Assembly: GCF_014202975.1 (NCBI RefSeq)
Contig: NZ_JACHHZ010000008.1
Coordinates: forward strand, 1-64,000
Length of the DNA stretch: 64,000 nt
Source: Povalibacter uvarum
Lineage (GTDB): Bacteria > Pseudomonadota > Gammaproteobacteria > Steroidobacterales > Steroidobacteraceae
Reading direction: 5' to 3'
The notes under the pieces were generated by a model. The model saw only the letters and a program-made list of their open reading frames with translations. It was not told the DNA's origin and made no database searches. The position numbers and the translations under genes were made by a program. Below, piece after piece: positions 1 through 64,000 of this stretch (the stretch's first letter is position 1; every line of letters starts with the position of its first letter).

Positions 1-31
1 TCTGCGATTCCGTGAACCTCGATTTCCTCAT
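1..31 (-). mobile_element. IS3-type transposase orfA, N-terminus only
   Basis: On the minus strand an ATG at 31-29 opens a frame reading MRKSRFTESQ before the window ends. This is the typical start of the small helix-turn-helix OrfA protein of many IS3-family insertion sequences. Only ten codons are visible, so the call rests on that start and on its position about 70 bases beyond an integron attC site, where an IS insertion is plausible. The terminal repeat of the element could not be defined. The family assignment is inference from a very short match. Confidence 0.5.
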
Positions 32-100
32 GACACTCTCCCGGTTCGCCGGAAGAGTCTACTATTCAGCTGTGTCCGAGGCGGGGGAGCTTACGTTGTC

Positions 101-190
101 ACCTAACGCCGTGCGCAATACGCGAGCGAAATGCGTAGCATTCTGCGAGTCGAGCGCGCGCCGCGCACGGTGTTGCCGCACTTGTTAGAT
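101..190 (-). other. integron attC site (90 bp)
   Basis: It is bounded by ACCTAAC (101-107) and GTTAGAT (184-190), which fit the RYYYAAC and GTTRRRY core sites, with an imperfect inverted repeat between. It closes the cassette carrying the 192-557 gene, downstream of that gene's stop codon. Confidence 0.85.
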
Positions 191-191
191 G

Positions 192-557
192 TCATTGTTG
201 CGAGGCCGCTTTTCTGACTCGATCGTGGACGTCACCAGGAGATTCGGATTCGTTATATACGCCCTGCAAGGCCCGACGAAACTTCGGATCGCCTGATGCA
301 AGGTGCTCTACCTTATCAATGAACTGCTCTCCGCACGCATACAGAAGGTCTTCGAGAGGTCCCGCCGCAACGTACGAGAGTGCCTCGGGCTCTGGAGCCG
401 CGTCAATTAGCTGCAGAGTGACGTTCCAAGCTCGCATGGGGTCGCTTGTGAGGTAGCCCTGCAACTGTTGCCACGCCCAAAACAAACTATCGTCTTTCTC
501 TACAAAATGGCGCAAGTACGCATCGACAAGCTCGGCGTCCGACTTCTGTTCGCTCAT
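192..557 (-). CDS. cassette protein, DUF6869-like
   Basis: A 121-residue cytosolic protein of unknown function. The start chosen is the ATG at 557 (MSEQKSDAEL), because the longer frame only translates the preceding attC site. The N-terminal part (DAELVDAYLRHF, then WAWQQL and a P-x-RAW stretch) looks like the DUF6869 family, which is often found as small stand-alone proteins. There is no signal peptide or membrane segment. It is the most distal cassette gene seen on the left and is followed by its attC at 101-190. Transcription would have to come from upstream cassettes or a local promoter, since no integron promoter is in view. Family by recall; function unknown. Confidence 0.75.
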   Translation of the reverse strand: MSEQKSDAELVDAYLRHFVEKDDSLFWAWQQLQGYLTSDPMRAWNVTLQLIDAAPEPEALSYVAAGPLEDLLYACGEQFIDKVEHLASGDPKFRRALQGVYNESESPGDVHDRVRKAASQQ

Positions 558-575
558 CGGATTGCGGTCTCTGAC

Positions 576-665
576 ATCTAACGCCGCACATAAGCCGCGT
601 GCAACGGCGCTTCGCCGTTGCACGTCGGGCACGCGCAGCGTGCGAACTTGATGCGCTTGTTAGAT
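576..665 (-). other. integron attC site (90 bp)
   Basis: Core ATCTAAC (576-582) to GTTAGAT (659-665). The interior is nearly identical over more than 50 bases to the attC at 5390-5479, including the CAACGGCG/CGCCGTTG stem. It overlaps the TAA stop of the 660-1196 gene. Confidence 0.9.
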
Positions 666-1196
666 GCCATTCCGTCGCCCCGGCTCTTTAAGCCACTCTC
701 GCAAGTACTCCGCATCGGACCCTCCGCGAAGATTCATGGGGAAGGATCGATCACAGTGAGATAGCTTGAATGGCTCTGCTCCGGTCGCATAGATCAGCCA
801 CTCGTCCGAAACCACGGCGCTCGTGACTACCGAAGGGTCAACGTCGGTCGTTACTTCTTCTAGCCACGTCGGGTCGTTGCGAGCGCTCCGACCGCATGAA
901 CCGCCACCGATCGCGGACTCAATTGCGACGCGTCCTCCAACTTTATAGGCCCCTTTCAATACCACCAGGACAACGAAGGAAGCCGCTTCGACAATGTGGA
1001 GCCCGGTAGGATCGTTCGGGTTCAGTGAATGTTTCGTAGATTCCACTCTTGCAACGATAACGGTATCGGCTTCGGTGAACGCACGTTCAATCTGCTCTTG
1101 CTCGGTGAGCGTCCCATACAGAGCGCATGAACACGCATCTGCATCTGGTCCTACCATCAGCAAGCACGCAGTCGCCAATAGGTCCAGTGCTCTCAT
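660..1196 (-). CDS. secreted cassette protein, TIMP/NTR-like
   Basis: A 178-residue protein with an N-terminal export signal (MRALDLLATACLLMVGPDADA) followed directly by CSCA. A mature N-terminal CxC, followed by a stretch such as EQIERAFTEADTVIVARV, resembles the NTR/tissue-inhibitor-of-metalloprotease fold seen in bacterial secreted proteins of unknown role. Two more cysteines (near residues 100 and 148) could form disulfides. The stop codon lies inside the attC core, as is common for cassette genes. Whether it inhibits a protease is not known; the fold match is by pattern recognition only. Confidence 0.75.
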   Translation of the reverse strand: MRALDLLATACLLMVGPDADACSCALYGTLTEQEQIERAFTEADTVIVARVESTKHSLNPNDPTGLHIVEAASFVVLVVLKGAYKVGGRVAIESAIGGGSCGRSARNDPTWLEEVTTDVDPSVVTSAVVSDEWLIYATGAEPFKLSHCDRSFPMNLRGGSDAEYLREWLKEPGRRNGI

Positions 1197-1199
1197 GGC

Positions 1200-1286
1200 A
1201 TCTAACGATTGAATTGTGCCGCGCGTGCTCTGCGCTGACGAAACGCCGCATCGCTCACACGCGTCGGCGCGAATGAATTGTTAGAG
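1200..1286 (-). other. integron attC site (87 bp)
   Basis: Core ATCTAAC (1200-1206) to GTTAGAG (1280-1286). Its first about 20 bases resemble the start of the attC at 5754-5841, so the two look like one subfamily. Confidence 0.8.
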
Positions 1287-1592
1287 GCCTTTAACATCGA
1301 GTAACTCTGCTGAACCGACCAAAGAAGCGCCTTCTTGAATGCGCCAGCGCCTACCTAGCGTTAAGTATGGACGAAGCGATGGCTCTGGAAAGAATTGAAC
1401 GACAACTTCACGTTCTTCTCCGGGTTCAATTGGAGTCGGCGGATCCCAATCAACAAATCCGATAAAGTAGTTTCGGTTGTTCTCATCGCCGAAGTTATGG
1501 TTGGGACGATACTGCGGTCTGCGCGCGGTCGACGCGAAGAGATGCATGCGAGCACGCACAGTAAAAGGTTGTGTCGGTTCAGCGCTTGTCAT
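1281..1592 (-). CDS. cassette protein resembling EF-Tu domain III
   Basis: A 103-residue protein that looks like a stand-alone copy of the C-terminal beta-barrel (domain III) of elongation factor EF-Tu. Matching features, in order, are an R-A-R-x-H-L strand, a Y-R-P turn (residues 28-30), a P-G-E turn followed by a hydrophobic strand (REVVVQFF), and a closing G-R-R-W-R-I-Q-E-G-x-x-x-V-G segment that mirrors the R-F-A-I-R-E-G-G-R-x-V-G of EF-Tu. There is no GTPase domain. In EF-Tu this domain contacts aminoacyl-tRNA and EF-Ts; the role of free copies is unknown. Start ATG at 1592. Confidence 0.7.
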   Translation of the reverse strand: MTSAEPTQPFTVRARMHLFASTARRPQYRPNHNFGDENNRNYFIGFVDWDPPTPIEPGEEREVVVQFFPEPSLRPYLTLGRRWRIQEGASLVGSAELLDVKGL

Positions 1593-1602
1593 TCATTTTG
1601 GC

Positions 1603-1662
1603 CTCTAACGTCTGCGCTCAGGCGCGTGCGTTTCGCACGTCGCCTGCAGCGCATTGTTCGGC
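1603..1662 (-). other. integron attC site (60 bp, short type)
   Basis: CTCTAAC (1603-1609) to GTTCGGC (1656-1662) encloses a compact stem (CGTGCG/CGCACG). At 60 bases it is the shortest in the array. A later GTTAGTC (1668-1674) could be the true core, so the exact end is uncertain. Confidence 0.7.
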
Positions 1663-1668
1663 ATTGTG

Positions 1669-1944
1669 TTAGTCGCAACCGCCACCACCACCGTCTCCGG
1701 AACTGTCCCCACTCCACGAACTTTCACCGCCATAACTTCCTCCGTCTGAGCTGGATCTCTCCCTCTCTTTCCTGTGTCGCGCTTCGCTCGCCTTCAGACG
1801 CAGTTCGTATTGTGCATCGAGCCTGGCAATTTCCTCTGGAGAGAACAGCAACTCCTCAGGCAGGTGTGCTCCGCACGACTCGCACTTTCTGACGCGGCGA
1901 TTGAAGATTTGGAAGCCGCACGCTGGACACTGGTACTTGCTCAT
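1669..1944 (-). CDS. cassette zinc-ribbon protein with Gly/Ser-rich tail
   Basis: A 91-residue protein. Two CxxC pairs (Cys6/Cys9 and Cys21/Cys24) form a likely zinc ribbon, followed by a charged helix (about residues 36-68, rich in R, K and E) and a low-complexity Ser/Gly tail ending GGGGGCD. The ATG at 1944 (MSKYQCPACG) is preferred over the one six codons upstream because it lies just inside the cassette boundary and begins the conserved part. Function unknown; nucleic-acid or protein binding through the ribbon is inference. Confidence 0.7.
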   Translation of the reverse strand: MSKYQCPACGFQIFNRRVRKCESCGAHLPEELLFSPEEIARLDAQYELRLKASEARHRKERERSSSDGGSYGGESSWSGDSSGDGGGGGCD

Positions 1945-1956
1945 CCTGATCTCGTA

Positions 1957-2028
1957 GCCCAACGCCCACGCTGTGCCGCGAGCAACGGCGCTTCGCCGGT
2001 GCGAGTCGGAACCAGCGTGATGTTAGGC
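1957..2028 (-). other. integron attC site (72-bp subtype)
   Basis: GCCCAAC (1957-1963) to GTTAGGC (2022-2028). It belongs to a group of four very similar 72-base sites in this array (also 2978, 3503 and 6720), sharing GCTGTGCCGCGA and GAGTCGGAACCAGC blocks around a variable loop. Confidence 0.92.
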
Positions 2029-2436
2029 AAGGTTAATAACACCGAAGTAACCAAGCATGACAATCCAAGCCACCATCAGCACCGCAAACACCAGGAACGA
2101 CACCACGCTTACGCGCACAACCCGCCAATTGGACTGAAATACGTAAGTGTCAGACTGCGCAATTTTCTCCTTGGACAACTGGTAGATCTTTACCAACTCC
2201 CCTACGGTCAGTGAGTAGACGAGCGGAATGAACGTGTTTGGAAATTTCTCCGGCAAGAAAGGCAGGATCGCAAACAACGCGGCAACAAAGCCGATGCCCC
2301 AAAGCAGCGCCGAACGAGACCGCCCTGGCTGCTCCAATGCCACGAAATTTTCCCGAAGCACTTGGACAGCGGCAAATGGTCCGCCGAAGAACGACGCCAT
2401 CGTTGCTTGGCGCGGGGAGTAGAGTCTCGTTGTCAT
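2023..2436 (-). CDS. cassette membrane protein
   Basis: A 137-residue inner-membrane protein of unknown family. Hydrophobic segments lie at about residues 42-61, 67-84 and 106-133, with a polar stretch (residues 86-104) between the last two. The ATG at 2436 (MTTRLYSPRQ) is chosen because the longer frame reads back through the upstream attC. The stop codon lies within the downstream attC core. Confidence 0.7.
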   Translation of the reverse strand: MTTRLYSPRQATMASFFGGPFAAVQVLRENFVALEQPGRSRSALLWGIGFVAALFAILPFLPEKFPNTFIPLVYSLTVGELVKIYQLSKEKIAQSDTYVFQSNWRVVRVSVVSFLVFAVLMVAWIVMLGYFGVINLA

Positions 2437-2453
2437 ATTCCCCGGTTTTGAAT

Positions 2454-2550
2454 GCCTAACGCTCACATTAACCCGCCGACACTGTGCACGCGCAGTGTGG
2501 ACCGCAAGGCGCATGCCTTGCGGCGGTCGGCGTTGAATATGATGTTAGGC
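2454..2550 (-). other. integron attC site (97 bp)
   Basis: GCCTAAC (2454-2460) to GTTAGGC (2544-2550), the longest attC here. Its opening (AACGCTCACATTAACCCGC) is shared, with one change, with the attC at 4876-4953. Confidence 0.88.
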
Positions 2551-2593
2551 ATTCTGTCGATTCGGTCGCTACGTCGCCCCTTCCGTAAAAGGG

Positions 2594-2977
2594 TCACAAC
2601 CCTTCCGTTTGGGTCACAGCAGCAGGCGTCTGTAGTTCGCAGACTGGGCACAACTCCATCTTCTGGAGCTTGGTTTCCACATGACGAGACGAGGCCCATT
2701 TTCCATCCTTCCTCCGAGTTGGGTTGTGTCCGCACTTCGGGCATCGAATGCGATAGTAGAAAACGTAGGCACTAACAAAGCCAAGCAAGAGATAGATGCT
2801 CATCAGTGCGACTCCCAGAAGCCAAGCTCGGCTGATAAAGATGCTAGCAACCAGGGAGAGAAGCAGAATGCCAAAGGAGAAGAAGCCGAGCAGGCCGAGA
2901 TAGCCCTCCAGGTCAAACTTCCACATCTGGCCAGTTCGTTGCAACCAAGGATGCGGTTTTCCATTGAGCGCTTTCAT
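2594..2977 (-). CDS. cassette membrane protein with zinc-binding tail
   Basis: A 127-residue protein. Two adjacent transmembrane helices (about residues 26-48 and 52-74) are followed by a cytosolic tail with two CxxC pairs, Cys79/Cys82 (CPKCGH) and Cys110/Cys113 (CPVCEL), which together could bind one zinc ion. The ATG at 2977 touches the attC core of the preceding cassette, the expected cassette geometry. A longer reading from a TTG inside the attC is rejected. Function unknown. Confidence 0.7.
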   Translation of the reverse strand: MKALNGKPHPWLQRTGQMWKFDLEGYLGLLGFFSFGILLLSLVASIFISRAWLLGVALMSIYLLLGFVSAYVFYYRIRCPKCGHNPTRRKDGKWASSRHVETKLQKMELCPVCELQTPAAVTQTEGL

Positions 2978-3049
2978 GCCCAACGCCGCCGCTGTGCCGC
3001 GAACACAGGCGCCTCGCCTGTGTGAGTCGGAACCAGCGTGATGTTAGGC
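2978..3049 (-). other. integron attC site (72-bp subtype)
   Basis: GCCCAAC (2978-2984) to GTTAGGC (3043-3049). It is almost identical to the 1957, 3503 and 6720 sites apart from the loop stem (ACACAGGCGCC/GCCTGTGT). Confidence 0.92.
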
Positions 3050-3055
3050 CGACAA

Positions 3056-3490
3056 CTACTGCGCATCTTCGCTCGCCATGGCTTGGCACTCACGCGCCGC
3101 ATCGCGCAACTCCTCTGCGCTCATCACGATGCTGCCCTGAGGCTCGAATGCAATGCCCCCAAACCTCTCCACTAAGACAGATATCGAGTAGAACACCGCA
3201 GCACACTCGTCGGAACTGCCATAGCCAACTTCATACACAACGGGCCGCTCAATCTTGAGCCGGGCGACTCCAGGATAGCGCGAAGCGAGATCAGAGAATG
3301 AGCCCACATCAAATCGGCGGAAACCACTGGGCTTTCCTGCCACTGTGACAGGAACAAAGCCACTGCTCTTCGAAAGGTCGGCATCCTCTGCAATGACAAC
3401 AGGGACCTGTGCACTCGCAAGAGCCCTGTTCCAACTCGTAACGTCAGGGGCCTGACCACCCGCGAGGATTACAAACAGCTCCATGGACAT
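3056..3490 (-). CDS. cassette protein of unknown function
   Basis: A 144-residue soluble protein that I do not recognise. Visible features are a hydrophobic N-terminal strand (MELFVILAGG), a mid-region with K-P-S-G-F-R-R-F, and a C-terminal helix rich in Ala and Glu ending ASEDAQ. There is no export signal. ATGs at 3490 and 3484 are both possible; the first is used. It lies between the attC sites at 2978 and 3503. Confidence 0.65.
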   Translation of the reverse strand: MSMELFVILAGGQAPDVTSWNRALASAQVPVVIAEDADLSKSSGFVPVTVAGKPSGFRRFDVGSFSDLASRYPGVARLKIERPVVYEVGYGSSDECAAVFYSISVLVERFGGIAFEPQGSIVMSAEELRDAARECQAMASEDAQ

Positions 3491-3502
3491 GATAGTTCTC
3501 TG

Positions 3503-3574
3503 GCCCAACGCTGCGGCTGTGCCGCGAGCAAAAGCGCCTCGCTTCTGCGAGTCGGAACCAGCCGCTTGTTGGGC
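3503..3574 (-). other. integron attC site (72-bp subtype)
   Basis: GCCCAAC (3503-3509) to GTTGGGC (3568-3574). Member of the four-copy 72-base subtype, with AAAAGCGCC/GCTTCTGC around the loop. Confidence 0.92.
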
Positions 3575-3577
3575 AGC

Positions 3578-3976
3578 CTACGGGTCGGCATCAACATCTG
3601 ACCAGTCCCAGTCAAACCAATCAAAGATTGACCAAGAGTCATCCAATGGCTCCAGGGCCTCGGATGAAGGCGACGGGTCGAGAACCTCTAACGTCGACCC
3701 CGCATCGCCACCCACTGCGTCCATCATGCCTTTATGCATGACGGTGTAGTCGCAGGTCTCTCCGATCTCACGATGATGCGCATCAAAGGTGACGCGGTCC
3801 GTGTACAGCGCGTACGCCCAGCAATGCCAATCAACCGAGAACTCTTGGCGCACCGCCGCTTTCCGAACCTCTGGAGCCGTATAGCTCTTCTTCTTGCCAT
3901 GGTGCTTGATGAGATCCCGACCCACTCGCCGCGCGATAAGCCGCTTATCTGCTGACGTGAGTGCGCATGTACTCAT
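3578..3976 (-). CDS. cassette protein, DUF6559-like
   Basis: A 132-residue soluble protein. The N-terminal half (residues 9-55) has a basic helix followed by Y-T-A-P-E-V-R-K-A and then S-V-D-W-H-C-W-A-Y-A-L-Y, a pattern I associate with the DUF6559 family of small unknown proteins. A conserved-looking H-H-x(5)-C-D-Y segment follows. The C-terminal 30 residues are acidic and Trp-rich. The ATG at 3976 is chosen because the upstream extension is translated attC. Family name by recall, not verified. Confidence 0.68.
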   Translation of the reverse strand: MSTCALTSADKRLIARRVGRDLIKHHGKKKSYTAPEVRKAAVRQEFSVDWHCWAYALYTDRVTFDAHHREIGETCDYTVMHKGMMDAVGGDAGSTLEVLDPSPSSEALEPLDDSWSIFDWFDWDWSDVDADP

Positions 3977-3996
3977 CTTCTTATCTCCCTCTTGAA

Positions 3997-4059
3997 GCCC
4001 AACGCCGTTGTCAAGCCGCGTGCGTCTTCGCACGTCGGCTCTTGAACAACTTGTTAGCC
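3997..4059 (-). other. integron attC site (63-bp subtype)
   Basis: GCCCAAC (3997-4003) to GTTAGCC (4053-4059). It is nearly identical to the site at 6322-6384, including the CGTGCGTCTTCGCACG stem-loop and the CTTGAACAACTT block. Confidence 0.92.
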
Positions 4060-4473
4060 ATCCTTAGCCGACTTGTCATAGATGTACTGTCCGCGAACAT
4101 GGCCTACATTGTGGCCGTGCTCGTCCCGCTCGAACTGAAGCTCGATGCCTCGATGCTGGTCTTCAAATGTCCACATCCAGAACGTACATCGAACCTCCAC
4201 GAGGCTACGCCGAATGCAGGAGGAGTCGAAGTGCGGACCAATACCTCGAATGGTCTCGAGATTCAGCGGCTTCCCCTTCAAGCGTTTTTCCGTCTCCGCT
4301 GCCACGAATTGCGGCGTCATCGCCTCTTCGCCTATGGATCGGGGGTGACCTAGATCGCGTGCCACCCATTCCCACATGGGACCACAACCGCAAGCCGCTT
4401 CCCAAGCCACTGAACCCGTGCAACCGATCAGTACCAGCGATACCCACGCGATTGCAGACCTTGCAGGTGGCAT
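4054..4473 (-). CDS. cassette lipoprotein
   Basis: A 139-residue predicted lipoprotein. The signal segment (residues 1-17) ends in a lipobox L-I-G-C with Cys18 as the lipidated residue, followed by a short linker with CGCGP. The rest is a mixed soluble domain with a Cys pair (C-I-R-R ... V-R-C-T-F-W-M-W-T-F) and no motif I can name. The ATG at 4473 follows the attC boundary closely; upstream residues are attC translation. Location would be the outer or inner membrane facing the periplasm. Confidence 0.7.
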   Translation of the reverse strand: MPPARSAIAWVSLVLIGCTGSVAWEAACGCGPMWEWVARDLGHPRSIGEEAMTPQFVAAETEKRLKGKPLNLETIRGIGPHFDSSCIRRSLVEVRCTFWMWTFEDQHRGIELQFERDEHGHNVGHVRGQYIYDKSAKDG

Positions 4474-4488
4474 GCTCTTTCTCCTGAA

Positions 4489-4578
4489 GGCTAACGCCCC
4501 GCGTGAGCCGCGAGCAGGGAGCATCGCTCCCTGCGAGTCGAGCGCACACTGTGCGCGTGCTCGACGCGGTTGTTGGGC
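4489..4578 (-). other. integron attC site (90 bp)
   Basis: GGCTAAC (4489-4495) to GTTGGGC (4572-4578), with an inner stem CAGGGAGC/GCTCCCTG. Confidence 0.88.
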
Positions 4579-4584
4579 TCCGGC

Positions 4585-4872
4585 TCAGCCATTGATGCAA
4601 CGAACCGATTGCCAGGCAGCATCAAACAGCTCTCTTGAGATATGACAACCGACACCGTACTCAGATTTGGATCCTTCGGCCTCGTCCCATTTGCCCTCCG
4701 GTAGAACGCCGAACTTGTCTGCCGCACGATCCGTGCTGTACCGGAGCGCTCTCCCGTTCGCATTGATCTCAAGATAGCGGCACCAGTAACCTTCCTCGTC
4801 GATTTCGGAGTAGGAGACATACTCGTCGATTCCGACGGTGTTCCCAGCAGAACAGCAGAGGAGATACTTCAT
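4585..4872 (-). CDS. cassette protein, DUF6881-like
   Basis: A 95-residue soluble protein. It starts MKYLL and contains Y-S-E-I-D-E-E-G-Y-x-x-R-Y-L-E-I (residues 21-36), then G-R-A-L-R-Y, and ends with an E-L-F-D-A-A-W helix. This order matches the DUF6881 family, which includes small proteins that I recall being found near polymorphic-toxin genes. An immunity role is possible but not shown here, and no toxin gene is adjacent. The ATG at 4872 lies four bases from the attC core of the preceding cassette. Confidence 0.72.
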   Translation of the reverse strand: MKYLLCCSAGNTVGIDEYVSYSEIDEEGYWCRYLEINANGRALRYSTDRAADKFGVLPEGKWDEAEGSKSEYGVGCHISRELFDAAWQSVRCING

Positions 4873-4875
4873 AGA

Positions 4876-4953
4876 GCCCAACGCTCGCATTAACCCGCGT
4901 GCAAAAACGACGCGCAGCGAGGCTTTTGCACGCGGGTTAATGCGTTGTTAGCC
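4876..4953 (-). other. integron attC site (78 bp)
   Basis: GCCCAAC (4876-4882) to GTTAGCC (4947-4953). It has a long inner inverted repeat, CATTAACCCGCGTGCAAAA pairing with TTTTGCACGCGGGTTAATG. Confidence 0.92.
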
Positions 4954-5376
4954 ATGCGCGGCGCGCCACTCAGAGAGCCGCTCGTCTAGGACGGGCCGCA
5001 GCCGATCGAAGTTCTCCCATGTATCTGCGACATAGTAAAGGTCACGACCCGCTTCCCCAAGTGTTGCCGCGTAGTCTGCGAGATAGCTTCCGTTCTCAAA
5101 ATCGAAGTAGGCGGCCGCGAACTGATTTCCTTCGTCGTTCAGATCTTCATCTGTGAACTTACCATCGCAGAATCGGAGAAAAAGCGTCCCTGGAGTTTCA
5201 GATCGAGACTGGGCGAGTTCAAGATCTTCTGGGCATTCTTCGGTGTGAATGTCGCCGCCCAACCCTGCGAGAAGCGCCCACGCAACAAACATGCCCGTAT
5301 GTGTCGCTCCAGCCTCCGGCGGGAGATCGGCCGGGAATTTTCCACCGTAGTGCCAAGATGCGTCGTCGTACTTCAT
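4948..5376 (-). CDS. cassette protein, DUF7832-like
   Basis: A 142-residue soluble protein. It begins MKYDDASWHYGGKFP and carries G-A-T-H-T-G-M-F-V-A-W-A-L (residues 23-35), G-K-F-T-D-E-D-L-N (72-80) and D-T-W-E-N-F-D-R-L-R-P (118-128). These segments recur in a small-protein family (DUF7832, name by recall) frequent in integron cassettes and near immunity-type genes. Function unknown. The start at 5376 agrees with the family N-terminus and the stop overlaps the attC core. Confidence 0.78.
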   Translation of the reverse strand: MKYDDASWHYGGKFPADLPPEAGATHTGMFVAWALLAGLGGDIHTEECPEDLELAQSRSETPGTLFLRFCDGKFTDEDLNDEGNQFAAAYFDFENGSYLADYAATLGEAGRDLYYVADTWENFDRLRPVLDERLSEWRAAHG

Positions 5377-5389
5377 GTTCTTTCTGATT

Positions 5390-5479
5390 GGCTAACGCCC
5401 CGCTTAAGCCGCGAGCAACGGCGCTTCGCCGTTGCACGTCGGGCACGCGCAGCGTGCGAACTTGATGCGGATGTTAGTT
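5390..5479 (-). other. integron attC site (90 bp)
   Basis: GGCTAAC (5390-5396) to GTTAGTT (5473-5479). Its interior matches the site at 576-665 almost base for base. Confidence 0.9.
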
Positions 5480-5743
5480 TGCAAAGCGTACCATCAGGTA
5501 AATGCCAAGCCCAATGACCAGCAGGCTCACCACACCGATTAGCTGGACTGATTCTGTGTAAAGAAACCTTCCCGAGCCGCGCTTGTAAGTGAAGCCGCGC
5601 CATTTCCAGGGCGCAATTGATTTCTGCATTCTTAACGGCTCGATCTTGAGATGAGGTAGAAACATCGCAGCAACGATCTTTCCGATGCCGTACGCCAGCA
5701 CCTCAAATATGAACTGCGCTACTACTTCGAGTACAGCCGCCAT
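5474..5743 (-). CDS. small cassette membrane protein
   Basis: An 89-residue protein with two hydrophobic segments, at about residues 6-28 and 65-86, separated by a basic, Trp-containing loop (KSIAPWKWRGFTYKRGSGRF). The arrangement suggests both ends are in or across the inner membrane with a cytosolic basic loop. The family is not recognised. The start at 5743 is the only ATG consistent with the cassette boundary, and the stop lies in the attC core. Confidence 0.68.
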   Translation of the reverse strand: MAAVLEVVAQFIFEVLAYGIGKIVAAMFLPHLKIEPLRMQKSIAPWKWRGFTYKRGSGRFLYTESVQLIGVVSLLVIGLGIYLMVRFAN

Positions 5744-5753
5744 GTCTCTTGCA

Positions 5754-5841
5754 AACTAACGATTGAGTTGAGCGGCGCGCACGCCGGTGTATGAGCTTGG
5801 CACTTTATCTCCCACGCGTCCGCTCGAACGAGGTGTTAGGC
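5754..5841 (-). other. integron attC site (88 bp)
   Basis: AACTAAC (5754-5760) to GTTAGGC (5835-5841). Its opening resembles the 1200-1286 site. Confidence 0.82.
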
Positions 5842-6318
5842 CGCATCTTCGGCATATGGCGAGCGAATGATCTGCTCGACGAATAGGCCCCGACTCTGCG
5901 CGACACTTTCAGCAACAGGGCACGGTGCAAGTACTCCAATGTACATGTAGTAGTCCCAACCAACGTGAACAAACGCCGACTGCCCTTCAAGTTTGCACCA
6001 GTACTCCTCGCGCAAGAGTGACCGCAGCACTTCAGGAAGTCTTTCAATTGAAACCGCCGCGCCGTCCCGCGGCGGATTGGGATGCTCACCAGCGTTCTCG
6101 AGACCGACAACTGCGAGTTCGCGCACACCGGCCTCTTTGAGAAAGGCAACCGCGGATTCCAGGTACGCGTTTTCGGCCGCTAAGTAGCGCTCCTCGGTGA
6201 GAGCGACTCCGGCGAACGACTGCCCGATATCTGAGTGCGCCGTCCAATCGTCGCTCAGGTACGCGCCAGTGAGATCGCGTCTGGCAGGGTCGTATTTGGT
6301 GACGCGGTAGTGCTGCAT
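5836..6318 (-). CDS. cassette protein of a conserved unknown family
   Basis: A 160-residue soluble protein starting MQHYRVTKYDPARRD. The N-terminal segment Y-R-V-T-K-Y-D-P-x-x-R-D and the later D-W-T-x-H-S-D-I-G and E-E-R-Y-L-A-A-E-N-A-Y segments look like a widespread family of small unknown proteins also seen in Firmicutes and Bacteroidetes. A hydrophobic strand follows (ELAVVGLEN), then W-D-Y-Y-M-Y-I-G-V near residue 126. There is no catalytic motif I can name. The start at 6318 begins at the family N-terminus, three bases from the attC core. Confidence 0.72.
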   Translation of the reverse strand: MQHYRVTKYDPARRDLTGAYLSDDWTAHSDIGQSFAGVALTEERYLAAENAYLESAVAFLKEAGVRELAVVGLENAGEHPNPPRDGAAVSIERLPEVLRSLLREEYWCKLEGQSAFVHVGWDYYMYIGVLAPCPVAESVAQSRGLFVEQIIRSPYAEDAA

Positions 6319-6321
6319 GCG

Positions 6322-6384
6322 GCCTAACGCCGTTGTTAAGCCGCGTGCGTCTTCGCACGTCGGCTCTTGAACAACTTGTTAGCC
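6322..6384 (-). other. integron attC site (63-bp subtype)
   Basis: GCCTAAC (6322-6328) to GTTAGCC (6378-6384). Near-copy of the 3997-4059 site. Confidence 0.92.
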
Positions 6385-6394
6385 TGGCCTTGTT

Positions 6395-6715
6395 TCACCA
6401 CGCCGGCGACTCCGGTCGCTTGCTAAGCGCGGAAGGATGCATATGTGACTCCAGCTCCTTCAGGAAATGCTCGACTGGATGCGCGGTGCCCAGGACTTTT
6501 ATCTCAAGAGAGTCACGGAATACCACGAAAGGCGCGTTACCGACGAGCCGCAACGAGAAATTCTCAGGCTCTCTCAAAGCGGCCGATGATTCCCAGAAGA
6601 ACACCCACCCGTACGGCTTTGCGATCGTGGCGTCCCTAACCAACTGCGCCTCTCCTTCAGAGAAGAGTTCCACCCACTTTTCAGCAAGCATCCGAGCCCG
6701 AAAGAATGCGTTCAT
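6395..6715 (-). CDS. cassette protein, YrhB/Imm35-like
   Basis: A 106-residue soluble protein. The segment P-Y-G-W-V-F-F-W-E-S (residues 34-43), then G-N-A-P-F-V-V-F-R-D-S-L-E-I-x-V-L-G-T-A-H-P-V-E-H-F-L (residues 59-84), is the signature of the YrhB/immunity protein 35 family. Some members protect against polymorphic toxins; others act as small chaperones. No partner toxin is next to it, as expected for a mobile cassette. Start ATG at 6715. Confidence 0.75.
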   Translation of the reverse strand: MNAFFRARMLAEKWVELFSEGEAQLVRDATIAKPYGWVFFWESSAALREPENFSLRLVGNAPFVVFRDSLEIKVLGTAHPVEHFLKELESHMHPSALSKRPESPAW

Positions 6716-6719
6716 GAAA

Positions 6720-6791
6720 GGCTAACGCTGCCGCTGTGCCGCGAGCACAGGCGCCTCGCCTGTGCGAGTCGGAACCAGCGGGTTGTTGGGC
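6720..6791 (-). other. integron attC site (72-bp subtype)
   Basis: GGCTAAC (6720-6726) to GTTGGGC (6785-6791). Fourth member of the 72-base subtype. Confidence 0.92.
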
Positions 6792-6806
6792 ACTACGATC
6801 ATCGCT

Positions 6807-7082
6807 TCACGGCCCAGGCAGTAAATCTGCGATCGCAATTCTTAGCTCGTTTGTTACATCCAACGCCCGTTCTCTGGCCTCCTCCTTGGGAAGACCCGAG
6901 CGCAGAATTTCTTGAAGCTGAGTCGACGCGTTATCGAACAGGACAAACATCCGGCTTTCTCTCAGTGCTTGCGCCGTAGCGTACGTAAGCAGGTACGTGT
7001 CAACAATCTCCGACTTCGAGTCAAACAAGCGGTCTAACGCATCCATAGCGTTCTCGAGCAAGGCCGTCTCGGTGTCCATCAT
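6807..7082 (-). CDS. first visible cassette protein, unknown family
   Basis: A 91-residue, mostly helical soluble protein. The middle (D-A-L-D-R-L-F-D ... V-D-T-Y-L-L-T-Y-A-T-A-Q-A-L-R-E-S) and the end (D-V-T-N-E-L-R-I-A-I-A) follow a pattern seen in other small cassette proteins, but I cannot name a function. Two adjacent ATGs (7082, 7079) are possible starts. A GTTGGGC core (7104-7098, minus strand) lies just upstream, so this is the first cassette left after the integron head was lost. Confidence 0.62.
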   Translation of the reverse strand: MMDTETALLENAMDALDRLFDSKSEIVDTYLLTYATAQALRESRMFVLFDNASTQLQEILRSGLPKEEARERALDVTNELRIAIADLLPGP

Positions 7083-7097
7083 TCTTGGATCGCCTTA

Positions 7098-7104
7098 GCC
7101 CAAC
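7098..7104 (-). other. orphan cassette boundary core site
   Basis: GTTGGGC on the minus strand matches GTTRRRY, the crossover core of attI or attC. No partner core or inverted repeat is found on the right side, so the original attI or previous attC has been cut away. The array therefore has no visible integrase or attI. Confidence 0.6.
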
Positions 7105-7114
7105 TTGATTTAGA

Positions 7115-7345
7115 CAGCACCAGCCTGCCGTTAAACCTGGCGACCAGGCGATAAACCTGGACCGGGTCACGATCATAAGCTCTAGTGTTCATTGTGAAAT
7201 TCGGCGCCGCCATTGCTCGTCAGCCTACCTAAATTCCAGACAATCCGCCTCGTCTCCACCCGTCCGTGGGAACAGCTGCGATTAAACCTGGCGCTGTCCG
7301 TTAAACCTGGCCGACGGGCTCCTGGTTTTTGCCATAAGAACCATT
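7115..7345 (-). repeat. repeat block A (diverged copy near 19.1 kb)
   Basis: This non-coding block contains four AAACCTGG units in two direct pairs (about 7131/7153 and 7284/7303), a central GAATTTAGGTAGGCT (minus strand) and a terminal hairpin around TTGCCATAA (7323-7343). A diverged copy with the same order of landmarks lies at about 19110-19283. Multiple short repeats at an edge suggest the end of a lost mobile element, possibly IS21-like. That origin is inference. Confidence 0.6.
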
Positions 7346-7358
7346 GATTTCTTTGCAT

Positions 7359-8076
7359 TCAATCAGTCGACGCAACACTTTGAGCAAAAACCTGAGCTGG
7401 AGTTCGGAAGCCAAGGGTTTCACGTGGGCGCTGGTTCAGGCGCATCGCGACTTGATCGAGGTGACGCTGCGAGTAACCCGAGACGTCCTGACCCTTCGGA
7501 AAGTACTGTCGCAGCAAGCCATTGGTGTTCTCGTTCGATCCACGCTGCCAGGGGCTATGCGGATCACAGAAGTACACCTGCATGTGGGTTGCCAGCGTGA
7601 ACTGCTTGTGTGCCCTGAGCTCGAAGCCTCGATCCCAGGTGAGTGAGCGGCGCAGCTGCGAAGGCAGCTTACGCACATGTTTGCTGAGCGCAGCGACGAC
7701 CTGCTCGGTGCTCTTGCTCGGTGTCTTCACCAACATCACAAAGCGTGCGGTGCGCTCGACCAGTGTCGCGATCTGTGAGGAAGGAGTACCGCATAGCAAG
7801 TCACCTTCCCAATGCCCCGGTACTGCACGATCCTCGACCCGGGGCTCGCCGCTCACGAATGCACACCGCATCCTCGATCCGGCCGCGCTTGGAGGGACGG
7901 CCGCTCGCCTTGCGGCTGCGGCGCAGTGACTGGTGACGGCGCAAATGCGCGCTCAGCTCTTGTTTCACCACTCCGCGCGCTTGTACGAACAGGCTGCGAT
8001 AGATCGTTTCGTGGGATACGCGCATCGTCTCATCATGATGAAACCGTGCAATCGATTGATCGCTCAGGCTCCCGCT
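7359..8076 (-). pseudogene. IS30-family transposase, truncated and frameshifted
   Basis: Two frames together give an IS30-type transposase. The right part (about 8076-7845) carries R-V-S-H-E-T-I-Y-R-S-L-F. The left part (about 7844-7359) carries the DDE catalytic core: G-H-W-E-G-D-L, then W-D-R-G-F-E, then D-P-H-S-P-W-Q-R-G-S-N-E-N, and the C-terminal N-Q-R-P-R-E-T-L-G-F. The frames join by a one-base shift near 7845. The N-terminal DNA-binding region is missing beyond an in-frame stop at about 8077. The element cannot encode a full transposase. It sits where the integron head is expected. Confidence 0.85.
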
Positions 8077-8172
8077 TCAGCAGGAGCAGCCCGGAATCTG
8101 CCCTGAACCGCTTACAGGGCATGTCGACATAGCCAATGAATCTGCTCGCGGCAGATTCGGGACCAACGTCAA

Positions 8173-8928
8173 TCACTGCTTCTTTTCGATCTCGAGCAGC
8201 TCCACGTCAAAGATCAACACTGCATTGGGCCCGACATAAGGCGGTGACCCTTCCTCTCCATAAGCAAGGCTGGAAGGAACATACAATTCCCACCTGGCGC
8301 CTTCCGACATCAACTGGAGTGCTTCGGTCCACCCTTCTATGAGCGCTTTGGCATTGGCGGTGTAGGGCTCACTACGTGAGTGAGTGCTGTCGAATTCGGT
8401 GCCGTCGATGAGCCTTCCTCGATAGTGCACCTTCACGTCATCTTCCAAGGTCGGCCTGTACCCGCCTCCACCGGTGGCGATTACCTTGTATTGCAAACCG
8501 CTTTTGGTGACTACCACGCCCTCTCTCTTTGCATTCTCTTTCAGGAAGATCTCACCTTCCTTCTTGTTCTTTTCCGCCACCACCACCCGCTCGGCTTCTT
8601 TCTTCTTCAGATGAACTTCCTGATAGACCTCCATCGTCGCGGCTATTTCTCCAGCCGACATTTTTTTGTCGCCGCCATCGAACACGGCCTGCATCGCGGC
8701 CGCCATGAGAGCGACATTCAATTCGATGCCCTCTGCTCTGAACCGCTCCGCCAGATCGGCACCGTAGGCATAACTGAAACGATCTTCCAGAGTCTTGAAA
8801 TCCTGCTGGCTTTCCGCAGCGACTCCTTCTGTTCCTGCTTCCTCTTCGGATTGGGCGTGTCGCCCACAGCCGCTCATGCACGCCGCAATCAATGCCAATA
8901 CGGCAACAGCGCTTGTGTATGTTTTCAT
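8173..8928 (-). CDS. FKBP-type peptidyl-prolyl isomerase lipoprotein
   Basis: A 251-residue periplasmic or outer-membrane isomerase of the Mip/FkpA type. The signal segment ends with a lipobox near Cys17/Cys21. The FKBP-N helical dimerisation part follows (about residues 40-140, including the charged helix HLKKKEAERVVV). The FKBP domain (about 150-248) shows G-L-Q-Y-K-V, V-H-Y-R-G-R-L-I-D-G-T-E-F-D-S-T and A-Y-G-E-E-G-S-P-P-Y-V-G-P-N-A-V-L-I-F-D-V-E-L, the usual active-site residues. The ATG at 8928 gives the signal peptide; a longer frame reads through a terminator and is rejected. Likely role: prolyl isomerisation or chaperoning of envelope proteins. Confidence 0.92.
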   Translation of the reverse strand: MKTYTSAVAVLALIAACMSGCGRHAQSEEEAGTEGVAAESQQDFKTLEDRFSYAYGADLAERFRAEGIELNVALMAAAMQAVFDGGDKKMSAGEIAATMEVYQEVHLKKKEAERVVVAEKNKKEGEIFLKENAKREGVVVTKSGLQYKVIATGGGGYRPTLEDDVKVHYRGRLIDGTEFDSTHSRSEPYTANAKALIEGWTEALQLMSEGARWELYVPSSLAYGEEGSPPYVGPNAVLIFDVELLEIEKKQ

Positions 8929-8969
8929 GTGTTGTGACCGCTGAGATCCGCGCATTGCAGGCGAACGAA

Positions 8970-8995
8970 AACCCCAACCGCGAACGGTTGGGGTC
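8970..8995 (-). terminator. rho-independent terminator of the 9023-9694 gene
   Basis: A perfect 9-bp stem (CCCCAACCG at 8972-8980, CGGTTGGGG at 8985-8993) with a 4-base loop is followed on the minus strand by TTTTCG. It lies 28 bases past the stop of the hydrolase gene and upstream of the FKBP gene. Confidence 0.8.
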
Positions 8996-9022
8996 TTCCT
9001 ACAGAGCCGATGCGATCGGCGA

Positions 9023-9694
9023 TTACCGCAGCAAGCGGTCAATCTGGGCGCGCATTGCCACACCAACCTGGCCACCGGTGCCCGACGTCGGCGCGAAGTG
9101 AGTGCCGGAAGTCGTCACCGTCCTGTAGATGGTTGAGTTGGCTCTGCAGTTCAGTGCATTCGAAGGCAGTGCTGGGGCCAACACGTCGCCTGTGCTGAAG
9201 ATGCATGTCACGTCAACGTTCGAGGCTACCGGACGGTAGATCCTCGTCGTGAAGACAGTGTCAGGCTGAACCGCAATGACACATGATGCCGCTGAGCCAA
9301 TCGCATTTGCAGCGTTGAAAGAACCGCCGCCGCCTTGCGAGTGACCGGACGTACAGATCTTCAGATTTGAGTTGAGGATGCTGCCGTAACGGCTCCGCGC
9401 CTGACTCACAGCATCTCGTACATCTGTACCGCTTCCAGAACTGGAGGTGGTAGCAGCGGCCACCAGAACGCAACGCTGAGCAGCGGCAGTCAGCAAACCG
9501 GAGTATGTGGTTGAGGTCCCGCCCGTACCGTTTCCCCACCCCAGGATGTTGTATCTGCCGTCGCCGCCACTCGGCACGTAAAAAACAGCACCGCTTCCGC
9601 TTTGACGGCTAACGCTGCAAGTCTGGGCAAACGCGCCCGCAGACATCAAACAGCCGAGCAGGAGCGAGCTACCAATGAGTACTCTGATGTTCAC
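9023..9694 (-). CDS. secreted cutinase/PET-hydrolase-like alpha/beta hydrolase
   Basis: A 223-residue exported hydrolase. The signal peptide (residues 1-23, ending AFAQ) is followed by a small alpha/beta-hydrolase domain. Motifs are G-W-G-N-G-T (oxyanion side), G-H-S-Q-G-G (nucleophile elbow, near residue 118) and a C-terminal G-T-H-F-A-P carrying the likely catalytic His. Size and motifs fit the cutinase/polyester-hydrolase/chlorophyllase-like group rather than the larger family I lipases. GTG start at 9694, preceded by a GGGGGAT Shine-Dalgarno-like stretch. It lies directly downstream of a lipase-foldase-like gene and upstream of a terminator. The substrate (lipid, polyester, other ester) is unknown. 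Confidence 0.82.
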   Translation of the reverse strand: MNIRVLIGSSLLLGCLMSAGAFAQTCSVSRQSGSGAVFYVPSGGDGRYNILGWGNGTGGTSTTYSGLLTAAAQRCVLVAAATTSSSGSGTDVRDAVSQARSRYGSILNSNLKICTSGHSQGGGGSFNAANAIGSAASCVIAVQPDTVFTTRIYRPVASNVDVTCIFSTGDVLAPALPSNALNCRANSTIYRTVTTSGTHFAPTSGTGGQVGVAMRAQIDRLLR

Positions 9695-9824
9695 AATGAA
9701 TCCCCCAACAGGTTTGAACTTGATTTTTCAGCATCAGGACTGGGTCAATGGTGTTGAGCGAAATTGGCACCTCCTTGTACGAATTCACCGGAAATGGTCT
9801 GGTCACGCGACAGGCCGGCCGCGA

Positions 9825-10871
9825 CTACTTCGGATCTCGCGCCTGCCAATCCAAACTGGTAACCCGAGCCCGTTCTCGCTCGTCGGGGCTGAAATACTGG
9901 TCGAGTAGTTGATTGATCTGGCGCTCACGCTCGACTTCGTCCAGACCCGCCCGCATCACGTATTGGCGCGCCTGCCAGAATCCGTTGAAGTCGCTTTGCC
10001 ACCTCGCCTCTTCGCGATCGGCGGCGGCCAACTCACGCGCGCCTTCCTCGCCGAGAATTGCGTTACGAGTGGAGTAGATTTCGGTACTCGAGGCGCCCTG
10101 TTCGCGCAGACGTTGCACTTTTTGTGCTGCGGCCTCTTCAGGCTCCAACAACCCCTGGGCCAGCAGGCTGTTGTTCAGTTTCTCTTGCAAGGCGCCTTGC
10201 TGAGCCGCTTTCTCTTCGTCCGTCAGGTTTACGTTCGTCTGGATCGCGATAGCGGCGAACATGTGGCGACCGTTCGCATCCTCGACTGCAAATAACTTGT
10301 CGGAGATTTCTGCGCCGAGGTAGTCGCGTCGCAGCTGCACCAGCTTCTCGTAGTGGTCGGCGGGTAGCTCGCTTCGTGGTTGCGCGTTGAACTCCATCTC
10401 CGCCAAGCGAAAGCGCCAGTAGTCTTCCAGAATGCGAGCTGCTTCTTCTCCCGCTTGACCAGGCAGCCCAGTGCGAATCGAGTTCTGCAGCTCCGACAGA
10501 GCCGCCGGACTGAGACTGGGACCCAAATCCTCGAATCCCTGCTCCAGTGCGTCCTTCAGCGTTTGATCCGGCAGCACACGGCCGTTTTCATCGAGCCTTA
10601 TGCCCTGAAGAATTCTGTAGATCCCCACTGCGCCGGAAGGCACCTCACCCGTTGGACGAGGCTCATTCGCTTCTGATGTCGCACCGGCGTTCAGTGCTGG
10701 ATCGGTGGGAGCGAAGTTCTGCCACTGCCACTGATGCGCGATGGTGTTGGTGTTTTCATCCGAACCCGGCATCGGCACTGCGATTGTGTCGCCGGACAAC
10801 AGCCAATAGGCCAATCCGCCAATGACGGTCGCCGCCGCGAAACTGGAAACCAATATGGGTCTCGTCGGCAT
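9825..10871 (-). CDS. lipase-specific foldase-like protein
   Basis: A 348-residue membrane-anchored periplasmic protein. One N-terminal transmembrane anchor (about residues 7-25) precedes a helical periplasmic domain. Similarity to lipase chaperones (Lif/LimA) shows in the order of segments: a G-I-R-L-D-E-N-G-R-V-L-P-D block, then R-R-D-Y-L-G-A-E-I-S-D-K-L-F, then a Gln/Glu-rich helical body and a C-terminal R-x-x-x-I-N-Q-L-L-D-Q-Y-F. The steric-chaperone motif of classical foldases (R-x-x-F-D-Y-F-L-S-A-L-G-E) is poorly kept: residues near 105-117 read LKDALEQGFEDLG. It precedes the hydrolase, whereas lif usually follows lip. Confidence 0.8.
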   Translation of the reverse strand: MPTRPILVSSFAAATVIGGLAYWLLSGDTIAVPMPGSDENTNTIAHQWQWQNFAPTDPALNAGATSEANEPRPTGEVPSGAVGIYRILQGIRLDENGRVLPDQTLKDALEQGFEDLGPSLSPAALSELQNSIRTGLPGQAGEEAARILEDYWRFRLAEMEFNAQPRSELPADHYEKLVQLRRDYLGAEISDKLFAVEDANGRHMFAAIAIQTNVNLTDEEKAAQQGALQEKLNNSLLAQGLLEPEEAAAQKVQRLREQGASSTEIYSTRNAILGEEGARELAAADREEARWQSDFNGFWQARQYVMRAGLDEVERERQINQLLDQYFSPDERERARVTSLDWQARDPK

Positions 10872-11303
10872 CGAACTATTGCGCCGTCAGATCCGAGCCA
10901 TGGTCGGCAGACCACTCGGTGACTCCCAGCGGATGGCACCGAACGGGATGACTTGCCTCATACGTGTCCATACGTTCGCCTTCGATTCCTGCTTGCGCTG
11001 CCGTGCCGTCATGTGATCCCCCGGCGCCCCACTATCGAGCGCGGATATTACACATCGGTGCACAATGTGTCATCCGGGTGCGCATTATCTCCAGCACGTC
11101 ACGTTGGTCTTGTGCAGCGCAACACTCCACGAGCTAAAGCGAGGAACGGACACCTATTAAATAGAGATCAATGGCTGCGCGAGGCCTTGATAGCCCGGCC
11201 TACCCCGCAAGCGGCTCGCGACGATCGGTGTCTGCGGAGTCGTTCTGGCACTGATCCTCGCCAGCTACAACGTGATCGGGTGGCACGTGCCGGGTTGAAG
11301 GCA
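10872..11303. other. 432-base intergenic gap
   Basis: This lies between the foldase gene start and the tannase stop. No convincing gene was found. A plus-strand frame near 11195-11299 would encode a short hydrophobic peptide but has no start codon. An imperfect dyad (ACACAT at 11050-11055, ATGTGT at 11065-11070) could be part of the foldase-hydrolase promoter region. Confidence 0.5.
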
Positions 11304-12821
11304 CTAATCCCGGCACTCATTGCCAACGGCGATCTGCGGATACGGGCACGCGAGGATCTCACGCTCCTCGCGGCCTTCTACAAATCGGCGCGCGACGATC
11401 CTTGGGGGAGTCTTCCCCTGCTCTCGCCACTCGATGAGCGCTTCGAGTGGATCGAACTCGTGCGTTGCATTGGCGCCGAATGCCTGGCCCGGACAGTGAC
11501 CCATGCCTGGCACCATGAAGAGCCGGACTGAATTCGCGACAGCACTGGCGCCCATCTTCCGCACCACGCTCTCGTAGTAGTCGGTGTTCGCGGTCGGCGG
11601 GATTGCGATGTCGTTCCAGCCACCGAACATGAGCAGCTTGCCGCCGCGCTTCACGAACTTCGTCAGATCCGGGTCGACTGCGCTCAAGGTTTCATTGACG
11701 CGCCTCGCGCGCTCCAAATCGCGGTCATAGTCGAGCGGTTGCTTTACGGGATCCCACGTGGGGTCCTCGAAGACCAGGTATCTGAAGAAGTCGAGCGCAT
11801 AGCTCGATGGCCGTTCTCCGGAAATGGCCGCGGTCCAGCCGAGTTCGCTTCCGGGCATGAGCGGACCGAAAATTCTCTCTCTTGTGCGCGGGTTGATGAC
11901 TGGCGCATAGAGGGCACGTGCCGTGTCCACCTGAGCAGTCGTCAGGCAATCAGCGGCATCGCCACTTTCGCATTCGACTAGCGCTGGATTGAATTCGCAG
12001 CGACGCGGATCCTGGAGCAGCCCGTCGGTCGCGCCATCCCGCGAATCGCACATCTTCATGACTGCGCGATTCAAAGCAGCCAGCTTCTCCGCGGGTAGCG
12101 CATGAGCCGGGCTCCGGTGCGCCGCCTCCCAGACCCAGGTCTGTGCGAATGCGAAGTGGGCGGTGTCATGAGCAATACCACCCACCGCGATGCCGTCGAA
12201 GTCCTCCGGATAGCGCTGCGCCGCCTTGAGACCCTGGCGGCCCGCGCCGCCGCACCCCGAGAAATAGGAAGCACGTGGCGCCGATCCGTAGAGCGACAAC
12301 GCAAGCACCTTGGTTGCAGCAATCGTCGAATGCCACGCCCGCTCGCCGACATCGATGAGCTTTTCAGGTTGGCGCAACATAAAGTGCGCGCCACGCTCTC
12401 CGTTGCCGCCTCCGTCAGTTGTAGCGGTGACATAGCCGAGTCGGATCGCCTCGGCGAGAATCGCTGGATCCATCGGGCCACCGTAGAAGCTGTAGCCCCG
12501 TGCGAGCAACTTGCCGTTCCACTGCTCGGCTGGTAACCACACCTCGAAGCGAATGGAGCTGCTGTCACTCGTTCGGATCGTTCCTGTCACGCGGCAGAAG
12601 GCAGGCAAGCCACGAAACAATTCGCTGCGCGCAGCAGCGGCTTCGGAATTCGCGGGCACATTGCTGGCCGAAGCCCGATAGGCACCTCGGACGATGAGCT
12701 CAGAGCTGGAGATCGCAACACCAGACTCTGTGTCTGCACCAAGCCGCCCACAAGCTTCCGCGGAGACAGGCGTGCGCTCGGCGTGCGCGACGCTTGCGGC
12801 AAGGAGAGCAGCGAGGAGCAT
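11304..12821 (-). CDS. tannase/feruloyl-esterase family protein, catalytic Ser missing
   Basis: A 505-residue exported protein with a short signal peptide (residues 1-14). It matches the tannase/feruloyl esterase family: T-D-G-G-G-N-G-E, R-A-W-H-S-T, S-Y-F-S-G-C, R-Y-P-E-D-F-D-G-I, a C-terminal G-G-W-N-D-I-A-I-P-P (Asp404) and P-G-M-G-H-C (His442, Cys443). In this family the nucleophile is a Ser right after the disulfide Cys. Here Cys190 is followed by Gly191 (codons at 12254-12249), so the Ser is absent while Asp, His and both Cys remain. It is the last gene of a four-gene operon with a phenol-type flavocytochrome, 10 bases after the cytochrome stop. Confidence 0.88.
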   Translation of the reverse strand: MLLAALLAASVAHAERTPVSAEACGRLGADTESGVAISSSELIVRGAYRASASNVPANSEAAAARSELFRGLPAFCRVTGTIRTSDSSSIRFEVWLPAEQWNGKLLARGYSFYGGPMDPAILAEAIRLGYVTATTDGGGNGERGAHFMLRQPEKLIDVGERAWHSTIAATKVLALSLYGSAPRASYFSGCGGAGRQGLKAAQRYPEDFDGIAVGGIAHDTAHFAFAQTWVWEAAHRSPAHALPAEKLAALNRAVMKMCDSRDGATDGLLQDPRRCEFNPALVECESGDAADCLTTAQVDTARALYAPVINPRTRERIFGPLMPGSELGWTAAISGERPSSYALDFFRYLVFEDPTWDPVKQPLDYDRDLERARRVNETLSAVDPDLTKFVKRGGKLLMFGGWNDIAIPPTANTDYYESVVRKMGASAVANSVRLFMVPGMGHCPGQAFGANATHEFDPLEALIEWREQGKTPPRIVARRFVEGREEREILACPYPQIAVGNECRD

Positions 12822-12831
12822 GCGCTTCGAA

Positions 12832-13179
12832 CTACTTCGTCGGTTGTTTCCGGACGAGGAATGCAACGATGTCATCGAGTTCCGCGTCCGAGAGCTCGGT
12901 CTTGCGGAACGTCGGCATGAAGCTGATTCCCTGGCGCACGAACACCTTGATGAACTCGGGCGTGAGGTCATTGCGGTCGACGAGCGCGGCCGGACGGGTG
13001 CCTTGATAGCGAGCGTCCAACGGCGTTGTCCCTGGCATCGTCTCGCGGGTTGGCCCCAACCGATCGTGGCAGCCCTGGCACCACTGCCCATAGAGTCGCT
13101 CGCCGCGACCGACATCGGCCGCTGCGGAAGTCGATGCAATGCCAGTGAGAACGACCGCGAGAATCGCACGCATCGTCAT
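12832..13179 (-). CDS. cytochrome c subunit of a 4-cresol-dehydrogenase-type enzyme
   Basis: A 115-residue periplasmic c-type cytochrome. The signal peptide covers about residues 1-21. The heme motif is C-Q-G-C-H (Cys34, Cys37, His38), and F-M-P-T-F supplies a Met axial ligand. Such small cytochromes accept electrons from the flavin subunit in p-cresol methylhydroxylase and eugenol hydroxylase. The ATG at 13179 overlaps the TGA of the flavoprotein gene (ATGA), which fixes the start and suggests coupled translation. Confidence 0.85.
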   Translation of the reverse strand: MTMRAILAVVLTGIASTSAAADVGRGERLYGQWCQGCHDRLGPTRETMPGTTPLDARYQGTRPAALVDRNDLTPEFIKVFVRQGISFMPTFRKTELSDAELDDIVAFLVRKQPTK

Positions 13180-14792
13180 TCCTTGCGGTAGCGCCGCGGC
13201 CAGATGCCACCGCGACCGGGGGAGAGAATGCCGTTCGGATCGACGGCGTCCTTCATCGTCTCGCAGAACCTGCGCAGCGCGCTGTTGTTGTTGGCATAGA
13301 CACCGGCTACGAGATCCTGGAACCCGGCAGGTGCGCGGTATTCTGCCCAGCCGTGCTCGGCGCAGGTCTTCACCAGTCGATCGAACAGCTTCAAGTGCCG
13401 CGCGTTGAGACCCGCATCGTCGTAGACGAGGAAGTCGTAGTAGAGGACGTATGTCTTCGGGAACGGTCCGCCCCCACCCTGCCATCCCCATCGCTTGAGG
13501 ATCTCAGGCTCATTCGCGTCCGCCATCACTTTCCGGACGGTGCGGTTCATCGCGAAGATGTCGTCCGCTTGCGCCTTGAACAACGGAGAAAAGTAGTAGT
13601 GCCCGCGATTCACACCCTGATTCGCCAGCCGCTGGAAGCCCCACAGATTCGGCATGCCCAACCCGACCCATTGATCCACCGGCACAGTGGCGAGATCGAG
13701 CGGGAAGTCGCGCGCCGTGCCCGCACTGAAGGTTGCATGCGGGAGAAGCTTCGCGAAGTGCTCGCGTGCATGGTCCAGTGTTGCCACGACGATCTTCGCA
13801 GGTCCCCACACTGTGCCGTTCACAGAAGCGTTCGGGATTCCGGTCGCGATCGACAGTGCATCCCAGGCACTCGCAGCACCATCGCCCGGGCTCGACAGCA
13901 GCCGCTCGACCTCAGGTATGTTTCGCGAGCGCATACCAACGGTCGAGTTGTTGGCGGCTCGCAGAGGATTGCGCGCACCTGAGCTGCGGATGATCCCTTT
14001 GTGACGCAGCATCTGAATCGCATCGACCATCGGACCAAAGTCGTCATGCTTCGACGACGATACGCTGAAGCCCTGCATCCGCTCCGGCTCGGGCTCGAGC
14101 CAGAAGATCATCTTCGTAACGATGCCGAAGTTCGCCTGCGGGAACAGGCCCGAAACGTCGGGACCAAAACCGTACTTGTACACGGGCCACAGCTTGCCAT
14201 TGCTCACTGCACCGGAGCCGGTACGAATGACTTCACCGTTCGGCAACACAGCTTCGATGCCACAAACCCGTGCGAAGTTGTCGCCGAGAAAGCCGACGCC
14301 GTGATCGAGCGAATTGCCGACGGGTCCACCGGCGCCGTTTTCAGCAGCGGACACCAGCAACGGAATGTTTCGCTCGCGCAAGTAGTGACTCAGCTCAATG
14401 AAGCTGACACCGGGCTCCAGCACCGCGTAGCAATCGGTGACGTTGACCTCGACGACGCGATTCATGCGCTTGAGGTCGACGACCACTGATCCCGACAGCG
14501 TCGGTGCGGCGCCGCCGTAGCCGAGATTGCGACCGGTGGAGGTCGCGAAGAGTGGGAGGCGATGCTTGTTTGCGATGTGCACCACCCGCTGCACCTGCTC
14601 GACGGAGACTGGTGCGACCGCGGCGCTCGCGACGATCTCCTTGTCCGGCATGCCGCGATAGGGTGTGTACGCATCGCGATACAGAGAGAGGTCATCTTCG
14701 CTCGTGAAGACCTGGTCCGCGCCAAGTGCAGCGGTGAATTCATGGATGGCCGCGCGGAAAGCCTCTTCGCTGACGCCAGGGGGAAGCATCAT
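13176..14792 (-). CDS. VAO/4-cresol dehydrogenase-type flavoprotein subunit
   Basis: A 538-residue FAD enzyme of the vanillyl-alcohol oxidase group. The N-terminal FAD-binding PCMH domain (about residues 30-230) shows P-L-F-A-T-S-T-G-R-N-L-G-Y-G-G, G-S-V-V-V-D-L-K-R-M-N-R-V and N-S-L-D-H-G-V-G. The C-terminal substrate and cap domain ends with D-P-N-G-I-L-S-P-G-R-G-G. Family members oxidise the para-side chain of 4-alkylphenols (p-cresol, eugenol, 4-ethylphenol), and the neighbouring cytochrome c is the expected electron acceptor. No Tat or Sec signal is seen on this subunit. The ATG at 14792 overlaps the upstream TGA. The exact substrate is not determinable here. Confidence 0.88.
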   Translation of the reverse strand: MMLPPGVSEEAFRAAIHEFTAALGADQVFTSEDDLSLYRDAYTPYRGMPDKEIVASAAVAPVSVEQVQRVVHIANKHRLPLFATSTGRNLGYGGAAPTLSGSVVVDLKRMNRVVEVNVTDCYAVLEPGVSFIELSHYLRERNIPLLVSAAENGAGGPVGNSLDHGVGFLGDNFARVCGIEAVLPNGEVIRTGSGAVSNGKLWPVYKYGFGPDVSGLFPQANFGIVTKMIFWLEPEPERMQGFSVSSSKHDDFGPMVDAIQMLRHKGIIRSSGARNPLRAANNSTVGMRSRNIPEVERLLSSPGDGAASAWDALSIATGIPNASVNGTVWGPAKIVVATLDHAREHFAKLLPHATFSAGTARDFPLDLATVPVDQWVGLGMPNLWGFQRLANQGVNRGHYYFSPLFKAQADDIFAMNRTVRKVMADANEPEILKRWGWQGGGGPFPKTYVLYYDFLVYDDAGLNARHLKLFDRLVKTCAEHGWAEYRAPAGFQDLVAGVYANNNSALRRFCETMKDAVDPNGILSPGRGGIWPRRYRKE

Positions 14793-15334
14793 GCCGACAC
14801 CGGCGCCATGAGCCAGGCGACGAGCGCGTCGTTGGTGAACGGGTGATCTTGCGCTGACAGGATGCTGGATTCGCGTCTCGCTACTGTCGCGCTGTGTGCA
14901 GGCCAACCACACAGGAGGCGAGCGGTAGCCGCCGGGTCGGTGCTCAGCGGCGCCCTGCATACGTTGGCGGGGCCATAGACGTCACCGCTCTTCAGCTCAT
15001 GCAGGAATACCAGTCGCAACCGTGGCGTCTCCGCCATCAACCTCAAGCCGAACAATTGGGAGTACGGCGTCAGGCCCGCCACGGCAATCGCACTCTTGCG
15101 CCACCGCGTCATCAACTCGCGCACGTACAGCGCCGCTATATCACCACGAGTGTCGGACGTCTCGGCGCCCCAAAGCGCCGCTTCAGCCGCGAAACGCACG
15201 CCCGGTTCATGGCGGCCATCGAAGACGACCCGGTGCAGCGGCAAGCTATCGTTTCGCTGGGCGATCGAATGGGGGGCGGTCGCAATCAAGCCCGCTCCAG
15301 CGGCGGCCTGCAGGACCTGTCTCCGCGTGACCAT
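14789..15334 (-). CDS. Tat-exported protein of unknown function
   Basis: A 181-residue protein. The N-terminus M-V-T-R-R-Q-V-L-Q-A-A-A-G-A-G is a twin-arginine signal, with cleavage near ...HSIAQ (residue 26). The mature part has an R-F-A-A-E-A-A-L-W-G-A-E segment and a hydrophobic I-A-V-A-G-L-T-P-Y-S-Q-L-F-G-L-R-L stretch. No cofactor motif was found. It is the first gene of the operon that continues with the flavoprotein, the cytochrome and the tannase-like protein (ATGA overlap). It may help assemble or export the flavoenzyme, but that is inference. The start at 15334 is set by the Tat signal. Confidence 0.7.
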   Translation of the reverse strand: MVTRRQVLQAAAGAGLIATAPHSIAQRNDSLPLHRVVFDGRHEPGVRFAAEAALWGAETSDTRGDIAALYVRELMTRWRKSAIAVAGLTPYSQLFGLRLMAETPRLRLVFLHELKSGDVYGPANVCRAPLSTDPAATARLLCGWPAHSATVARRESSILSAQDHPFTNDALVAWLMAPVSA

Positions 15335-15492
15335 CTCGATCTCCGGTTCTGGCGCTATTGCTAATAACGCATGCCCGAGCCGAGTACGACACGAGGCGTT
15401 TGTCGACAGCGAGGTCCGGTCGGAGTTTATGCAGTATAGGAGCGGTGTACGCAGCCGTTGCTGCGCCCGGATCCGATGACGGGGCAAGTCCA

Positions 15493-15682
15493 ATGCCGAG
15501 CCGACGTGAATTCCTGGCCGTATCCCTGAGCGCGGCCGGCGGTCTCCTCCTTGCCCTCCCGATGGCACGCTCAACTCGCGCCAGCGGTTACGAACGCGAT
15601 CTTTCGCGTCACGGGCAAACGCGTGCGCTCGCTGCCGATCGCGGATCATGACCTCGCGACGAAACCTCCCGAACCGGCGTGA
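15493..15682 (+). pseudogene. deletion remnant of an isoquinoline-oxidoreductase-like beta subunit
   Basis: The two ends of one gene survive without the middle. An ATG at 15493 opens a Tat signal (P-S-R-R-E-F-L-A-V-S-L-S-A-A-G-G). In another frame, about 15575-15682 encodes P-A-V-T-N-A-I-F-R-V-T-G-K-R-V-R-S-L-P, the typical C-terminus of the molybdopterin-binding subunit of isoquinoline 1-oxidoreductase/aldehyde dehydrogenase type enzymes, then TGA. A full gene would be about 2.1 kb, so roughly 2 kb is missing, with a frame change at the junction. Confidence 0.72.
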
Positions 15683-15704
15683 CACGGGCTGCTGAGGCAG
15701 GTAC

Positions 15705-16349
15705 TCACGGAGCCTCGGCGCTGGGACTGACCTCGTCTTCCAAACGGATCGTCACTCTGAATTGTCCCCAGCCCTCAACCGCTTTGCCCTTCTCCATTCG
15801 TGGCTCAAGGCGCCAGGTCCGAATCGCATGTTCCAGCATCTTCTCATCCAGCTCCGCATGTCCGCTCGATTCAATGATCTTCCCGTCCTTCACCCGACCG
15901 TCCTTGCCCACGAGAATCGCCAGAACAACCGAACCTTCTGCTGTCGGCGCGCTCTTCTCGTCCTGCAGCGGCTTGGGGTCTTCCATGCGGAATCCCCCAT
16001 AGAAGGGAGCGAACGGCGGAGAAGTGAGCGGTGTCTGCAACAGGATGCGGCGATAGCACTCAACTACCGGACCTTCTGGATCACCCGCAACTTCAGCTAC
16101 TTTCCCACCCGCCTCGATACGAACAATGAGATGAACGCCGCCCAATCCCTCGATCACGCATTCCCGCTGTGCTTGGTGGTACAGATCTCCGATGAGTCCC
16201 GACATACCACCAAAGTAGCTTCGCGTGATCGCCGTTTTCGGCTGCGCCTCGAATGCTGCCAGAGCCTGGGCGTACGCCGAAGGTGACTCTTCGGCGCGAG
16301 AGTTCTCGCCGCAAAGGAACACGATCAGTATCGCGACACCGATTCTCAT
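15705..16349 (-). CDS. periplasmic TonB C-terminal-domain protein
   Basis: A 214-residue exported protein. The signal peptide covers about residues 1-19. The C-terminal 90 residues form a TonB-like domain: G-S-V-V-L-A-I-L-V-G-K-D-G-R-V, then I-I-E-S-S-G-H-A-E-L-D-E-K-M-L-E-H-A-I-R-T-W-R, then F-R-V-T-I-R-L-E. It lacks the usual Pro-rich spacer and transmembrane anchor, so it is not a classical energy transducer. A structural or envelope-binding role is more likely. The ATG at 16349 overlaps the TGA of the upstream gene (ATGA). Confidence 0.78.
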   Translation of the reverse strand: MRIGVAILIVFLCGENSRAEESPSAYAQALAAFEAQPKTAITRSYFGGMSGLIGDLYHQAQRECVIEGLGGVHLIVRIEAGGKVAEVAGDPEGPVVECYRRILLQTPLTSPPFAPFYGGFRMEDPKPLQDEKSAPTAEGSVVLAILVGKDGRVKDGKIIESSGHAELDEKMLEHAIRTWRLEPRMEKGKAVEGWGQFRVTIRLEDEVSPSAEAP

Positions 16350-16696
16350 GATCTTTCCTTTCCAAACCACCGCAGCCGCTTTGTAACAATCCGATCGAAC
16401 GCGGGAATGACCTCCGAGCCCGCACAATGTGTCGTCCAAGGCTCCGGTGCATCAGAATCGTAGTAGCAGAAGATGACCTTGTCCGCAGTCTCGTCATACG
16501 AGACGGTGAGTTCACCATCGGCGCGGGAAAAGTTTTGGCTCCTGCCAGTTCTCAAGTCTCGGAGCATCGTGGCTGGAAACAGGTAAGCCGACATTCCGGA
16601 GCCAATTACATGCTCAATCAGCTTGGAGATCGGAGACTCAACCGGGCGGACAACCTCGTCCCGAATCGTTTCCCAGCTAAAAGTGGTGTGTTTCAT
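16346..16696 (-). CDS. hypothetical protein
   Basis: A 116-residue soluble protein that I do not recognise. It begins MKHTTFSWETIRDEV and contains V-S-Y-D-E-T-A-D-K-V-I-F-C-Y-Y-D and a C-terminal basic segment. It is translationally coupled (ATGA) to the downstream TonB-domain gene, so the two probably work together or at least share expression. No signal peptide is visible. Confidence 0.6.
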   Translation of the reverse strand: MKHTTFSWETIRDEVVRPVESPISKLIEHVIGSGMSAYLFPATMLRDLRTGRSQNFSRADGELTVSYDETADKVIFCYYDSDAPEPWTTHCAGSEVIPAFDRIVTKRLRWFGKERS

Positions 16697-16912
16697 GTGG
16701 CTTCAGTGCCCGACGCCCAACTTCGCGCTCGTAACAGCCACCGCGGCCGTCATGGGAACCCCACGTGACAACCTGGTCTGCAAAGAGCTTGATGAGGAAG
16801 GCCAATGCGTCACTGCACCCCGACCCGCGACGAGGTCGTCGATCAAGACGCCATCGGGAAATGTATCGATGCGAAACTCTTCCGGAGGACTATCCGCAGT
16901 ACGCAACCTCAG

Positions 16913-17428
16913 CTACTCCGGCAGATTCGAACGAATCAGCTCCGCGGTTTGAACGAGTTGCCTGGCAGATACCTGAACTCGCTCTCGACGCTGTGCATCT
17001 CCGCTTGGATCGTGTGGTACGCCCTTCTGACGCCCGGCGCCATCGAACGTCGCGAGCTGCGGGGGTCCTATTCCCCAATCGCTTCCCTTCTGACGGGGCA
17101 CGACATGGAAATGGAAGTGCGGTGTTTCCTGCCCGCTGAAGACCCCATTGTTCTGAAACGTGAGTATTCCGAGAGGTCTGTAAGTCCTGACGAGCGCCTC
17201 CGCGACTCTCTTCGCAGAGACCAGTACAGCCCCGCATTCCTGCTGAGAGAGATCCAGCAGCGTCGCGACATGCCGGCGCGTGATGACGCAACATTGGCCA
17301 ACTTCGAACTGCCACGGGTTGATCACGGTAAGCGTATGTTCGCTTTCGTCGATGATCGCCCACCGCTCTTCGCGACCCGCCATCCCTTCGCAAAGGTCGC
17401 ACGGATCTCTTACGGGAAGCTCGATCAA
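16913..17428 (-). CDS. HIT-family protein
   Basis: A 171-residue nucleotide-binding protein of the histidine-triad superfamily. The catalytic motif H-F-H-F-H-V-V-P (about residues 103-110) fits HxHxHxxP. An N-terminal C-D-L-C pair (near residues 11-14) may bind zinc, as in some HIT branches. HIT enzymes hydrolyse or transfer nucleotidyl groups. The start chosen is the TTG at 17428: it lies 6-7 bases after GGAGA and overlaps the TGA of the upstream gene as TTGA. No ATG is available because a stop lies just upstream. Confidence 0.8.
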   Translation of the reverse strand: MIELPVRDPCDLCEGMAGREERWAIIDESEHTLTVINPWQFEVGQCCVITRRHVATLLDLSQQECGAVLVSAKRVAEALVRTYRPLGILTFQNNGVFSGQETPHFHFHVVPRQKGSDWGIGPPQLATFDGAGRQKGVPHDPSGDAQRRERVQVSARQLVQTAELIRSNLPE

Positions 17429-17751
17429 TTGCAATCTCCTTCAACTGCTCGCTTCGCGAACTCGCTCAACCGGCTCGGAATCGACCGGCTATGCCCGACA
17501 CACCTCATACGCGTTCCATTCCGCAACCCGGGCAATGCTTGCTTGGCAAGTAAAAGTTTCCAGTTCGCTTCCAGAAAAATAAATGGACTTCGGGTCTGTG
17601 GCGGGCATGGACCAAAGCATTGCGATCGGGACATCGACACTTCGGAAATCGTGATGTGCGGCGGGATCGGAGGCGCTGGGGTCGGAGCTTGTCGGGAGCA
17701 TGCGCTCAGCACCAACGTGGCTATCGCGATAGTCCAGAACAAGCGATGCAT
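17425..17751 (-). CDS. DUF6438-like lipoprotein, possibly frameshifted
   Basis: A 108-residue predicted lipoprotein with signal M-H-R-L-F-W-T-I-A-I-A-T-L-V and lipobox L-S-A-C. The segment I-S-E-V-S-M-S-R-S-Q-C-F-G-P-C-P matches the start of DUF6438-type domains (C-F-G-x-C-P). After this the sequence no longer follows the family. A neighbouring frame reads D-P-K-S-I-Y-F-S-G-S, which fits better, so a frameshift near 17595 is possible. The ATG at 17751 has GGAG six bases upstream. It is coupled to the HIT gene by TTGA. Confidence 0.6.
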   Translation of the reverse strand: MHRLFWTIAIATLVLSACSRQAPTPAPPIPPHITISEVSMSRSQCFGPCPPQTRSPFIFLEANWKLLLAKQALPGLRNGTRMRCVGHSRSIPSRLSEFAKRAVEGDCN

Positions 17752-17811
17752 AGCGCGCTCCAACGCCTGAGTTAAACCACGCCCCGAAGCTGCATCGGCT
17801 TGAATGAATCA

Positions 17812-18522
17812 TCAGGCAGCGTTGCCCTGGGCACGCCTTGACAGCCATGCGCAAATCAACCCAGCCTGGAAGAACTGAACAGGACGCTCGAAGCCCCCTG
17901 ACTGAATGATTGATGCAACCCTGGTCGGCGCGAGAACCGCCACATCACTGGCGTAGGCTTTGCGCATGCGCTCCACGGCCTCTGGTGCTATCGCTGCCGC
18001 TGACATCATGTTCATCCAGCCGCGAAGCAACACCTCATACTCGGGGGATTGCACATCCGAAGCCAGGTCTGAGCTTGCAAGGATGCCACCCGGCCCGAGC
18101 CTGCGTGCCAAGCCTCGAAAGAACTCTGAGCGTGCGGACTGATCAAGAATGAACTGCGATACCAGGAAACAAGTGGCCGCGTCATGCAAGCCGGTGGCTG
18201 GCAGTGAATCGAGATAGCCTTCGTGGAAGTGACACCGAGATGCAAAGCCCTCGTCTTCCGCCCGTTGGCGGCAGACATCGAGCATGGGACCGGAAGGCTC
18301 TACCGCAGTGAACCTCCAGGCAGAGTTCTTCCTGGCAAGGTGAGCCAGCTCCGCTCCGGTCCCAACTCCCACACAGAGAATTCGTGCGTCGGCAGGAAGG
18401 CCGATGAAAAATGAATCAAGAAGCAGGTGCAGGCAATTCCTGATCGGTGCCGTTCTAGCCCACTGCGTGTCGTAGTTGGCAGCCTGTTGATCGAATAGTG
18501 CCCTGACTTCGTCTTGATTCAT
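17812..18522 (-). CDS. class I SAM-dependent methyltransferase
   Basis: A 236-residue cytosolic enzyme. The SAM-binding Rossmann fold is clear: motif I I-L-C-V-G-V-G-T-G-A-E-L-A (residues 48-60), motif II F-T-A-V-E-P-S-G-P-M-L, and D-A-A-T-C-F-L-V-S-Q-F-I, then G-L-A-R-R-L-G-P-G-G-I-L-A-S-S-D. The helical cap and length resemble methyltransferases of the tRNA cmo5U34 (CmoA) neighbourhood, but the substrate cannot be assigned. ATG at 18522. Confidence 0.85.
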   Translation of the reverse strand: MNQDEVRALFDQQAANYDTQWARTAPIRNCLHLLLDSFFIGLPADARILCVGVGTGAELAHLARKNSAWRFTAVEPSGPMLDVCRQRAEDEGFASRCHFHEGYLDSLPATGLHDAATCFLVSQFILDQSARSEFFRGLARRLGPGGILASSDLASDVQSPEYEVLLRGWMNMMSAAAIAPEAVERMRKAYASDVAVLAPTRVASIIQSGGFERPVQFFQAGLICAWLSRRAQGNAA

Positions 18523-18615
18523 GTCGTACTGCCGCTAACACCGCCGCTGATCTCGACCGAAGACCAGACTCCATATGTATCGAACATTCCCATCAGGTGC
18601 CTGCTGAAGCCGCGG

Positions 18616-19065
18616 CTACCGCGTAGTCGTACACGTTCCCGCCCATCCCACGAAACCACCGTCAACCAGATTACCGAGAAAGAACCGCCGACGATCCTCG
18701 GAAATGGATAGCTGATAGTCGACCGCAGGGCGTTCGAGATCATCTCCCGTGGAACCGCGCTTCTCTGACAGCGTAAACCCGCTCAGCTTCTTCAAGGCGT
18801 CATCCAGACTGTCCCCCGGCAGCGGCACAAGCACAAAGTCGCGACAGTAGGTGTACGTGCAGAGGTTGCCTCTACCTGACACGGTTGAGAGTTCGAAACC
18901 AACTGGAATTGACCCGGTTTCCTCGGGTCCCTCGGTGCTGCAAGTCGCACTCTCGCAGCCCAGCGTGTGCGTTGCCTTGCAAACCATGCTCACGGCCGGT
19001 TCGGCGCTGACCTGCGCCGCGACCAGGAGAATCATGGAGGCTGTGGTTCTCAGGGCTGTTTGCAT
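18616..19065 (-). CDS. secreted Cys-rich hypothetical protein
   Basis: A 149-residue exported protein. The signal peptide covers about residues 1-21 (ending QVSA). The mature part has several Cys residues (M-V-C-K-A, G-C-E-S-A-T-C-S, L-C-T-Y-T-Y-C-R, G-T-C-T-T-T-R at the end), which could form disulfides in the periplasm. No family recognised. The start at 19065 gives the signal peptide. Confidence 0.65.
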   Translation of the reverse strand: MQTALRTTASMILLVAAQVSAEPAVSMVCKATHTLGCESATCSTEGPEETGSIPVGFELSTVSGRGNLCTYTYCRDFVLVPLPGDSLDDALKKLSGFTLSEKRGSTGDDLERPAVDYQLSISEDRRRFFLGNLVDGGFVGWAGTCTTTR

Positions 19066-19109
19066 CTTCGTCACTCCCCTGGCCTGGCACTCACTCGCCG
19101 CAGCCCGCA

Positions 19110-19283
19110 ACACGGCAGGCAGCACGATCCAGGCGATAAACTGGCCGCCAGGCGATACACGTGGATCGGCTCAAGGTAAGCCTACCTAAATTCGGGACAA
19201 TTCGCCCGGACGCGATTGCGGTTGGACGTGCCCCTGTCCGTTGAATATTGGCGGTGAATGCGGGCCTTTGCCATAAGGCCCAT
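19110..19283 (-). repeat. repeat block B (diverged copy of block A)
   Basis: It carries the same landmarks as the block at 7115-7345 in the same order: paired GGCGATAAAC/GGCGATACAC units, AGCCTACCTAAATTC with a following GGACAATTCGCC, CTGTCCGTTGAATATTGG, and a hairpin GGGCCTT-TGCCAT-AAGGCCC (19262-19281). It is shorter and more diverged than block A and is flanked by a secreted-protein gene and a small Myb/SANT-like gene. Confidence 0.6.
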
Positions 19284-19354
19284 CGCTGCGCCGGGCAACG
19301 TCCGCCGCTTCGCTCCCTGCGACTGCTCGGACGGGCGTCGCGCGAGCGCGTACG

Positions 19355-19540
19355 CTACTTGACGCTGGCGAGCGATATGCCGTGCATTGCAGCTTTATTG
19401 CGGATCGCAGAGGGCGACTTGCGCAACAGGTCGCAGAGGGATTTCCAGGAACTGCCCTGCGACGCCTCGCGCCGCAGCTTGCGGATGTCTTCTTCCGTCC
19501 ATTTCCTCAATGCGGCGGGTAAGGCGAAACGATTCTGCAT
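19355..19540 (-). CDS. small Myb/SANT-like DNA-binding protein
   Basis: A 61-residue protein with one three-helix Myb/SANT-like unit: R-K-W-T-E-E-D-I-R-K-L (residues 12-22), S-S-W-K-S-L-C-D-L-L (30-39) and P-S-A-I-R-N-K-A (43-50). Such short proteins resemble the helix-turn-helix units of resolvases and regulators and probably bind DNA. GAGGTGA lies 11 bases upstream of the ATG at 19540. It sits next to repeat block B, which may be its origin. Confidence 0.6.
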   Translation of the reverse strand: MQNRFALPAALRKWTEEDIRKLRREASQGSSWKSLCDLLRKSPSAIRNKAAMHGISLASVK

Positions 19541-19619
19541 GACTGGTCAGTCACCTCATATGGGACGCTCGCCCGATGCCCACACGGGCATCGGGAGTTG
19601 GCGGCGCTAGCGGAAGAAA

Positions 19620-19672
19620 GCGCGCCGCATGACGCGGCGCGCGAAGGGAGCTGCGGGTGCCGAAGCACCCGC
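19620..19672 (-). terminator. terminator region after the metallo-beta-lactamase-fold gene
   Basis: Two hairpins follow the stop on the minus strand: GCGGGTGC-TTCG-GCACCCGC (19672-19653) and GCGCGCCGCGTCATGCGGCGCGC (19642-19620), the latter followed by TTTCTT. Confidence 0.75.
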
Positions 19673-19681
19673 AATCGGAAC

Positions 19682-21274
19682 TCAGAATCGCTTCGAGACG
19701 ACGGGACAACCGGGGAAGTAGTTGCCCTTCGCGAGTTCCGCCGCGCAGCGCTCTCGCGCACGCTGCACGCCGCCCTTGACCATCTCGAGCACTTCAGCCT
19801 GTTTCATCGTCTGCATGTGCACAGGCGCAAGCGTCTCGACATCGAGCTTGTAGTACTCGATGTTGTCCATGTAGTTGTCGGCCCAGAACTGGTAGTCGAC
19901 CGCTGCGGTCGCGATATCGCCCTCGACCATGACCTTGGCAGCGGGCACGTACGCGAATATCGCTTCCGCCATATGGATATTGGCGCGCGCCCAGTAGATG
20001 TCGACGCTCATCGTGTTGTCGGACAGGCGCAGTCGCTCATCGACCGGGACGAACTTCAGCGGCCGCTGATTGCGGTCCTGGTCGTCCGGGAACTCCTTCG
20101 CACGATGCGAAGCCATGTCCTGGAAGATGATCTCGTTGTTGCGCCTCGAGATGACAGTCAGCCCTTCCGCGATTGCCTGGCGGATGCCGGCGACGTGATC
20201 GAAATGAGCATGCGACACGATGACTTCAGTCACCGGCTTTCCGGGCACGAGCGAACGCGCCTTCTCGATGACTGCTTTCGCCTGGTGGCGCGAACCGCCG
20301 AGCTCGAACAGCGTCAGGTGATCCTTGAACTCGAACACGATCGTGCCCGTGTTGATGCGCCAGATGCCCTTCGCGATGGATTCCACTTCCAGCGGCCGCA
20401 GAACGCGCGATGCAGGTACGTCGGCAGACCGCACTTCCGGCGGCGCGACGAGATCCGGAATCTCGCCGTCGATGATGTAGTCATCGACGTAGACCTTGAG
20501 GTAGTCGATGTTGCGCCAGTCCGTCTTGGTGACATAGCCGAGAGGCAGCATCAGTCCGCCGTAGGGGACGAAGCCGCTGAAGTAGGTCGTGTAGGTGATC
20601 TCGCCAAGGTTGTCGTGCGGGTTGTTCCAGCGGATCCACGTCGGCAGGCCGCTCTGGTCGCTGAAGGCCATCGACATGCGGTCGCCTTCGGCGATCTGGA
20701 TGTCGACGACTTTGCTCTTGTCCTCGCTGCGCACATTCGACAACTTCGCACCCTTCGCAAGAGCCGCGCGGACGGCGACTACTGGATTGTTCATCATCCA
20801 CATCCGCCGCATGTGGACGCCGTCGTGCTGAAGCACACCCTCGGACCAACCGGGGATTCGCTGCTTCTTGCCTTCACGATTGATGTCGAAAGCGACATCG
20901 CCGTCTAGGAACAGGTTGACCTGCTGGTAGCTGTGGCCGAACACGGCAGCGAACGGAAACAGGAAATTCCGGCGCTCCTGCTGCAGGAAGCGGTTGTTGC
21001 CGAGGTCGTAGACGCGGCGCATATCGTTGGCCGCCTGATACTTCATCGGCGCGTTCACCTCAGGGCCGATGTTGCCGCCGCCGAACTGGTAAACGTACTG
21101 GCCGTAGCCGACCAGCGTGATGTTCTTGACGCCGTTGATGCGCTCGAGCCCGCCCAGTGATTTGGCGGCCCGTTCGAGAACCTGCCGTTCGCTCGCATTC
21201 TGGGACCAGGCTGCCTGCAGGGTCAGCATGCCGAGCAGCGCAGTGATGGAAAACAGCCACCTCGATCGAATCAT
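19682..21274 (-). CDS. exported metallo-beta-lactamase-fold hydrolase
   Basis: A 530-residue periplasmic protein. The signal peptide covers residues 1-24 (ending AAWSQ). The first 290 residues form an outer-membrane-lipoprotein-like beta domain. The metallo-beta-lactamase domain (about 300-500) contains the zinc motif S-H-A-H-F-D-H (His355, His357, Asp359, His360) and later a G-D-I-A-T segment. The architecture is typical of exported hydrolases of unknown substrate in Sphingomonads and Steroidobacter-type bacteria. It is divergent from the CoA-transferase pair across 185 bases. ATG at 21274. Confidence 0.82.
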   Translation of the reverse strand: MIRSRWLFSITALLGMLTLQAAWSQNASERQVLERAAKSLGGLERINGVKNITLVGYGQYVYQFGGGNIGPEVNAPMKYQAANDMRRVYDLGNNRFLQQERRNFLFPFAAVFGHSYQQVNLFLDGDVAFDINREGKKQRIPGWSEGVLQHDGVHMRRMWMMNNPVVAVRAALAKGAKLSNVRSEDKSKVVDIQIAEGDRMSMAFSDQSGLPTWIRWNNPHDNLGEITYTTYFSGFVPYGGLMLPLGYVTKTDWRNIDYLKVYVDDYIIDGEIPDLVAPPEVRSADVPASRVLRPLEVESIAKGIWRINTGTIVFEFKDHLTLFELGGSRHQAKAVIEKARSLVPGKPVTEVIVSHAHFDHVAGIRQAIAEGLTVISRRNNEIIFQDMASHRAKEFPDDQDRNQRPLKFVPVDERLRLSDNTMSVDIYWARANIHMAEAIFAYVPAAKVMVEGDIATAAVDYQFWADNYMDNIEYYKLDVETLAPVHMQTMKQAEVLEMVKGGVQRARERCAAELAKGNYFPGCPVVSKRF

Positions 21275-21459
21275 GGGTCCCCCCCGAGCAATTTGCCGGC
21301 CGATTGTTCTGATCACATTGATCAAACGCAGCAGGCGACCGATTGCGACATCGCGGCGCGGCAGGCTTGTCTGCAACCGCAGCGCAACGACGTTATAGTT
21401 GTCTGGTGCCGCGCAGGTGAGGATGGTCTTCGCAGGCGCGCAGGTAACCGCGAGAAGAC

Positions 21460-22179
21460 ATGAGCAAGAAGGTTTATCCGGACGCCACGGCCGCGCTGAC
21501 CGGCGTCGTTTTCGACGGGATGACGCTGATGTCGGGAGGGTTCGGCCTGACCGGCAATCCCGAATTCTGCATCGCCGCCCTCGCCCGCATGCCCGTCAAG
21601 GGCCTGACAGTGATCTCCAACAACTGCGGCGCCGACGGCTTCGGCTTGTGGACGCTGCTCAACAACGGCCAGATCGCGAAGATGGTCAGCTCGTATGTCG
21701 GCGAGAACAAACTGTTCGAGCAGCTCTATCTCACGGGCAAGCTCGCACTCGAACTGACTCCTCAGGGCACGCTGGCTGAGCGCATTCGCGCCGGCGGTGC
21801 TGGTATCCCCGCCTTCTTCACCCGCACTGGCGTAGGCACGATCGTGGCTGAAGGCAAGCCCGTTCAGGAGTTCGACGGTGAGCTGTACGTCATGGAACGG
21901 GCCCTGCGCGCGGACGTCGCGATCGTCAAAGCCTGGAAAGGTGACACGGCCGGCAACCTCGTGTATCGAAAGACGGCACGCAACTTCAACCCGATGATGG
22001 CTACGGCGGCCAAGGTCACAGTGGCCGAGGTCGAGGAACTGGTAGAGCCGGGCGAACTGGATGCTGACGCCATTCATACGCCTGGCATCTACGTGCAACG
22101 CATCTTCCGCGGCGGACCTTACGAAAAGAAGATCGAGAAACTGACGACCAGGCCCCGCCCCGCGCAGGTGAACTCATGA
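21460..22179 (+). CDS. scoA: 3-oxoacid CoA-transferase subunit A
   Basis: A 239-residue cytosolic subunit. Markers are [11 protein letters not shown] (the GGFG nucleotide loop, near residue 26), [31 protein letters not shown] and the C-terminal [12 protein letters not shown]. The C-terminus looks like the succinyl-CoA:3-ketoacid type (ScoA). In this aromatic-degradation setting, 3-oxoadipate is a possible substrate (PcaI-like), but the sequence does not decide this. It overlaps subunit B by ATGA. Confidence 0.9.
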
Positions 22180-22817
22180 GCTGGACGCGCGAGGAAATGG
22201 CACAACGGGCCGCACGCGAACTGCGAGACGGCTTTTACGTGAACCTGGGCATCGGTATCCCGACGCTCGTCGCGAACTACATTCCGACCGGTGTCGACGT
22301 GACGCTGCAGAGCGAGAACGGCATGCTGGGCATGGGCCCGTTTCCCTACGAGGACGACGTCGATCCGGATCTCATCAACGCCGGCAAGCAGACGATCACC
22401 CAGCTGCCTTCATCGAGCTTCTTCTCCAGCGCCGACAGCTTCGCGATGATCCGCGGGGGCCACATCGATCTCACGATCCTGGGCGCGATGGAAGTCGCGG
22501 AGAACGGCGATCTCGCGAACTGGACGATTCCCGGCAAGATGCTCAAGGGAATGGGCGGCGCAATGGATCTGGCGGCCAACGTGAAGCGCCTGATCGTGCT
22601 GCTCGAACACACGTCCAAGACTGGCGCGTCGAAGATCCTGAAGCGCTGCAGCCTGCCGCTGACCGGCGCGGGCTGCGTGGACCTGATCATCTCCGATCTG
22701 GCTGTCTTCGAGTGCGGGCGCCGAAACGGCACCGGGTTAAAGCTGATCGAACTGGCGCCGGGCGTCAGCCTCGATGAAGTCAGGGCAAAGACGGAAGCGT
22801 CGTTCGACGTGGCTTAA
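22176..22817 (+). CDS. scoB: 3-oxoacid CoA-transferase subunit B
   Basis: A 213-residue cytosolic subunit. [11 protein letters not shown] and the catalytic [10 protein letters not shown] block (residues 49-58; Glu50 forms the CoA thioester in this family) are clear, followed by [14 protein letters not shown] and C-S-L-P-L-T-G. It transfers CoA from succinyl-CoA to a 3-oxoacid. It starts within the last codons of subunit A, so the two are translated together, and ends 24 bases before a REP-type repeat. Confidence 0.92.
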
Positions 22818-22840
22818 ACGCCTGAGCCGCACACCCCTCG

Positions 22841-22908
22841 TCACTCCCGCGTACGCGGGAGTCCATGCCTTTCATCAAGATGGATTCCCGCTTGCGCGAG
22901 AATGACGG
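22841..22908. repeat. REP-type palindromic repeat pair
   Basis: Two inverted units, CTCCCGCGTACGCGGGAGTCCATGCC and then ATGGATTCCCGCTTGCGCGAGAATGAC, face each other between the scoB and sigma-factor genes. Related units occur at 25827 and 50616. Confidence 0.8.
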
Positions 22909-22912
22909 ACTT

Positions 22913-23527
22913 TCAGGCGGCGACACTCCGCCGCGCATTGTTCAGGCGATCCTGGCAAAGCTCCTGCGCGCCGCACATATCGCGCTCCACCGTCTTGGTG
23001 CTGATACCCAGCTGGCGTGCGATGGCGCGATAGCTCATTTCGGCATCGATGTGCAGGCTGAAAACCTGCTGATAGCGCGCAGGCAGCGTCGACAGCGTGC
23101 TGGAGATGACTTCCATCGCCTGGACACGATCGACTGTGTGATCGGGTTGCTCGGCATCAGCAACGATGTCGATGCTCTCGTAGGACATGTGCATCGTCTG
23201 GCACCGCGCCTTGCGCCGGCGCAGTTCGTCCCGGGCGAGGTTGGTCGCGATCTTGAACAGCAACGCGCGCACCTCGCGTTCGCCGCGCCACAAGTCCTGT
23301 ACGCGCAGCAAACGGATGGACGTCTCCTGCACGACGTCTTCGGCATCCTGTTCGCTGAGCAGGATTCGCCTGACGTACTTGAGCAGCGCGGCGCGATGGA
23401 GTCCGATCACTTCGATCAGACGCGACAGGTGAACCCGCGACTGCGCGGGAGATGGCGCTTCGGCAGCCTCGGCCGGTTGTGTCGTCAACTGGACCGCGGC
23501 ACCCGCGTCGAAGAATGAGTTGTTCAT
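22913..23527 (-). CDS. FecI-like ECF sigma factor (orphan)
   Basis: A 204-residue extracytoplasmic-function sigma factor. Region 2 is at about residues 40-110 (Q-D-A-E-D-V-V-Q-E-T-S-I-R-L-L and the F-K-I-A-T-N-L-A-R-D core-binding helix). Region 4 is at about 145-195 (L-P-A-R-Y-Q-Q-V-F-S-L-H ... M-S-Y-R-A-I-A-R-Q-L-G-I-S-T-K-T-V-E-R-D). No FecR anti-sigma gene is adjacent, unlike the second sigma factor at 43577. Its targets are unknown; iron or substrate-receptor control is typical of the class. ATG at 23527. Confidence 0.88.
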   Translation of the reverse strand: MNNSFFDAGAAVQLTTQPAEAAEAPSPAQSRVHLSRLIEVIGLHRAALLKYVRRILLSEQDAEDVVQETSIRLLRVQDLWRGEREVRALLFKIATNLARDELRRRKARCQTMHMSYESIDIVADAEQPDHTVDRVQAMEVISSTLSTLPARYQQVFSLHIDAEMSYRAIARQLGISTKTVERDMCGAQELCQDRLNNARRSVAA

Positions 23528-23643
23528 GTGTTACCCCGCCCGACCCACGTCGATCGGCTTGGTTACGACTCGCGCCGAAGTGCCTGTGCCTTCGTGGCGC
23601 CCCCTGACTGTTGTTTTAGTTTAGGCTTCAATCGGGCTATCAT

Positions 23644-23662
23644 TATTCGCGTAGCGCGAATA
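23644..23662. promoter_or_regulatory. perfect dyad upstream of the LysR gene
   Basis: TATTCGCG-TAG-CGCGAATA, with 8-bp arms around a 3-base centre, ends 48 bases before the LysR start. Its T-N11-A-like inner spacing suits a LysR-type site, so autoregulation is plausible; that is inference. Confidence 0.45.
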
Positions 23663-23710
23663 CAGCCGTCGGCGACGACAGGCAATCGCGGCGTCCCGGA
23701 GGGGGTTCAG

Positions 23711-24742
23711 ATGGACAAGTTCGAGTGCATTCAGGCCTTCGTCAGAGTTGCGGAAACCCTGAGTTTTGCCGAGGCCGCGCGGCAGCTGAACGTCACGCCC
23801 TCCGTCATTACGAGCCGCGTGAAGAAGCTGGAAGCGTTCGTGCAGTCACCGCTTTTTCATCGCTCGACGCGCGCGGTGACGTTGTCGGAGGCGGGATCGA
23901 ACTTCTTCGCCGAGTGCGCCGAGATCGTGTCGCACGTCGATTCGGCGATGGAGCGGATGAGGCTGATCAAGGGGACCCCGACGGGCGTGCTGCGCCTGCA
24001 GGTCCTGCCCGGCTTCGCGCTCGGACATCTCGGATCGGCGCTGAAGGACTTCAGCAGCCAGTATCCTCAGATCGAGCTCGACATCACCGTGAGCGATGTG
24101 CCCGTCAACCCGGTCGACAAGGGATACGACGTGGCGCTGCAGGTCTTCAAGCCCGCCGCCGAGACACTGATAGAACGTTCCCTCTTCCCTGTACGCCGCG
24201 TGTTCTGCGCTTCCCCCAGCTACCTGCGCAAGCACGGCACGCCGAGGGAGCCCGCTGATCTGCATCGCTACAGGCTTGGCCTCTACTCGGCTTATCCGAC
24301 ACGTGACCGCTGGACCTTCCGGCGGGGCGATGACCAGGTGTCGCTGCAACTGCCGGCGGCGATCCGGACAAACTCAGTGCACATGCTGCGCGATTTCGCG
24401 CTGAGCGGCGGCGGCATCACCTGCTTGCCGACGCTCGTATGCGGCGACTACCTGCTGAGCAATCAGCTCGTGCGCGTGGTGGAAGACTACGAGATCCCGC
24501 CGCTCGAGCTGCTTGCGATCTATCCCGCAACGCACCGTCGCGCGCTGAAGGTGAAGCTGTTCGTGGAGTTCATCACGACCCGCTTCTCCGGCGAGCCTGT
24601 CTGGGACCGCGCGCTGCGCGACCGCAGCAAGGAACGGCCGCGGATCGCCACGACAAAAGCGGTTGCAACGAGATCAAAGCGTTCCGGTACCAGCGAACGC
24701 AATGAATCGCCCCGCCGCAATAATGCCGACCCAAAGGACTAG
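23711..24742 (+). CDS. LysR-family transcriptional regulator
   Basis: A 343-residue DNA-binding regulator. The N-terminal winged helix (residues 1-60: F-V-R-V-A-E-T-L-S-F-A-E-A-A-R-Q-L-N-V-T-P-S-V-I-T-S-R) matches LysR proteins, followed by the linker helix and an effector-binding domain (about 90-295). The C-terminal tail of about 40 residues (K-E-R-P-R-I-A-T-T-K-A...) is basic, low-complexity and overlaps the convergent membrane-protein gene by 69 bases, so it may be a secondary extension. The start at 23711 gives the family N-terminus. Its target could be the divergent sigma factor or an aromatic operon. Confidence 0.9.
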   Translation: MDKFECIQAFVRVAETLSFAEAARQLNVTPSVITSRVKKLEAFVQSPLFHRSTRAVTLSEAGSNFFAECAEIVSHVDSAMERMRLIKGTPTGVLRLQVLPGFALGHLGSALKDFSSQYPQIELDITVSDVPVNPVDKGYDVALQVFKPAAETLIERSLFPVRRVFCASPSYLRKHGTPREPADLHRYRLGLYSAYPTRDRWTFRRGDDQVSLQLPAAIRTNSVHMLRDFALSGGGITCLPTLVCGDYLLSNQLVRVVEDYEIPPLELLAIYPATHRRALKVKLFVEFITTRFSGEPVWDRALRDRSKERPRIATTKAVATRSKRSGTSERNESPRRNNADPKD

Positions 24743-25168
24743 CGAGATCAGCGATATCACCTTGGCCGTCCCGGACGCATCGACGCCCGCGCCCCAGTCA
24801 TGCGCCTTGGGCAGCGCGCTGATCCAGAACCAGATCGCATTGGCCCCGGCGATCACGATGAGCAGCATCTTGAGCCTGAATGCGGGCACGACCAGATACG
24901 ACTGCGGATCGGAGGCGACGAAGCCGATGCCCGTGATCACGTTGAGCACGAAGCCGCCGATGGCGAGCGGCAGCAGTCTGTGCAGCGGCCCCAGCGGCAA
25001 CCCTTTCGCGAATCCCAGCACCCGCAGATCGATGAGCGCGATGATGCCGAACAGCAGCGACATGCCCACGAAGTGCAGTCCTTCGAATGTCGGAAACACC
25101 CACGGTACATCCCGCATTACCTGGCCGTACCAGGACGCCTGCAACCAAGTCATGAATGTCTGGAGCAT
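24674..25168 (-). CDS. DUF6644-like membrane protein
   Basis: A 164-residue inner-membrane protein with four hydrophobic helices (about residues 30-50, 62-82, 95-116 and 136-158). The region G-L-H-F-V-G-M-S-L-L-F-G and the conserved D-L-R-V-L-G-F-A-K-G-L-P link it to the DUF6644 family. A paralogue lies immediately upstream (25178-25657). It is the last gene of an operon with a DUF6152 protein and a broken cytochrome. The role is unknown; a redox partner in the membrane is possible. Confidence 0.75.
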   Translation of the reverse strand: MLQTFMTWLQASWYGQVMRDVPWVFPTFEGLHFVGMSLLFGIIALIDLRVLGFAKGLPLGPLHRLLPLAIGGFVLNVITGIGFVASDPQSYLVVPAFRLKMLLIVIAGANAIWFWISALPKAHDWGAGVDASGTAKVISLISLVLWVGIIAAGRFIAFAGTGTL

Positions 25169-25177
25169 CGTTCTTCT

Positions 25178-25657
25178 CTACTCGTATGCCATGTAGCGAC
25201 CGAAGCCGATCGCCGAGATCCACATCAGGATCGAGATCGCGGCGAGCACCTTGGCCTTCAGCGGCGCTTCGGCCACGGCTTCATCGAGCCGCACGGCATC
25301 GTCGAGCACGGTCCTCTTGATGAGCACTGCGATCGTGATGCCTATGACGACGCTCGACAGCTTGAGGAGGAAAGCGGTGCTGTTGATGAACTTCACGCCG
25401 TCCGCCACGAACAGAGCCAGACCTGATCCGAGGTTGACGGCGAAGGCCGCCCATACGATCGTCATCAGACGCCGCAGTGGCACGAAGGGAACCATCTTCG
25501 GCACGCCGAGGGCACGCAGGTCGATGACGATCAGCAGGCCCACGAGGAGAGCGAGCCCGATGGAATGCAGCGTCAGCAGTATCGGGTAACCCCATACCGA
25601 CACGAGAACCCACTCGGAGAACTTCGTGTTCTGCAGCATTTCGAGGAAGCTGATCAT
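25178..25657 (-). CDS. DUF6644-like membrane protein (paralogue)
   Basis: A 159-residue protein with four transmembrane helices. T-L-H-S-I-G-L-A-L-L-V-G-L-L-I and D-L-R-A-L-G-V-P-K-M-V-P mirror the paralogue at 24674, and the conserved His (residue 31) sits in the same place. The ATG at 25657 is preferred over the one at 25663 because GGAGG then lies seven bases upstream. It is nine bases from the downstream paralogue. Confidence 0.76.
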   Translation of the reverse strand: MISFLEMLQNTKFSEWVLVSVWGYPILLTLHSIGLALLVGLLIVIDLRALGVPKMVPFVPLRRLMTIVWAAFAVNLGSGLALFVADGVKFINSTAFLLKLSSVVIGITIAVLIKRTVLDDAVRLDEAVAEAPLKAKVLAAISILMWISAIGFGRYMAYE

Positions 25658-25826
25658 GCGCATGCCTCCGCTGGAAGCACGGCAAGCGCGAGAGCGCCGG
25701 GCATTCGTTGTCTCATGATTCCCCCGATGATCTGTATGTACTGCCTACAACGTTGGCAGCGGTCGGGCGCAGACAGAAAACCTTGTGGTTGCGGGAGGTG
25801 AGGATGCTCACCACGCCTTTCCGCAA

Positions 25827-25855
25827 GATGGATTCCCGCTTTCGCGGGAATGACA
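25827..25855. repeat. REP-type repeat unit
   Basis: GATGGATTCCCGCTTTCGCGGGAATGAC is a single unit at the 3' end of the broken cytochrome gene. The frameshifted reading frame runs into it and reads S-R-E-S-G-N-P. Confidence 0.78.
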
Positions 25856-25875
25856 GAGGGGTTGTGCAGCGCGCC

Positions 25876-26278
25876 CTAGGGCTTCGGCAGGTACTTGCGG
25901 TGACACCCTTCGCACGTAGACGGCGTCACCAGCGGTCGAGAGTGACTCTGCGTCGCGTTGATTTGCGGCGGCAAGAGCTTGCGAGGCGGCTGCGATGAGG
26001 TCCTTCGAGTATCGGGCCCAATCCTCGCCCGGCGCGGTGCGAGCGTCCTTCAGCGTCCGGCCGTCATCGGACAACTGCGTGATTGCCGCCTTCAGGGCAG
26101 TCCATTCTTCAGCCCGCTCCGGCGGCGTTGCAGCCGCGGTGAAGACAGCGTCTGACGCTGGCACCACGCTCTTCAGCATGAGCTCACGCACGTTCGCACT
26201 TTCCGCCGCTGGCACGTTAATCGGCGCGAATGCCAACGCAATCGCGATCGTGCCAATGCGGAAGGTGCAGACGTTCAT
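25876..26278 (-). pseudogene. cytochrome c-type gene, frameshifted before its heme motif
   Basis: An exported protein of about 130 residues (signal peptide to about residue 24, helical body) resembles small c'-type cytochromes whose heme motif is at the C-terminus. In the open frame the expected motif is absent. One base out of frame, minus-strand 25914-25876 reads C-E-G-C-H-R-K-Y-L-P-K-P then TAG, a perfect CxxCH ending. The heme motif starts 364 bases after the ATG, one base off a codon multiple. The open frame instead continues into a REP element. It is either a real inactivation or a base error. It overlaps the DUF6152 gene by ATGA. Confidence 0.75.
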
Positions 26279-26688
26279 TGCTGCGGTGTGTTCTCGGGCG
26301 TGACCTTGCGATCGACGTCGTGATACAGGACACGCCCGTCGACGGTCTTGGCGTACTTGAGCGACAGCCCCTTCGTGCCGTCCGTCTTGGGATTACCCAC
26401 GACGATGATCTTGTCACCCGGCTTGAATGTGTCCTTCGCCCAGCCCTGCCGCGAGCCGATGTTCGGACCTGAGCTTTCGACGTCCCAGGTTCCGACAGTG
26501 CGAGGGTCCTTCGCGCCTTCGGGCACGAGCATGATGATGTGCACGTGCGGCTGCCGCCAGCGGTACTCGACCACCTGCCCTTCCCATGTCCAGACCTGGT
26601 TCTGGTCGAACATGGCGAACGAGTGATGAGCCCACGCGGCTGATGCGACACCCAATGCCAGTAGTGCAGCGACCCATTTGCGTTTCAT
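26275..26688 (-). CDS. DUF6152-like exported protein
   Basis: A 137-residue periplasmic protein. The signal peptide covers about residues 1-20 and ends A-W-A, followed by H-H-S-F-A-M-F. The H-H-S-F start, the R-W-R-Q-P-H-V-H-I-I-M-L-V-P segment and the K-P-G-D-K-I-I-V-V-G-N-P turn are DUF6152 hallmarks. The His-rich start suggests metal binding, by inference. It leads the operon with the cytochrome and the two DUF6644 proteins. A second DUF6152 protein is at 34936. Confidence 0.8.
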   Translation of the reverse strand: MKRKWVAALLALGVASAAWAHHSFAMFDQNQVWTWEGQVVEYRWRQPHVHIIMLVPEGAKDPRTVGTWDVESSGPNIGSRQGWAKDTFKPGDKIIVVGNPKTDGTKGLSLKYAKTVDGRVLYHDVDRKVTPENTPQQ

Positions 26689-26728
26689 CGGAATCTCCAG
26701 CGGGCTCCCTGGCCCTCTCGAACGTAGA

Positions 26729-27658
26729 TCAAACTTTCATCGTCCAACCGAGCGGCCGCAGGTAATCGATCGCGCGACGCGCCTGCTCCGTCAGATCGAC
26801 GTTCTGTCCGCCCTCGCATTCGACATTGAAGATCGGATCATCGATCTTCGCCGCTGCGCGGTGAATCGCCTTGAAATCAATGCTGCCGTCGCCGGCAGTC
26901 GCGGCCTTCCCCTGCGCCGTCCAGTCCTTCAGATGGAAACTGACGATGCGCGCCGCATGCCGCTCGATCAGCGCGACGGGATCCGCGCCAGCTGCCGCAA
27001 CCCAGGCGACATCCAGCTCGAACCGGATCGCCGGATGCGTCTCGCGCAGCATGACGTCGAAGACGTTCTCGCCCTCGAGCACGGAGAACTCGGGCCGATG
27101 TCCGTGATACGACAACCCGATGCCTGCTTGAGCCGCAATTTCGTGCGCCTGGTTCAGCGCTGCGCACATCTGCTTCACCGCGGCCAGCGACTGCATATTG
27201 CGCGCACCCGACCCCGCTACCACTGCCCATTTGCAGCCCAGGTCACGCGCGATCGGTACGTTTACACGCGCCACCTGGACGATGCCTGTTGGGGTGTAGA
27301 CCGCATCCTGTGCATCGACAATCGAGCCGCCGGGCGCCCAGAATGCCCGCACCTGATCGTTGCCGATGTGCAGAGTTCGCAATCGCAGCCCGAGTTCGTC
27401 CGCCCGCTTCCTGACCAACTCTGGTGAGTTACCCATCAGGCCTGCGAACTGGATCTCCTCGTAGCCCAGGTTGCGTGCGATACCCATCGCCTCCGAGAAC
27501 TTCGTCCAGCCCTGGATGGCGAGTGCGTTGAACGTGAAGAACTGGATGCCGAGCGGATAACGGCGCGTCTTCTCATCCGCCGCGAGTGCGCCTGTACCCG
27601 GCACCAGCGCCGCACCTGCAAGCGCTGCTGAACTCAACAGCATCTCGCGACGTGACAT
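26729..27658 (-). CDS. Tat-exported sugar phosphate isomerase/epimerase-like protein
   Basis: A 309-residue protein. M-S-R-R-E-M-L-L-S-S is a twin-arginine signal with cleavage near ALAA. The mature part is a xylose-isomerase-like TIM barrel (AP endonuclease 2 fold): Y-E-E-I-Q-F-A-G, L-S-Y-H-G-H-R-P-E-F, F-E-L-D-V-A-W-V, S-F-H-L-K-D-W and F-N-V-E-C-E-G-G carry the likely metal ligands (Glu, Asp, His, Glu). The substrate is unknown; sugars released by the nearby GH3 enzyme are plausible. Start ATG 27658; a GTG at 27664 overlapping the upstream stop is an alternative. Confidence 0.82.
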   Translation of the reverse strand: MSRREMLLSSAALAGAALVPGTGALAADEKTRRYPLGIQFFTFNALAIQGWTKFSEAMGIARNLGYEEIQFAGLMGNSPELVRKRADELGLRLRTLHIGNDQVRAFWAPGGSIVDAQDAVYTPTGIVQVARVNVPIARDLGCKWAVVAGSGARNMQSLAAVKQMCAALNQAHEIAAQAGIGLSYHGHRPEFSVLEGENVFDVMLRETHPAIRFELDVAWVAAAGADPVALIERHAARIVSFHLKDWTAQGKAATAGDGSIDFKAIHRAAAKIDDPIFNVECEGGQNVDLTEQARRAIDYLRPLGWTMKV

Positions 27659-27660
27659 GC

Positions 27661-28386
27661 TCACTGTTTGGTCCCGATCTGCTCGGGCTCTTCCGCGGTC
27701 TTCGCTCGCTCAGGGTCGCTGGCGTCGCAGAAGTACTCGAGAGCGTATGCGTCATCCGGAGCCTTGTAGTACGTGAACGTGTACGTGTGTGGCTTCAGGA
27801 AGACCTGGGGATCGTCCCACGTGAAAGTGACCTGCAGCTTCTTACCACCGTCGAGCAGCTCGTATCGCTCGACCAGGTGACTCGTCTCGCCGCGCAAGCC
27901 GCCGCCCGGGACGCCTGGATTGCCGCGATCGTTGAAGCCCACGGTGTCCACGACCAGCACGCCGTTCTCCCACTTGCCGATCGAATGCCCGTTGGTCGTC
28001 GGATCGAAGCTCTCCATCGGCGGATGGCCGCGACCGTCGATATAGATGTGACGCGCGGACGACTGCACTTCCGCGGTGATCGCGATCTCTCGCTTCGACT
28101 GGATGATGTCGAGCGGTGCGGAGTCGCCCATGATGAACGGCGTACCGAGCGGCTGACACCAGCGGGATGCGTGCGTCATGATGACGCCATCCTCAACCTT
28201 CGGCCGGAAAGCGGCCGTGAGCTTCTTGCCATGTTCGGTGAGTGCGGCCGGCGAGACCTTCTTGCTGTCGGCACGCAGTTCCCAGAAGCCCGACAGATCG
28301 GGACTGGCCGCCATCGCAAGCGATGATGAAGCGGCCAGGGCGACTACGACGGCTGCCTGCAGGAGCTTGTTTTTTCCGATCTTCAT
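27661..28386 (-). CDS. exported hypothetical protein of the D-L-(S/T)-G-x-W group
   Basis: A 241-residue protein. The signal peptide covers residues 1-26, followed by P-D-L-S-G-F-W-E-L. The core has R-H-I-Y-I-D-G-R-G-H-P, then G-K-W-E-N-G-V-L-V-V-D-T-V-G-F and F-T-W-D-D-P-Q-V-F. The order (DLSGFW, DGRGHP, W-x-x-G-x-L-V-V-D-T) is shared with the gene at 55509 here, and partly with 53536. Function unknown; the fold may be lipocalin-like (inference). It lies one base from the GH3 gene and belongs to that operon. Confidence 0.7.
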   Translation of the reverse strand: MKIGKNKLLQAAVVVALAASSSLAMAASPDLSGFWELRADSKKVSPAALTEHGKKLTAAFRPKVEDGVIMTHASRWCQPLGTPFIMGDSAPLDIIQSKREIAITAEVQSSARHIYIDGRGHPPMESFDPTTNGHSIGKWENGVLVVDTVGFNDRGNPGVPGGGLRGETSHLVERYELLDGGKKLQVTFTWDDPQVFLKPHTYTFTYYKAPDDAYALEYFCDASDPERAKTAEEPEQIGTKQ

Positions 28387-28387
28387 G

Positions 28388-30949
28388 TCACTCGACCTCG
28401 ATGCGGCTGCTCAAACGGATATCACGCGACGACGCGCCGATCCTCAGCGTTCGTGAACCGGCCTGCTTCGTCCACCGCTTCTCGTCGACGGACCAGTAGG
28501 AGAGCTGGCGTGGATCGACCGGTATCGTTACAACGACGGACTCGCCGGGTTGCAACGTGACGCGATGGAAACCTGCAAGCGTCTGCGGCGGCATCGGCAC
28601 GGCGGGACGCGACGGCCGCGATACATACGCCTGCGGCACCTCGCTGCCTGCCACGTCACCCACATTGCGCACGGTGAACGTCGCTTCGAATCCTTCGCCC
28701 TTCGGCGCTACCTTGAGATCGCTGTAGCGGAACGACGTGTACGACAGTCCGTAGCCGAACGGATACAGCGGCTCGATCTTGTTCTGATCGAAGTGGCGAT
28801 AGCCCGTGAAGACGCCTTCGGAGTAGACGACCTTCTTGTCGACGCCGGTGTAGCGCTCGGGATGCTTCGGATCGAACGCGGCGACATCCGCAAACTTCTT
28901 CGGGAACGTCAGCGGCAAGCGCCCGCCGGGATTGCTCTTGCCCGTCAGCACATCCGCCGTCGCCCAGCCGCCCTCCTGGCCCGGGAACCACATATAGAGA
29001 ATCGCCTTCACACGGTCGCGCCAGGGCATGTCATGTGGGCTGCTGCTGTTTACAACCACGACGGTGTTCGGGTTGGCGCGCGAGACAGCATCGATCATCG
29101 CGTCCTGATCATTGGGAAGACGCAGTGCCTGGTCGGGATCGTCGAACTCACCGCTGCGCGCCCAGGCGAACAGGACCACAGTCTTCGCCGACTTCGCTGC
29201 TGTGACGGCGGCGGCGATGTTGTCCTTGCGCATCTGCGGTGTCACCCAGGCGAGCCGGATCTGCATCGTCGATTCGGGTTCGGCCTGCCCTTCCACTTCG
29301 ATCGCGTAAGTCTTGCCGGCCTCGAACTCGGCCACGTACTGAGCGTTGTCCAAACCGTCCGTTGTCGGGACGATGCTCGAGTACTTGCGCGGAATGCCGT
29401 GTCCGAATCTCACTGCCGCGGAGAACGCACGCGGCTGACCATCGATCTTGAGCACGCCGGTGCCGCCCCAGCTATGCATCTGCAGCGCGTATCTACCGGA
29501 CTCCGGCACTCGCAGCGTGCCGCGCCACGAATACCCCTGGCCGATTGGCAGTGCCTTGTTGCCGACGAAGTCGACACCCTGCTCCACGCCAATCACTGTC
29601 GAATCGATCGCACGGCGCGTGAGTCCATTGCCGCTGCCGCCATCGGCGGTGAGGGCACTGGCAGGAATCGCCGCCCCCGTGAGCTCATCACCCACCACGT
29701 GCGTGATGCGCGCTTCGGACCCGAGTGACTGTTTGAGCGCATCCATCGGCGACACGAAGCGGCTCTGGAATCCGGACACGCCCGGCCCTACCGCGAGCTG
29801 TGCTGCTGTCGGTCCGATGAGGAGGATGTCGCCAGCCTGCGCCGGCCGAAGAGGAAGCGCACCCTTCTGATTCTTCAACAGCACCGCACCTTCGGCTGCG
29901 AGGCTTCGGGCGAACGCGGCGTGCTTCTCGACGTCGATGGTCTGCATCGCTTTCACGCGCGTACCGTCGAGGAAACCGAATTTCTGCATCTGCGTGAGCA
30001 CACGCGTCACGGCACGATCCAGCGACTCCACCGACACCTGCTTGCCTTCAAGCGCGGCATTCAGGCGGGGGCCCCACTTCGCGCCCTCTCGACCAGTCGG
30101 GTACTGCGGCCCGACGCCAGGCATCTCGACATCGAGACCCGCGGTGATCGACGGTGTGCTGCGGTTGGCATGCCAGTCGGACATGACGAAGCCATCCCAC
30201 TTCAGCTCATCGCGCATCAAGCCGGTCAGATTGGCCTGGTTCTCGGCATTCCAGAACCCATTCGTCTTGTTGTACGCCGCCATCGAGGTGGCGACGCCAG
30301 CCTTGAAGGCGGCCTCGAAACCCGGCAGATAGATCTCATGCAGGGTCCGCTCATCGACCTGGAAGTCGAAGCCTTCGGCGCCGTTGATGCCGCCGCCCTG
30401 GTTGAGCGATTGATTGTTGGCGATGAAGTGCTTGGCATTCGCCATCGTGCCGGTCGACTGGATGCCGCCGATCTCGGCGACTGCCATCTGGCCGATGACG
30501 AACGGATCCTCGCCAAAACTCGTGACGTTGCGGCCCCAGTTCGGCAGGCGCGAAACATTCAACATGGGTCCAAGCAGCACGTCATTGCGGGTAGCACGGG
30601 ATTCCCAGCCGAGCACCTCCCCGTACTCACGCGCAGCATCGCGGCTGAACGTCGCCGCGAGCGCGATCGGTTGCGGCAACGCCGTCGTCTCATAACGCAG
30701 ATAGACATTCGCAGGGCCGTCCGCGAGTCGCAGTGGTGGAATGCCGAGCCTTGGCACGCCCGCGATATAACCTGCACCGCCGTTGTATGCGGGATCGCGC
30801 GTGCCCCACACCATCGACAGCTTCTCCTGCACCGTCATTTTCTCCAGCAGGGCTTTGACGGTGGCGGAAGGTTCCTGTGCGGTCGCCATCGCAGCAGGAA
30901 GCATGCATGCGGCCAGTGCCACGATTCGCGATGTGCGATTCGACTTCAC
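28388..30949 (-). CDS. GH3-family beta-glucosidase with PA14-like insert
   Basis: An 853-residue exported glycoside hydrolase. After a signal peptide, the N-terminal GH3 barrel contains K-H-F-I-A-N-N and the nucleophile in F-V-M-S-D-W (Asp near residue 258). The second GH3 domain holds L-L-K-N-Q-K-G-A-L-P-L. A PA14-like segment (R-V-P-E-S-G-R-Y-A-L-Q-M-H-S-W-G-G-T-G-V-L) is inserted in it. The C-terminus is fibronectin-III-like. The GTG at 30949 is chosen: AGGGGAA lies five bases upstream. It should release terminal beta-linked sugars in the periplasm. It follows a TonB receptor and precedes two exported proteins. Confidence 0.92.
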   Translation of the reverse strand: MKSNRTSRIVALAACMLPAAMATAQEPSATVKALLEKMTVQEKLSMVWGTRDPAYNGGAGYIAGVPRLGIPPLRLADGPANVYLRYETTALPQPIALAATFSRDAAREYGEVLGWESRATRNDVLLGPMLNVSRLPNWGRNVTSFGEDPFVIGQMAVAEIGGIQSTGTMANAKHFIANNQSLNQGGGINGAEGFDFQVDERTLHEIYLPGFEAAFKAGVATSMAAYNKTNGFWNAENQANLTGLMRDELKWDGFVMSDWHANRSTPSITAGLDVEMPGVGPQYPTGREGAKWGPRLNAALEGKQVSVESLDRAVTRVLTQMQKFGFLDGTRVKAMQTIDVEKHAAFARSLAAEGAVLLKNQKGALPLRPAQAGDILLIGPTAAQLAVGPGVSGFQSRFVSPMDALKQSLGSEARITHVVGDELTGAAIPASALTADGGSGNGLTRRAIDSTVIGVEQGVDFVGNKALPIGQGYSWRGTLRVPESGRYALQMHSWGGTGVLKIDGQPRAFSAAVRFGHGIPRKYSSIVPTTDGLDNAQYVAEFEAGKTYAIEVEGQAEPESTMQIRLAWVTPQMRKDNIAAAVTAAKSAKTVVLFAWARSGEFDDPDQALRLPNDQDAMIDAVSRANPNTVVVVNSSSPHDMPWRDRVKAILYMWFPGQEGGWATADVLTGKSNPGGRLPLTFPKKFADVAAFDPKHPERYTGVDKKVVYSEGVFTGYRHFDQNKIEPLYPFGYGLSYTSFRYSDLKVAPKGEGFEATFTVRNVGDVAGSEVPQAYVSRPSRPAVPMPPQTLAGFHRVTLQPGESVVVTIPVDPRQLSYWSVDEKRWTKQAGSRTLRIGASSRDIRLSSRIEVE

Positions 30950-30990
30950 TCGATTCCCCTTGGGTCTTTGTTCTTCTGGCAAACGCAGCT

Positions 30991-31009
30991 GCGCGCCCTC
31001 GCGGCGCGC
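30991..31009 (-). other. intercistronic hairpin between receptor and GH3 gene
   Basis: GCGCGCC-CTCGC-GGCGCGC, a 7-bp GC stem, follows the receptor stop by 22 bases on the minus strand. No T-run follows, so it is more likely an mRNA-stabilising or partial-termination hairpin than a full terminator. Confidence 0.45.
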
Positions 31010-31030
31010 AACTCGTTGAACACACCTGCT

Positions 31031-33340
31031 CTATTCGAACCGGAAGCCGAACGTCACACCCCATTCACGCGGGCGGCCCAGCGTGCCGTTGTCCATCTGA
31101 TCCGTCGGGATGTAGAAACCGTTGATGCGGTAGTACTCGTCCGTCAGGTTCGAACCGAACAACGCAACGTCCCACTTGCCGCCGGGTGCCGTGTACATCA
31201 GGCGCGCACCAAGCAGGCCATAGGCCGGGATGATCGACTTCTGGATATCCGCTGCCGTCTGGATCTCGTCCTGCCAGCCGTAGTCGGCGCGCAGCATCAG
31301 CCCGCCGCTGTTGGCCAGGTCCCACTGATACTGGGCGCCAACGCTGTAAGACGTATCCGGTGCATACGGGAACTTCTCGCCCAGCGGGATCGCGGTCGAA
31401 GTACCCAGATCCGTGTACTCGCTGTCGAGCCAGCCGAAGCCGTAGTTGATCGTGAAGTTGTCCGTCACGAGCCACATGCCCTCGACCTCGAGGCCCTTGA
31501 CCTCGGCTTCACCCGCGTTCGTCGTCGTCGGGAAGCGCGGGATGATCTCCTCGCTGACCTGGATGTCTTCGTACTGGCCGTAGAAGGCCGAGAGATTGAA
31601 GCGCAGGCGCCGGTCGAACAGGTCGGTGCGCAAGCCGAACTCGTAGTTCTTCAACGTTTCCGGGTTGTACGGAATCGCAAGACCGTTCACGTTGTTCACA
31701 CCGCCCTGGTTGAACCCTTCCGAGTAGGTGAGGTACGTCATGATGTCTGACGTCCACTGGTACTGCAGCGATACGCGCGGCGCCAGGTTGTCCCACTTGT
31801 CGGCGAGGTCCGTGCCCGGCCGCGGCGCGCCGCCATCGGTGGCGACGCTGAGTACCGGGGTACAGCACTCGACCGACACCGGCGTCTGCGGGTTGTACTG
31901 CGCGTTGTGAACTTTGTCTTCGTTGTACCGAGCGCCCGCGGTCAGCGACAGCTTGTCGGTGAAGTCGTAAGTCCATTCGGCGAAGACAGCCCAGCCTTCG
32001 GTGCTCGTGAAGGCGAGCTGATCGATCACGGGCGCGAAGAAGAACCGGCCGACGTATGCGGATGCCAGCGCGTTGCGGACCGGATCCACTTCCAGCTTGA
32101 GGTCGTTGGCCAGCCAGTTGATGCGGCGACCATAGCCCTTGTTGTCGTAGTAGTAGAAGCCGCTCGTGCCATGCAGGCGATCGCCGCCGTAGATGAACTG
32201 CAGTTCCGCGGTGCTCTCCTCCGGCTCGCTGTAGTTGGCACCATCGAAGATGTGATATGGCGTTCCGTCGAAGTCCGCATACGCCGTCGTCTCGATCTTG
32301 CGGTGGCTGCCGATGAACTTGGTCGACCAGGTATCGGTGAGATCGAAGTTGATCTCCGTCGAGAGACTCTTGACCGTGGTGTAGAGCTCCGGTCCGTTGT
32401 AGTCGCTGGCGGTCTTCATCTCGCCGCGTGCGCCGTACACATAGTCCTGGTTGATGGGCAGGCCAGCGTTCTCATACACGCACGGAAAGTTCGGTGCACC
32501 GCCCGGGAAGTTCGCCGGCGGATTCGGATCGCCCGGGCACACGGGATTCAGCGCCCAGACTGTCGATGGGTTGCCATTGGTCCGCTGCTGATCGTAGCCA
32601 GCGACGACGCGCCAGTTGAATCCATCGGTCGGCTGCCAGAGCACATCGAGGCGGCCGGTCGTATCGTCCTGGCTGCCAAAGCTCTGGTCGATGGTGGTGC
32701 TCGGAAGGAAGCCATCGCGCGAAAGCTTGGCGGCCGTGAGCTTGGTAAGGAGCGTCTCGCTGAGCGGGATGTCTACGTTCGCAGCGATGTCGAGGCGATC
32801 GTACGAACCCATGGTCGCCTTGACGCGCGCACCGAATGTGTCCTGCGGGCGCTGCGTCACGTACTGAACGGCGCCGCCGATGACGTTCTTGCCGAAGAGA
32901 GTGCCCTGCGGACCCCGCAGGACCTCGACGCGCTCCACTTCGACGATGTTCATGAGTGTGCCGGCCGACGAGCTGTTGACGATACCGTCAACGTAGATGC
33001 CGACGTTCGGAAGGCCGCGCATGCGGAAGCTGCCGCCCTGCCGGCCGAAGAAATTCGTGCTCGCGATGGTCACGTTCGGCACCATGCGGTTGAGTGATTC
33101 CGTATTGTCGATGCCGCGGACCTGGAGCTGCTCGGAGCTGAGCGCTGCGATCGACAGCGGCACTTCCTGCAGGCTTTCCTCACGCCGGCGGGCCGTCACC
33201 ATCACCTCTTCGAGCGGATTATCGAGTTGCGCGGTCTGATCGGCTGCCTGAGCCATCGCGTGCATCGGCACAAGCGTGGCAGCGGACGACAAAAGGGCCA
33301 TGCCGAAGCGGCTCATCGACTTCATCTTCCAATTTCTCAT
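31031..33340 (-). CDS. TonB-dependent outer-membrane receptor
   Basis: A 769-residue receptor. The signal peptide covers residues 1-31. The plug (about 40-160) has L-E-E-V-M-V-T-A-R-R-R-E-E-S-L-Q-E-V-P (TonB box region), V-E-R-V-E-V-L-R-G-P-Q-G-T-L-F-G-K-N and G-G-A-V. The barrel ends G-V-T-F-G-F-R-F-E with a terminal aromatic strand. There is no STN domain, so signalling to a sigma factor is less likely than for the receptor at 50697. It leads the GH3 operon, so a glycoside or phenolic glycoside is a reasonable cargo guess. Confidence 0.92.
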   Translation of the reverse strand: MRNWKMKSMSRFGMALLSSAATLVPMHAMAQAADQTAQLDNPLEEVMVTARRREESLQEVPLSIAALSSEQLQVRGIDNTESLNRMVPNVTIASTNFFGRQGGSFRMRGLPNVGIYVDGIVNSSSAGTLMNIVEVERVEVLRGPQGTLFGKNVIGGAVQYVTQRPQDTFGARVKATMGSYDRLDIAANVDIPLSETLLTKLTAAKLSRDGFLPSTTIDQSFGSQDDTTGRLDVLWQPTDGFNWRVVAGYDQQRTNGNPSTVWALNPVCPGDPNPPANFPGGAPNFPCVYENAGLPINQDYVYGARGEMKTASDYNGPELYTTVKSLSTEINFDLTDTWSTKFIGSHRKIETTAYADFDGTPYHIFDGANYSEPEESTAELQFIYGGDRLHGTSGFYYYDNKGYGRRINWLANDLKLEVDPVRNALASAYVGRFFFAPVIDQLAFTSTEGWAVFAEWTYDFTDKLSLTAGARYNEDKVHNAQYNPQTPVSVECCTPVLSVATDGGAPRPGTDLADKWDNLAPRVSLQYQWTSDIMTYLTYSEGFNQGGVNNVNGLAIPYNPETLKNYEFGLRTDLFDRRLRFNLSAFYGQYEDIQVSEEIIPRFPTTTNAGEAEVKGLEVEGMWLVTDNFTINYGFGWLDSEYTDLGTSTAIPLGEKFPYAPDTSYSVGAQYQWDLANSGGLMLRADYGWQDEIQTAADIQKSIIPAYGLLGARLMYTAPGGKWDVALFGSNLTDEYYRINGFYIPTDQMDNGTLGRPREWGVTFGFRFE

Positions 33341-33457
33341 GCGCTACGGTCCCCCGGGTTCCTGTGCCAGGAACGTCTGTGTTGGTTGCTCAACCGTGAC
33401 GCGAACTGTTAACGCACCGTTATCGCCTGCGTTATCGTAGTCGCGCCTCGAGCAGGT

Positions 33458-33477
33458 CGATCAACGCGTGTTGATCG
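33458..33477. promoter_or_regulatory. perfect dyad upstream of the receptor-GH3 operon
   Basis: CGATCAAC-GCGT-GTTGATCG, with 8-bp arms, lies about 118 bases upstream of the receptor start. A dyad of this form could be a repressor operator for the operon; no regulator is linked. Confidence 0.4.
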
Positions 33478-33564
33478 CGTGCTCTTGCTGACGAATACGT
33501 GCCAGGGCAGGCAATGACGACATTCTTTTCTACATTCGTGCGAACAGACGCAGAAACGAGAGAA

Positions 33565-33589
33565 GGCTGCGCACGGAGGGTGCGCAGCC
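33565..33589 (-). terminator. terminator of the MFS transporter gene
   Basis: GGCTGCGCAC-GGAGG-GTGCGCAGCC is a 10-bp perfect stem followed on the minus strand by TTCTCTCGTTTC, 24 bases beyond the transporter stop codon. Confidence 0.7.
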
Positions 33590-33613
33590 CTGAGAGTGAA
33601 ATCGCCGCGGCCG

Positions 33614-34849
33614 TCAGGCTGCCGGCGCTTCAGCGTTCAGCGCGGATACTTTTCGCGGCGCCGTTTCGACCAGGAAGATGCTGACGAAGAAGCCGGCAAC
33701 GAGGCCGATGAGCGCCATCGTGAGCACGTGCTGAATTCCATAGGTCTGGGCTATGTTGCCCGCGATGGCCGGTGCAATACCGCCGCCGAAGATCTCACCC
33801 GTGCCGATGATGATTCCCGCCGTCGAAGAGATCAGTCCGCGCGGTGCTGCTTCTGCGGCAATGGGACCGGTGATGAGCCCGAGCAGTCCGAAGCAGAAGA
33901 ACGTGCAGACAAAGAGCAGCGCAAACAGCAGAACGGGATTCGGTCCGACCTGCATGAATGCGTAGAGAAAGCCGGCGCCCAGCGCGAAGCCGATCAGTGA
34001 AATATTCTTCCGACCGACGAGGTCAGACGCGCCCGGTAGCACCACCTGACCCGCGAAGCCGCCGAAGCCGATCGCCGATGTGACGAAGCCCATCTGCACG
34101 GTCGTCAACTTCAGGTAGTCGACCAGGTAGTTCGGCGTCATTGCGCTCAGCACGAAAATTCCACTCATCGCGCACATGAGGGCGAGCATGCCGAGCTTCA
34201 CGTTGCGGTGATTCATCAAGTCCTTGAGCGGCGCGCGCTCGACCTTCGCGTTGGCGCCAACCGTGGCGGGCTCGCGAATCGTCTTCCACAGCAGGAATCC
34301 CAGGATCAGTCCGGGAATCGCCACGATCACGAACACCCAGCGCCAGTTGACGACCTGCAGCAGCTGCGTCGCGATGATCGGCCCAAGTGCAAGACCGAAC
34401 AACGGGAACGCACTTTGCTGGACACCGAGGTTGAATCCGCGGCGCGTCGGCAGGGACGCATCAGCGGTAGCCGCAAAGCTCGTCGGACAGAACGAGCCTT
34501 CCGTGATCCCCATCAATGCACGGATGACGAGGAGGCTCGCGATGCCGTGCGCGAAGCCGCTCAGACCGGAGAGGAGCGAGAACGCGAGAATCGCCGGCAC
34601 GAGGATCTTGCGGCGCCCGAGCCGGTCGGACAGCCCTCCCGCCACGATGGCGAACACACCCCAGGCGAGCCCGAGTGCACCGATCAGATTGCCCAGGGCC
34701 TGATAGTCGAGACCCAGGTCCTGCATCATCGAGGGAAACAGCGGCGCGATGATCCAGCGATCGAGCCCCACGAGGCCAAAGCCCAAGGTGAGCAGCGTGA
34801 CCGCCTTCCACTCGTAGTTCGTGTCCCACTGCGTCTGTGGTGCGCTCAT
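33614..34849 (-). CDS. MFS transporter
   Basis: A 411-residue inner-membrane transporter with twelve predicted helices. The loop 2-3 motif G-G-L-S-D-R-L-G-R-R-K (near residue 73) and a second D-L-V-G-R-K-N motif in the loop after helix 8 are standard for the family. It looks closest to the anion:cation symporter or aromatic-acid branches by overall pattern, but the cargo is not certain. It stands alone, between the receptor-GH3 operon and a DUF6152 gene, with its own terminator. Uptake of a phenolic or sugar acid is inference. Confidence 0.88.
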   Translation of the reverse strand: MSAPQTQWDTNYEWKAVTLLTLGFGLVGLDRWIIAPLFPSMMQDLGLDYQALGNLIGALGLAWGVFAIVAGGLSDRLGRRKILVPAILAFSLLSGLSGFAHGIASLLVIRALMGITEGSFCPTSFAATADASLPTRRGFNLGVQQSAFPLFGLALGPIIATQLLQVVNWRWVFVIVAIPGLILGFLLWKTIREPATVGANAKVERAPLKDLMNHRNVKLGMLALMCAMSGIFVLSAMTPNYLVDYLKLTTVQMGFVTSAIGFGGFAGQVVLPGASDLVGRKNISLIGFALGAGFLYAFMQVGPNPVLLFALLFVCTFFCFGLLGLITGPIAAEAAPRGLISSTAGIIIGTGEIFGGGIAPAIAGNIAQTYGIQHVLTMALIGLVAGFFVSIFLVETAPRKVSALNAEAPAA

Positions 34850-34935
34850 TCAATCCCCCGCAAGAAGTCCGAAGTTTGTTGTTCTGGACGTGTCCCGGTG
34901 GCACTTGACGTGCACACCAGTGTGCTCCGCAACGA

Positions 34936-35319
34936 TCAGTCGAATGTTCCGCCCCACTTCCAGCCATCGGAGGGACGTTCGATCGTGTTCAGACGGATGC
35001 GGCGATCAGATTCCTGGCGGCCCGGTGCGCCCGTGATGACGACCTCATCGCCCGGCTTGAGCGTGTCGCGCGAGGCCATGCCGGCGAGCGCGCCCGCAGC
35101 CGCCCATTCGACCGCCCAACGGACCTGCTGGCCCGTGGAGTCCGGCGCCAGCACGACAATCATCGAATGCGGATTGCGGAACATGAACTGCACGACCTTG
35201 CCTTTGATCGTGACGCTCTTGTCGATGTAGTAAGTGGCGGGAAACGAGTGGTGCGCGAAGACGGGCACGGCCATTGCCAAAAGAGTCGCGGCGGCAATGC
35301 GAGCGAGGGCTCGGGTCAT
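34936..35319 (-). CDS. DUF6152-like exported protein
   Basis: A 127-residue periplasmic protein. The signal peptide ends V-F-A and is followed by H-H-S-F, the DUF6152 signature. F-R-N-P-H-S-M-I-V-V-L-A-P and K-P-G-D-E-V-V-I-T-G-A-P follow, as in the protein at 26275. The start at 35319 is set by the signal peptide; the longer frame is rejected. It lies upstream of the MFS gene on the same strand, 86 bases away. Confidence 0.78.
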   Translation of the reverse strand: MTRALARIAAATLLAMAVPVFAHHSFPATYYIDKSVTIKGKVVQFMFRNPHSMIVVLAPDSTGQQVRWAVEWAAAGALAGMASRDTLKPGDEVVITGAPGRQESDRRIRLNTIERPSDGWKWGGTFD

Positions 35320-35564
35320 TGATATCTCCTGAACTGATGTCGGCATGCGCCGCAACGCAACACAGGGGCGACCTCGCCGGCGAGCCGACGACCGGCTGCG
35401 CCCCCCGCTGCATCCGGCTTCATGCCTCATAAACGCGGCACGGTCGGGCGTGTCGACATTTGTCCGCCAGATCGCCGCGGCCGGGTGTCTGAGACGACGT
35501 AGTCGGGACGTTTAAGGTTCTGCCGTATTGCCGGCGCCCATCCCGCCCACCCGTGGAGAAATCA

Positions 35565-36011
35565 ATGAAGCAACTGACCGTCGCTGCGTGCCTTGGCCTC
35601 GCATCCCTGTCCCTCGCCTGTGGTCCCACGGCGGCTGCGGACCTCGCGGCAAACAAGGAGCTCGTCCGCGCGTTCTTCGAAGCCGTGGAATCACGGGACT
35701 CCGCCAAGGTCGAAAAGATCGTGCGGGAGGACTACATCCAGCACGTTCCGACGATTCCGACGGGACGCAAGGCCATCCTCAACTACATCGACATGGTGAA
35801 GGCCCAGGGCAAGGGGAAGATGCCGACCATCGCGCGCATGATCGCCGAGGGCGATCTGGTCGCCGTGCACTTCCGCCGCGACAACCCGACCGGACCGGTG
35901 GCTGCCATCGAGATCTTCAGAATCCAGGACGGGCTGATCGCCGAACACTGGGCGGTCACAGAGCCGTTCCCGCCTGCATCCGCCATCCGCAACGACAACG
36001 GCATGCTCTGA
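35565..36011 (+). CDS. exported SnoaL-like (NTF2-fold) protein
   Basis: A 148-residue protein. The signal peptide covers about residues 1-25, with a Cys at the end of the hydrophobic core (S-L-A-C) that may make it a lipoprotein. The cone-shaped SnoaL/NTF2 domain shows N-K-E-L-V-R-A-F-F-E-A-V-E-S-R-D, then D-Y-I-Q-H-V-P-T and a C-terminal F-R-I-Q-D-G-L-I-A-E-H-W. Members include small polyketide cyclases and unknown enzymes. The ATG at 35565 with GGAG eight bases upstream is preferred over the GTG at 35553. It converges on the Dabb gene, 22 bases away. Confidence 0.82.
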   Translation: MKQLTVAACLGLASLSLACGPTAAADLAANKELVRAFFEAVESRDSAKVEKIVREDYIQHVPTIPTGRKAILNYIDMVKAQGKGKMPTIARMIAEGDLVAVHFRRDNPTGPVAAIEIFRIQDGLIAEHWAVTEPFPPASAIRNDNGML

Positions 36012-36033
36012 GAGGGCCGTTCCGTTCCCTGCC

Positions 36034-36336
36034 TCAGCCCACTTCGTAATCGACAACGCGCCGTTCCGTGCGGATCGGCGCGATCAGCCGCTTGAGCTGC
36101 TCGTGCAGCGGATGGGTCTCGTACGCCTGCAGCGCTGGCCAGTTGTCGAACTCCGAATAGAGAACCAGATCAGCGGCGTCGCTCACCGTCGACTCGTTGA
36201 AGCCGATCTCGACGCTCTTCAGGCCTTCGACGCCGTGACGAAGCGCATCGATCGAACGCCTGATGGCGCCGAGCCGTTCGGTGCGTTCTTCATCACCCGC
36301 AAACCTCAGTCGCCACATCACGAGGTGTTTGACCAT
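36034..36336 (-). CDS. Dabb (stress-responsive A/B barrel) protein
   Basis: A 100-residue cytosolic protein of the dimeric ferredoxin-like A/B barrel type: M-V-K-H-L-V-M-W-R-L at the start, G-L-K-S-V-E-I-G-F-N, A-A-D-L-V-L-Y-S-E-F, Y-E-T-H-P-L-H. Relatives bind small aromatic or polyketide molecules. It is the last gene of the hydroquinone operon, three bases after the CobT-like gene. It may handle a pathway intermediate; that is inference. Confidence 0.85.
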   Translation of the reverse strand: MVKHLVMWRLRFAGDEERTERLGAIRRSIDALRHGVEGLKSVEIGFNESTVSDAADLVLYSEFDNWPALQAYETHPLHEQLKRLIAPIRTERRVVDYEVG

Positions 36337-36339
36337 CTT

Positions 36340-38049
36340 CTACGCAGTCCTGCACGCGCGACGGTTGCGCGTCCGGCGCGCCATCGCAGTTGTTGACCTT
36401 CTACCCTTCGGATCGCGCGTGAGGAGTTCGACCAGTTTCCTGACCATTGCCTCGCCAAGCTCGACGGGCCCGCTGATAGTAAACGCACTGGAATACCAGG
36501 AACCGACATCGTGACCGATGCCGATGGCCAGCAACTCGACCGGGGACCGAGTCTGCACGTCCGCAATGACTCGTCTGAGGTCACGTTCCAGATATCCGGC
36601 ATCGTTTACCGCCAGTGTCGCTTCGTCGAGCGGCGCACCGTCGGAGATCACCATCAGAATGCGCCTCGGCTGCGGACGCTTCATGATTCGCGCATGCGCC
36701 CACCGGATAGCTTCACCATCGACGTTCTCCTTCAGCAGTCCCGGTTCGAGCATCGACGCGAGATGCCGACGCGTTCCGCGCCATGATCCCTCGGCAGGCT
36801 TGTAGATGACGTGGAGCAGCTCCGTCAGGCGTCCCGGATGCGCGGGACGATTCGCTGCGACCCATTGTTCGCGTGCACGTCCGCCTCGCCAGCGCCGTGT
36901 AGTGAACCCCAGGACTTCGGTGGCGATCCCGCAGCGCTCGAGTGTCGTCGCAAGCATCCACGCGCAGGTCGCGGCCATGGATATCGGCACGCCGCGCATC
37001 GATCCTGAGTTGTCGATGAGTAGCGTCAGCGCAGTCCCGGGAAACTGCGCCTCGCGCTCCTGTTTGAACGTCAAGGGCTGCGACGCATCGACGACAATGC
37101 GCGCCAGTCGTCCGCAGTCCAGCAGACCCTCTTCGCAATCGAACGTCCACGAACGCACCTGCCGCGAGAGCAGATGACGCTGCAAACGGGCAGCCCAGCG
37201 CGCGATGTTGGGCTGAACGGATTTCCGGAACGCGTCGAACTGCGCATTGAGGCGACGGCGAGTGCTGTCGTCACACAGGTCGCCAGCATCGAGCGTTGCG
37301 TCGTACTGTGTGGTAAAGATGCGATACGCGTTCCCGGTTTCATCGGCGGGGCCGCGTGCAGGCACGATGCGCCCTCGCGGCTCATCGCGAATCCTGCGCA
37401 GGATTCCCGCATGTGTCGCTTCCACTCCCTCCCGGGGCGACGTCTCCTTCATCTCGCCGCGAGGCAGACCGCGGTCGGGCTGCGCTGCTGATTGCGTAGC
37501 ATCGGGTGTCAGCGGCTTTGCCGGCACGCCGTTGGCCGCCAACTCCGCCGCCAGTCGCGCCGCCTCTTCGCCGAACGCGCGCTGATCGGCAATCAACGCG
37601 GCAAGCCGATCGAGCCGCACAGCAAAGTCGTCGGAAACGTTCTGCGCCGAAATCGCGGAGACAAGTCGCGCTCGCACCAGATTGATGACGTGATCCCCGC
37701 TGCCCTGCCCTTGCGCAGCGCCTCCCTGCACTGCCCGAAGATTCTCACGAACGCCCGCGAAGTCGCGGCATCCGAGCGCCTCGCAGCGACACTGCTCCAG
37801 CCTCGAGAAATGCTGTCGCGCTGCGCCCGACGGCGACTGTGACGCGAACAAAACAGGATCGGTGTAGCGCAGCCTGACCGCTGCAGCATCCACTCGGCCA
37901 CGCCATGCACACAACGCAGCGTCATCAGGATCTGACGGCATCGTCGCCAGCAGCGCTTCGACTCCTTTTGGATCCGCCTGCCGTGCCAACGCCTTGAGCG
38001 TCGCAAGCGACGCCCCGCGAAGATCTCGCGGATTGGGTGCGCCTGTCAT
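36340..38049 (-). CDS. CobT-like VWA-domain protein
   Basis: A 569-residue cytosolic protein resembling the CobT subunit of aerobic cobaltochelatase. The N-terminal helical half (residues 1-335) is poorly conserved but includes the [10 protein letters not shown] segment seen in CobT. The C-terminal von Willebrand A domain (about 336-560) has the metal-ion-dependent adhesion motif D-N-S-G-S (346-350) and a later V-I-S-D-G-A-P. CobT works with the AAA+ CobS and the chelatase CobN to insert cobalt; no CobN is present in this window. Here it lies in a hydroquinone operon, overlapping the CobS-like gene by ATGA, suggesting a metal-handling or enzyme-activating role for another target. Confidence 0.85.
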
Positions 38050-38987
38050 GCGCTGCCGAAACAGCGCTGGTAGAGCTCCATGATCGCGTCGTGCTCAGAA
38101 GGATCGCACTTGTTGAGGAAGCTCAGCACGAAAGCCTCGCGCACGTCGGTGAAGATCAGCGCGTTCTCCGCCCAGGTGATCACAGTCCGCGGCGACATGA
38201 CCGTGGAAACCTCGTCGGCGATGAACGCCTCACGAACGAGACCGGCCATCGCGACCATAGCTGCTGCAAGCCCAGGCCATTTCGCCTCGAGCGCGGGAAC
38301 GCGAGCAGTCACAACTGCCACTTCGTACTCGGGCTGCAGGTAGTTGAGGGCGGCGACGATGTGCCAGCGATCCATCTGCCCTTGGTTGATGGGTTGCGTG
38401 CCGTGATAGATGCCAGCGGGATCTCCCAGGCCGACGGTGTTGGTCGTGGCGAACAACCGGAATGCAGGGTGAGGCGTGAGCACGCGACTCTGGTCGAGCA
38501 GCGTCAGCGACCCTTCGACCTCGAGAATTCGCTGCAGCACGAACATCACATCCGGTCGCCCCGCATCGTACTCATCGAACAGCAGCGCGACGTTGCGCTG
38601 CAGTGCCCACGGCAGAATGCCTTCGCGAAACTCGGTGATCTGTTTCCCGTCACGCACGACGACCGCGTCCTTGCCGATCAGGTCGATGCGACTGATGTGA
38701 CTGTCGAGGTTGATGCGCACCAGCGGCCAGTTGAGCCGCGCCGCGACCTGCTCGATGTGCGATGACTTGCCCGTGCCGTGATATCCCTGCAGGAGCACAC
38801 GGCGGTTGTGAGCAAAGCCGGCGAGGATCGCAAGCGTCGTTGCCGGATCGAAGCGATAGGCAGGATCGCGACGCGGTACATGTTCGTCGACGGCGCTGAA
38901 TGCAGGCACACGCAGGTCGCTGTCGATACCGAACGCCTCGCGGACACTGATCTCGGTGTCCGGCAGCGATGACAATGCGTTATCCAT
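38046..38987 (-). CDS. CobS-like AAA+ ATPase
   Basis: A 313-residue cytosolic ATPase. Walker A is G-Y-H-G-T-G-K-S-S (68-76) and Walker B L-L-F-D-E-Y-D (135-141), with sensor-1 [11 protein letters not shown] after it. The N-terminal S-V-R-E-A-F-G-I-D and V-P-x-x-D-x-x-Y-R-F-D segments are CobS-specific. It belongs to the MoxR-like AAA+ clade that pairs with VWA proteins to remodel or metallate enzymes. The ATG at 38987 overlaps the Rieske gene by eight bases. It partners with the CobT-like protein (ATGA overlap). The target is proposed to be the dioxygenase of this operon. Confidence 0.88.
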
Positions 38988-39351
38988 TTGCGGCCACCCT
39001 GACTTCGCCGTCAACGACTGTCACAGGAATTGCCTGGAGACTGCGGTCCTTCGCCGGGCCTTCGACGCAGAACCCGTCATGGAGGCGAAACAACGCGCAG
39101 TGATACGCACACATGATGTGACCATCGTTCGTCAGCAGGAATTCGCCCGGCGTTGAGTTGAGCGGCAGCGAGAAGTGCGGGCACTCATTGACATACGCTC
39201 GCACGCCGCCATCCGAATGCGTAAGCAGGATGCGCAGCGCTCCTCCACCCTCCCCGCGCAATACCTCCAGGCCGTTGCCGTTCGGTATGGCTTCCACGCG
39301 GCAAAGGCGTTCACCCGACTTCGGCGCGTGAGGATGCGATCGCCAGCTCAT
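38980..39351 (-). CDS. Rieske-type [2Fe-2S] ferredoxin
   Basis: A 123-residue cytosolic ferredoxin. The cluster motifs are C-P-H (Cys57, His59) and C-A-Y-H (Cys81, His84), giving the Rieske two-Cys/two-His ligation. There is no oxygenase catalytic domain. Extradiol dioxygenases are often rescued from oxidative inactivation by a small ferredoxin encoded beside them (XylT-type, which is plant-type rather than Rieske). Here the operon position suggests a similar reductive role for the hydroquinone dioxygenase. It starts 24 bases after the dehydrogenase stop. Confidence 0.85.
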
Positions 39352-39375
39352 GAGCGGAGGCTTCCGCCCCTGGAG

Positions 39376-40845
39376 TCAGCGCGGGTAGTGCGGAGGAATC
39401 TGCGCATCCACGTTGATCCACACCGACTTGGCTTCGGTGTAATCGTGCATGGCTTCGAATCCCATCTCGCGCCCGTAGCCGGAACTGCCGACGCCGCCGA
39501 ACGGCGATCCGGGATTGACACGCTTGTACGAGTTCACCCAGACCATGCCGGCGCGAATGGCAGCCGCGACCCGATGGGCACGCTGCAGGTTCGTCGTCCA
39601 CAGGCCGCTGCCGAGTCCGTACTCAGTCGAGTTCGCAATCGCGATCGCCTCTGCTTCATCGCGGAAGGTCGTGACCGAGATGAAAGGCCCGAACACCTCT
39701 TCCTGACAGACGCGATCCTGCGGGCTTGCGCGGACGATCGTCGGTTCCACAAAGAATCCGTTGGCGAGCGCCGGGTTGTCGGGCCGCTTGCCGCCAGTGA
39801 GCACTTCCGCCCCCTGCTGCTTCGCGATCTCGCAGTACGACAGCACGCTCTGCTGCTGCTTCTGCGATGTCAGTGGCCCCATCTCGGTGGCAGGATCGAG
39901 CGGATCGCCGAGCCGGATGGATCGCGCGAGCTTGATGAAACCTTCGAGGAAGCGATCCGCGATCTCCTCCTGCAGCAACAGCCGCGAGCCGGCGATACAA
40001 GCCTGGCCCTGGTTGTGGAAGATCGCGAACGCGCTCCCATTGATCGCAGCCTGCAGGTTCGCGTCGGCGAAGACGATGTTCGCGCCTTTGCCGCCCAGTT
40101 CGAGCTGCACGCGCTTCAGATTGCCTGCGGATGCTTGCACGATCCTGCGACCGACTGCAGTCGATCCGGTGAAAGCAATCTTCTGGACCTGCGGATGTTC
40201 GGCGAGATGCTGACCGGCGGGGTTGCCATACCCGGGGACGATATTGACGACGCCGGGTGGGAATCCCACCTCCGCGATCAGCTCCGCGATCTTGAGCGAT
40301 GACAGCGGCGTGATCTCTGCGGGCTTCATCACCACCGTGTTGCCGGCTGCCAGTGCAGGGCCAAGCTTCCAGCTCGTGAACATGAGCGGGAAGTTCCACG
40401 GCACTACCTGGCCGACGACCCCGATGGGCTCGCGCAGCACGTAGTTGAGGAATCCGGCTTCGACGGGCACCACGCTGCCCTGAACCTTGTCGGCCATACC
40501 CGCGAAGTAGCGGAACGTCACGGCAGTGCGAGGGACATCCAGCGAGCGCGTGTCGCGAATCGGGTGACCGGTATCCTCGGCCTCGATCTTCCCCAGTTCC
40601 TCGGCACGGGCTTCAATTGCATCGGCGAGCTTGCCCAGCAGGCGCCCGCGCTGTGCCGCTGGCGTATCCCGCCATTTCGGAAACGCTGCACGAGCCGCAT
40701 CCACGGCGCGATCGATGTCGGGCGCCTTGGCCTCAGCGACCTTCGTGAGCACCGATCCGGTGTACGGATTGACGACATCCATCGTGGCGCCGTCGAGCGC
40801 GTCGACGAACTCTCCGCCGATGAACAGTTTGGTTTGTAGTGTCAT
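39376..40845 (-). CDS. aldehyde dehydrogenase, probable 4-hydroxymuconic semialdehyde dehydrogenase
   Basis: A 489-residue NAD(P)-dependent aldehyde dehydrogenase. The order is P-W-N-F-P-L (near 153), F-T-G-S-T-A-V-G-R-R (Rossmann loop), the general-base Glu in L-E-L-G-G-K-G and the catalytic Cys in N-Q-G-Q-A-C, then E-E-V-F-G-P-F. In hydroquinone pathways the ring-cleavage product 4-hydroxymuconic semialdehyde is oxidised to maleylacetate by an enzyme of this family, and this gene directly follows both dioxygenase subunits. The ATG at 40845 is preferred over a frame extension. Confidence 0.88.
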   Translation of the reverse strand: MTLQTKLFIGGEFVDALDGATMDVVNPYTGSVLTKVAEAKAPDIDRAVDAARAAFPKWRDTPAAQRGRLLGKLADAIEARAEELGKIEAEDTGHPIRDTRSLDVPRTAVTFRYFAGMADKVQGSVVPVEAGFLNYVLREPIGVVGQVVPWNFPLMFTSWKLGPALAAGNTVVMKPAEITPLSSLKIAELIAEVGFPPGVVNIVPGYGNPAGQHLAEHPQVQKIAFTGSTAVGRRIVQASAGNLKRVQLELGGKGANIVFADANLQAAINGSAFAIFHNQGQACIAGSRLLLQEEIADRFLEGFIKLARSIRLGDPLDPATEMGPLTSQKQQQSVLSYCEIAKQQGAEVLTGGKRPDNPALANGFFVEPTIVRASPQDRVCQEEVFGPFISVTTFRDEAEAIAIANSTEYGLGSGLWTTNLQRAHRVAAAIRAGMVWVNSYKRVNPGSPFGGVGSSGYGREMGFEAMHDYTEAKSVWINVDAQIPPHYPR

Positions 40846-40917
40846 TGCAGTCTCACAAGGCAATACGAGGCCGGGTGACGCGCGGTCACCAGCTCGCACC
40901 GGAATTTCCGGCGCCGG

Positions 40918-41925
40918 TCAGAACTCGACGGGATACGGTTTCAGCTCGCCCCGCTCATACATCTGCGGCAACTCGGGGGTCGCGTTTTCCCACACGAGCA
41001 GCATCGAGCGCTTCTTCGAGTAGCCCTGATGACGAATGTCCGCGGGCATCGCCGCGACGTCGCCCGCCTTCATGATCACCTTGGCGCGGGGCGCGCCGGT
41101 GTTCTTGTCTTCGATCTGCCATTCCAGCTCGTCGCTCAGCTGGATGAACCATTCGACGCGGTCGTTGCCGTGCTTGATGGGCAGCAGGTATTCCTCCGTG
41201 GTCGGGCAGCACAGGCTGCGCTCGAGCACGGACGACACCGACGGATTCCATGTCACGTCCGAGCGTGACAGGTACGCGAACAGGCTGAACGCGTGAACTT
41301 CGTTCTCGAAGCCCGGTTCGGCGTGAACTTCTGGTTCGTCCTGGGAGACATCGGCGAACGCGCGGTTCACCGGATAGCCGTTGTCGTCGCGGCGCAGCTC
41401 GGCATCGCCCGGCAGGCCCGGCATCCGCTTGCAGGCCTGACGTTCGCGCTCGATGGCGCCTCGGTTGTTGCCGTTCTTGCGGCCAAGCCAGGTCTTGCCG
41501 GTCTCATCGGGCGCCGCGAAGGGATCGAAGCCTTCATTCGTCCAGTCGTCGAGGATCGCCTTGAAGGTCGCCATGATCTGGCGCGAATCGAAGGTCTCGA
41601 CGTGATCGAGCCCTCTTTCCTTGTAGGCGGGATTGTAGGTGCCCGCGTAGAACTCCACTTTGCCGTAGAGATTGCGGGTACCGATCATGCTGTCGAAATT
41701 GACCCAGCCATAGAAGAAGCCCCAGGCCACGTCGCGCATCATGGCGCGCAGGAAGGCATCCGCGGACATCTTGTGGGACAGCTTCTGTCCCTGCGCTTCC
41801 CAGCCGATACGGACGAAGTATTCGTCGCGGCTGAAGGAAAATCCGCCCAGCTCGAAACTGCGATAGCCGGTTTCATTGCTCGCCGGCGATGCAGCGACCT
41901 GAAGTGCCCCACCCGTCTGACTCAT
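40918..41925 (-). CDS. hydroquinone 1,2-dioxygenase large subunit
   Basis: A 335-residue cytosolic protein matching the about 38-kDa subunit of the two-component hydroquinone 1,2-dioxygenases (HapD/PnpE2/HqdB type). Recognisable parts are G-Y-R-S-F-E-L-G-G-F-S-F-S-R-D-E-Y, V-A-W-G-F-F-Y-G-W-V-N-F-D, E-N-E-V-H-A-F-S-L-F-A-Y-L-S-R-S-D and the cupin-like C-terminus K-H-G-N-D-R-V-E-W-F-I-Q-L-S-D-E with an A-G-D-V-A-A-M-P-A-D-I-R-H-Q-G-Y turn. It uses Fe(II) to cleave hydroquinone between C1 and C2. It lies 44 bases after the small subunit. Confidence 0.85.
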   Translation of the reverse strand: MSQTGGALQVAASPASNETGYRSFELGGFSFSRDEYFVRIGWEAQGQKLSHKMSADAFLRAMMRDVAWGFFYGWVNFDSMIGTRNLYGKVEFYAGTYNPAYKERGLDHVETFDSRQIMATFKAILDDWTNEGFDPFAAPDETGKTWLGRKNGNNRGAIERERQACKRMPGLPGDAELRRDDNGYPVNRAFADVSQDEPEVHAEPGFENEVHAFSLFAYLSRSDVTWNPSVSSVLERSLCCPTTEEYLLPIKHGNDRVEWFIQLSDELEWQIEDKNTGAPRAKVIMKAGDVAAMPADIRHQGYSKKRSMLLVWENATPELPQMYERGELKPYPVEF

Positions 41926-41969
41926 GCTCGCAACTCCTGCAGTGTCCGGACGCGGTCAGACCCACCGCA

Positions 41970-42473
41970 TCACGTGTAACAGATCTCGCCCCACTTCTTG
42001 ACCGACAGCGCACCTTCGACGGTCTGCAGCAGGATCACGCCCGGGCGCGTTGCCTTGAAGCGGTAGGCCGCGCCACGCGGCAACAGGACCTGGTGTCCGC
42101 GGCGACATTTCACCCATCCCATCTTCCGGCCCGCCGGCGTGCCTTCGATCGCGACGCTGCCCCGCGTCTGGGGCGCCACTACGGCATCGGGGCTGTCGAG
42201 CTTCAGCAGTTCGACGTCCACCTCACCGTCCATCACGATCGCAAACTCGTCATGCGCCGCCGCAAACCACCCCGAGTTGCCCTCCGCCCGCAGCGTTTCG
42301 AGGACGTAGCCCAGGTTGATCGCGACAACCACCTTCTCATACGGACGAGAACGGGTGGCGACGTCAAAAATGTTCGAGAAGACGTAGTTCTTCGGGTTGT
42401 CGTTGATGATCTCGAGCTCGCCGCGCTGGAAATCGCTCAGCGAGCCGAACACGGTATGAAATTCAGTCGTCAT
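41970..42473 (-). CDS. hydroquinone 1,2-dioxygenase small subunit
   Basis: A 167-residue protein matching the about 18-kDa subunit (HapC/PnpE1/HqdA type): F-Q-R-G-E-L-E-I-I-N-D-N-P-K-N-Y-V-F-S-N-I-F-D-V-A, Y-E-K-V-V-V-A-I-N-L, A-A-H-D-E-F-A-I-V-M-D-G-E-V-D-V and R-R-G-H-Q-V-L-L-P-R-G-A-A-Y-R-F. The cupin-like fold is visible. The ATG at 42473 (MTTEFHTVFG) is used; the TTG further upstream lies in the leader. It starts 36 bases after the FecR stop and heads the seven-gene operon. Confidence 0.85.
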   Translation of the reverse strand: MTTEFHTVFGSLSDFQRGELEIINDNPKNYVFSNIFDVATRSRPYEKVVVAINLGYVLETLRAEGNSGWFAAAHDEFAIVMDGEVDVELLKLDSPDAVVAPQTRGSVAIEGTPAGRKMGWVKCRRGHQVLLPRGAAYRFKATRPGVILLQTVEGALSVKKWGEICYT

Positions 42474-42509
42474 TCTTGCTGTCCCCCTCAACGTGCTTTC
42501 CCGTTGCGA

Positions 42510-43580
42510 TCAACGCTGTTCCGGTGCCTGCGCCGGGTCGAGCACGAGCAAGCGGCCACCCCGATCCTCGACGCGGATTCCCAGCGACTCGCGCAGCAGG
42601 AATGCCAGCGAATCGACATCGCCGATCTTGATCACCCCGCTCACCGGGCGCTGGCCGATCGCACCCGACTGCAGCGACACTTTGTGGGTCGTGTAGCGAT
42701 TGAACTCGGTAATCGCCTGCAGCAACGGCACCGATTCGAACACCAGCTTCCCTTCGCGCCACGCATTGATCCTGCGGGCATCGGCCGCCTGCACAGGCTC
42801 GAGCGTGCCGCCGGCGCGATAGCTCACGGCCATGTTCGCAGTCAGCGGCGGAACCGCGACTACCCCGCCGCCCGTCGGCAACTCCTTCTCGGGGACGACC
42901 ACCACGGCGCCTTCGAGCACCGAAACCGTCACCCGGCCACGATCCACCTGGACACCGAACTCGGTGCCGACGGCACGGACCATTCCGCCCGCCGCATACA
43001 CCTCAAACGGACGGGACTTGTCATGTGAGACAGAAAAGAATGCTTCGCCCTTGCCGATGTCGACCCGCCGCTTGTGGTCATTGAACCGAACGGTCAGGGA
43101 CGTATCGGTATTCAGGGTCATCGTCGAGCGATCGGCGAGGACCACCCGCCGCTGCTCGCCGACGCGTGTCTGGTATTCGTCCACACGGTCCCGATGGGCA
43201 TAGAAGTAGCTGCCCGTCATCACCGCCAGGACCATTGCCGCCGCGGCGCTCAGCCACCACGGCCTCTGCGCCCGCGCACGCTGCCGCGCCTCTTCATCGG
43301 CACGCGCTTCGGCCTCGTCGTTGGCCGCCATCTGCTCGCACGCTTCCATGTCGACCATCAGGTCGGCATCGCTCACCAGCCCGCGCGTCAACGCAAGCGT
43401 CAGCTCGCAGCGCATATAGGCTTCGCGATGTGCGGCGGACTGATCCAGCCACGCATCGAACTCAGCCTCTGCTTCAGGGGCGACACGCTGACCATGCAGC
43501 CGCGCGAACCATCGCGCCGCCGCCGCCTCGATCGTCCGGATATCTCCACTTGAACCGTTCATGACTCCGTTCTCGCTCAT
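42510..43580 (-). CDS. FecR-like anti-sigma factor with STN-like C-terminus
   Basis: A 356-residue inner-membrane regulator. The N-terminal cytosolic DUF4880-like part (A-A-A-R-W-F-A-R-L-H-G ... E-F-D-A-W-L-D-Q-S-A-A-H-R-E-A-Y) binds the sigma factor. A single transmembrane helix spans about 108-127. The periplasmic FecR domain follows (V-G-E-Q-R-R-V-V-L-A-D-R-S-T-M-T-L-N-T-D-T, then G-E-A-F-F-S-V and V-R-A-V-G-T-E-F-G-V). The last about 80 residues look like an STN domain. The ATG at 43580 overlaps the sigma-factor stop (ATGA). Confidence 0.9.
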   Translation of the reverse strand: MSENGVMNGSSGDIRTIEAAAARWFARLHGQRVAPEAEAEFDAWLDQSAAHREAYMRCELTLALTRGLVSDADLMVDMEACEQMAANDEAEARADEEARQRARAQRPWWLSAAAAMVLAVMTGSYFYAHRDRVDEYQTRVGEQRRVVLADRSTMTLNTDTSLTVRFNDHKRRVDIGKGEAFFSVSHDKSRPFEVYAAGGMVRAVGTEFGVQVDRGRVTVSVLEGAVVVVPEKELPTGGGVVAVPPLTANMAVSYRAGGTLEPVQAADARRINAWREGKLVFESVPLLQAITEFNRYTTHKVSLQSGAIGQRPVSGVIKIGDVDSLAFLLRESLGIRVEDRGGRLLVLDPAQAPEQR

Positions 43581-44209
43581 GGCTTGTCCGCCGTTCGTAG
43601 TCTCCCCTGACAAAGCTCCAGCACCATCGCTATATCGCGCTCTACCGTTTTCGCGCTCACGTTCAAGTGCTTCGCGATGTTCCGGTAGCTCATGTTTTGT
43701 GTAACGTGCAGGAGGAAAACCTGTCGATGCCGTGGCGGCAGATCAAGCAGCACCTGCTTGATGACCTGCATCCCGGCATTCCAATCCACGATCTCCGCCG
43801 GCGTCTCGTCTTCGCCGGCGATCTCGACCAGCTCGTACGGTACGTGTGACGACTCGGCGTGTGTCCTGCGCAGGCGAAAGCGATCGCGCGCAAGATTCGT
43901 GGCGATCTTGAAAAGAAAGCGGCGCACCTGGTCGTCCAGGTGATCGAGATGTTCGAGTCGCAGCAGGCGCACGTACGTCTCCTGCAGAACCTCCTCGGCG
44001 TCATCCGCACTGGACAGCAGCCGGGTCAGGTATTGCAGCAGCGCACCGCGGTGCTCATTGAACAGTCGCTCGATCAGGGCCGAGCGCGCCGCGGCGTTGT
44101 CCGCAGACTCCAGACCTGACTCCGCGGCGTCGCCCGATGGCTGCCGGTCAGCGGCCGCCGATTCGGACCCGGTCCGGATCAGACGCAATTTGAAGGGCGG
44201 TAAGTTCAT
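43577..44209 (-). CDS. FecI-like ECF sigma factor
   Basis: A 210-residue sigma factor. Region 2 (D-D-A-E-E-V-L-Q-E-T-Y-V-R-L-L-R, then F-K-I-A-T-N-L-A-R-D-R-F-R) and region 4 (L-P-P-R-H-R-Q-V-F-L-L-H ... M-S-Y-R-N-I-A-K-H-L-N-V-S-A-K-T-V-E-R-D) are complete. It is translationally coupled with the FecR-like gene and lies just upstream of the hydroquinone operon on the same strand. The pair probably responds to a signal passed by an STN-containing TonB receptor, such as that at 50697. Confidence 0.9.
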   Translation of the reverse strand: MNLPPFKLRLIRTGSESAAADRQPSGDAAESGLESADNAAARSALIERLFNEHRGALLQYLTRLLSSADDAEEVLQETYVRLLRLEHLDHLDDQVRRFLFKIATNLARDRFRLRRTHAESSHVPYELVEIAGEDETPAEIVDWNAGMQVIKQVLLDLPPRHRQVFLLHVTQNMSYRNIAKHLNVSAKTVERDIAMVLELCQGRLRTADKP

Positions 44210-44326
44210 GACGCGGCAGGCACTTTGCGATATCGGGCAGGGCCGGTGGCTCTCATATTTATATACGCCGGACCTGCCCTGCTGCAGACAATATTCCGCT
44301 GCGGCGCCGGGGCGAACCCCCGATGT

Positions 44327-47300
44327 TCATTGCTCCTTCGGCTGATCCAGTCCCGGGGCTGCGGCAGATTGCGGGCGGCTCATGAGACGGTCGAGGATCG
44401 AGCTCGTGTGCTCCGGCGACTTGGTGTGTGCCGCCACGAGTGAGTAGACGACCGGCACGGCAACCAGCGTCAGGAACATCGAAACCAGCGTCCCGAAGAA
44501 GACCACGACGCCGATGGGCAACCGCTGCTCCGCGCCGGCCCCGTGCGCAAACACGAACGGCAGAGCACCGAAGGCCGTGCACAGGCTCGTCATCAGCACT
44601 GGTCGCAGGCGCGTTGCAGCCGCCTGGATGACTGCCTCGACGTATTCCACGCCTCGATCTCGCAGCTGGTTGGCGAACTCCACGATCAACACGCCGTTTT
44701 TGGCCGCGATACCGATCAGCATGATCACCGCGATCTGGCTGAAGATGTTGATGGTGCCGCCGTAAAGCTTCAGTCCGAAGACCGCTCCCAGCAGCGCGAG
44801 CGGCACCGTCACCATGATGATCGACGGCAGGACGAAACTCTCGAACTGCGCCGCAAGCACCAGGAACACGATGGCCAGTGCGAATGCGAATGTCAGGTAC
44901 AGCTGCGAGCCGCTGCGAGTGAATTCAGCGGATTCGCCGTCGAACATCAGCTTGGCGCCTGCGGGCAACTCCTTCTCGACAGTGTCACGGAACCATTGCA
45001 CGGCCTCGCCCATCGTGTAGCCCGGCGCAAGCCCCGCCGACACCTCGATGGAGCGCAGGCGATTGAAGCGGTTGAGACGAATGGCACCGGCGGTTTCCGT
45101 GAGTGTCACGACATTCGAGAGCGGGATGAGCTCGTTGGTACGGCCCGAGCGGACGTAGATGCTGGTGAGGTCCGTCTCGTTGCGACGTTCCGCGTCCTGG
45201 CCCTGCAGGATCACGTTGTATTCGCGGCCACGATCGAGATAGGTCGTCACGATTCGCGAGCCCAGCACGGTTTCGAGCGTGCGGCCTACGGTTTCGAGCG
45301 AGACACCGAGATCCGCCGCCCGATTGCGATCGATCGCCACGCGGATCTGCGGCTTGCGCTCCTTGTAATCAGTATCCACGCCCGTCAGACCGGGGTTTTG
45401 TTCCGCGAGCTGCGCGATCTTCTGCGACCACTGCGAGAGCTGCTCATAGTCCGGGCCACCGATGATGGCCTGCACTGGTTGGCCGAAACCGCCGCGTCCG
45501 AGGCTGGACGGTTGACCGCCGAACGCGCGCACTCCCGGCAGCGTGCGCAGCTCCGCAAGCAGCGAGCTCATGATCTCTGCACTGGAACGGTCGCGCTCGT
45601 TCCAAGGCTCGAGCACGATGATGCCGCGTGACGAACTGACGTCACCGACGGTCGTCGGCGTTCCGCCGCCCGTGCCTGGAATCCTCAGCATCGTTCGCAA
45701 CACTTCACCTTCCCTGCGCCGGTGCTCGTTCGCGATTTCCTCCATGCGCCGGCCATACGCCTCGGTGTACTGCAGGCTCGCCCCCTCGGGCCCCTGCAGC
45801 GTGAGGAACAGCCGGCCGGTATCGGCCGTCGGAGCGAACTCCGTCGGAATGGTGCGGAACGTCAGCACGCCGAGCACAGACAGCGCGAGCAGCGACCCGG
45901 TGACGATCCACGGATGGCGAACGGCGCGTCGCAGCCCGCCCTCGTAGCGGGTGGCGAGGCGCTTGAAGAAGCCGTCGATCGCGACCGCGACGCGGCTGCG
46001 CCCTGCGTGATGATCCGGAAGCTTCGATGCCAGCATCGGCGTCAGCGTCAGCGCGATCAGTGCGGAGAACAGCACAGCCGCGGCAAGCGTGAATCCGAAC
46101 TCACGAAACAATCGGCCGATGTCACCCGGCAGGAACGAGATCGGGACAAATACGGCCGCGAGCACGAGCGTCGTCGCGATGACAGCGAAGCCGATCTCGC
46201 GGCCGCCCGTGACAGCCGCAACCATCGGCGGCTCGCCCATCTCGTTGCGCCGGTGGATGTTCTCCAGCACCACGATCGCGTCGTCGACGACGAGCCCGAT
46301 TGCGAGCACCAGACCGAGCAACGTCAGGACGTTGACCGAGTATCCAAGCGCGTACATGACCGTGAACGCTGCGATCACTGACACCGGAATCGTGACCGCC
46401 GGGATGAGCGTTGCCCGCAGATTGCCAAGGAACCCGTAGATCACGATGAGCACAGAGATGAACGCGAAAATCACCGCGATCACGACCTCGCGCAGTGCCG
46501 CTTCGATCGACAGCGCGTTGTCGACGTTGAGCAGGAGGGTTCCGCCTTCGGGCAGTTCGCCCTGCAGCGCCGCTACCTCCGCACGCACGCCGCGCACGAC
46601 ATCGAGCGTGTTCGATTTCGACTGTGCTTCGACGAAGAGCCCCACGCCGGGTCTGCCCTCGGTGCGCATGACGGTGCGTTCGTTCTCGGCCGCAAGACGC
46701 ACGTCCGCCACTTCGCCGAGACGAATCAGGTGACCGCCCGCCCCTCGTCCGATGACGAGGTCGCGGAAGTTCTGCTCGGTATCGAGCCCGACCTCCGTGC
46801 GCAGGGAGAACTCGCGCGTCTGGGACTCGAGGCGGCCCGCTGGCAGCTGCACGTTCTCACGACGCAGCGCAGCCTCCACATCCGCCACCGTCAGTTCGCG
46901 TGCTGCGAGTGCCTGGCGGCTTAGCCAGATGCGCATCGCAAACCTTCGCCCACCGCTGAGCGAGACACGTGCGACGCCGGGCACGGTGGCAATGCGATCG
47001 ACGATGTAGCGCTCAGCGTAGTCGGAGATCTCGAGCAGCGACATCTTGTCCGAACTGAAGTTGAGGATTGCCACCGCGTCCCCGCCCGCAGTCGCTTTGG
47101 CAATCTCCGGCGGGTCCGCCTCTTCCGGCAGCGCGCCGAGCACTCGGGAGACACGGTCGCGCACATCGTTGGCCGCACCGTCCAGGTCGCGGTTCACATC
47201 GAACTCGATCGTGATCTGGGAGCGTTCGTCCTCGCTGGAGGATTCGATCTTCAGAATGCCTTCGATACCGGCAATCCGGTCCTCGATCGGCTGGGTGATC

Positions 47301-47485
47301 TTGTTCTCGACGACCCGCGCCGAGGCGCCGCGATAGGTTGTGCTGATCGAAACGACCGGCCGCTCGACATCCGGATACTCGCGCACCGACAGACGCTGCA
47401 ACGACACCAGCCCGATGATGATGAGGACCAGGCTGATGACGGTGGCGAAGACGGGACGCCGGACCGACAGCTCCGAGATCTGCAT
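44327..47485 (-). CDS. RND efflux permease (HAE1 type)
   Basis: A 1052-residue inner-membrane proton-driven efflux pump. Twelve transmembrane helices and two large periplasmic loops are evident. Helix 1 starts S-V-R-R-P-V-F-A-T-V-I-S. The proton-relay region reads G-L-V-L-A-I-G-L-V-V-D-D-A-I-V-V-L-E-N (two Asp in helix 4), and helix 10 contains G-I-A-A-K-N-G-V-L-I-V-E-F. It pairs with the membrane-fusion gene just upstream. No outer-membrane factor gene is in view. The operon context suggests export of toxic quinones or phenols, by inference. Confidence 0.92.
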   Translation of the reverse strand: MQISELSVRRPVFATVISLVLIIIGLVSLQRLSVREYPDVERPVVSISTTYRGASARVVENKITQPIEDRIAGIEGILKIESSSEDERSQITIEFDVNRDLDGAANDVRDRVSRVLGALPEEADPPEIAKATAGGDAVAILNFSSDKMSLLEISDYAERYIVDRIATVPGVARVSLSGGRRFAMRIWLSRQALAARELTVADVEAALRRENVQLPAGRLESQTREFSLRTEVGLDTEQNFRDLVIGRGAGGHLIRLGEVADVRLAAENERTVMRTEGRPGVGLFVEAQSKSNTLDVVRGVRAEVAALQGELPEGGTLLLNVDNALSIEAALREVVIAVIFAFISVLIVIYGFLGNLRATLIPAVTIPVSVIAAFTVMYALGYSVNVLTLLGLVLAIGLVVDDAIVVLENIHRRNEMGEPPMVAAVTGGREIGFAVIATTLVLAAVFVPISFLPGDIGRLFREFGFTLAAAVLFSALIALTLTPMLASKLPDHHAGRSRVAVAIDGFFKRLATRYEGGLRRAVRHPWIVTGSLLALSVLGVLTFRTIPTEFAPTADTGRLFLTLQGPEGASLQYTEAYGRRMEEIANEHRRREGEVLRTMLRIPGTGGGTPTTVGDVSSSRGIIVLEPWNERDRSSAEIMSSLLAELRTLPGVRAFGGQPSSLGRGGFGQPVQAIIGGPDYEQLSQWSQKIAQLAEQNPGLTGVDTDYKERKPQIRVAIDRNRAADLGVSLETVGRTLETVLGSRIVTTYLDRGREYNVILQGQDAERRNETDLTSIYVRSGRTNELIPLSNVVTLTETAGAIRLNRFNRLRSIEVSAGLAPGYTMGEAVQWFRDTVEKELPAGAKLMFDGESAEFTRSGSQLYLTFAFALAIVFLVLAAQFESFVLPSIIMVTVPLALLGAVFGLKLYGGTINIFSQIAVIMLIGIAAKNGVLIVEFANQLRDRGVEYVEAVIQAAATRLRPVLMTSLCTAFGALPFVFAHGAGAEQRLPIGVVVFFGTLVSMFLTLVAVPVVYSLVAAHTKSPEHTSSILDRLMSRPQSAAAPGLDQPKEQ

Positions 47486-47494
47486 GCCTGACTC

Positions 47495-48583
47495 CTAGGA
47501 TTCGGTCGCAACCGCTGCGTACTGAGACTGGCTGATGCGGGATTTGTCCCTGACCTTCTGCGTGCCCTCGACGATCACCTGTTGTTCTCGCTTGAGGCCC
47601 GACAGGATCTCCACCTCGCCAGTCAGCCGACGCCCGATGGATACCTCCTGCTTCAATGCGGTATCGCCCTCGGCAACGAAAACAAAGACGCGGCCCTGCT
47701 CCGGGACGAGCGCCGCTTCGGGGACCACGAGCGCCTTCGTCGGTGCCGCGCGCACAACGACCGACATGAACGTGCCTGGTTTCAGAATGCCGTCGCGATT
47801 GCTGACGACGGCGCGCGTATTGATGGTGCGCGTCACCGGGTCGACGCGTGAGTCGAACGCGCTGATGCGACCATCGAACTTCTGCCCGGGCAACCCCGAT
47901 GCGGTCGCGACAACCGGCAATCCGTCCTTGAGCGCGTACTGATACACCTGCGGCACCGTGAACTCGATCTTGATCACGGACGTATCGTCGAGCGTCGTGA
48001 TGGCCGTCCCCGGTGGGACAAGGCTGCCGACGCTCACGCGGCGAAAACCGGTGCGGCCCGAGAAAGGTGCGCGAATGACTGTATCCGAAAGGCGCGACTT
48101 CGCCGCAGCGACCCGCGCCTGATTGGCCTTGTAGGTGGCCTCGATCTGATCGAGCTGCGACTGCGAAAGAATCTTCGTCGAGGCGAGGCTGCGGCTGCGC
48201 TCGAGCGCAGCGGTACTCTCGATGAGTGCCGCTTCCGCCTCGGCGAGCTCTGCTCGCGGCTGCGCGCCGTCGAACTCGATCAGTACGGTATCGCGCCTGA
48301 CGACCTCGCCTTCGACGAAGCGAATCGCCGTTACGATGTTCAAGGTCTTCGACGTCAGTTCGACGGATTCATTGGCGCGAGCCGAGCCCACGGCTTCGAT
48401 CAGGAGATCCAATTCCTTCTCGACGACCGGGCTCGTAACGACCGCCGTCACTGCGCCCGCATTGCCGCCGGGTCCACGTGCGCCATCGACCGGCTTGGCG
48501 TTGGGCGAGCAACCGAGCACACCGGCAAGCCCTCCCGTTGCGGTCACTGCGATGAGCACAAACCTGTTCACACGCACGTTCAA
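47495..48583 (-). CDS. RND membrane-fusion lipoprotein
   Basis: A 362-residue periplasmic adaptor. The signal ends in the lipobox G-V-L-G-C. The barrel-sandwich part has V-G-S-A-R-A-N-E-S-V-E-L-T-S-K and V-I-R-A-P-F-S-G-R-T-G-F-R-R-V-S-V-G-S-L-V, with a coiled-coil hairpin between (about residues 100-155). The C-terminus carries the V-V-P-E-A-A-L-V-P segment. The start is a TTG at 48583 that overlaps the dioxygenase TGA (TTGA), with a GTG two codons on as an alternative. It joins the RND permease to the outer membrane. Confidence 0.9.
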   Translation of the reverse strand: MNVRVNRFVLIAVTATGGLAGVLGCSPNAKPVDGARGPGGNAGAVTAVVTSPVVEKELDLLIEAVGSARANESVELTSKTLNIVTAIRFVEGEVVRRDTVLIEFDGAQPRAELAEAEAALIESTAALERSRSLASTKILSQSQLDQIEATYKANQARVAAAKSRLSDTVIRAPFSGRTGFRRVSVGSLVPPGTAITTLDDTSVIKIEFTVPQVYQYALKDGLPVVATASGLPGQKFDGRISAFDSRVDPVTRTINTRAVVSNRDGILKPGTFMSVVVRAAPTKALVVPEAALVPEQGRVFVFVAEGDTALKQEVSIGRRLTGEVEILSGLKREQQVIVEGTQKVRDKSRISQSQYAAVATES

Positions 48584-49446
48584 GCGCCGTCCTCTCGATC
48601 CAGCACGAACTCGTGATCCAGCGTCCAGCGAAGGTCCGAGGCCGCGTCTGAAACAGGGATGTAGTCCACCAGCAGCGACGGCTTCACTCCAAAGACCGCA
48701 TCCGAGTCGATGTAGGGATCACCCCGCGTGTACATCTGAGTCGTGAGTGACCGGAATCCCGGAGCAGTCACCGTGAAGTGAATGTGAGCAGGACGCATGG
48801 GATGCCGCCCGGCGAGCGTCAGCAGCGATCCGACGGGGCCATCGACCGGAACGGGATAGAACGTCGGCTTGAGTGTCGTGAACGCGAATGTTCCGTCGCC
48901 ACGGGATCGCAGCCTGCCGCGAAAGTTCATCTCGGGCTGCGTGGAGTCCTGAACTGCGTACAGCTGATTCGGAGCCGTGTGCCAGATGTCGAGGATCGCA
49001 CCGGCGATCGGCTCGCCGTCGACCGAGCGTACGCTGCCCGTGATCAGCACACGTTCGCCCTCCCCCGCCAGCGCGATGCTGGCGCCGTGCTCGACGTCGG
49101 GTGAACCCGGCGCGTAGAACGGTCCGGTCACCGCGGACTCCGTCGCGCCGGGAGAGGATGCATTGTGAATGTTGTCGACCGCCGAGCTGATACCGAGTGC
49201 GTCTGACAGGAGAATGAACTCCTGACGCGGACCGACACACGTCTTGCCTGTGCGGGTCAGGAAGTCGATTGCGGCGAACCACTCCGGCGGAGTCAGTCCG
49301 GTTTCATTGACGAACGCGTGCAGGTGACGAAGCAGCGACTCGGCAACGGTGTTCCAGCGTGCGTCTTCGGTGCGCGCATACGACGCGATGACTTCCTGGA
49401 GCAAAGCGTCGTTGAGGGCGCGGCTTGCTGGCGAATGCGATGTCAT
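48580..49446 (-). CDS. hydroxyquinol/catechol-type intradiol dioxygenase
   Basis: A 288-residue Fe(III) dioxygenase. After an N-terminal helical dimerisation part, G-P-F-Y-A-P-G-S-P supplies one tyrosine ligand and T-F-Y-P-V-P the second. R-P-A-H-I-H-F-T-V-T supplies the two histidines. G-A-I-L-D-I-W-H-T-A-P-N is the family block in the middle. Its position next to maleylacetate reductase favours hydroxyquinol (benzene-1,2,4-triol) as substrate, giving maleylacetate. The ATG at 49446 overlaps the reductase TGA (ATGA). Confidence 0.9.
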   Translation of the reverse strand: MTSHSPASRALNDALLQEVIASYARTEDARWNTVAESLLRHLHAFVNETGLTPPEWFAAIDFLTRTGKTCVGPRQEFILLSDALGISSAVDNIHNASSPGATESAVTGPFYAPGSPDVEHGASIALAGEGERVLITGSVRSVDGEPIAGAILDIWHTAPNQLYAVQDSTQPEMNFRGRLRSRGDGTFAFTTLKPTFYPVPVDGPVGSLLTLAGRHPMRPAHIHFTVTAPGFRSLTTQMYTRGDPYIDSDAVFGVKPSLLVDYIPVSDAASDLRWTLDHEFVLDREDGA

Positions 49447-50510
49447 GATCTCGACTCCGGCGACTGTCCGTTGAACGCGTCTTCCAGCAACTGCCGGATC
49501 GCGGCTTGCGTGACGGGACGCGGATTGGGGTAAGGAACGGATGTGGCGATCTGAGCAGCACGATCCAGGTCTTCATGCTTGAAGCCGATGTCACGCAACG
49601 AACGCGGCGCACCCACTTTCGCGCCGAGCTCCCAGATCGCCTGCGCAACCGCGCTGGTTCCGAATGAAGCAGCCAGACGCGCCTGTGCGTCGGGTGCTGC
49701 CACGAGGTTGAACGCGGTCGCATAAGGCAGTACGACTGCATGCGTCTCCGCGTGTGGCATGTTGAATGAGCCGCCAAGCGTGTGGCAGAGCTTGTGGTGC
49801 AGGGACATGCCGGTCGAGCCAAGCAGGATGCCTGCGAGGCACGACCCGTAGAGCATTTTGTCCTGTGCATCGAGATCGCCAGGATTCGCACACACCGCCG
49901 GCAGCGAGCGTGCAATGACGCGTGCTCCCTCCTGGCCGAGTGTCGACATCATGGGATTGGCGTTTGGCGCGTAGAGTCCTTCGACGAGATGCGCGAGCGC
50001 ATTCAGTCCGCTCGGGCCCGCCGTCCTCGCCTTCAGCGTCGTGAGGAGCTCGGAGTCGTAGATCACGCTGCGCGCAAGGACCCGCTGATCCTTGCCGGTC
50101 TTCTTGACACCATCGGTCGTGATTCCCCAGACCGCTGTCATCTCGGAGCCGGAATACGTGGTGGGCACCGCGATGAATGGCAGACCGCTCTCGAGCGCGA
50201 TGGCCTTGGCGAGTCCGATCGCGGAGCCGCCGCCGATGGCAATCAATCCATCCACCGAGTCGCGGCGCACAACGGCAGTGCAGGCTTCGACGAAGGGCGT
50301 GGGCACATGCTGCGCCACCTTGTCATACACCCCGACGCTGCGTGGGCCCAGCAGTTGATGGACCTGCGCCGCCGTTCCGGCATGACTCGGGCTCGCAATC
50401 ACGAGGACACGCTGGCAACCGATCGCCTCGACCTCCGCCGTGATTCGCGTACGCGAGCCACGACCGGAGATCACCCGCAGGCGGGCGATTTCGAAAACGA
50501 ATGGGTGCAA
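49443..50510 (-). CDS. maleylacetate reductase
   Basis: A 355-residue iron-containing alcohol-dehydrogenase-type enzyme. It shows G-G-G-S-A-I-G-L-A-K-A (nucleotide loop), V-P-T-T-Y-S-G-S-E-M-T, N-A-L-A-H-L-V-E-G-L-Y-A and H-H-K-L-C-H-T-L-G-G, the pattern of maleylacetate reductases (MacA/TftE/PnpD). It reduces maleylacetate to 3-oxoadipate with NAD(P)H, the step following both the hydroxyquinol dioxygenase and the hydroquinone pathway here. The start is a TTG at 50510 with GGAGG about four bases upstream. Confidence 0.9.
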   Translation of the reverse strand: MHPFVFEIARLRVISGRGSRTRITAEVEAIGCQRVLVIASPSHAGTAAQVHQLLGPRSVGVYDKVAQHVPTPFVEACTAVVRRDSVDGLIAIGGGSAIGLAKAIALESGLPFIAVPTTYSGSEMTAVWGITTDGVKKTGKDQRVLARSVIYDSELLTTLKARTAGPSGLNALAHLVEGLYAPNANPMMSTLGQEGARVIARSLPAVCANPGDLDAQDKMLYGSCLAGILLGSTGMSLHHKLCHTLGGSFNMPHAETHAVVLPYATAFNLVAAPDAQARLAASFGTSAVAQAIWELGAKVGAPRSLRDIGFKHEDLDRAAQIATSVPYPNPRPVTQAAIRQLLEDAFNGQSPESRS

Positions 50511-50615
50511 GAAACCTCCGCCGTCGATGCGACGTCAGCCAGCCGCCCGTGCGGGCATCCACTGGATATAACTGCCGGAGGGCGAAAGTGTCGACAATTT
50601 GACCGGCGTCCGCCG

Positions 50616-50685
50616 GTCATCCCCGCGAAAGCGGGGATCCATGCCTTTTCTTCGGATGGATTCCCGCGTTCGCGGGAATGACGAC
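50616..50685. repeat. REP-type palindromic repeat pair
   Basis: CCGGTCATCCCCGCGAAAGCGGGGATCCATGCC and, inverted, GATGGATTCCCGCGTTCGCGGGAATGAC lie between the reductase start and the receptor stop. Same family as the 22841 and 25827 copies. Confidence 0.82.
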
Positions 50686-50696
50686 GGACGGCCGTC

Positions 50697-53375
50697 CTAG
50701 TGCGTCGCGTACCGCAACGACATCCCCCACTCCCTCGGACGCGCCGGCGTCCCCGTGTCGATCTGGTCCGCCGGCAGGAAGAATCCGTTGATGCGATAGA
50801 ACTGGTTGAGGACGTTGGTGCCGAAGATCGCGAATTCCCAGCGATTGTCGGGACTCGCGAACGCCATCCGGGCGTTCATGACGCCATACGCAGGCTGGAA
50901 CGATCGGGTGTTGATGTCGAGTTGCGTCTGCACATCGTCCTGCCATGCATAGTCCGCTCGCAGGGAAAGATTGCCGGGTTGCAGCCGCCAGTCGTACTGC
51001 GCACCGAACGAGTACGCAAATCGGGGGGCATAGGCAAAGGGCGCACCCAGAGCGAGATTCTCGGCGTTGCCGATCTCGGTGAATTCCGTGTGCAGCCACG
51101 TTGCACCGTACTGCAGCAGCAGCGAACGGGACAGCTGCAGGGACCCTTCGATCTCGAAACCCCGGATCTGCGCTTCACCGGCGTTCGTCGTCCGCGGGAA
51201 GCCCGGAGCCTCCTGCAACTCTTCCGTGATCTGCACGTCGTCGTAGATTCCGAAGAATGCGGTGGCATTGAACCGCAGCCGCCCGCCGAACAGGTCGGCG
51301 CGCAATCCGAGCTCGTTGTTGGCGAGATCTTCCGGACCATATGGAGTGAAGCCCCCATTCGGCAGAAAAGGTACATTGCCTCCCGTAAATCCGCCCGCGC
51401 CGAAACCGTGTGCCCGAGTGAAGTAAGTCATGATCCGCGGCGTCCATTGATACTGGATCGACGCACGCGGCGACACCCGGTTGAACGTCGCCGTCCCGGA
51501 CTGATTGGGGAGCGGATCACCCGCGGCCTGGAGAGAGTCGCTCGGATTGCAGCACTGCTCCGCCTGGACGAACGCAGGCAGATAGGACGCCTGGTGGATC
51601 TCATCGGAGTTGTATCTCGCGCCGAGACTCAGCGTCAGTCTGCTCGTCTGTCGCCAGCTCCATTCGGCGAAGACGGCCCAGCCGCGCGATTCGATATCAG
51701 TCAGCGTGTTGATGAGGGGCGGATCGTAGCTTGCGTATCCGCCGCCCAGCGCTTCGCGTGCACTGAGCCATGGATCGAAGCGCAGCTCGTTGGCGACCCA
51801 GTTCTGCCGCGAACTGCGATTGTCGTCGGCGTAGTAGTACAGTCCGCTCGTTCCGGTCAACCGCTCGCCCCGGAACTGCAACTGCAATTCCTGGCTCGAT
51901 TCGGTCCGGCGCGACGCTGAGTAAGCTTCATAGATCGCATAAGGCGTTCCGTCGAAGTCGTGCCCCGTCTTCACATCGATGTCGCGGTAGCCGGTGATCG
52001 ATTTCAGCCGGACCTGGTCGCTCATCTCCCATTCCACCTGCAGCACGCCGCCGGCGGAGGTATAGCTGTTTCCCCAGATCGATCCAGGACTCGCGGTTTT
52101 CCATTCCTTGCGCGCGCCGTAGGTCCACTCGCTGTCGAGAGGCAGCCCCACTGCTTCGTAGATGCACAGGCTGTTCGGCACGCCGCCGACGAAGTTCACC
52201 GGCGGCGCGGAACCTGGGCACACCGGATTCAGCGCCCAGACTGCGGCCGGCGTACCGTCATTGCGCTGCTCCGCGTACTCGCCGATGAGCAGTGCGCTGA
52301 GATTCTCGTGCGGACGCCACTGCAGATCGGCACGCATGATGCGGTCGTTCTGGTCGCCGAAATCGGCATCGACCGTCGTGCTGTCGATGTAGCCATCGCG
52401 ATTGAGCGTCGCCGCTGTCAGCTTGCTGAAGAGCGTATCGGTGAGCGGCAGATCCGTGTTGAGGACGAAGTCCCTGCGCCCGGCCGAGCCGCCGGTGGCC
52501 TTCACTCGAATGCCCGGGTCCGTTCGCGGTTTCTGAGTCACGTACTGGATGGCGCCGCCCATGGCGTTCTTGCCGAACATCGTTCCCTGCGGACCTCGCA
52601 GCACTTCGATGCGTTCGACTTCGACGACGTTCATCAGCAAACCGTTCGCACCGCTGCGCACCACGTCGTCGACGTAGACCGCTACGCCGGGAATTCCACG
52701 AACCCTCATCGCGCCTGAAGTTCGACCGAAGAAGTTGCCGCCATTGACGGCGACACCTGGCACGCGCGCGTTGAGATCCTCTGCATTCTGGATGTCGCGA
52801 ACCTCGATCTCCTGCGCACCCATGGAGCTGACGGCGAGCGGCACCTGCTGGAGACTTTCTTCCCTGCGACGCGCGGTGACAGTGACTTCGGCAATGGCAA
52901 CGTCTGCGTGAGTGACGTCGTCGCCGGCCACACGCGGCGGGGCAGATGGGCTTTCCTCCGCGGGCACAGGAACGGGCTGCACCGCCCTTGGACGGCGGCG
53001 GATCGCAACGTTGCCCTGGTCATCGATGACGAATTCGAGATCGGAGTCGGCGAGCAGTTTCGCCAACCCGTCGCGCACGGTGAAGTAGCCGCGCAGCGAA
53101 GCCTTCGCGTGAGCGTCGACGGCTTCAGATGAATACAGGAGATGAACCTTGCCCTGCGTCGAGAATTCACGCAGCGCGGAGGTGAGCGATTGATTCTGGA
53201 TCTCGAAATGCAGACGTGGGTCGTCCGCGGGCACGGCTGCGCTCGCGGTCGCGCATGACAGCAATCCCAATCCTGTCAGCAGACCCGCAACGCCCCGACA
53301 TCGCGACGCGTGATGCCGCGCCCGACCGTTTCGCCCCAAGATTCCCCCCAGATGCATCCGGGCCGCCTGCGTCAT
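50697..53375 (-). CDS. TonB-dependent receptor with STN signalling domain
   Basis: An 892-residue outer-membrane receptor. The signal region (to about residue 47) is followed by an STN domain (about 53-115: D-P-R-L-H-F-E-I-Q-N-Q-S-L-T-S-A-L-R-E-F-S). The plug has V-E-R-I-E-V-L-R-G-P-Q-G-T-M-F-G-K-N. The barrel ends W-G-M-S-L-R-Y-A-T-H. The STN domain can signal to a FecR protein, and the pair at 42510-44209 is the nearest candidate. Its barrel sequence resembles the receptor at 31031 (G-Y-R-x-I shape, A-L-N-P-V-C-P-G motif in both), suggesting related cargo. Confidence 0.92.
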   Translation of the reverse strand: MTQAARMHLGGILGRNGRARHHASRCRGVAGLLTGLGLLSCATASAAVPADDPRLHFEIQNQSLTSALREFSTQGKVHLLYSSEAVDAHAKASLRGYFTVRDGLAKLLADSDLEFVIDDQGNVAIRRRPRAVQPVPVPAEESPSAPPRVAGDDVTHADVAIAEVTVTARRREESLQQVPLAVSSMGAQEIEVRDIQNAEDLNARVPGVAVNGGNFFGRTSGAMRVRGIPGVAVYVDDVVRSGANGLLMNVVEVERIEVLRGPQGTMFGKNAMGGAIQYVTQKPRTDPGIRVKATGGSAGRRDFVLNTDLPLTDTLFSKLTAATLNRDGYIDSTTVDADFGDQNDRIMRADLQWRPHENLSALLIGEYAEQRNDGTPAAVWALNPVCPGSAPPVNFVGGVPNSLCIYEAVGLPLDSEWTYGARKEWKTASPGSIWGNSYTSAGGVLQVEWEMSDQVRLKSITGYRDIDVKTGHDFDGTPYAIYEAYSASRRTESSQELQLQFRGERLTGTSGLYYYADDNRSSRQNWVANELRFDPWLSAREALGGGYASYDPPLINTLTDIESRGWAVFAEWSWRQTSRLTLSLGARYNSDEIHQASYLPAFVQAEQCCNPSDSLQAAGDPLPNQSGTATFNRVSPRASIQYQWTPRIMTYFTRAHGFGAGGFTGGNVPFLPNGGFTPYGPEDLANNELGLRADLFGGRLRFNATAFFGIYDDVQITEELQEAPGFPRTTNAGEAQIRGFEIEGSLQLSRSLLLQYGATWLHTEFTEIGNAENLALGAPFAYAPRFAYSFGAQYDWRLQPGNLSLRADYAWQDDVQTQLDINTRSFQPAYGVMNARMAFASPDNRWEFAIFGTNVLNQFYRINGFFLPADQIDTGTPARPREWGMSLRYATH

Positions 53376-53535
53376 CCCAGGATGCTGGAATACGCGACCG
53401 CCTCTGGGGCTTCACCATACACGCAAACACCGCAGCAAGCACAGCCGGGCCGGCTGCGCCTGACATCGTGCTCATTCCATGGCTGAGTCAACGGCCAGGG
53501 AAAGTCCCTAAGTCGATTATGTCGCTCTCAGGCGA

Positions 53536-54366
53536 TCAGACGTCGCCGCACGCCGTGGTCCGCCACCTGGAGCCGTCCTGCTCCTTGCGGAACTGGGTGC
53601 TCCAGATCAGGGGCTCGCGCAGATACTGCGGATCTTCGATCTGCGTCGTAACGACGATCCAGGGCGTCCCGTTCAGCACGAAGATGTCCCAGTACTCGGT
53701 CATCACCGCGTTCTCGCTGTATGGGAATCCATTTCTCTGTAGATACCCTGCGCGCATCTGCGTAGTGATGACACGCAACGCAGGACGCCCGGCGTCCGCC
53801 GGGGCGCGCGCGAACTGTCTCAAGTGGGGAGTTTCGTACCAGCTTCCGACCGACACGCCCTGCCAGGTCCGTTCGCCCGATGGCGCTGCAGGCCGCTTGA
53901 ATGGAATCACGCGCGACTGTGTGCCGGCGGAGAAATCCGCGCGCAGCGTTTCATCATCCTGCCACGTGATGTGCAAGCGGCCGGGTGTGCGGATGTTGCC
54001 TGCCGCACCATTCAGCTTGCATGCGTTGCCTGCGGCCTTGTCGGCAGCAGGATCGTAAGCAGCGGCAACCTTCTTCGCAGCATCGTTCGCCGGAATGCTG
54101 CCCCGATAGCCCACGGGCGGCATGGTCATTCGCTCCAGCCAGTCCTCGGTCACTACCGAAACCCAGTAGCCGGTGAGATCGATCGGCGCACCGGCTTTCG
54201 CTGTCGGCGGTGGCTTGGGGGCCTGCGCCGGCTGCTGACCACTGGTATTGCGGCGTTGCTGTGCAACGGATTCGGCAGCCGGCAGCGCCAGCAGCAGCGC
54301 CATTACCGTCATCCCCATCGCGCGCATCGTCTTGATGGCCGGGCTTCGCGCCAGCGCAGGTTTCAT
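53536..54366 (-). CDS. exported hypothetical protein of the D-L-(S/T)-G-x-W group
   Basis: A 276-residue exported protein. The signal segment is at about residues 16-36. After a Pro/Gln-rich spacer comes I-D-L-T-G-Y-W-V-S-V-V-T-E-D-W. Later parts include G-R-L-H-I-T-W-Q-D-D-E-T-L-R-A-D-F and E-Y-W-D-I-F-V-L-N-G-T-P-W-I-V-V. The D-L-T-G-x-W start recurs in the 27661 and 55509 proteins. Function unknown. It lies in a minus-strand run behind the metallo-beta-lactamase-fold gene and ahead of a TonB receptor. Confidence 0.68.
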   Translation of the reverse strand: MKPALARSPAIKTMRAMGMTVMALLLALPAAESVAQQRRNTSGQQPAQAPKPPPTAKAGAPIDLTGYWVSVVTEDWLERMTMPPVGYRGSIPANDAAKKVAAAYDPAADKAAGNACKLNGAAGNIRTPGRLHITWQDDETLRADFSAGTQSRVIPFKRPAAPSGERTWQGVSVGSWYETPHLRQFARAPADAGRPALRVITTQMRAGYLQRNGFPYSENAVMTEYWDIFVLNGTPWIVVTTQIEDPQYLREPLIWSTQFRKEQDGSRWRTTACGDV

Positions 54367-54412
54367 CGATCGTTCTCCGGATTCCTGGTCTGATGGACGC
54401 ATCGTGTGGCGC

Positions 54413-55492
54413 TCACTGCGCGGCCGCTGCTTGCGCAGGTGCGGCCGAGAGCTCGCGATAGGCGGCTTCGATGAACTGTTCCTTGGTCCATCCACGCTGC
54501 GGCGCGCCATAGATGCCGTCGTAGTCGAAGCTCGGACGGGCCGCTTTCACCTGCTCGAGCGTTTTGCCCTGCTTGATGAGGTCAGCGATCCGGTCGCGGA
54601 TGACCGTGAGCGCATCGCGGTAGATCACGACGCTGTACTCATCCGCCACCGGGCCGTACGCGGGGACGACGAGCGTGCCACCCTGAGCATTGAAGTCGGG
54701 CACTGCGAGGTCGATGATGCGATTGAGTCCATTGATCACGCCTTGCAGCGAACCGCCGCGCTCCGGCGTCAGGATCGGATAGCTGGTCGGCGTGAAGACT
54801 TCTCCCGCCACGATCACATCTGAACTGCGAAAGAAGACGATGCTGTCGCCATCAGTCGCGGCGTTCGGCTCATGGATCAGGATCACTGCTTCGTCATTGA
54901 AGCGCAGGTCGAGATTGCCCATGTAGTAGACGTCGACCGGCCAGCCGGCCTCCGGTGCCTTGCTGTTTCCGATCACGCCGCTCATGTGATTGAGCACACC
55001 TTCGTGTGCCTTGATCGAAGCCGTCTTGATCTCGCCGCGATCGCCAATGAAGCGACCCACGTTCGTGACGTTCACGTTGCCGCCGGTGTGTTCGGGCAGG
55101 AAGCTCGTGTTCAGGATGATGCGGAGCGGTTCGGGCGTGAGCTTGCGGATGGCGGCGATCAGCTTCTCGCTGGTTGCGGGCGTCTGGGTGTCGACGAGGA
55201 TCGCACCTTCCTTGCCGAACTGGACGACGCTGTGTGCACCGCCACCCGCGGCACCGATCAGGTAGACGTTGCCGCGCAGATGCATGACATCCAGCTCTGC
55301 CGGCACCGCTTCGGCAGCAACAGGCACCGGCTTCTGCGTCTTTGCCTTCTGCGCATGCGCAATCGAGAGCGGCACGAGCGCCAGCGCGCACACGGCCAGC
55401 ATCTCGAATGGACGTCTCGTCCGGACAGTGGCGGCCAGCATCGAATGGGAACTCACTGTGGCACTCCGTGGATCAGGCGTTGCTCTGTTCAT
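54413..55492 (-). CDS. metallo-beta-lactamase-fold protein with degenerate zinc motif
   Basis: A 359-residue exported protein. The signal segment (about residues 30-48, ending I-A-H-A-Q) precedes a metallo-beta-lactamase domain with G-A-I-L-V-D-T-Q-T-P and P-L-R-I-I-L-N-T-S-F-L-P-E-H-T-G-G-N. In active relatives the last block is N-T-H-x-H-x-D-H-T-G-G-N. Here only the final His (residue 135) is kept, while Ser130, Leu132 and Glu134 replace His, His and Asp. A binuclear zinc centre is therefore unlikely. The ATG at 55492 follows the upstream stop by 16 bases. Confidence 0.78.
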   Translation of the reverse strand: MNRATPDPRSATVSSHSMLAATVRTRRPFEMLAVCALALVPLSIAHAQKAKTQKPVPVAAEAVPAELDVMHLRGNVYLIGAAGGGAHSVVQFGKEGAILVDTQTPATSEKLIAAIRKLTPEPLRIILNTSFLPEHTGGNVNVTNVGRFIGDRGEIKTASIKAHEGVLNHMSGVIGNSKAPEAGWPVDVYYMGNLDLRFNDEAVILIHEPNAATDGDSIVFFRSSDVIVAGEVFTPTSYPILTPERGGSLQGVINGLNRIIDLAVPDFNAQGGTLVVPAYGPVADEYSVVIYRDALTVIRDRIADLIKQGKTLEQVKAARPSFDYDGIYGAPQRGWTKEQFIEAAYRELSAAPAQAAAAQ

Positions 55493-55508
55493 TGTCGTAA
55501 GGCCCGGA

Positions 55509-56405
55509 TCAGAACGGCGATGCCGGTTCGCCCCACTGCGGCAACTTCTCCGGCAACAGCTTCTTGAGATCCTGCTGGTACTCCGGATACAACTGCTTCG
55601 CACCGCCCTTCGTGACTTCGGGCGGGAAGCCCGTCTTGTCGCCGAACTCCTTGAGCATCGGATTCATGCCGGGCGGCAGCCAGTGCGCAACGAATCCTTG
55701 CGGACGTTCCACTTCGACGCGCGCAGTGCAGGTGTAGGGGTTGATCCACAGACCGGGAGCAAGCGTCCAGTTCCAGCTGCGCACCAGCGGCTCGGTGAGG
55801 TAGACCGGATCTTCGACCACGCTGACGAGGGTGAGAATGTTTTCGTGCCGGATCCAGTACTCGGTCAGCTTGCCTAGCGCACTGCGCGCGACGCCGTTGC
55901 GCCGGATCCAACCTTCCTTCAGATGCGTGGTATCGACGACCAGGATGTCGCCGTCCCACTTGCCCGTCGAAAACCCTTCCCATGTATGCGGCGCATTCGG
56001 CGACGGATGCGATCGGCCATCGACCCAGATCGTTCGCACGGGTGTCATCCAGCCGAGCATCACGTGATACGCAACGACCTTGAGCGAGTTCGGATCGAAG
56101 GTGGACCAGATCTTGAGGTGAGCGGGTCCATGCGGACCATAGTCCGCAGGATGCGGAGCACATTGGTGTTCCGGTACAGACCACTTGTTCGCGTCCCACG
56201 TCTCGGCACGCAGCAGTGCCGCTTCGTTGATCGGCAGGCCGGTGAAGTCGCCGATGTCGGGGCCACCGCCGCGATCCGCCTGGTCTTCGTGCATCTTCTG
56301 CGCCCACGAGCCGGTCAGGTCGACTTCCGCAGTCGCGTGCGAAGCGCCAAGCACACACAGAGCAAGCATCGCGGCGCGTAAAGGAGCGCAGTTTTTGATT
56401 CTCAT
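55509..56405 (-). CDS. exported hypothetical protein of the D-L-(S/T)-G-x-W group
   Basis: A 298-residue periplasmic protein. The signal peptide covers residues 1-26, then V-D-L-T-G-S-W-A-Q. The core has I-W-V-D-G-R-S-H-P, T-G-K-W-D-G-D-I-L-V-V-D-T-T-H-L-K and a C-terminal helical tail. The DGR-x-H-P and W-x-G-x-x-L-V-V-D-T blocks match those of the protein at 27661. Function unknown. It is the first of four minus-strand genes ending in a TonB receptor. Confidence 0.72.
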   Translation of the reverse strand: MRIKNCAPLRAAMLALCVLGASHATAEVDLTGSWAQKMHEDQADRGGGPDIGDFTGLPINEAALLRAETWDANKWSVPEHQCAPHPADYGPHGPAHLKIWSTFDPNSLKVVAYHVMLGWMTPVRTIWVDGRSHPSPNAPHTWEGFSTGKWDGDILVVDTTHLKEGWIRRNGVARSALGKLTEYWIRHENILTLVSVVEDPVYLTEPLVRSWNWTLAPGLWINPYTCTARVEVERPQGFVAHWLPPGMNPMLKEFGDKTGFPPEVTKGGAKQLYPEYQQDLKKLLPEKLPQWGEPASPF

Positions 56406-56514
56406 CTACGACGCGGCCTTGCGACCGCTCCCCCGGATGAAGTCCAAGAAACGATTTGAAGCTGAAACGATGGGCACGGGCCCTTGTCGACAAATTGCGT
56501 GTCGACGACCGGCA

Positions 56515-56886
56515 CTAGGGCTCCATCACGCCGGCGCCGCGCCCCGCAAGAAACTGGATGAGTGCTGTCATTTCCTGCGACGTGCACTGCGAACAGTTCC
56601 CGCCGGCCGGCATGTTCGGCGTGCCTTTGATCACGCTCTGCCGCATCCGCGTCACACCCTTCTCCAGTCGCAGGTTCCAATCCCGGCGATTCCCGGTGAG
56701 TGGCGCGGCGTTGAGGCCGCTGGCATGACACGGCTGGCAGGACTGCCTATAGAGCTCCGTAAGCTTCGGATCGGCCGGCAACAACTTTGCCGCTCGAACG
56801 GCGGGATCGATGGCGGGCGCGTCGTTGCCGGTACAGCCGGCTATCGACATTGACGCCAGAACGAGCAGCCGGAGGATTTTTGGCAT
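56515..56886 (-). CDS. cytochrome c lipoprotein
   Basis: A 123-residue lipoprotein. The lipobox is S-I-A-G-C (Cys18). The heme motif is C-Q-P-C-H (Cys50, Cys53, His54), with a candidate Met axial ligand in P-N-M-P-A-G. A second C-S-Q-C pair (no His) may form a disulfide, as in cytochrome c5-type proteins. It is divergent from the regulator operon at 57038. Likely a periplasmic electron carrier. The ATG at 56886 gives the lipobox signal. Confidence 0.82.
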   Translation of the reverse strand: MPKILRLLVLASMSIAGCTGNDAPAIDPAVRAAKLLPADPKLTELYRQSCQPCHASGLNAAPLTGNRRDWNLRLEKGVTRMRQSVIKGTPNMPAGGNCSQCTSQEMTALIQFLAGRGAGVMEP

Positions 56887-57037
56887 TGCGATAGGCTGAG
56901 GAACGAACGCGAGTCTCAGCGTGCTTAACGGCGCTGCCGCATGCGACACGACAATTTCGCCGCGGCAGCGGAATAAATGTCTGCGGGCGGCCGGCGGAAC
57001 GTTGGAATGTCCACAGCCCCCCCTCGCGAGAGTTCGC

Positions 57038-58339
57038 ATGCAGACGCCAGAACAGATCCGCGCGCTGGCCGATGAGATCCGCGCAGGCGGCCGGCTCGGC
57101 CGACCCGGCGTCATCTACCGGCTGTTCGACTACCTGGTCGACCGCTCCCTCGACGGCAGCCCGCCGAAGGAACTGGAGATCGCGGTCGATGTCTTCGGCA
57201 AGACCGCCGGCTTCGATGTCTCCCAGGACGCGGTTGTCCGGGTCTACGCCCACAAGCTGCGACGCAAGCTCGACGAGATCGGTGCCAGCGTGCCTGCCGG
57301 AATGGCACGGCTTGCGCTGACGAAAGGCGAGTACAGAGTCGCGCTAGCGAACCTCGCAGCGCATAGTGATGGAGCCGCCGATCCCGTCGCTGCAGCTGAA
57401 GAGACCCATGTCACGCCACTCGTGATGCTGATGAAGCAACCTCGGGTGAAGGGACTCACGCTGGCAGCGGCGACTGCACTGCTCGTTGCCGTCGCAGTCC
57501 TCTTGCTGCTGCAACTCCGGCCTGTCACCGACGAGATCGCGCAACTCCGCGCCAGCGAGGTCTGGGCGCCCTTCTTCAAGGATCAGCGGCCGATCACGAT
57601 CGTCGTCGGCGACTACTACATCTTCGGCGAGGCCGATGAGCAATCCGGCGAGATCAAGCGGATGGTGCGTGAGTTCTCGATCAACTCGGCACGTGACCTC
57701 GAGGCGCAGCTTCAGTCCGATCCGCGGCAGCGGTCACGTTACGAGGACCTGAACCTGGCCTATCTGCCCACTTCCACTGCGTTCGCCCTGCGCGATGCAA
57801 TGACCATCCTCGGCGCGCCGGGGCAGCGTCGCAATCGCGTCCAGATCGTGCTCGCGTCAGACCTGAATGCGACGACCATCCGGTCGTCGCACATCGTGTA
57901 CATCGGTCTCATCAGCGGCATGCGGGAGCTGCAGGACCTCGTGCTCGAGCGCTCGCGACTCAAGCTGGGAGAGTCCTATGACGAGCTCATAGATCGGGAG
58001 AACGGCCGGCACTATGTGAGCCAGGCCAGCAGCGCGCCGGCGGAGCGCTCGACATACAAGGACTACAGCTTCGTCGCCGGCTTCACTGGCCCCGCCGGCA
58101 ATCGCATTCTCATCGTCTCCGGCACGCGTGACGCGGCGGTCATGCAGAGTGCGGCCACGTTGACGGAGCCATCGACGGTCGATGAGCTGCGGCGCACGGC
58201 GCGATCGCTGAAATCATTCGAAGCGTTCTACGAAGTCGAGGGCATGGACCGGTTCAACCTCGACAGCAAGCTCCTGTTTGCCGTGCGGCATGATGATCAC
58301 CGCATCTCGCCAGCGAACGCTTTGGCCGCACTGCGCTGA
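57038..58339 (+). CDS. membrane-anchored winged-helix regulator
   Basis: A 433-residue one-component regulator. The N-terminal OmpR-like winged helix (about residues 1-103: P-P-K-E-L-E-I-A-V-D-V-F-G-K ... V-R-V-Y-A-H-K-L-R-R-K-L-D-E ... K-G-E-Y-R-V) is followed by one transmembrane helix (about 138-160) and a 270-residue periplasmic sensor domain with V-V-G-D-Y-Y-I-F-G-E-A-D and a Rossmann-like H-I-V-Y-I-G-L-I-S-G-M-R-E-L. The layout is like ToxR/CadC-type direct membrane regulators. It heads an operon with a cytochrome, a PPIase and a HupE-like protein and may control it. The start at 57038 begins the winged helix. Confidence 0.82.
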   Translation: MQTPEQIRALADEIRAGGRLGRPGVIYRLFDYLVDRSLDGSPPKELEIAVDVFGKTAGFDVSQDAVVRVYAHKLRRKLDEIGASVPAGMARLALTKGEYRVALANLAAHSDGAADPVAAAEETHVTPLVMLMKQPRVKGLTLAAATALLVAVAVLLLLQLRPVTDEIAQLRASEVWAPFFKDQRPITIVVGDYYIFGEADEQSGEIKRMVREFSINSARDLEAQLQSDPRQRSRYEDLNLAYLPTSTAFALRDAMTILGAPGQRRNRVQIVLASDLNATTIRSSHIVYIGLISGMRELQDLVLERSRLKLGESYDELIDRENGRHYVSQASSAPAERSTYKDYSFVAGFTGPAGNRILIVSGTRDAAVMQSAATLTEPSTVDELRRTARSLKSFEAFYEVEGMDRFNLDSKLLFAVRHDDHRISPANALAALR

Positions 58340-58344
58340 TCCTA

Positions 58345-59091
58345 ATGCGCTGGCTCGGCTGGATAGCGTTGGCGGCCTCGCTCGCCGCCGCGGCGGTGGC
58401 TTCAGGCATTCACGAGCAATCGGTGCGCTCGCGGCTGCTCAGAGCTGATCCGGATCTCGTCGCTTCGGATCCGCAACTGGTCGCCTATGCGATGGACATG
58501 GGCGCACTCACTTATTCAGGAGCGTGCAGCGGCTGTCACGGCCCGGCCTTGACGGGCGACCGCAGATCAGGTGTCCCTGACCTCACCGATTCCGAATGGC
58601 TCTATGGCACCGGGCGCCTGAGCGAGATCGAGCGGATCGTCCTCTACGGCATTCGCTCCGGATACTCCAAGGGCTGGAATCTCGCCAGCATGCCCGCGTT
58701 CGCCCGCGCCAAACCCTACGCCAGCTATCACGTCGACCCGCTCAAGCCTGGCGAGGTCGACGACGTAACTACCTTTGTCCTCTCCTTACAGAATGCCGCG
58801 AGCCCGTCCGATGCTGTTGAACGCGGCAAGACAGTATTCCTCAAGAACGGGCTCTGCTTCGACTGCCACGGCGCAGACGCCCGAGGAGATCCCGCGATTG
58901 GCGCACCCGACCTCACCGACGCCGTCTGGCTTTACGGAAATGGCTCCGCGGAATCCATCCATGCCGCGATCGCGCACGGCATGGCAGGCAGCTGCCCCGG
59001 AAATATCGACTCGCTGAGCTTCGCCGAGATTCGCGCGGTTGCGCTGTACGTGCATTCGAAGCGGTCCGGAGGCCGCGCACATGACCCCTGA
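58345..59091 (+). CDS. di-heme cytochrome c
   Basis: A 248-residue periplasmic or membrane-tethered cytochrome. One N-terminal hydrophobic segment (residues 4-20) may be a signal or an anchor. The two heme sites are C-S-G-C-H (Cys61, Cys64, His65) and C-F-D-C-H (Cys171, Cys174, His175), each followed by P-D-L-T-D and a W-L-Y-G-x-G repeat, showing that the two halves are internal duplicates. The arrangement is like the c-type domains of FixP/CcoP. It starts five bases after the regulator stop and overlaps the PPIase gene by 11 bases. Confidence 0.86.
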   Translation: MRWLGWIALAASLAAAAVASGIHEQSVRSRLLRADPDLVASDPQLVAYAMDMGALTYSGACSGCHGPALTGDRRSGVPDLTDSEWLYGTGRLSEIERIVLYGIRSGYSKGWNLASMPAFARAKPYASYHVDPLKPGEVDDVTTFVLSLQNAASPSDAVERGKTVFLKNGLCFDCHGADARGDPAIGAPDLTDAVWLYGNGSAESIHAAIAHGMAGSCPGNIDSLSFAEIRAVALYVHSKRSGGRAHDP

Positions 59092-60007
59092 CGCCGCCCT
59101 GTCCAGTAGCGCGATGCAGCGCGCACTCGATCCCGCAAGCACGAGCACGTTGCGAGCGATGGTTCTCTGCGCGGTCGGCGCCATCGTCGGCCTGTCGATC
59201 GCCGGTTATGGCCTCTTCACCGCGGCCGGCACGTCGACACGAACGGTACCGCCCGAATCGGTGGCCATGGTGAATCAACGGCCGATCCTGCGCAGCGACT
59301 TCATCGCCCAGACCGAGAGCGAGCTGGGCAAGACGTTCGCTGAAGCCACGCGCGACGAGCGACTCAAGGTTCTCGATGAAATGGTCCGCGAGGAACTGCT
59401 GGTGCAGCGCAGCCTGGAACTGGACTTCGCCGAGACGGATCAGGATTCCCGCAACGCACTCGTGACCGCAGTGACGCAACAGATCACCGTGGGCATCGTC
59501 ACCAGCGAACCGGACGAACAGCAGCTCATGAACTTCTACGAGACCCACAAGGAGCAGTTCTCGTCGGAAGGCCGGATGCAGGTTGTCGATCTGGTCCTGG
59601 CTGGCGAGAACATGGAAGTTGGGCGAGCCGCGGCGAACGCATTGCGCTCCGGAACTTCGGTCGAGGATGTCATGGCCGGCTTCGGCTTGACTCAGCCGGT
59701 CCGCCATGACGAGGACTACTACTTCGCCGTCAAGTACCGTCTCGGCGATGTTCTATTCGCGCAGGTCGAGCATCTCTCTGCTGGCGCAGTGAACGAGCCA
59801 GTGCGCCTCGGCGACGCCATTCACATCGTGCAGGTGGTCTCGAATACCCGGCCGGTTCCCCTTGCCTATCCGATCGCCCGCGCGCAGGTGGCGACGGATT
59901 TCAAGATGTTCGAGCACGAACGATCGCTGAATGCGACGCTGACCTTTCTGCGCGGCCGATCGACGATCCTGATCGCGGATGACTACGCCGCCGACTACAA
60001 GCCATGA
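59081..60007 (+). CDS. SurA/PpiC-like peptidyl-prolyl isomerase
   Basis: A 308-residue protein anchored by one transmembrane helix (about residues 24-47). The SurA-N-like helical region (V-A-M-V-N-Q-R-P-I-L-R-S-D-F ... L-D-E-M-V-R-E-E-L-L-V-Q-R-S-L-E-L) is followed by a degenerate parvulin-like domain (about 165-265) and a C-terminal helix. It probably chaperones or folds the neighbouring exported cytochrome or HupE-like protein. The ATG at 59081 overlaps the cytochrome end, and its TGA overlaps the next ATG (ATGA). Confidence 0.78.
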   Translation: MTPDAALSSSAMQRALDPASTSTLRAMVLCAVGAIVGLSIAGYGLFTAAGTSTRTVPPESVAMVNQRPILRSDFIAQTESELGKTFAEATRDERLKVLDEMVREELLVQRSLELDFAETDQDSRNALVTAVTQQITVGIVTSEPDEQQLMNFYETHKEQFSSEGRMQVVDLVLAGENMEVGRAAANALRSGTSVEDVMAGFGLTQPVRHDEDYYFAVKYRLGDVLFAQVEHLSAGAVNEPVRLGDAIHIVQVVSNTRPVPLAYPIARAQVATDFKMFEHERSLNATLTFLRGRSTILIADDYAADYKP

Positions 60008-61209
60008 GCCGCTTCTCTCGTGTGCTCTGTACCCTGCTGCTGTTCATCGCAGGATCGACGCAGGCTCACACGCTGAGCGAGAGCCACTCTTCGTGGAGGG
60101 TCTCTGGCGACAGCGTACGCGTCGAGTTCATCATTCCCGAGCTCGAGGCTAAGCGACTCTCCTCGAACGGCACCGAAGTGCCGGCGCGCTCCGCTCTGAG
60201 CGCCTACATTGCAGCCCATGTCGGTGTCGAAGCGGACGCAAAGGCCTGCGATCTTTTGGACGGACCCCGCGCACTCACCGCAGTTCCGGGGTTCTATCGC
60301 GATGAGCTGACGTTCAAATGCCGCTCGTCGCAGCATCTCGCTATCCGCTCCTCCGTACTCTACGAGTTCGTGCCCTCACACACGAACTTCGCCCGCATCG
60401 AGACGAATGAAGGCGAGCTCTTCGAGCAACTGCTGACGATCGACCATCAGAGTGTCGAGCTGACCGGCGAACACTCTGAACTGCAGAGTGCCGGGCTGCT
60501 CGAGTTCATCCACATGGGGATCATGCACATCTTCACCGGCATCGATCACATGTCGTTCATGCTGGGACTGGTCCTGATCTCGCGCCGTGTGCGCGACCTG
60601 CTCTTCGTGGTCACCGGATTCACGATCGGACACAGCCTGACGCTGGCGCTCGCGGTAACGGGGATCCTTCGGCCCGATGGTCAGTTCATCGACGCACTGG
60701 TCGCACTGACCATCGTGCTCATCGGTGCGGAGAACATTGGTGACTCGACCCGCAATCCGCTGCCGGTCGCGCTGGGTCTCGGGGGCATTCTGCTCGCGAT
60801 GACCGCCGCTAAACTCTTGGGCGCGAACATAACCCTGCCGCTCACGCTACTGATAGGCGGCGGCATCTTCTCGTTCTGCTACCTGCTGTTCACAGGCCAC
60901 CTGCGTGATGCCGCACGCGTACGGCTGCTCGTCACCCTGGTGTTCGGCCTCATTCACGGTTTCGGGTTTGCCGCTGACCTGCTTGATATGCGGCTGCCTC
61001 CGGAACGTACGGCAGCCCTGCTCTTTGGCTTCAACATCGGCGTGGAGATCGGACAAGTCACGGTCGTGCTGGGCGCGCTGCTGCTCGCGCGATTGCTGAT
61101 CAAAGTGCGACTGGCGATGCCGAGGCCGCTGTTCACCGATATCGCGGCTGCGTTCCTGATCGGCGAGGGACTCTATTGGTTCCTCGGCCGGACCGTGACA
61201 CTGGGCTAG
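60004..61209 (+). CDS. HupE/UreJ-family membrane protein
   Basis: A 401-residue protein. The signal peptide (ending T-Q-A) is followed by a periplasmic domain of about 160 residues, then about seven helices in the C-terminal HupE/UreJ region: H-M-G-I-M-H-I-F-T-G-I-D-H-M-S-F-M, T-G-F-T-I-G-H-S-L-T-L-A and F-G-L-I-H-G-F-G-F-A. The His-rich helices suggest metal (nickel, cobalt or copper) passage as known for the family. It is the last gene of the rightward operon, coupled by ATGA to the isomerase. Confidence 0.85.
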   Translation: MSRFSRVLCTLLLFIAGSTQAHTLSESHSSWRVSGDSVRVEFIIPELEAKRLSSNGTEVPARSALSAYIAAHVGVEADAKACDLLDGPRALTAVPGFYRDELTFKCRSSQHLAIRSSVLYEFVPSHTNFARIETNEGELFEQLLTIDHQSVELTGEHSELQSAGLLEFIHMGIMHIFTGIDHMSFMLGLVLISRRVRDLLFVVTGFTIGHSLTLALAVTGILRPDGQFIDALVALTIVLIGAENIGDSTRNPLPVALGLGGILLAMTAAKLLGANITLPLTLLIGGGIFSFCYLLFTGHLRDAARVRLLVTLVFGLIHGFGFAADLLDMRLPPERTAALLFGFNIGVEIGQVTVVLGALLLARLLIKVRLAMPRPLFTDIAAAFLIGEGLYWFLGRTVTLG

Positions 61210-61218
61210 CAGGTGAAA

Positions 61219-61809
61219 TTACTTGGGTCCGATTGCGCCTGCATCCGGCCAGTCCGTATCGCCGACCCGGCGCAACGTGAACTCGGACATCGCGACAGGA
61301 TCGCGCCCCGGCGCTATCGCCCGGCCGGACTCCTTCCAGACTTGATCCTTGATCGAGCCTGCGTAGTGGAGACCCGCATCCGCGCCGCCGATCCGCCAGA
61401 CGTAGCCTTCGGTCGCAAGTTCGAAGTCGAAAGCGCCACTGCGACCCGCGGCGCGTGCATTCATGACGTACGCATTCTTCTGCGCATCGAAGCTGATCGT
61501 GTTGAATGCGTGAAACCCAAAGCTGCCGTCGGCGAGGTAGCCGCGAATCTCGATGATCCTGATCGTGCGATCGAGTGCAGGTCCCACGCGGTACGTCATG
61601 GTCATCTGCCGGGGAGTTTCGCCCGGCTGGTCGATCATCCAGCCTGATCCGCGCCATACGCCGTCCAGCGACGAGAGTTTCGCCATGGCGCTGCGCTGCG
61701 CGGCGATCATCTGTGCCGGCGTCATCTGGGGAGCAGGTTGCGCAGCCGATGCGGGAACTGCGGCGATGACCAGGGTCACCGCGATCATGCGCAGCAACGC
61801 GCTCTTCAT
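61219..61809 (-). CDS. exported DUF1579-like protein
   Basis: A 196-residue protein. The signal peptide is at about residues 1-24 (ending P-A-S-A). The soluble part starts with L-S-S-L-D-G-V-W-R-G-S-G-W and has T-M-T-Y-R-V-G-P-A-L-D-R-T and G-F-H-A-F-N-T-I-S-F-D, which fit the DUF1579 beta-barrel family. Function unknown. It converges on the HupE-like gene, nine bases away. ATG at 61809. Confidence 0.72.
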   Translation of the reverse strand: MKSALLRMIAVTLVIAAVPASAAQPAPQMTPAQMIAAQRSAMAKLSSLDGVWRGSGWMIDQPGETPRQMTMTYRVGPALDRTIRIIEIRGYLADGSFGFHAFNTISFDAQKNAYVMNARAAGRSGAFDFELATEGYVWRIGGADAGLHYAGSIKDQVWKESGRAIAPGRDPVAMSEFTLRRVGDTDWPDAGAIGPK

Positions 61810-62021
61810 TCTCTGCGCTGGCAAGGGACTCTCCTGACTTGCGGCAAAACGGACCCGACGACCGCGTCGAGGCCTTCCACCATAGAACGCGCCGCGTTGC
61901 GGCAACACGACAATTGACCAAGAGAGCGGAAGCGATTGACCGTGAGCGCGGCAACGCGTCGTCCTTTATTTCCTCATCGTATTAGTCATAGACGCCCCTT
62001 TGCGCGGGCGCACGAAGGTCC

Positions 62022-62047
62022 CTACGCCCTGAGAGCGTCAGGGGTAG
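62022..62047 (+). promoter_or_regulatory. leader hairpin of the third TonB receptor
   Basis: CTAC(g)CCCTGA-GAGCG-TCAGGGGTAG forms a 10-bp stem with one bulged G and a 5-base loop, ending 19 bases before the receptor ATG. It may influence translation or mRNA stability; no ligand class is recognised. Confidence 0.4.
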
Positions 62048-62066
62048 TTCCAGATCGAGAGAATAA

Positions 62067-64000
62067 ATGGGGGCACACATGGCATTCCGAAGCACGGCAT
62101 TCCGAGGCACGGCATCTAGACGTTCGCAACATCTGCTATTGGTTGGGGCCTGCGGCCTCGCTTCGAGCGTCGCTTCACTGGCGCAGGATTCCACGCCAGC
62201 GCAGGACGGCCTGCTCGAGGAAGTGATCGTCACCGCGCAGATGCGTGCGCAGGACATCCAGGACGTGCCGATCGCGATCACCGTGATCAATCCCGAAGAC
62301 CTGGCCCGCGCCGGCTTCAACGACGCCAACGATCTCAGCAAGATCGCGCCCAACGCGATCATCACGCAGGATCAGGGCGAGGTGAGCATTACGATTCGCG
62401 GTATCGGCGACCTGTCCGACGGCGGGGACACCTCGGTCACCGCGAACATCGACGGTGAATATCTGAACGGCGGCCGGGCACTCGCGGCCGCGCTCTTCGA
62501 TCTGGAACGTGTCGAGGTCCTGCGCGGCCCACAGGGCACATTGTATGGACGCAACTCCACCGCCGGCGCCGTGAACTACATCATGCGAAAGCCGGGTGAT
62601 ACCTTCGACGCGAACATGGCCGTGAGCTACGGCGTCGATTACAGCTCCGTGCGCGCGGACGGCGGCGTCTCGATTCCGCTCACAGACGGCGTGGGTATCC
62701 GTGTAGCCGGGTTCTATGAGGACCGCGATGGCTACGTCGAGCATCCGGGCCTGGCTGCCGGGAACTACGGCGGATTCAACTTCCCTGGCTATGAAGCATT
62801 CGAGTCCGACGACAACGAAGGGTTCGGCGGCCGCTTCTCGCTTCGAGGCACCAATCTCGGCGCATTCACTTACTACCTCGCTGCAGAGTACTCGGAGCGT
62901 GAATTCACGCCACAGGTCTTCGCCGCGATCGACACCCACCAACCGGAGTTCACGCCGGGCGCGAACTGCGCGGCACCTGGCTGGGAGGCTACGGCCCCGC
63001 TCATCACGACAGACACCCTGTGCATTCCGAGCGGGACGCGATACCAGGACACCCTGAACCGCGAGAACTACGCCGCGCCCGCGAATGGCGGCGGTCGTCA
63101 GTTCTGGGAAACGTACGCGTATCGCGCGCGCTTCGACTATGAGTTCAGTCCCGCGGCGACATTGAGCTACATCGGAGGCTACCGGTACTTCGAAGTGGAC
63201 CCGAAGAGCACGGGGTCCCTGCCCGTCGTCTATGCGAACGTGGTCGAGCAGAACGAAACGACGACGCAGAGTCACGAGATCAGGCTCGCGGGCGACGTGA
63301 ACGGAATCATCTACCAGGTCGGTGGATTCCTGTTCAAGCAGTCGATCGACCAGCTCGCCGGCTTCTATCTCGGAGACATCACGCCGGGCACCCAGAACTT
63401 CGGCTTCTTCATCAACTACAACCTGCGCGACTCGGACAACGAGAGCAAGTCCGCGTTCGGTCAGGTCGAAGTGCCGATCACCGATCAGCTCACGGCAGTG
63501 GGCGGCGTGCGTTACACCAGCAACGAGAACGATGGCTACTGGCGCGATCGTGCGGCCTTCCTCGTGGGTCCAGAAACTCGCCCGCGCGATACGCCGGGTA
63601 TCTTCACCGACCCGCTCCTGCTGCACAGCTCGGAGGAAAAGACCACCTGGCTCGCCGGCCTGAACTACAAGCTGGATCCCGACACACTGATCTACGGCAA
63701 GGTCTCGACGGGTTTCAAGGGCGGCGGCTTCGACGCCGTAGGCACTTACGGCCCGGAAACGAACACAGCCTACGAAACCGGCTTGAAGAAAGTGTTCGCG
63801 GACGGAAAGAACATCTTCAACGCTGCGGCGTTCTACTACGACTACAAGGGTCTGCAGGTCGATGTTCTGCTGAGCTCGGCGGAAGGCGGTCGCGTCTTCA
63901 ATGCGGGCGCCGCAACGATCTGGGGCTTCGAGCTCGAGGGCGTGTTCGAGCTGACCGAGAACGATCGCGTCAATGCGTCGCTCAACTACCTGAATGCGGA
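62067..64000 (+). CDS. TonB-dependent receptor (C-terminus beyond window)
   Basis: The first 644 codons of an outer-membrane receptor are in view. The signal region holds a short in-frame tandem repeat (GGCATTCCGAAGCAC-type units at 62081-62110). The TonB-box region reads L-L-E-E-V-I-V-T-A-Q-M-R-A-Q-D-I-Q-D-V-P, and the plug has V-E-V-L-R-G-P-Q-G-T-L-Y-G-R-N-S-T-A-G-A-V-N-Y, typical of the FecA/CirA-like group common in Sphingomonads. The barrel continues to the edge without a stop. ATG at 62067 with GAGAG upstream; a second ATG at 62079 is possible. Confidence 0.88.
   Translation, partial: MGAHMAFRSTAFRGTASRRSQHLLLVGACGLASSVASLAQDSTPAQDGLLEEVIVTAQMRAQDIQDVPIAITVINPEDLARAGFNDANDLSKIAPNAIITQDQGEVSITIRGIGDLSDGGDTSVTANIDGEYLNGGRALAAALFDLERVEVLRGPQGTLYGRNSTAGAVNYIMRKPGDTFDANMAVSYGVDYSSVRADGGVSIPLTDGVGIRVAGFYEDRDGYVEHPGLAAGNYGGFNFPGYEAFESDDNEGFGGRFSLRGTNLGAFTYYLAAEYSEREFTPQVFAAIDTHQPEFTPGANCAAPGWEATAPLITTDTLCIPSGTRYQDTLNRENYAAPANGGGRQFWETYAYRARFDYEFSPAATLSYIGGYRYFEVDPKSTGSLPVVYANVVEQNETTTQSHEIRLAGDVNGIIYQVGGFLFKQSIDQLAGFYLGDITPGTQNFGFFINYNLRDSDNESKSAFGQVEVPITDQLTAVGGVRYTSNENDGYWRDRAAFLVGPETRPRDTPGIFTDPLLLHSSEEKTTWLAGLNYKLDPDTLIYGKVSTGFKGGGFDAVGTYGPETNTAYETGLKKVFADGKNIFNAAAFYYDYKGLQVDVLLSSAEGGRVFNAGAATIWGFELEGVFELTENDRVNASLNYLNA

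Follow-up and report, generated by a model that had tools for sequence, protein, structure and literature searches.

In vitamin B12 synthesis, CobS and CobT work together as an ATP-driven machine of two proteins, and genes of this kind are found annotated as cobaltochelatase, suggesting that they serve that pathway. What, then, is such a pair doing among genes for hydroquinone cleavage? We address this question for a stretch of 64,000 nucleotides at the start of Povalibacter uvarum contig NZ_JACHHZ010000008.1 (the whole stretch is hereafter called the window). A literature search that covered few subscription papers returned no publication linking hydroquinone dioxygenase (HQDO) with CobS/CobT.

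Operon layout and the dioxygenase

Seven contiguous genes on the minus strand encode the two HQDO subunits, an aldehyde dehydrogenase (ALDH), a Rieske ferredoxin, CobS-like and CobT-like proteins, and a Dabb protein. The small subunit (HqdA/PnpC type; 41970..42473) has no Pfam match and was identified from solved HQDO small subunits (5m21_A, E = 3.3e-62; 4zxa_A, 8.4e-61), and the large subunit (HqdB/PnpD type; 40918..41925) matches PF18191 (PnpD_N, 7.9e-68) and 4zxa (8e-154). The ALDH (39376..40845; Pfam Aldedh, 4.6e-183) is probably a 4-hydroxymuconic semialdehyde dehydrogenase, a role that we infer, and its start at 40845 is presumably the first internal ATG. The Rieske-type [2Fe-2S] ferredoxin (38980..39351; PF00355, 1.3e-9) has CPH...CAYH in its sequence. 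It is followed by the CobS-like AAA+ ATPase (38046..38987; PF12556, CobS_N, 9.4e-17, plus AAA_5), the CobT-like VWA protein (36340..38049; PF11775, CobT_C, 1.2e-73; PF06213, CobT N-part, 7.2e-19), and the dimeric alpha/beta-barrel (Dabb) protein (36034..36336; Pfam Dabb, 7e-19). The Rieske and CobS reading frames share 8 bases (38980–38987), and CobS and CobT meet in an ATGA overlap. Order, strand, coordinates, and both overlaps are as the initial annotation gave them. The arrangement is more than chance, because the same order was found again in other genomes (see below). The pathway cluster further includes an intradiol dioxygenase of the catechol/hydroxyquinol type (48580..49446), and this enzyme and a maleylacetate reductase-like protein of the iron alcohol dehydrogenase family (49443..50510; a homologue is annotated as maleylacetate reductase) are also encoded on the minus strand.

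The two subunits are clear homologues of PnpCD/HqdAB (4zxa, 5m21), and the two-subunit make-up corresponds to that of PnpCD, a type II hydroquinone 1,2-dioxygenase. PnpD residues H252, N254, E258, and H299, which we take to be the iron ligands (the His, Asn, Glu, and His of PnpCD), are invariant in 88 of the 88 sequences aligned. The three PnpCD/HqdAB plasmid clusters compared (pPNP1, Sphingobium cloacae, Conchiformibius) include a Rieske gene but, unlike the window, no CobS/CobT. At CobS/CobT-positive loci, S16, N17, P99, A217, K251, E272, and K282 of PnpD and D19 of PnpC are fixed or nearly so. These positions were dropped as a hallmark of dependence on CobS/CobT, since shared descent explains them equally well. 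K251 adjoins H252.

An AAA+/VWA pair of the CobS/CobT family

The window CobS has Walker A (GYHGTGKS) and Walker B (LLFDEY) motifs, and CobT comprises a helical N-terminal part, a low-confidence linker, and a VWA domain with a MIDAS motif (DNSGS). An AAA+ protein with both Walker motifs thus adjoins a VWA protein with a MIDAS, the composition of a MoxR-type pair. Across the HQDO-linked pairs the ATPase and MIDAS motifs are intact, with one exception in CobS. CobT is poorly conserved (only 35–56% identity to the window copy); dN/dS, from three pairs each, is 0.06–0.15 for CobS and 0.23–0.24 for CobT, values that indicate purifying selection on both proteins in these pairs.

Both are true sequence relatives of their namesakes in the aerobic cobaltochelatase CobN-CobS-CobT, with matches to solved structures of 465.6 bits (CobS) and 617.5 bits (CobT) and identities of 64–69% and 41–43%, respectively, to four alphaproteobacterial pairs annotated as cobaltochelatase. 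However, they fall below the equivalog cut-offs (CobS, 515.2 bits vs. 558.55 for TIGR01650; CobT, 454.3 vs. 759.05 for TIGR01651), and the acidic CobT linker is mostly lost (at most 9 D/E per 40 residues vs. 20–21 in the four alphaproteobacterial CobT proteins). It should be noted that this count is no clean separator of CobT groups, as it is 16 in a urease-linked CobT, 16–17 beside DRL, and 11 beside MttB.

By membership CobS belongs to the CobS family and not to NorQ or CbbQ, to which its similarity is remote (E = 1.5e-6 and 1.5e-9, respectively). For CobT, an AlphaFold model of mediocre confidence (pLDDT 67.7) was searched with Foldseek. NorQ/NorD entries fill the first five places (their chain G, presumed to be NorD; E = 1.1e-8 to 1.1e-6), in a loose superposition with an rmsd of 10–12 Å and a TM score of 0.55–0.64 by target. 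The MIDAS of human MDN1, at rank 6, superposes on the model better than NorD does, and solved CobT chains are absent among the 50 matches listed. NorQ/NorD, the MoxR AAA+/VWA pair of FeB insertion into cNOR, shares with the window pair the two-part design, an intact MIDAS, and an iron-enzyme neighbor gene, whereas the client proposed here would be a soluble ring-cleaving dioxygenase and not a membrane reductase. CbbQ/CbbO, the Rubisco activase, is likewise an AAA+/VWA pair with a single enzyme client, although not the one proposed here, and may offer a parallel for a reactivation role.

CobN and the B12 route

Given the clear homology of both proteins, the pair might be an ordinary B12 cobaltochelatase CobS/CobT that lies here by chance, and this would fit the presence of a CobN-family gene in 5 of 10 genomes tested (those of P. 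uvarum, loci L011–L018, and L026) as well as in genome G380. The window pair, however, sits in an aromatic-degradation operon. The initial annotation saw no CobN in the window, and named a cobN and B12 pathway elsewhere in the genome, relying on this cobST copy alone, as evidence that would count against its proposal. The absence in fact extends to the whole P. uvarum genome (98.28% complete), which has no CobN-family match and no CbiC/CobH. A B12 chelatase role in P. uvarum is very unlikely because neither is found in a 98%-complete genome, and it was rejected on that ground. CbiC/CobH was found in none of 13 genomes (0/13), several of them incomplete or of unstated completeness, by a search that, in a control set of 14 known genomes, detected it in 7.

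The CobN-family matches were not accepted as refutation, being mostly BchH or CobN-like proteins with no CobS/CobT nearby. Those in G276 and G281 (L103, L104) are BchH, above cut-offs, and the G280 match (L108/L109, split over two contigs) was called BchH from its bch neighbors only. The proteins of G274 and G275 (L105–L107) are CobN-like and, as read by eye, seem to carry a signal peptide; L105, one of the two in G275, passes one CobN cut-off, and G275 is the weakest case against a B12 role. In G380, the matched part of the protein (1071 residues) scores under every cut-off. The gene preceding it in G380 encodes a protein with weak similarity to TonB receptors. No CobS/CobT homologue was found in the stretches searched around these CobN-family genes. 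All told, we give the cobaltochelatase reading almost no credence.

Recurrence of the linkage

The survey covered HQDO loci, 80 listed of 438. The block PnpC-PnpD-(ALDH)-Rieske-CobS-CobT is present in 8 of the 80 listed loci and, in addition to these, in G380 (L136). At L014 the ALDH is displaced, yet PnpD-Rieske-CobS-CobT remain contiguous. In a CobS/CobT tree (of two unannotated loci, L147 was included and the partial L146 left out), all nine HQDO-linked loci that have CobS as well as CobT cluster together with a support of 0.977; the sole further member of this group, L139, lies beside an ALDH fragment at a contig end. The other 72 listed loci have no CobS/CobT (59 of these are flanked by 6 kb or more on either side), so loading by CobS/CobT is not a general HQDO need, and a single HQDO lineage has the pair as an accessory. 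The proposal that the pair serves HQDO is thus borne out as a genetic tie across that lineage, and the five best fold matches agree with it in a weak superposition, but it does not extend to the enzyme class as a whole.

Ten loci have a PnpD that is at least 76% identical, and two of them (L019, L026) hit a contig edge before the CobS/CobT site. These two may truly be without the pair, because CobT_C matches nothing in the L026 genome, and L019 shares its genome with L016, so that two HQDO copies there face a single strong CobT. Five more loci without the pair (L021, L027, L029, L030, L071; two with <6 kb on one side) fall, in the PnpD tree, inside the smallest clade that holds all ten positives. 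HQDO and CobT lie on separate contigs in G017 and G120; PF18191 matches only 4 of 274 class genomes. G278 has a strong CobT_C match on contig C260 (L148) and not on the contig of L015, where CobT is cut. C260 encodes CobT and then Dabb, its end resembles that of L015 (93% across 376 bases), and the CobT it encodes shares 95% identity with that of L016; judging by these sequences, it probably continues the L015 block, in a related strain. G380 has a second, unlinked CobS/CobT pair (L141), and P. uvarum has a second CobT_C match barely above threshold (L110; 21.6 bits, cut-off 21).

The Rieske and Dabb companions

The initial annotation grouped Rieske, CobS, and CobT as one three-gene set and suggested looking for their co-occurrence with both HQDO subunits. 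The co-occurrence is real at the eight listed loci and G380, but the grouping failed: Rieske accompanies HQDO in 69 of 80 listed loci, and since 61 of these are without CobS/CobT, it is a common HQDO companion outside the CobS/CobT module. XylT-type ferredoxin re-reduces catechol 2,3-dioxygenase and is likewise a small [2Fe-2S] protein encoded beside an Fe(II) ring-cleaving dioxygenase; the window protein is instead Rieske-type, and it accompanies HQDO widely whether or not CobS/CobT is present. Ferredoxin reactivation is mentioned in a paper on the TTNP3 HQDO (PMC3222310).

Besides the window, 7 loci have a Dabb gene; all of these are CobS/CobT-positive, and Dabb was detected in none of the remaining loci searched. 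This pattern would suit a client other than HQDO (Rieske, Dabb, the intradiol dioxygenase, or an unlinked enzyme), in which case the HQDO linkage would reflect co-regulation only. We consider this improbable, given that Rieske and intradiol dioxygenase are widespread at loci without CobS/CobT, that no Dabb was detected in G380 despite its pair, and that L014 keeps CobS/CobT beside PnpD even with the ALDH displaced.

Other CobN-free pairs

The class sample holds a further 15 loci with a strong CobT, some of whose neighbors could not be named; CobS adjoins CobT in 14 of them (the exception is L129). In 10 of the 13 other class-sample genomes with a strong CobT match, no member of the CobN family was found. 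CobN-free pairs also adjoin sulfoacetaldehyde acetyltransferase (Xsc) and AurF-like proteins. Xsc is a thiamine-diphosphate enzyme, not an iron enzyme, so such pairs may serve more than iron enzymes. We entertain, tentatively and at somewhat less than even odds, the broader idea that CobS/CobT uses ATP to mature and repair enzymes in general (HQDO, Xsc, AurF-like proteins, urease, and others being its clients), a machine of which the B12 cobaltochelatase would be one specialized branch and the HQDO branch would serve iron renewal. The Xsc-linked relatives, adjoining a non-iron enzyme, also lend something to the view that the pair acts on HQDO purely as a reactivase in CbbQ/CbbO style, ejecting a tight inhibitor or quinone-modified dead state while iron enters unaided. 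The first fold matches of CobT, loose as they are, point the other way, being to an iron-insertion pair.

Proposed mechanism

Our preferred reading, to which we assign a probability of roughly 0.55, is that the CobN-free CobS/CobT would mature or reactivate HQDO at the expense of ATP, similar to NorQ/NorD or CbbQ/CbbO. It is supported by the linkage and co-inheritance of the genes, by motifs that are intact and under purifying selection, and by the lack of any sign of a B12 route; that HQDO is the client, that a complex forms, and that iron is handled are what we infer. The pair would have been recruited, probably once, into the HQDO operon in a lineage resembling Steroidobacter. An ATP-driven CobS hexamer would carry CobT in its pore, and the VWA/MIDAS domain of CobT would dock on the dioxygenase. 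Remodeling would then open the HQDO active site for Fe(II) insertion or, alternatively, dead enzyme (with oxidized or lost iron, or inactivated by turnover) would be cleared and given new iron. Electrons from the Rieske ferredoxin may serve for the reduction of Fe(III) to Fe(II).

Published work gives precedents for each partner system, in that non-heme iron insertion requires NorQ/NorD and Rubisco is activated by CbbQ/CbbO (PMC9976466). For the TTNP3 HQDO, the published report describes activity that is lost to O2 and restored in part by Fe(II) plus ascorbate, and irreversible inactivation during turnover by the enzyme's own substrate, hydroquinone, which Fe(II) does not rescue (PMC3222310). 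A repair machine would have work because this HQDO is both O2-sensitive and inactivated by its own substrate. The damage that Fe(II) does not reverse, along with the Rubisco precedent, would favor a pure reactivase, which nevertheless strikes us as rather unlikely.

Significance

If CobS/CobT matures or repairs HQDO, as we favor, the enzyme would offer a client, both soluble and tractable, with which to study metal loading by AAA+/VWA pairs. It would also explain how a ring-cleaving enzyme sensitive to both O2 and its own substrate survives in some bacteria. The locus would then represent an apparent re-use of the B12 ATPase pair as a helper of HQDO by bacteria lacking B12 synthesis.

The hydroquinone dioxygenase operon

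The Povalibacter uvarum genome (6.32 Mb, completeness 98.28%) carries the window on its contig C8. Seven genes run on the minus strand from 42473 to 36034, encoding the small (PnpC/HqdA type) and large (PnpD/HqdB type) subunits of a hydroquinone dioxygenase (HQDO), an aldehyde dehydrogenase (ALDH), a Rieske ferredoxin, a CobS-like AAA+ protein, a CobT-like VWA protein, and a Dabb protein. Gene calls together with domain and structure matches bear out this order and strand, and the gene overlaps named in the initial annotation proved correct when the sequence was checked. The large subunit matches the solved hydroquinone dioxygenases 4zxa and 5m21 and keeps H252, N254, E258, and H299 (presumably the iron ligands), as do all 88 aligned homologues.

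The cluster is adjoined (28388–34849) by genes for a GH3 beta-glucosidase, a TonB receptor, and an MFS transporter, the last two of which are also kept in Peristeroidobacter. At a guess, the cluster may draw its substrate from a glucoside of hydroquinone or phenol (e.g., arbutin).

Distribution of the linkage

When GTDB species genomes were scanned with an alignment of seven PnpD sequences, 438 relatives emerged, and we analyzed the loci of the best 80. The closest with a species name are those of Peristeroidobacter agariperforans and Steroidobacter agaridevorans, at 91%–92% identity in the large subunit. At both, the HQDO block is preceded by genes for a TonB receptor, maleylacetate reductase, an intradiol dioxygenase, and a FecR-like protein, and followed by an MFS transporter and a small protein resembling the one encoded at 34936–35430 of the window.

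The pair recurs beside the dioxygenase: CobS and CobT are present, in identical order and strand, in eight of these 80 loci (L011–L018), of which two belong to the named species and six to genomes assembled from metagenomes. Dabb follows CobT in seven of the eight, i.e., in all whose contig extends that far. A further genome (G380, locus L136) adds PnpC-PnpD-ALDH-Rieske-CobS-CobT, with no Dabb detected at that locus. CobS/CobT is in none of the 70 loci whose PnpD is less than 76% identical to that of the window (59 of these extend 6 kb or more in both directions), and a search of the negative loci for weaker CobS or CobT matches found none. Judging from these loci, the pair is therefore a feature of a single HQDO lineage.

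Ten loci encode a PnpD at least 76% identical to that of the window. Eight are the positive ones, and the remaining two end at contig edges, 91 bases (L019) and 1.9 kb (L026) after PnpD. These two may truly be without the pair, because no CobT_C match was obtained in the L026 genome (G282), and L019 represents another HQDO copy of the L016 genome, which has one strong CobT. That genome, the metagenome-derived Loclat_bin-08192, thus has two HQDO loci, L016 with CobS/CobT and L019 cut just after PnpD. Overall, a strong CobT_C match lies within the HQDO locus itself in eight of 10 genomes tested; in the genome of L015 (G278), one lies on a different contig (L148, CobT then Dabb).

The initial grouping of the Rieske protein with CobS/CobT as a three-gene set did not hold. 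Of the best 80 loci, 69 have a Rieske gene within the stretch analyzed, and CobS/CobT is missing from 61 of these 69. A Rieske gene also occurs in annotated plasmid clusters (Pseudomonas JS425 pPNP1, Sphingobium cloacae, Conchiformibius). The Rieske protein is the common companion of HQDO, a matter separate from CobS/CobT.

A role in B12 synthesis is very unlikely

A cobN and B12 pathway elsewhere in the genome that relies on this cobST copy alone had been named as evidence against the proposed role in HQDO; neither a CobN/BchH-family protein nor CbiC/CobH was found in P. uvarum. Among the 10 genomes tested (this one, those of L011–L018, and that of L026), five have a CobN/BchH-family protein. 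In G276 and G281 it is BchH, within bch clusters and above BchH cut-offs, and in G280 it was assigned to BchH from its neighbors; all three genomes have a photosynthesis-type bch cluster (L103, L104, L108, L109). The proteins of G274 and G275 are CobN-like, apparently carry a signal peptide, and are encoded next to a TonB receptor gene or to genes of the B12 salvage type (neighbors named by eye); one of the two from G275 passes an NCBIfam CobN cut-off, and the other and that of G274 do not. G380 also has a family member, the tested part of which falls below every cut-off.

Genes for TonB receptor-like proteins or of the B12 salvage type lie near the CobN-like proteins at L105 (8353–12297), L106, L107, and L149 (6287–10675), and the proteins of L105–L107 have apparent signal peptides; the HmuS de-chelatase (PMC12583661) offers a comparison. 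The seven stretches around the CobN/BchH-family genes of the five genomes (L103–L109) showed no CobS or CobT homologue. CbiC/CobH is needed for the corrin ring in both routes. It was found in none of 13 genomes, several of which are incomplete or of untold completeness. With this result and the absence of the CobN/BchH family, a B12 role of the pair is rejected for P. uvarum.

Sequence and structure of the pair

Walker A and B are retained in the HQDO-linked CobS proteins listed, except at L013 (12832–13698, bog_1200 genome), where CobS is short and without a Walker B match, through either assembly error or real loss. DxSxS is retained in every CobT listed, and eight CobT sequences all share T383, T384, and D470. 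The acidic stretch of HQDO-linked CobT is largely lost (at most nine D/E per 40 residues in the window, 5–15 in the others); the count is 20–21 in four alphaproteobacterial CobT identified by cobT annotation and 18–23 in two from CobN-bearing genomes. For three pairs each, dN/dS is 0.06–0.15 (CobS), 0.23–0.24 (CobT), and 0.007–0.07 (PnpD).

In the AlphaFold model of CobT (pLDDT 67.7), a low-confidence linker joins a helical N-terminal part to a VWA-like domain. The first five PDB matches of the model are NorQ/NorD complexes (E 1.1e-8 to 1.1e-6), loosely superposed (rmsd 10–12 Å), with chain G taken to be NorD; human MDN1 MIDAS ranks next and superposes better. Solved CobT chains exist, yet are not among the 50 matches listed, so the result reads as "NorD-like" rather than "not CobT-like", and the model appears NorD-like on this loose match.

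CobS/CobT pairs beside other enzymes

Of 274 genomes of the class, 23 have a PF11775 match, which exceeds 100 bits in 14 (including P. uvarum); 10 of the 13 others above 100 bits have no CobN/BchH-family match. Sulfoacetaldehyde acetyltransferase (xsc) lies within a few kilobases of the pair in G143, G224, and three plasmids (5/5 tested exceed the TIGR03457 cut-off). A phosphotransacetylase-type protein is near the pair in G047 and between xsc and cobS in G143. Loci L132, L134, L112, L113, L114, and L135 have CobS/CobT near xsc and/or phosphotransacetylase, with xsc-pta-cobS-cobT on a single strand at L132. AurF is a diiron oxygenase, and AurF-like proteins (PF11583) adjoin the pair in G176 and G046 (L127, L131); an MttB-like protein is near it in G265. 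On the Pandoraea oxalativorans plasmid pPO70-1 (L111, 5281–8725), a urease cluster has cobS and cobT immediately after ureG. In Caballeronia NK8 (L112, 7865–8875), a CobW/UreG-type GTPase, with an amidohydrolase behind it, overlaps the cobT end on the opposite strand. Acidic counts (D/E per 40 residues) differ by CobT neighbor: AurF-like 18–24, urease 16, DRL oxidoreductase 16–17, MttB 11, and Xsc/Pta 8–15.

In a 38-tip tree built from concatenated CobS and CobT sequences, the nine HQDO-linked pairs having both genes group with L139 (support 0.977). The latter may be a cut HQDO locus, because it sits beside an ALDH fragment where a 5.8-kb contig ends. Xsc/Pta-linked pairs cluster and include L133 and L147, two pairs whose neighbors are unassigned; the AurF-linked pairs, two in number, are sister to each other. 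On this pattern, CobS/CobT pairs look like client-specific subfamilies.

Proposed role

According to PMC9976466, NorQ/NorD is required for insertion of the non-heme FeB; for this, ATP must be hydrolyzed and the MIDAS must be intact, and a VWA finger is proposed to dock in the AAA+ pore. For HQDO, PMC3222310 reports activity lost in oxygen and partly regained with Fe(II) and ascorbate, and irreversible loss with the enzyme's own substrate; there the authors of the TTNP3 enzyme already suggested re-reduction of the iron by ferredoxin. We suggest that CobS/CobT would remodel HQDO, its candidate client, to load iron or to rescue dead enzyme, and that the Rieske protein would re-reduce the iron in place. 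The observations of the initial annotation are confirmed, and its interpretation, in which the pair loads or renews Fe(II) and the Rieske protein supplies electrons to oxidized iron, is supported in part.

The association of HQDO with CobS/CobT is real and conserved and, as far as a full-text literature search reaches, undescribed; AAA+/VWA maturation is already known as a kind. Since most of the best 80 HQDO loci are without the pair, it would not be needed for basic activity and may extend the range or life of HQDO, or else the HQDO of this lineage may have come to depend on it.
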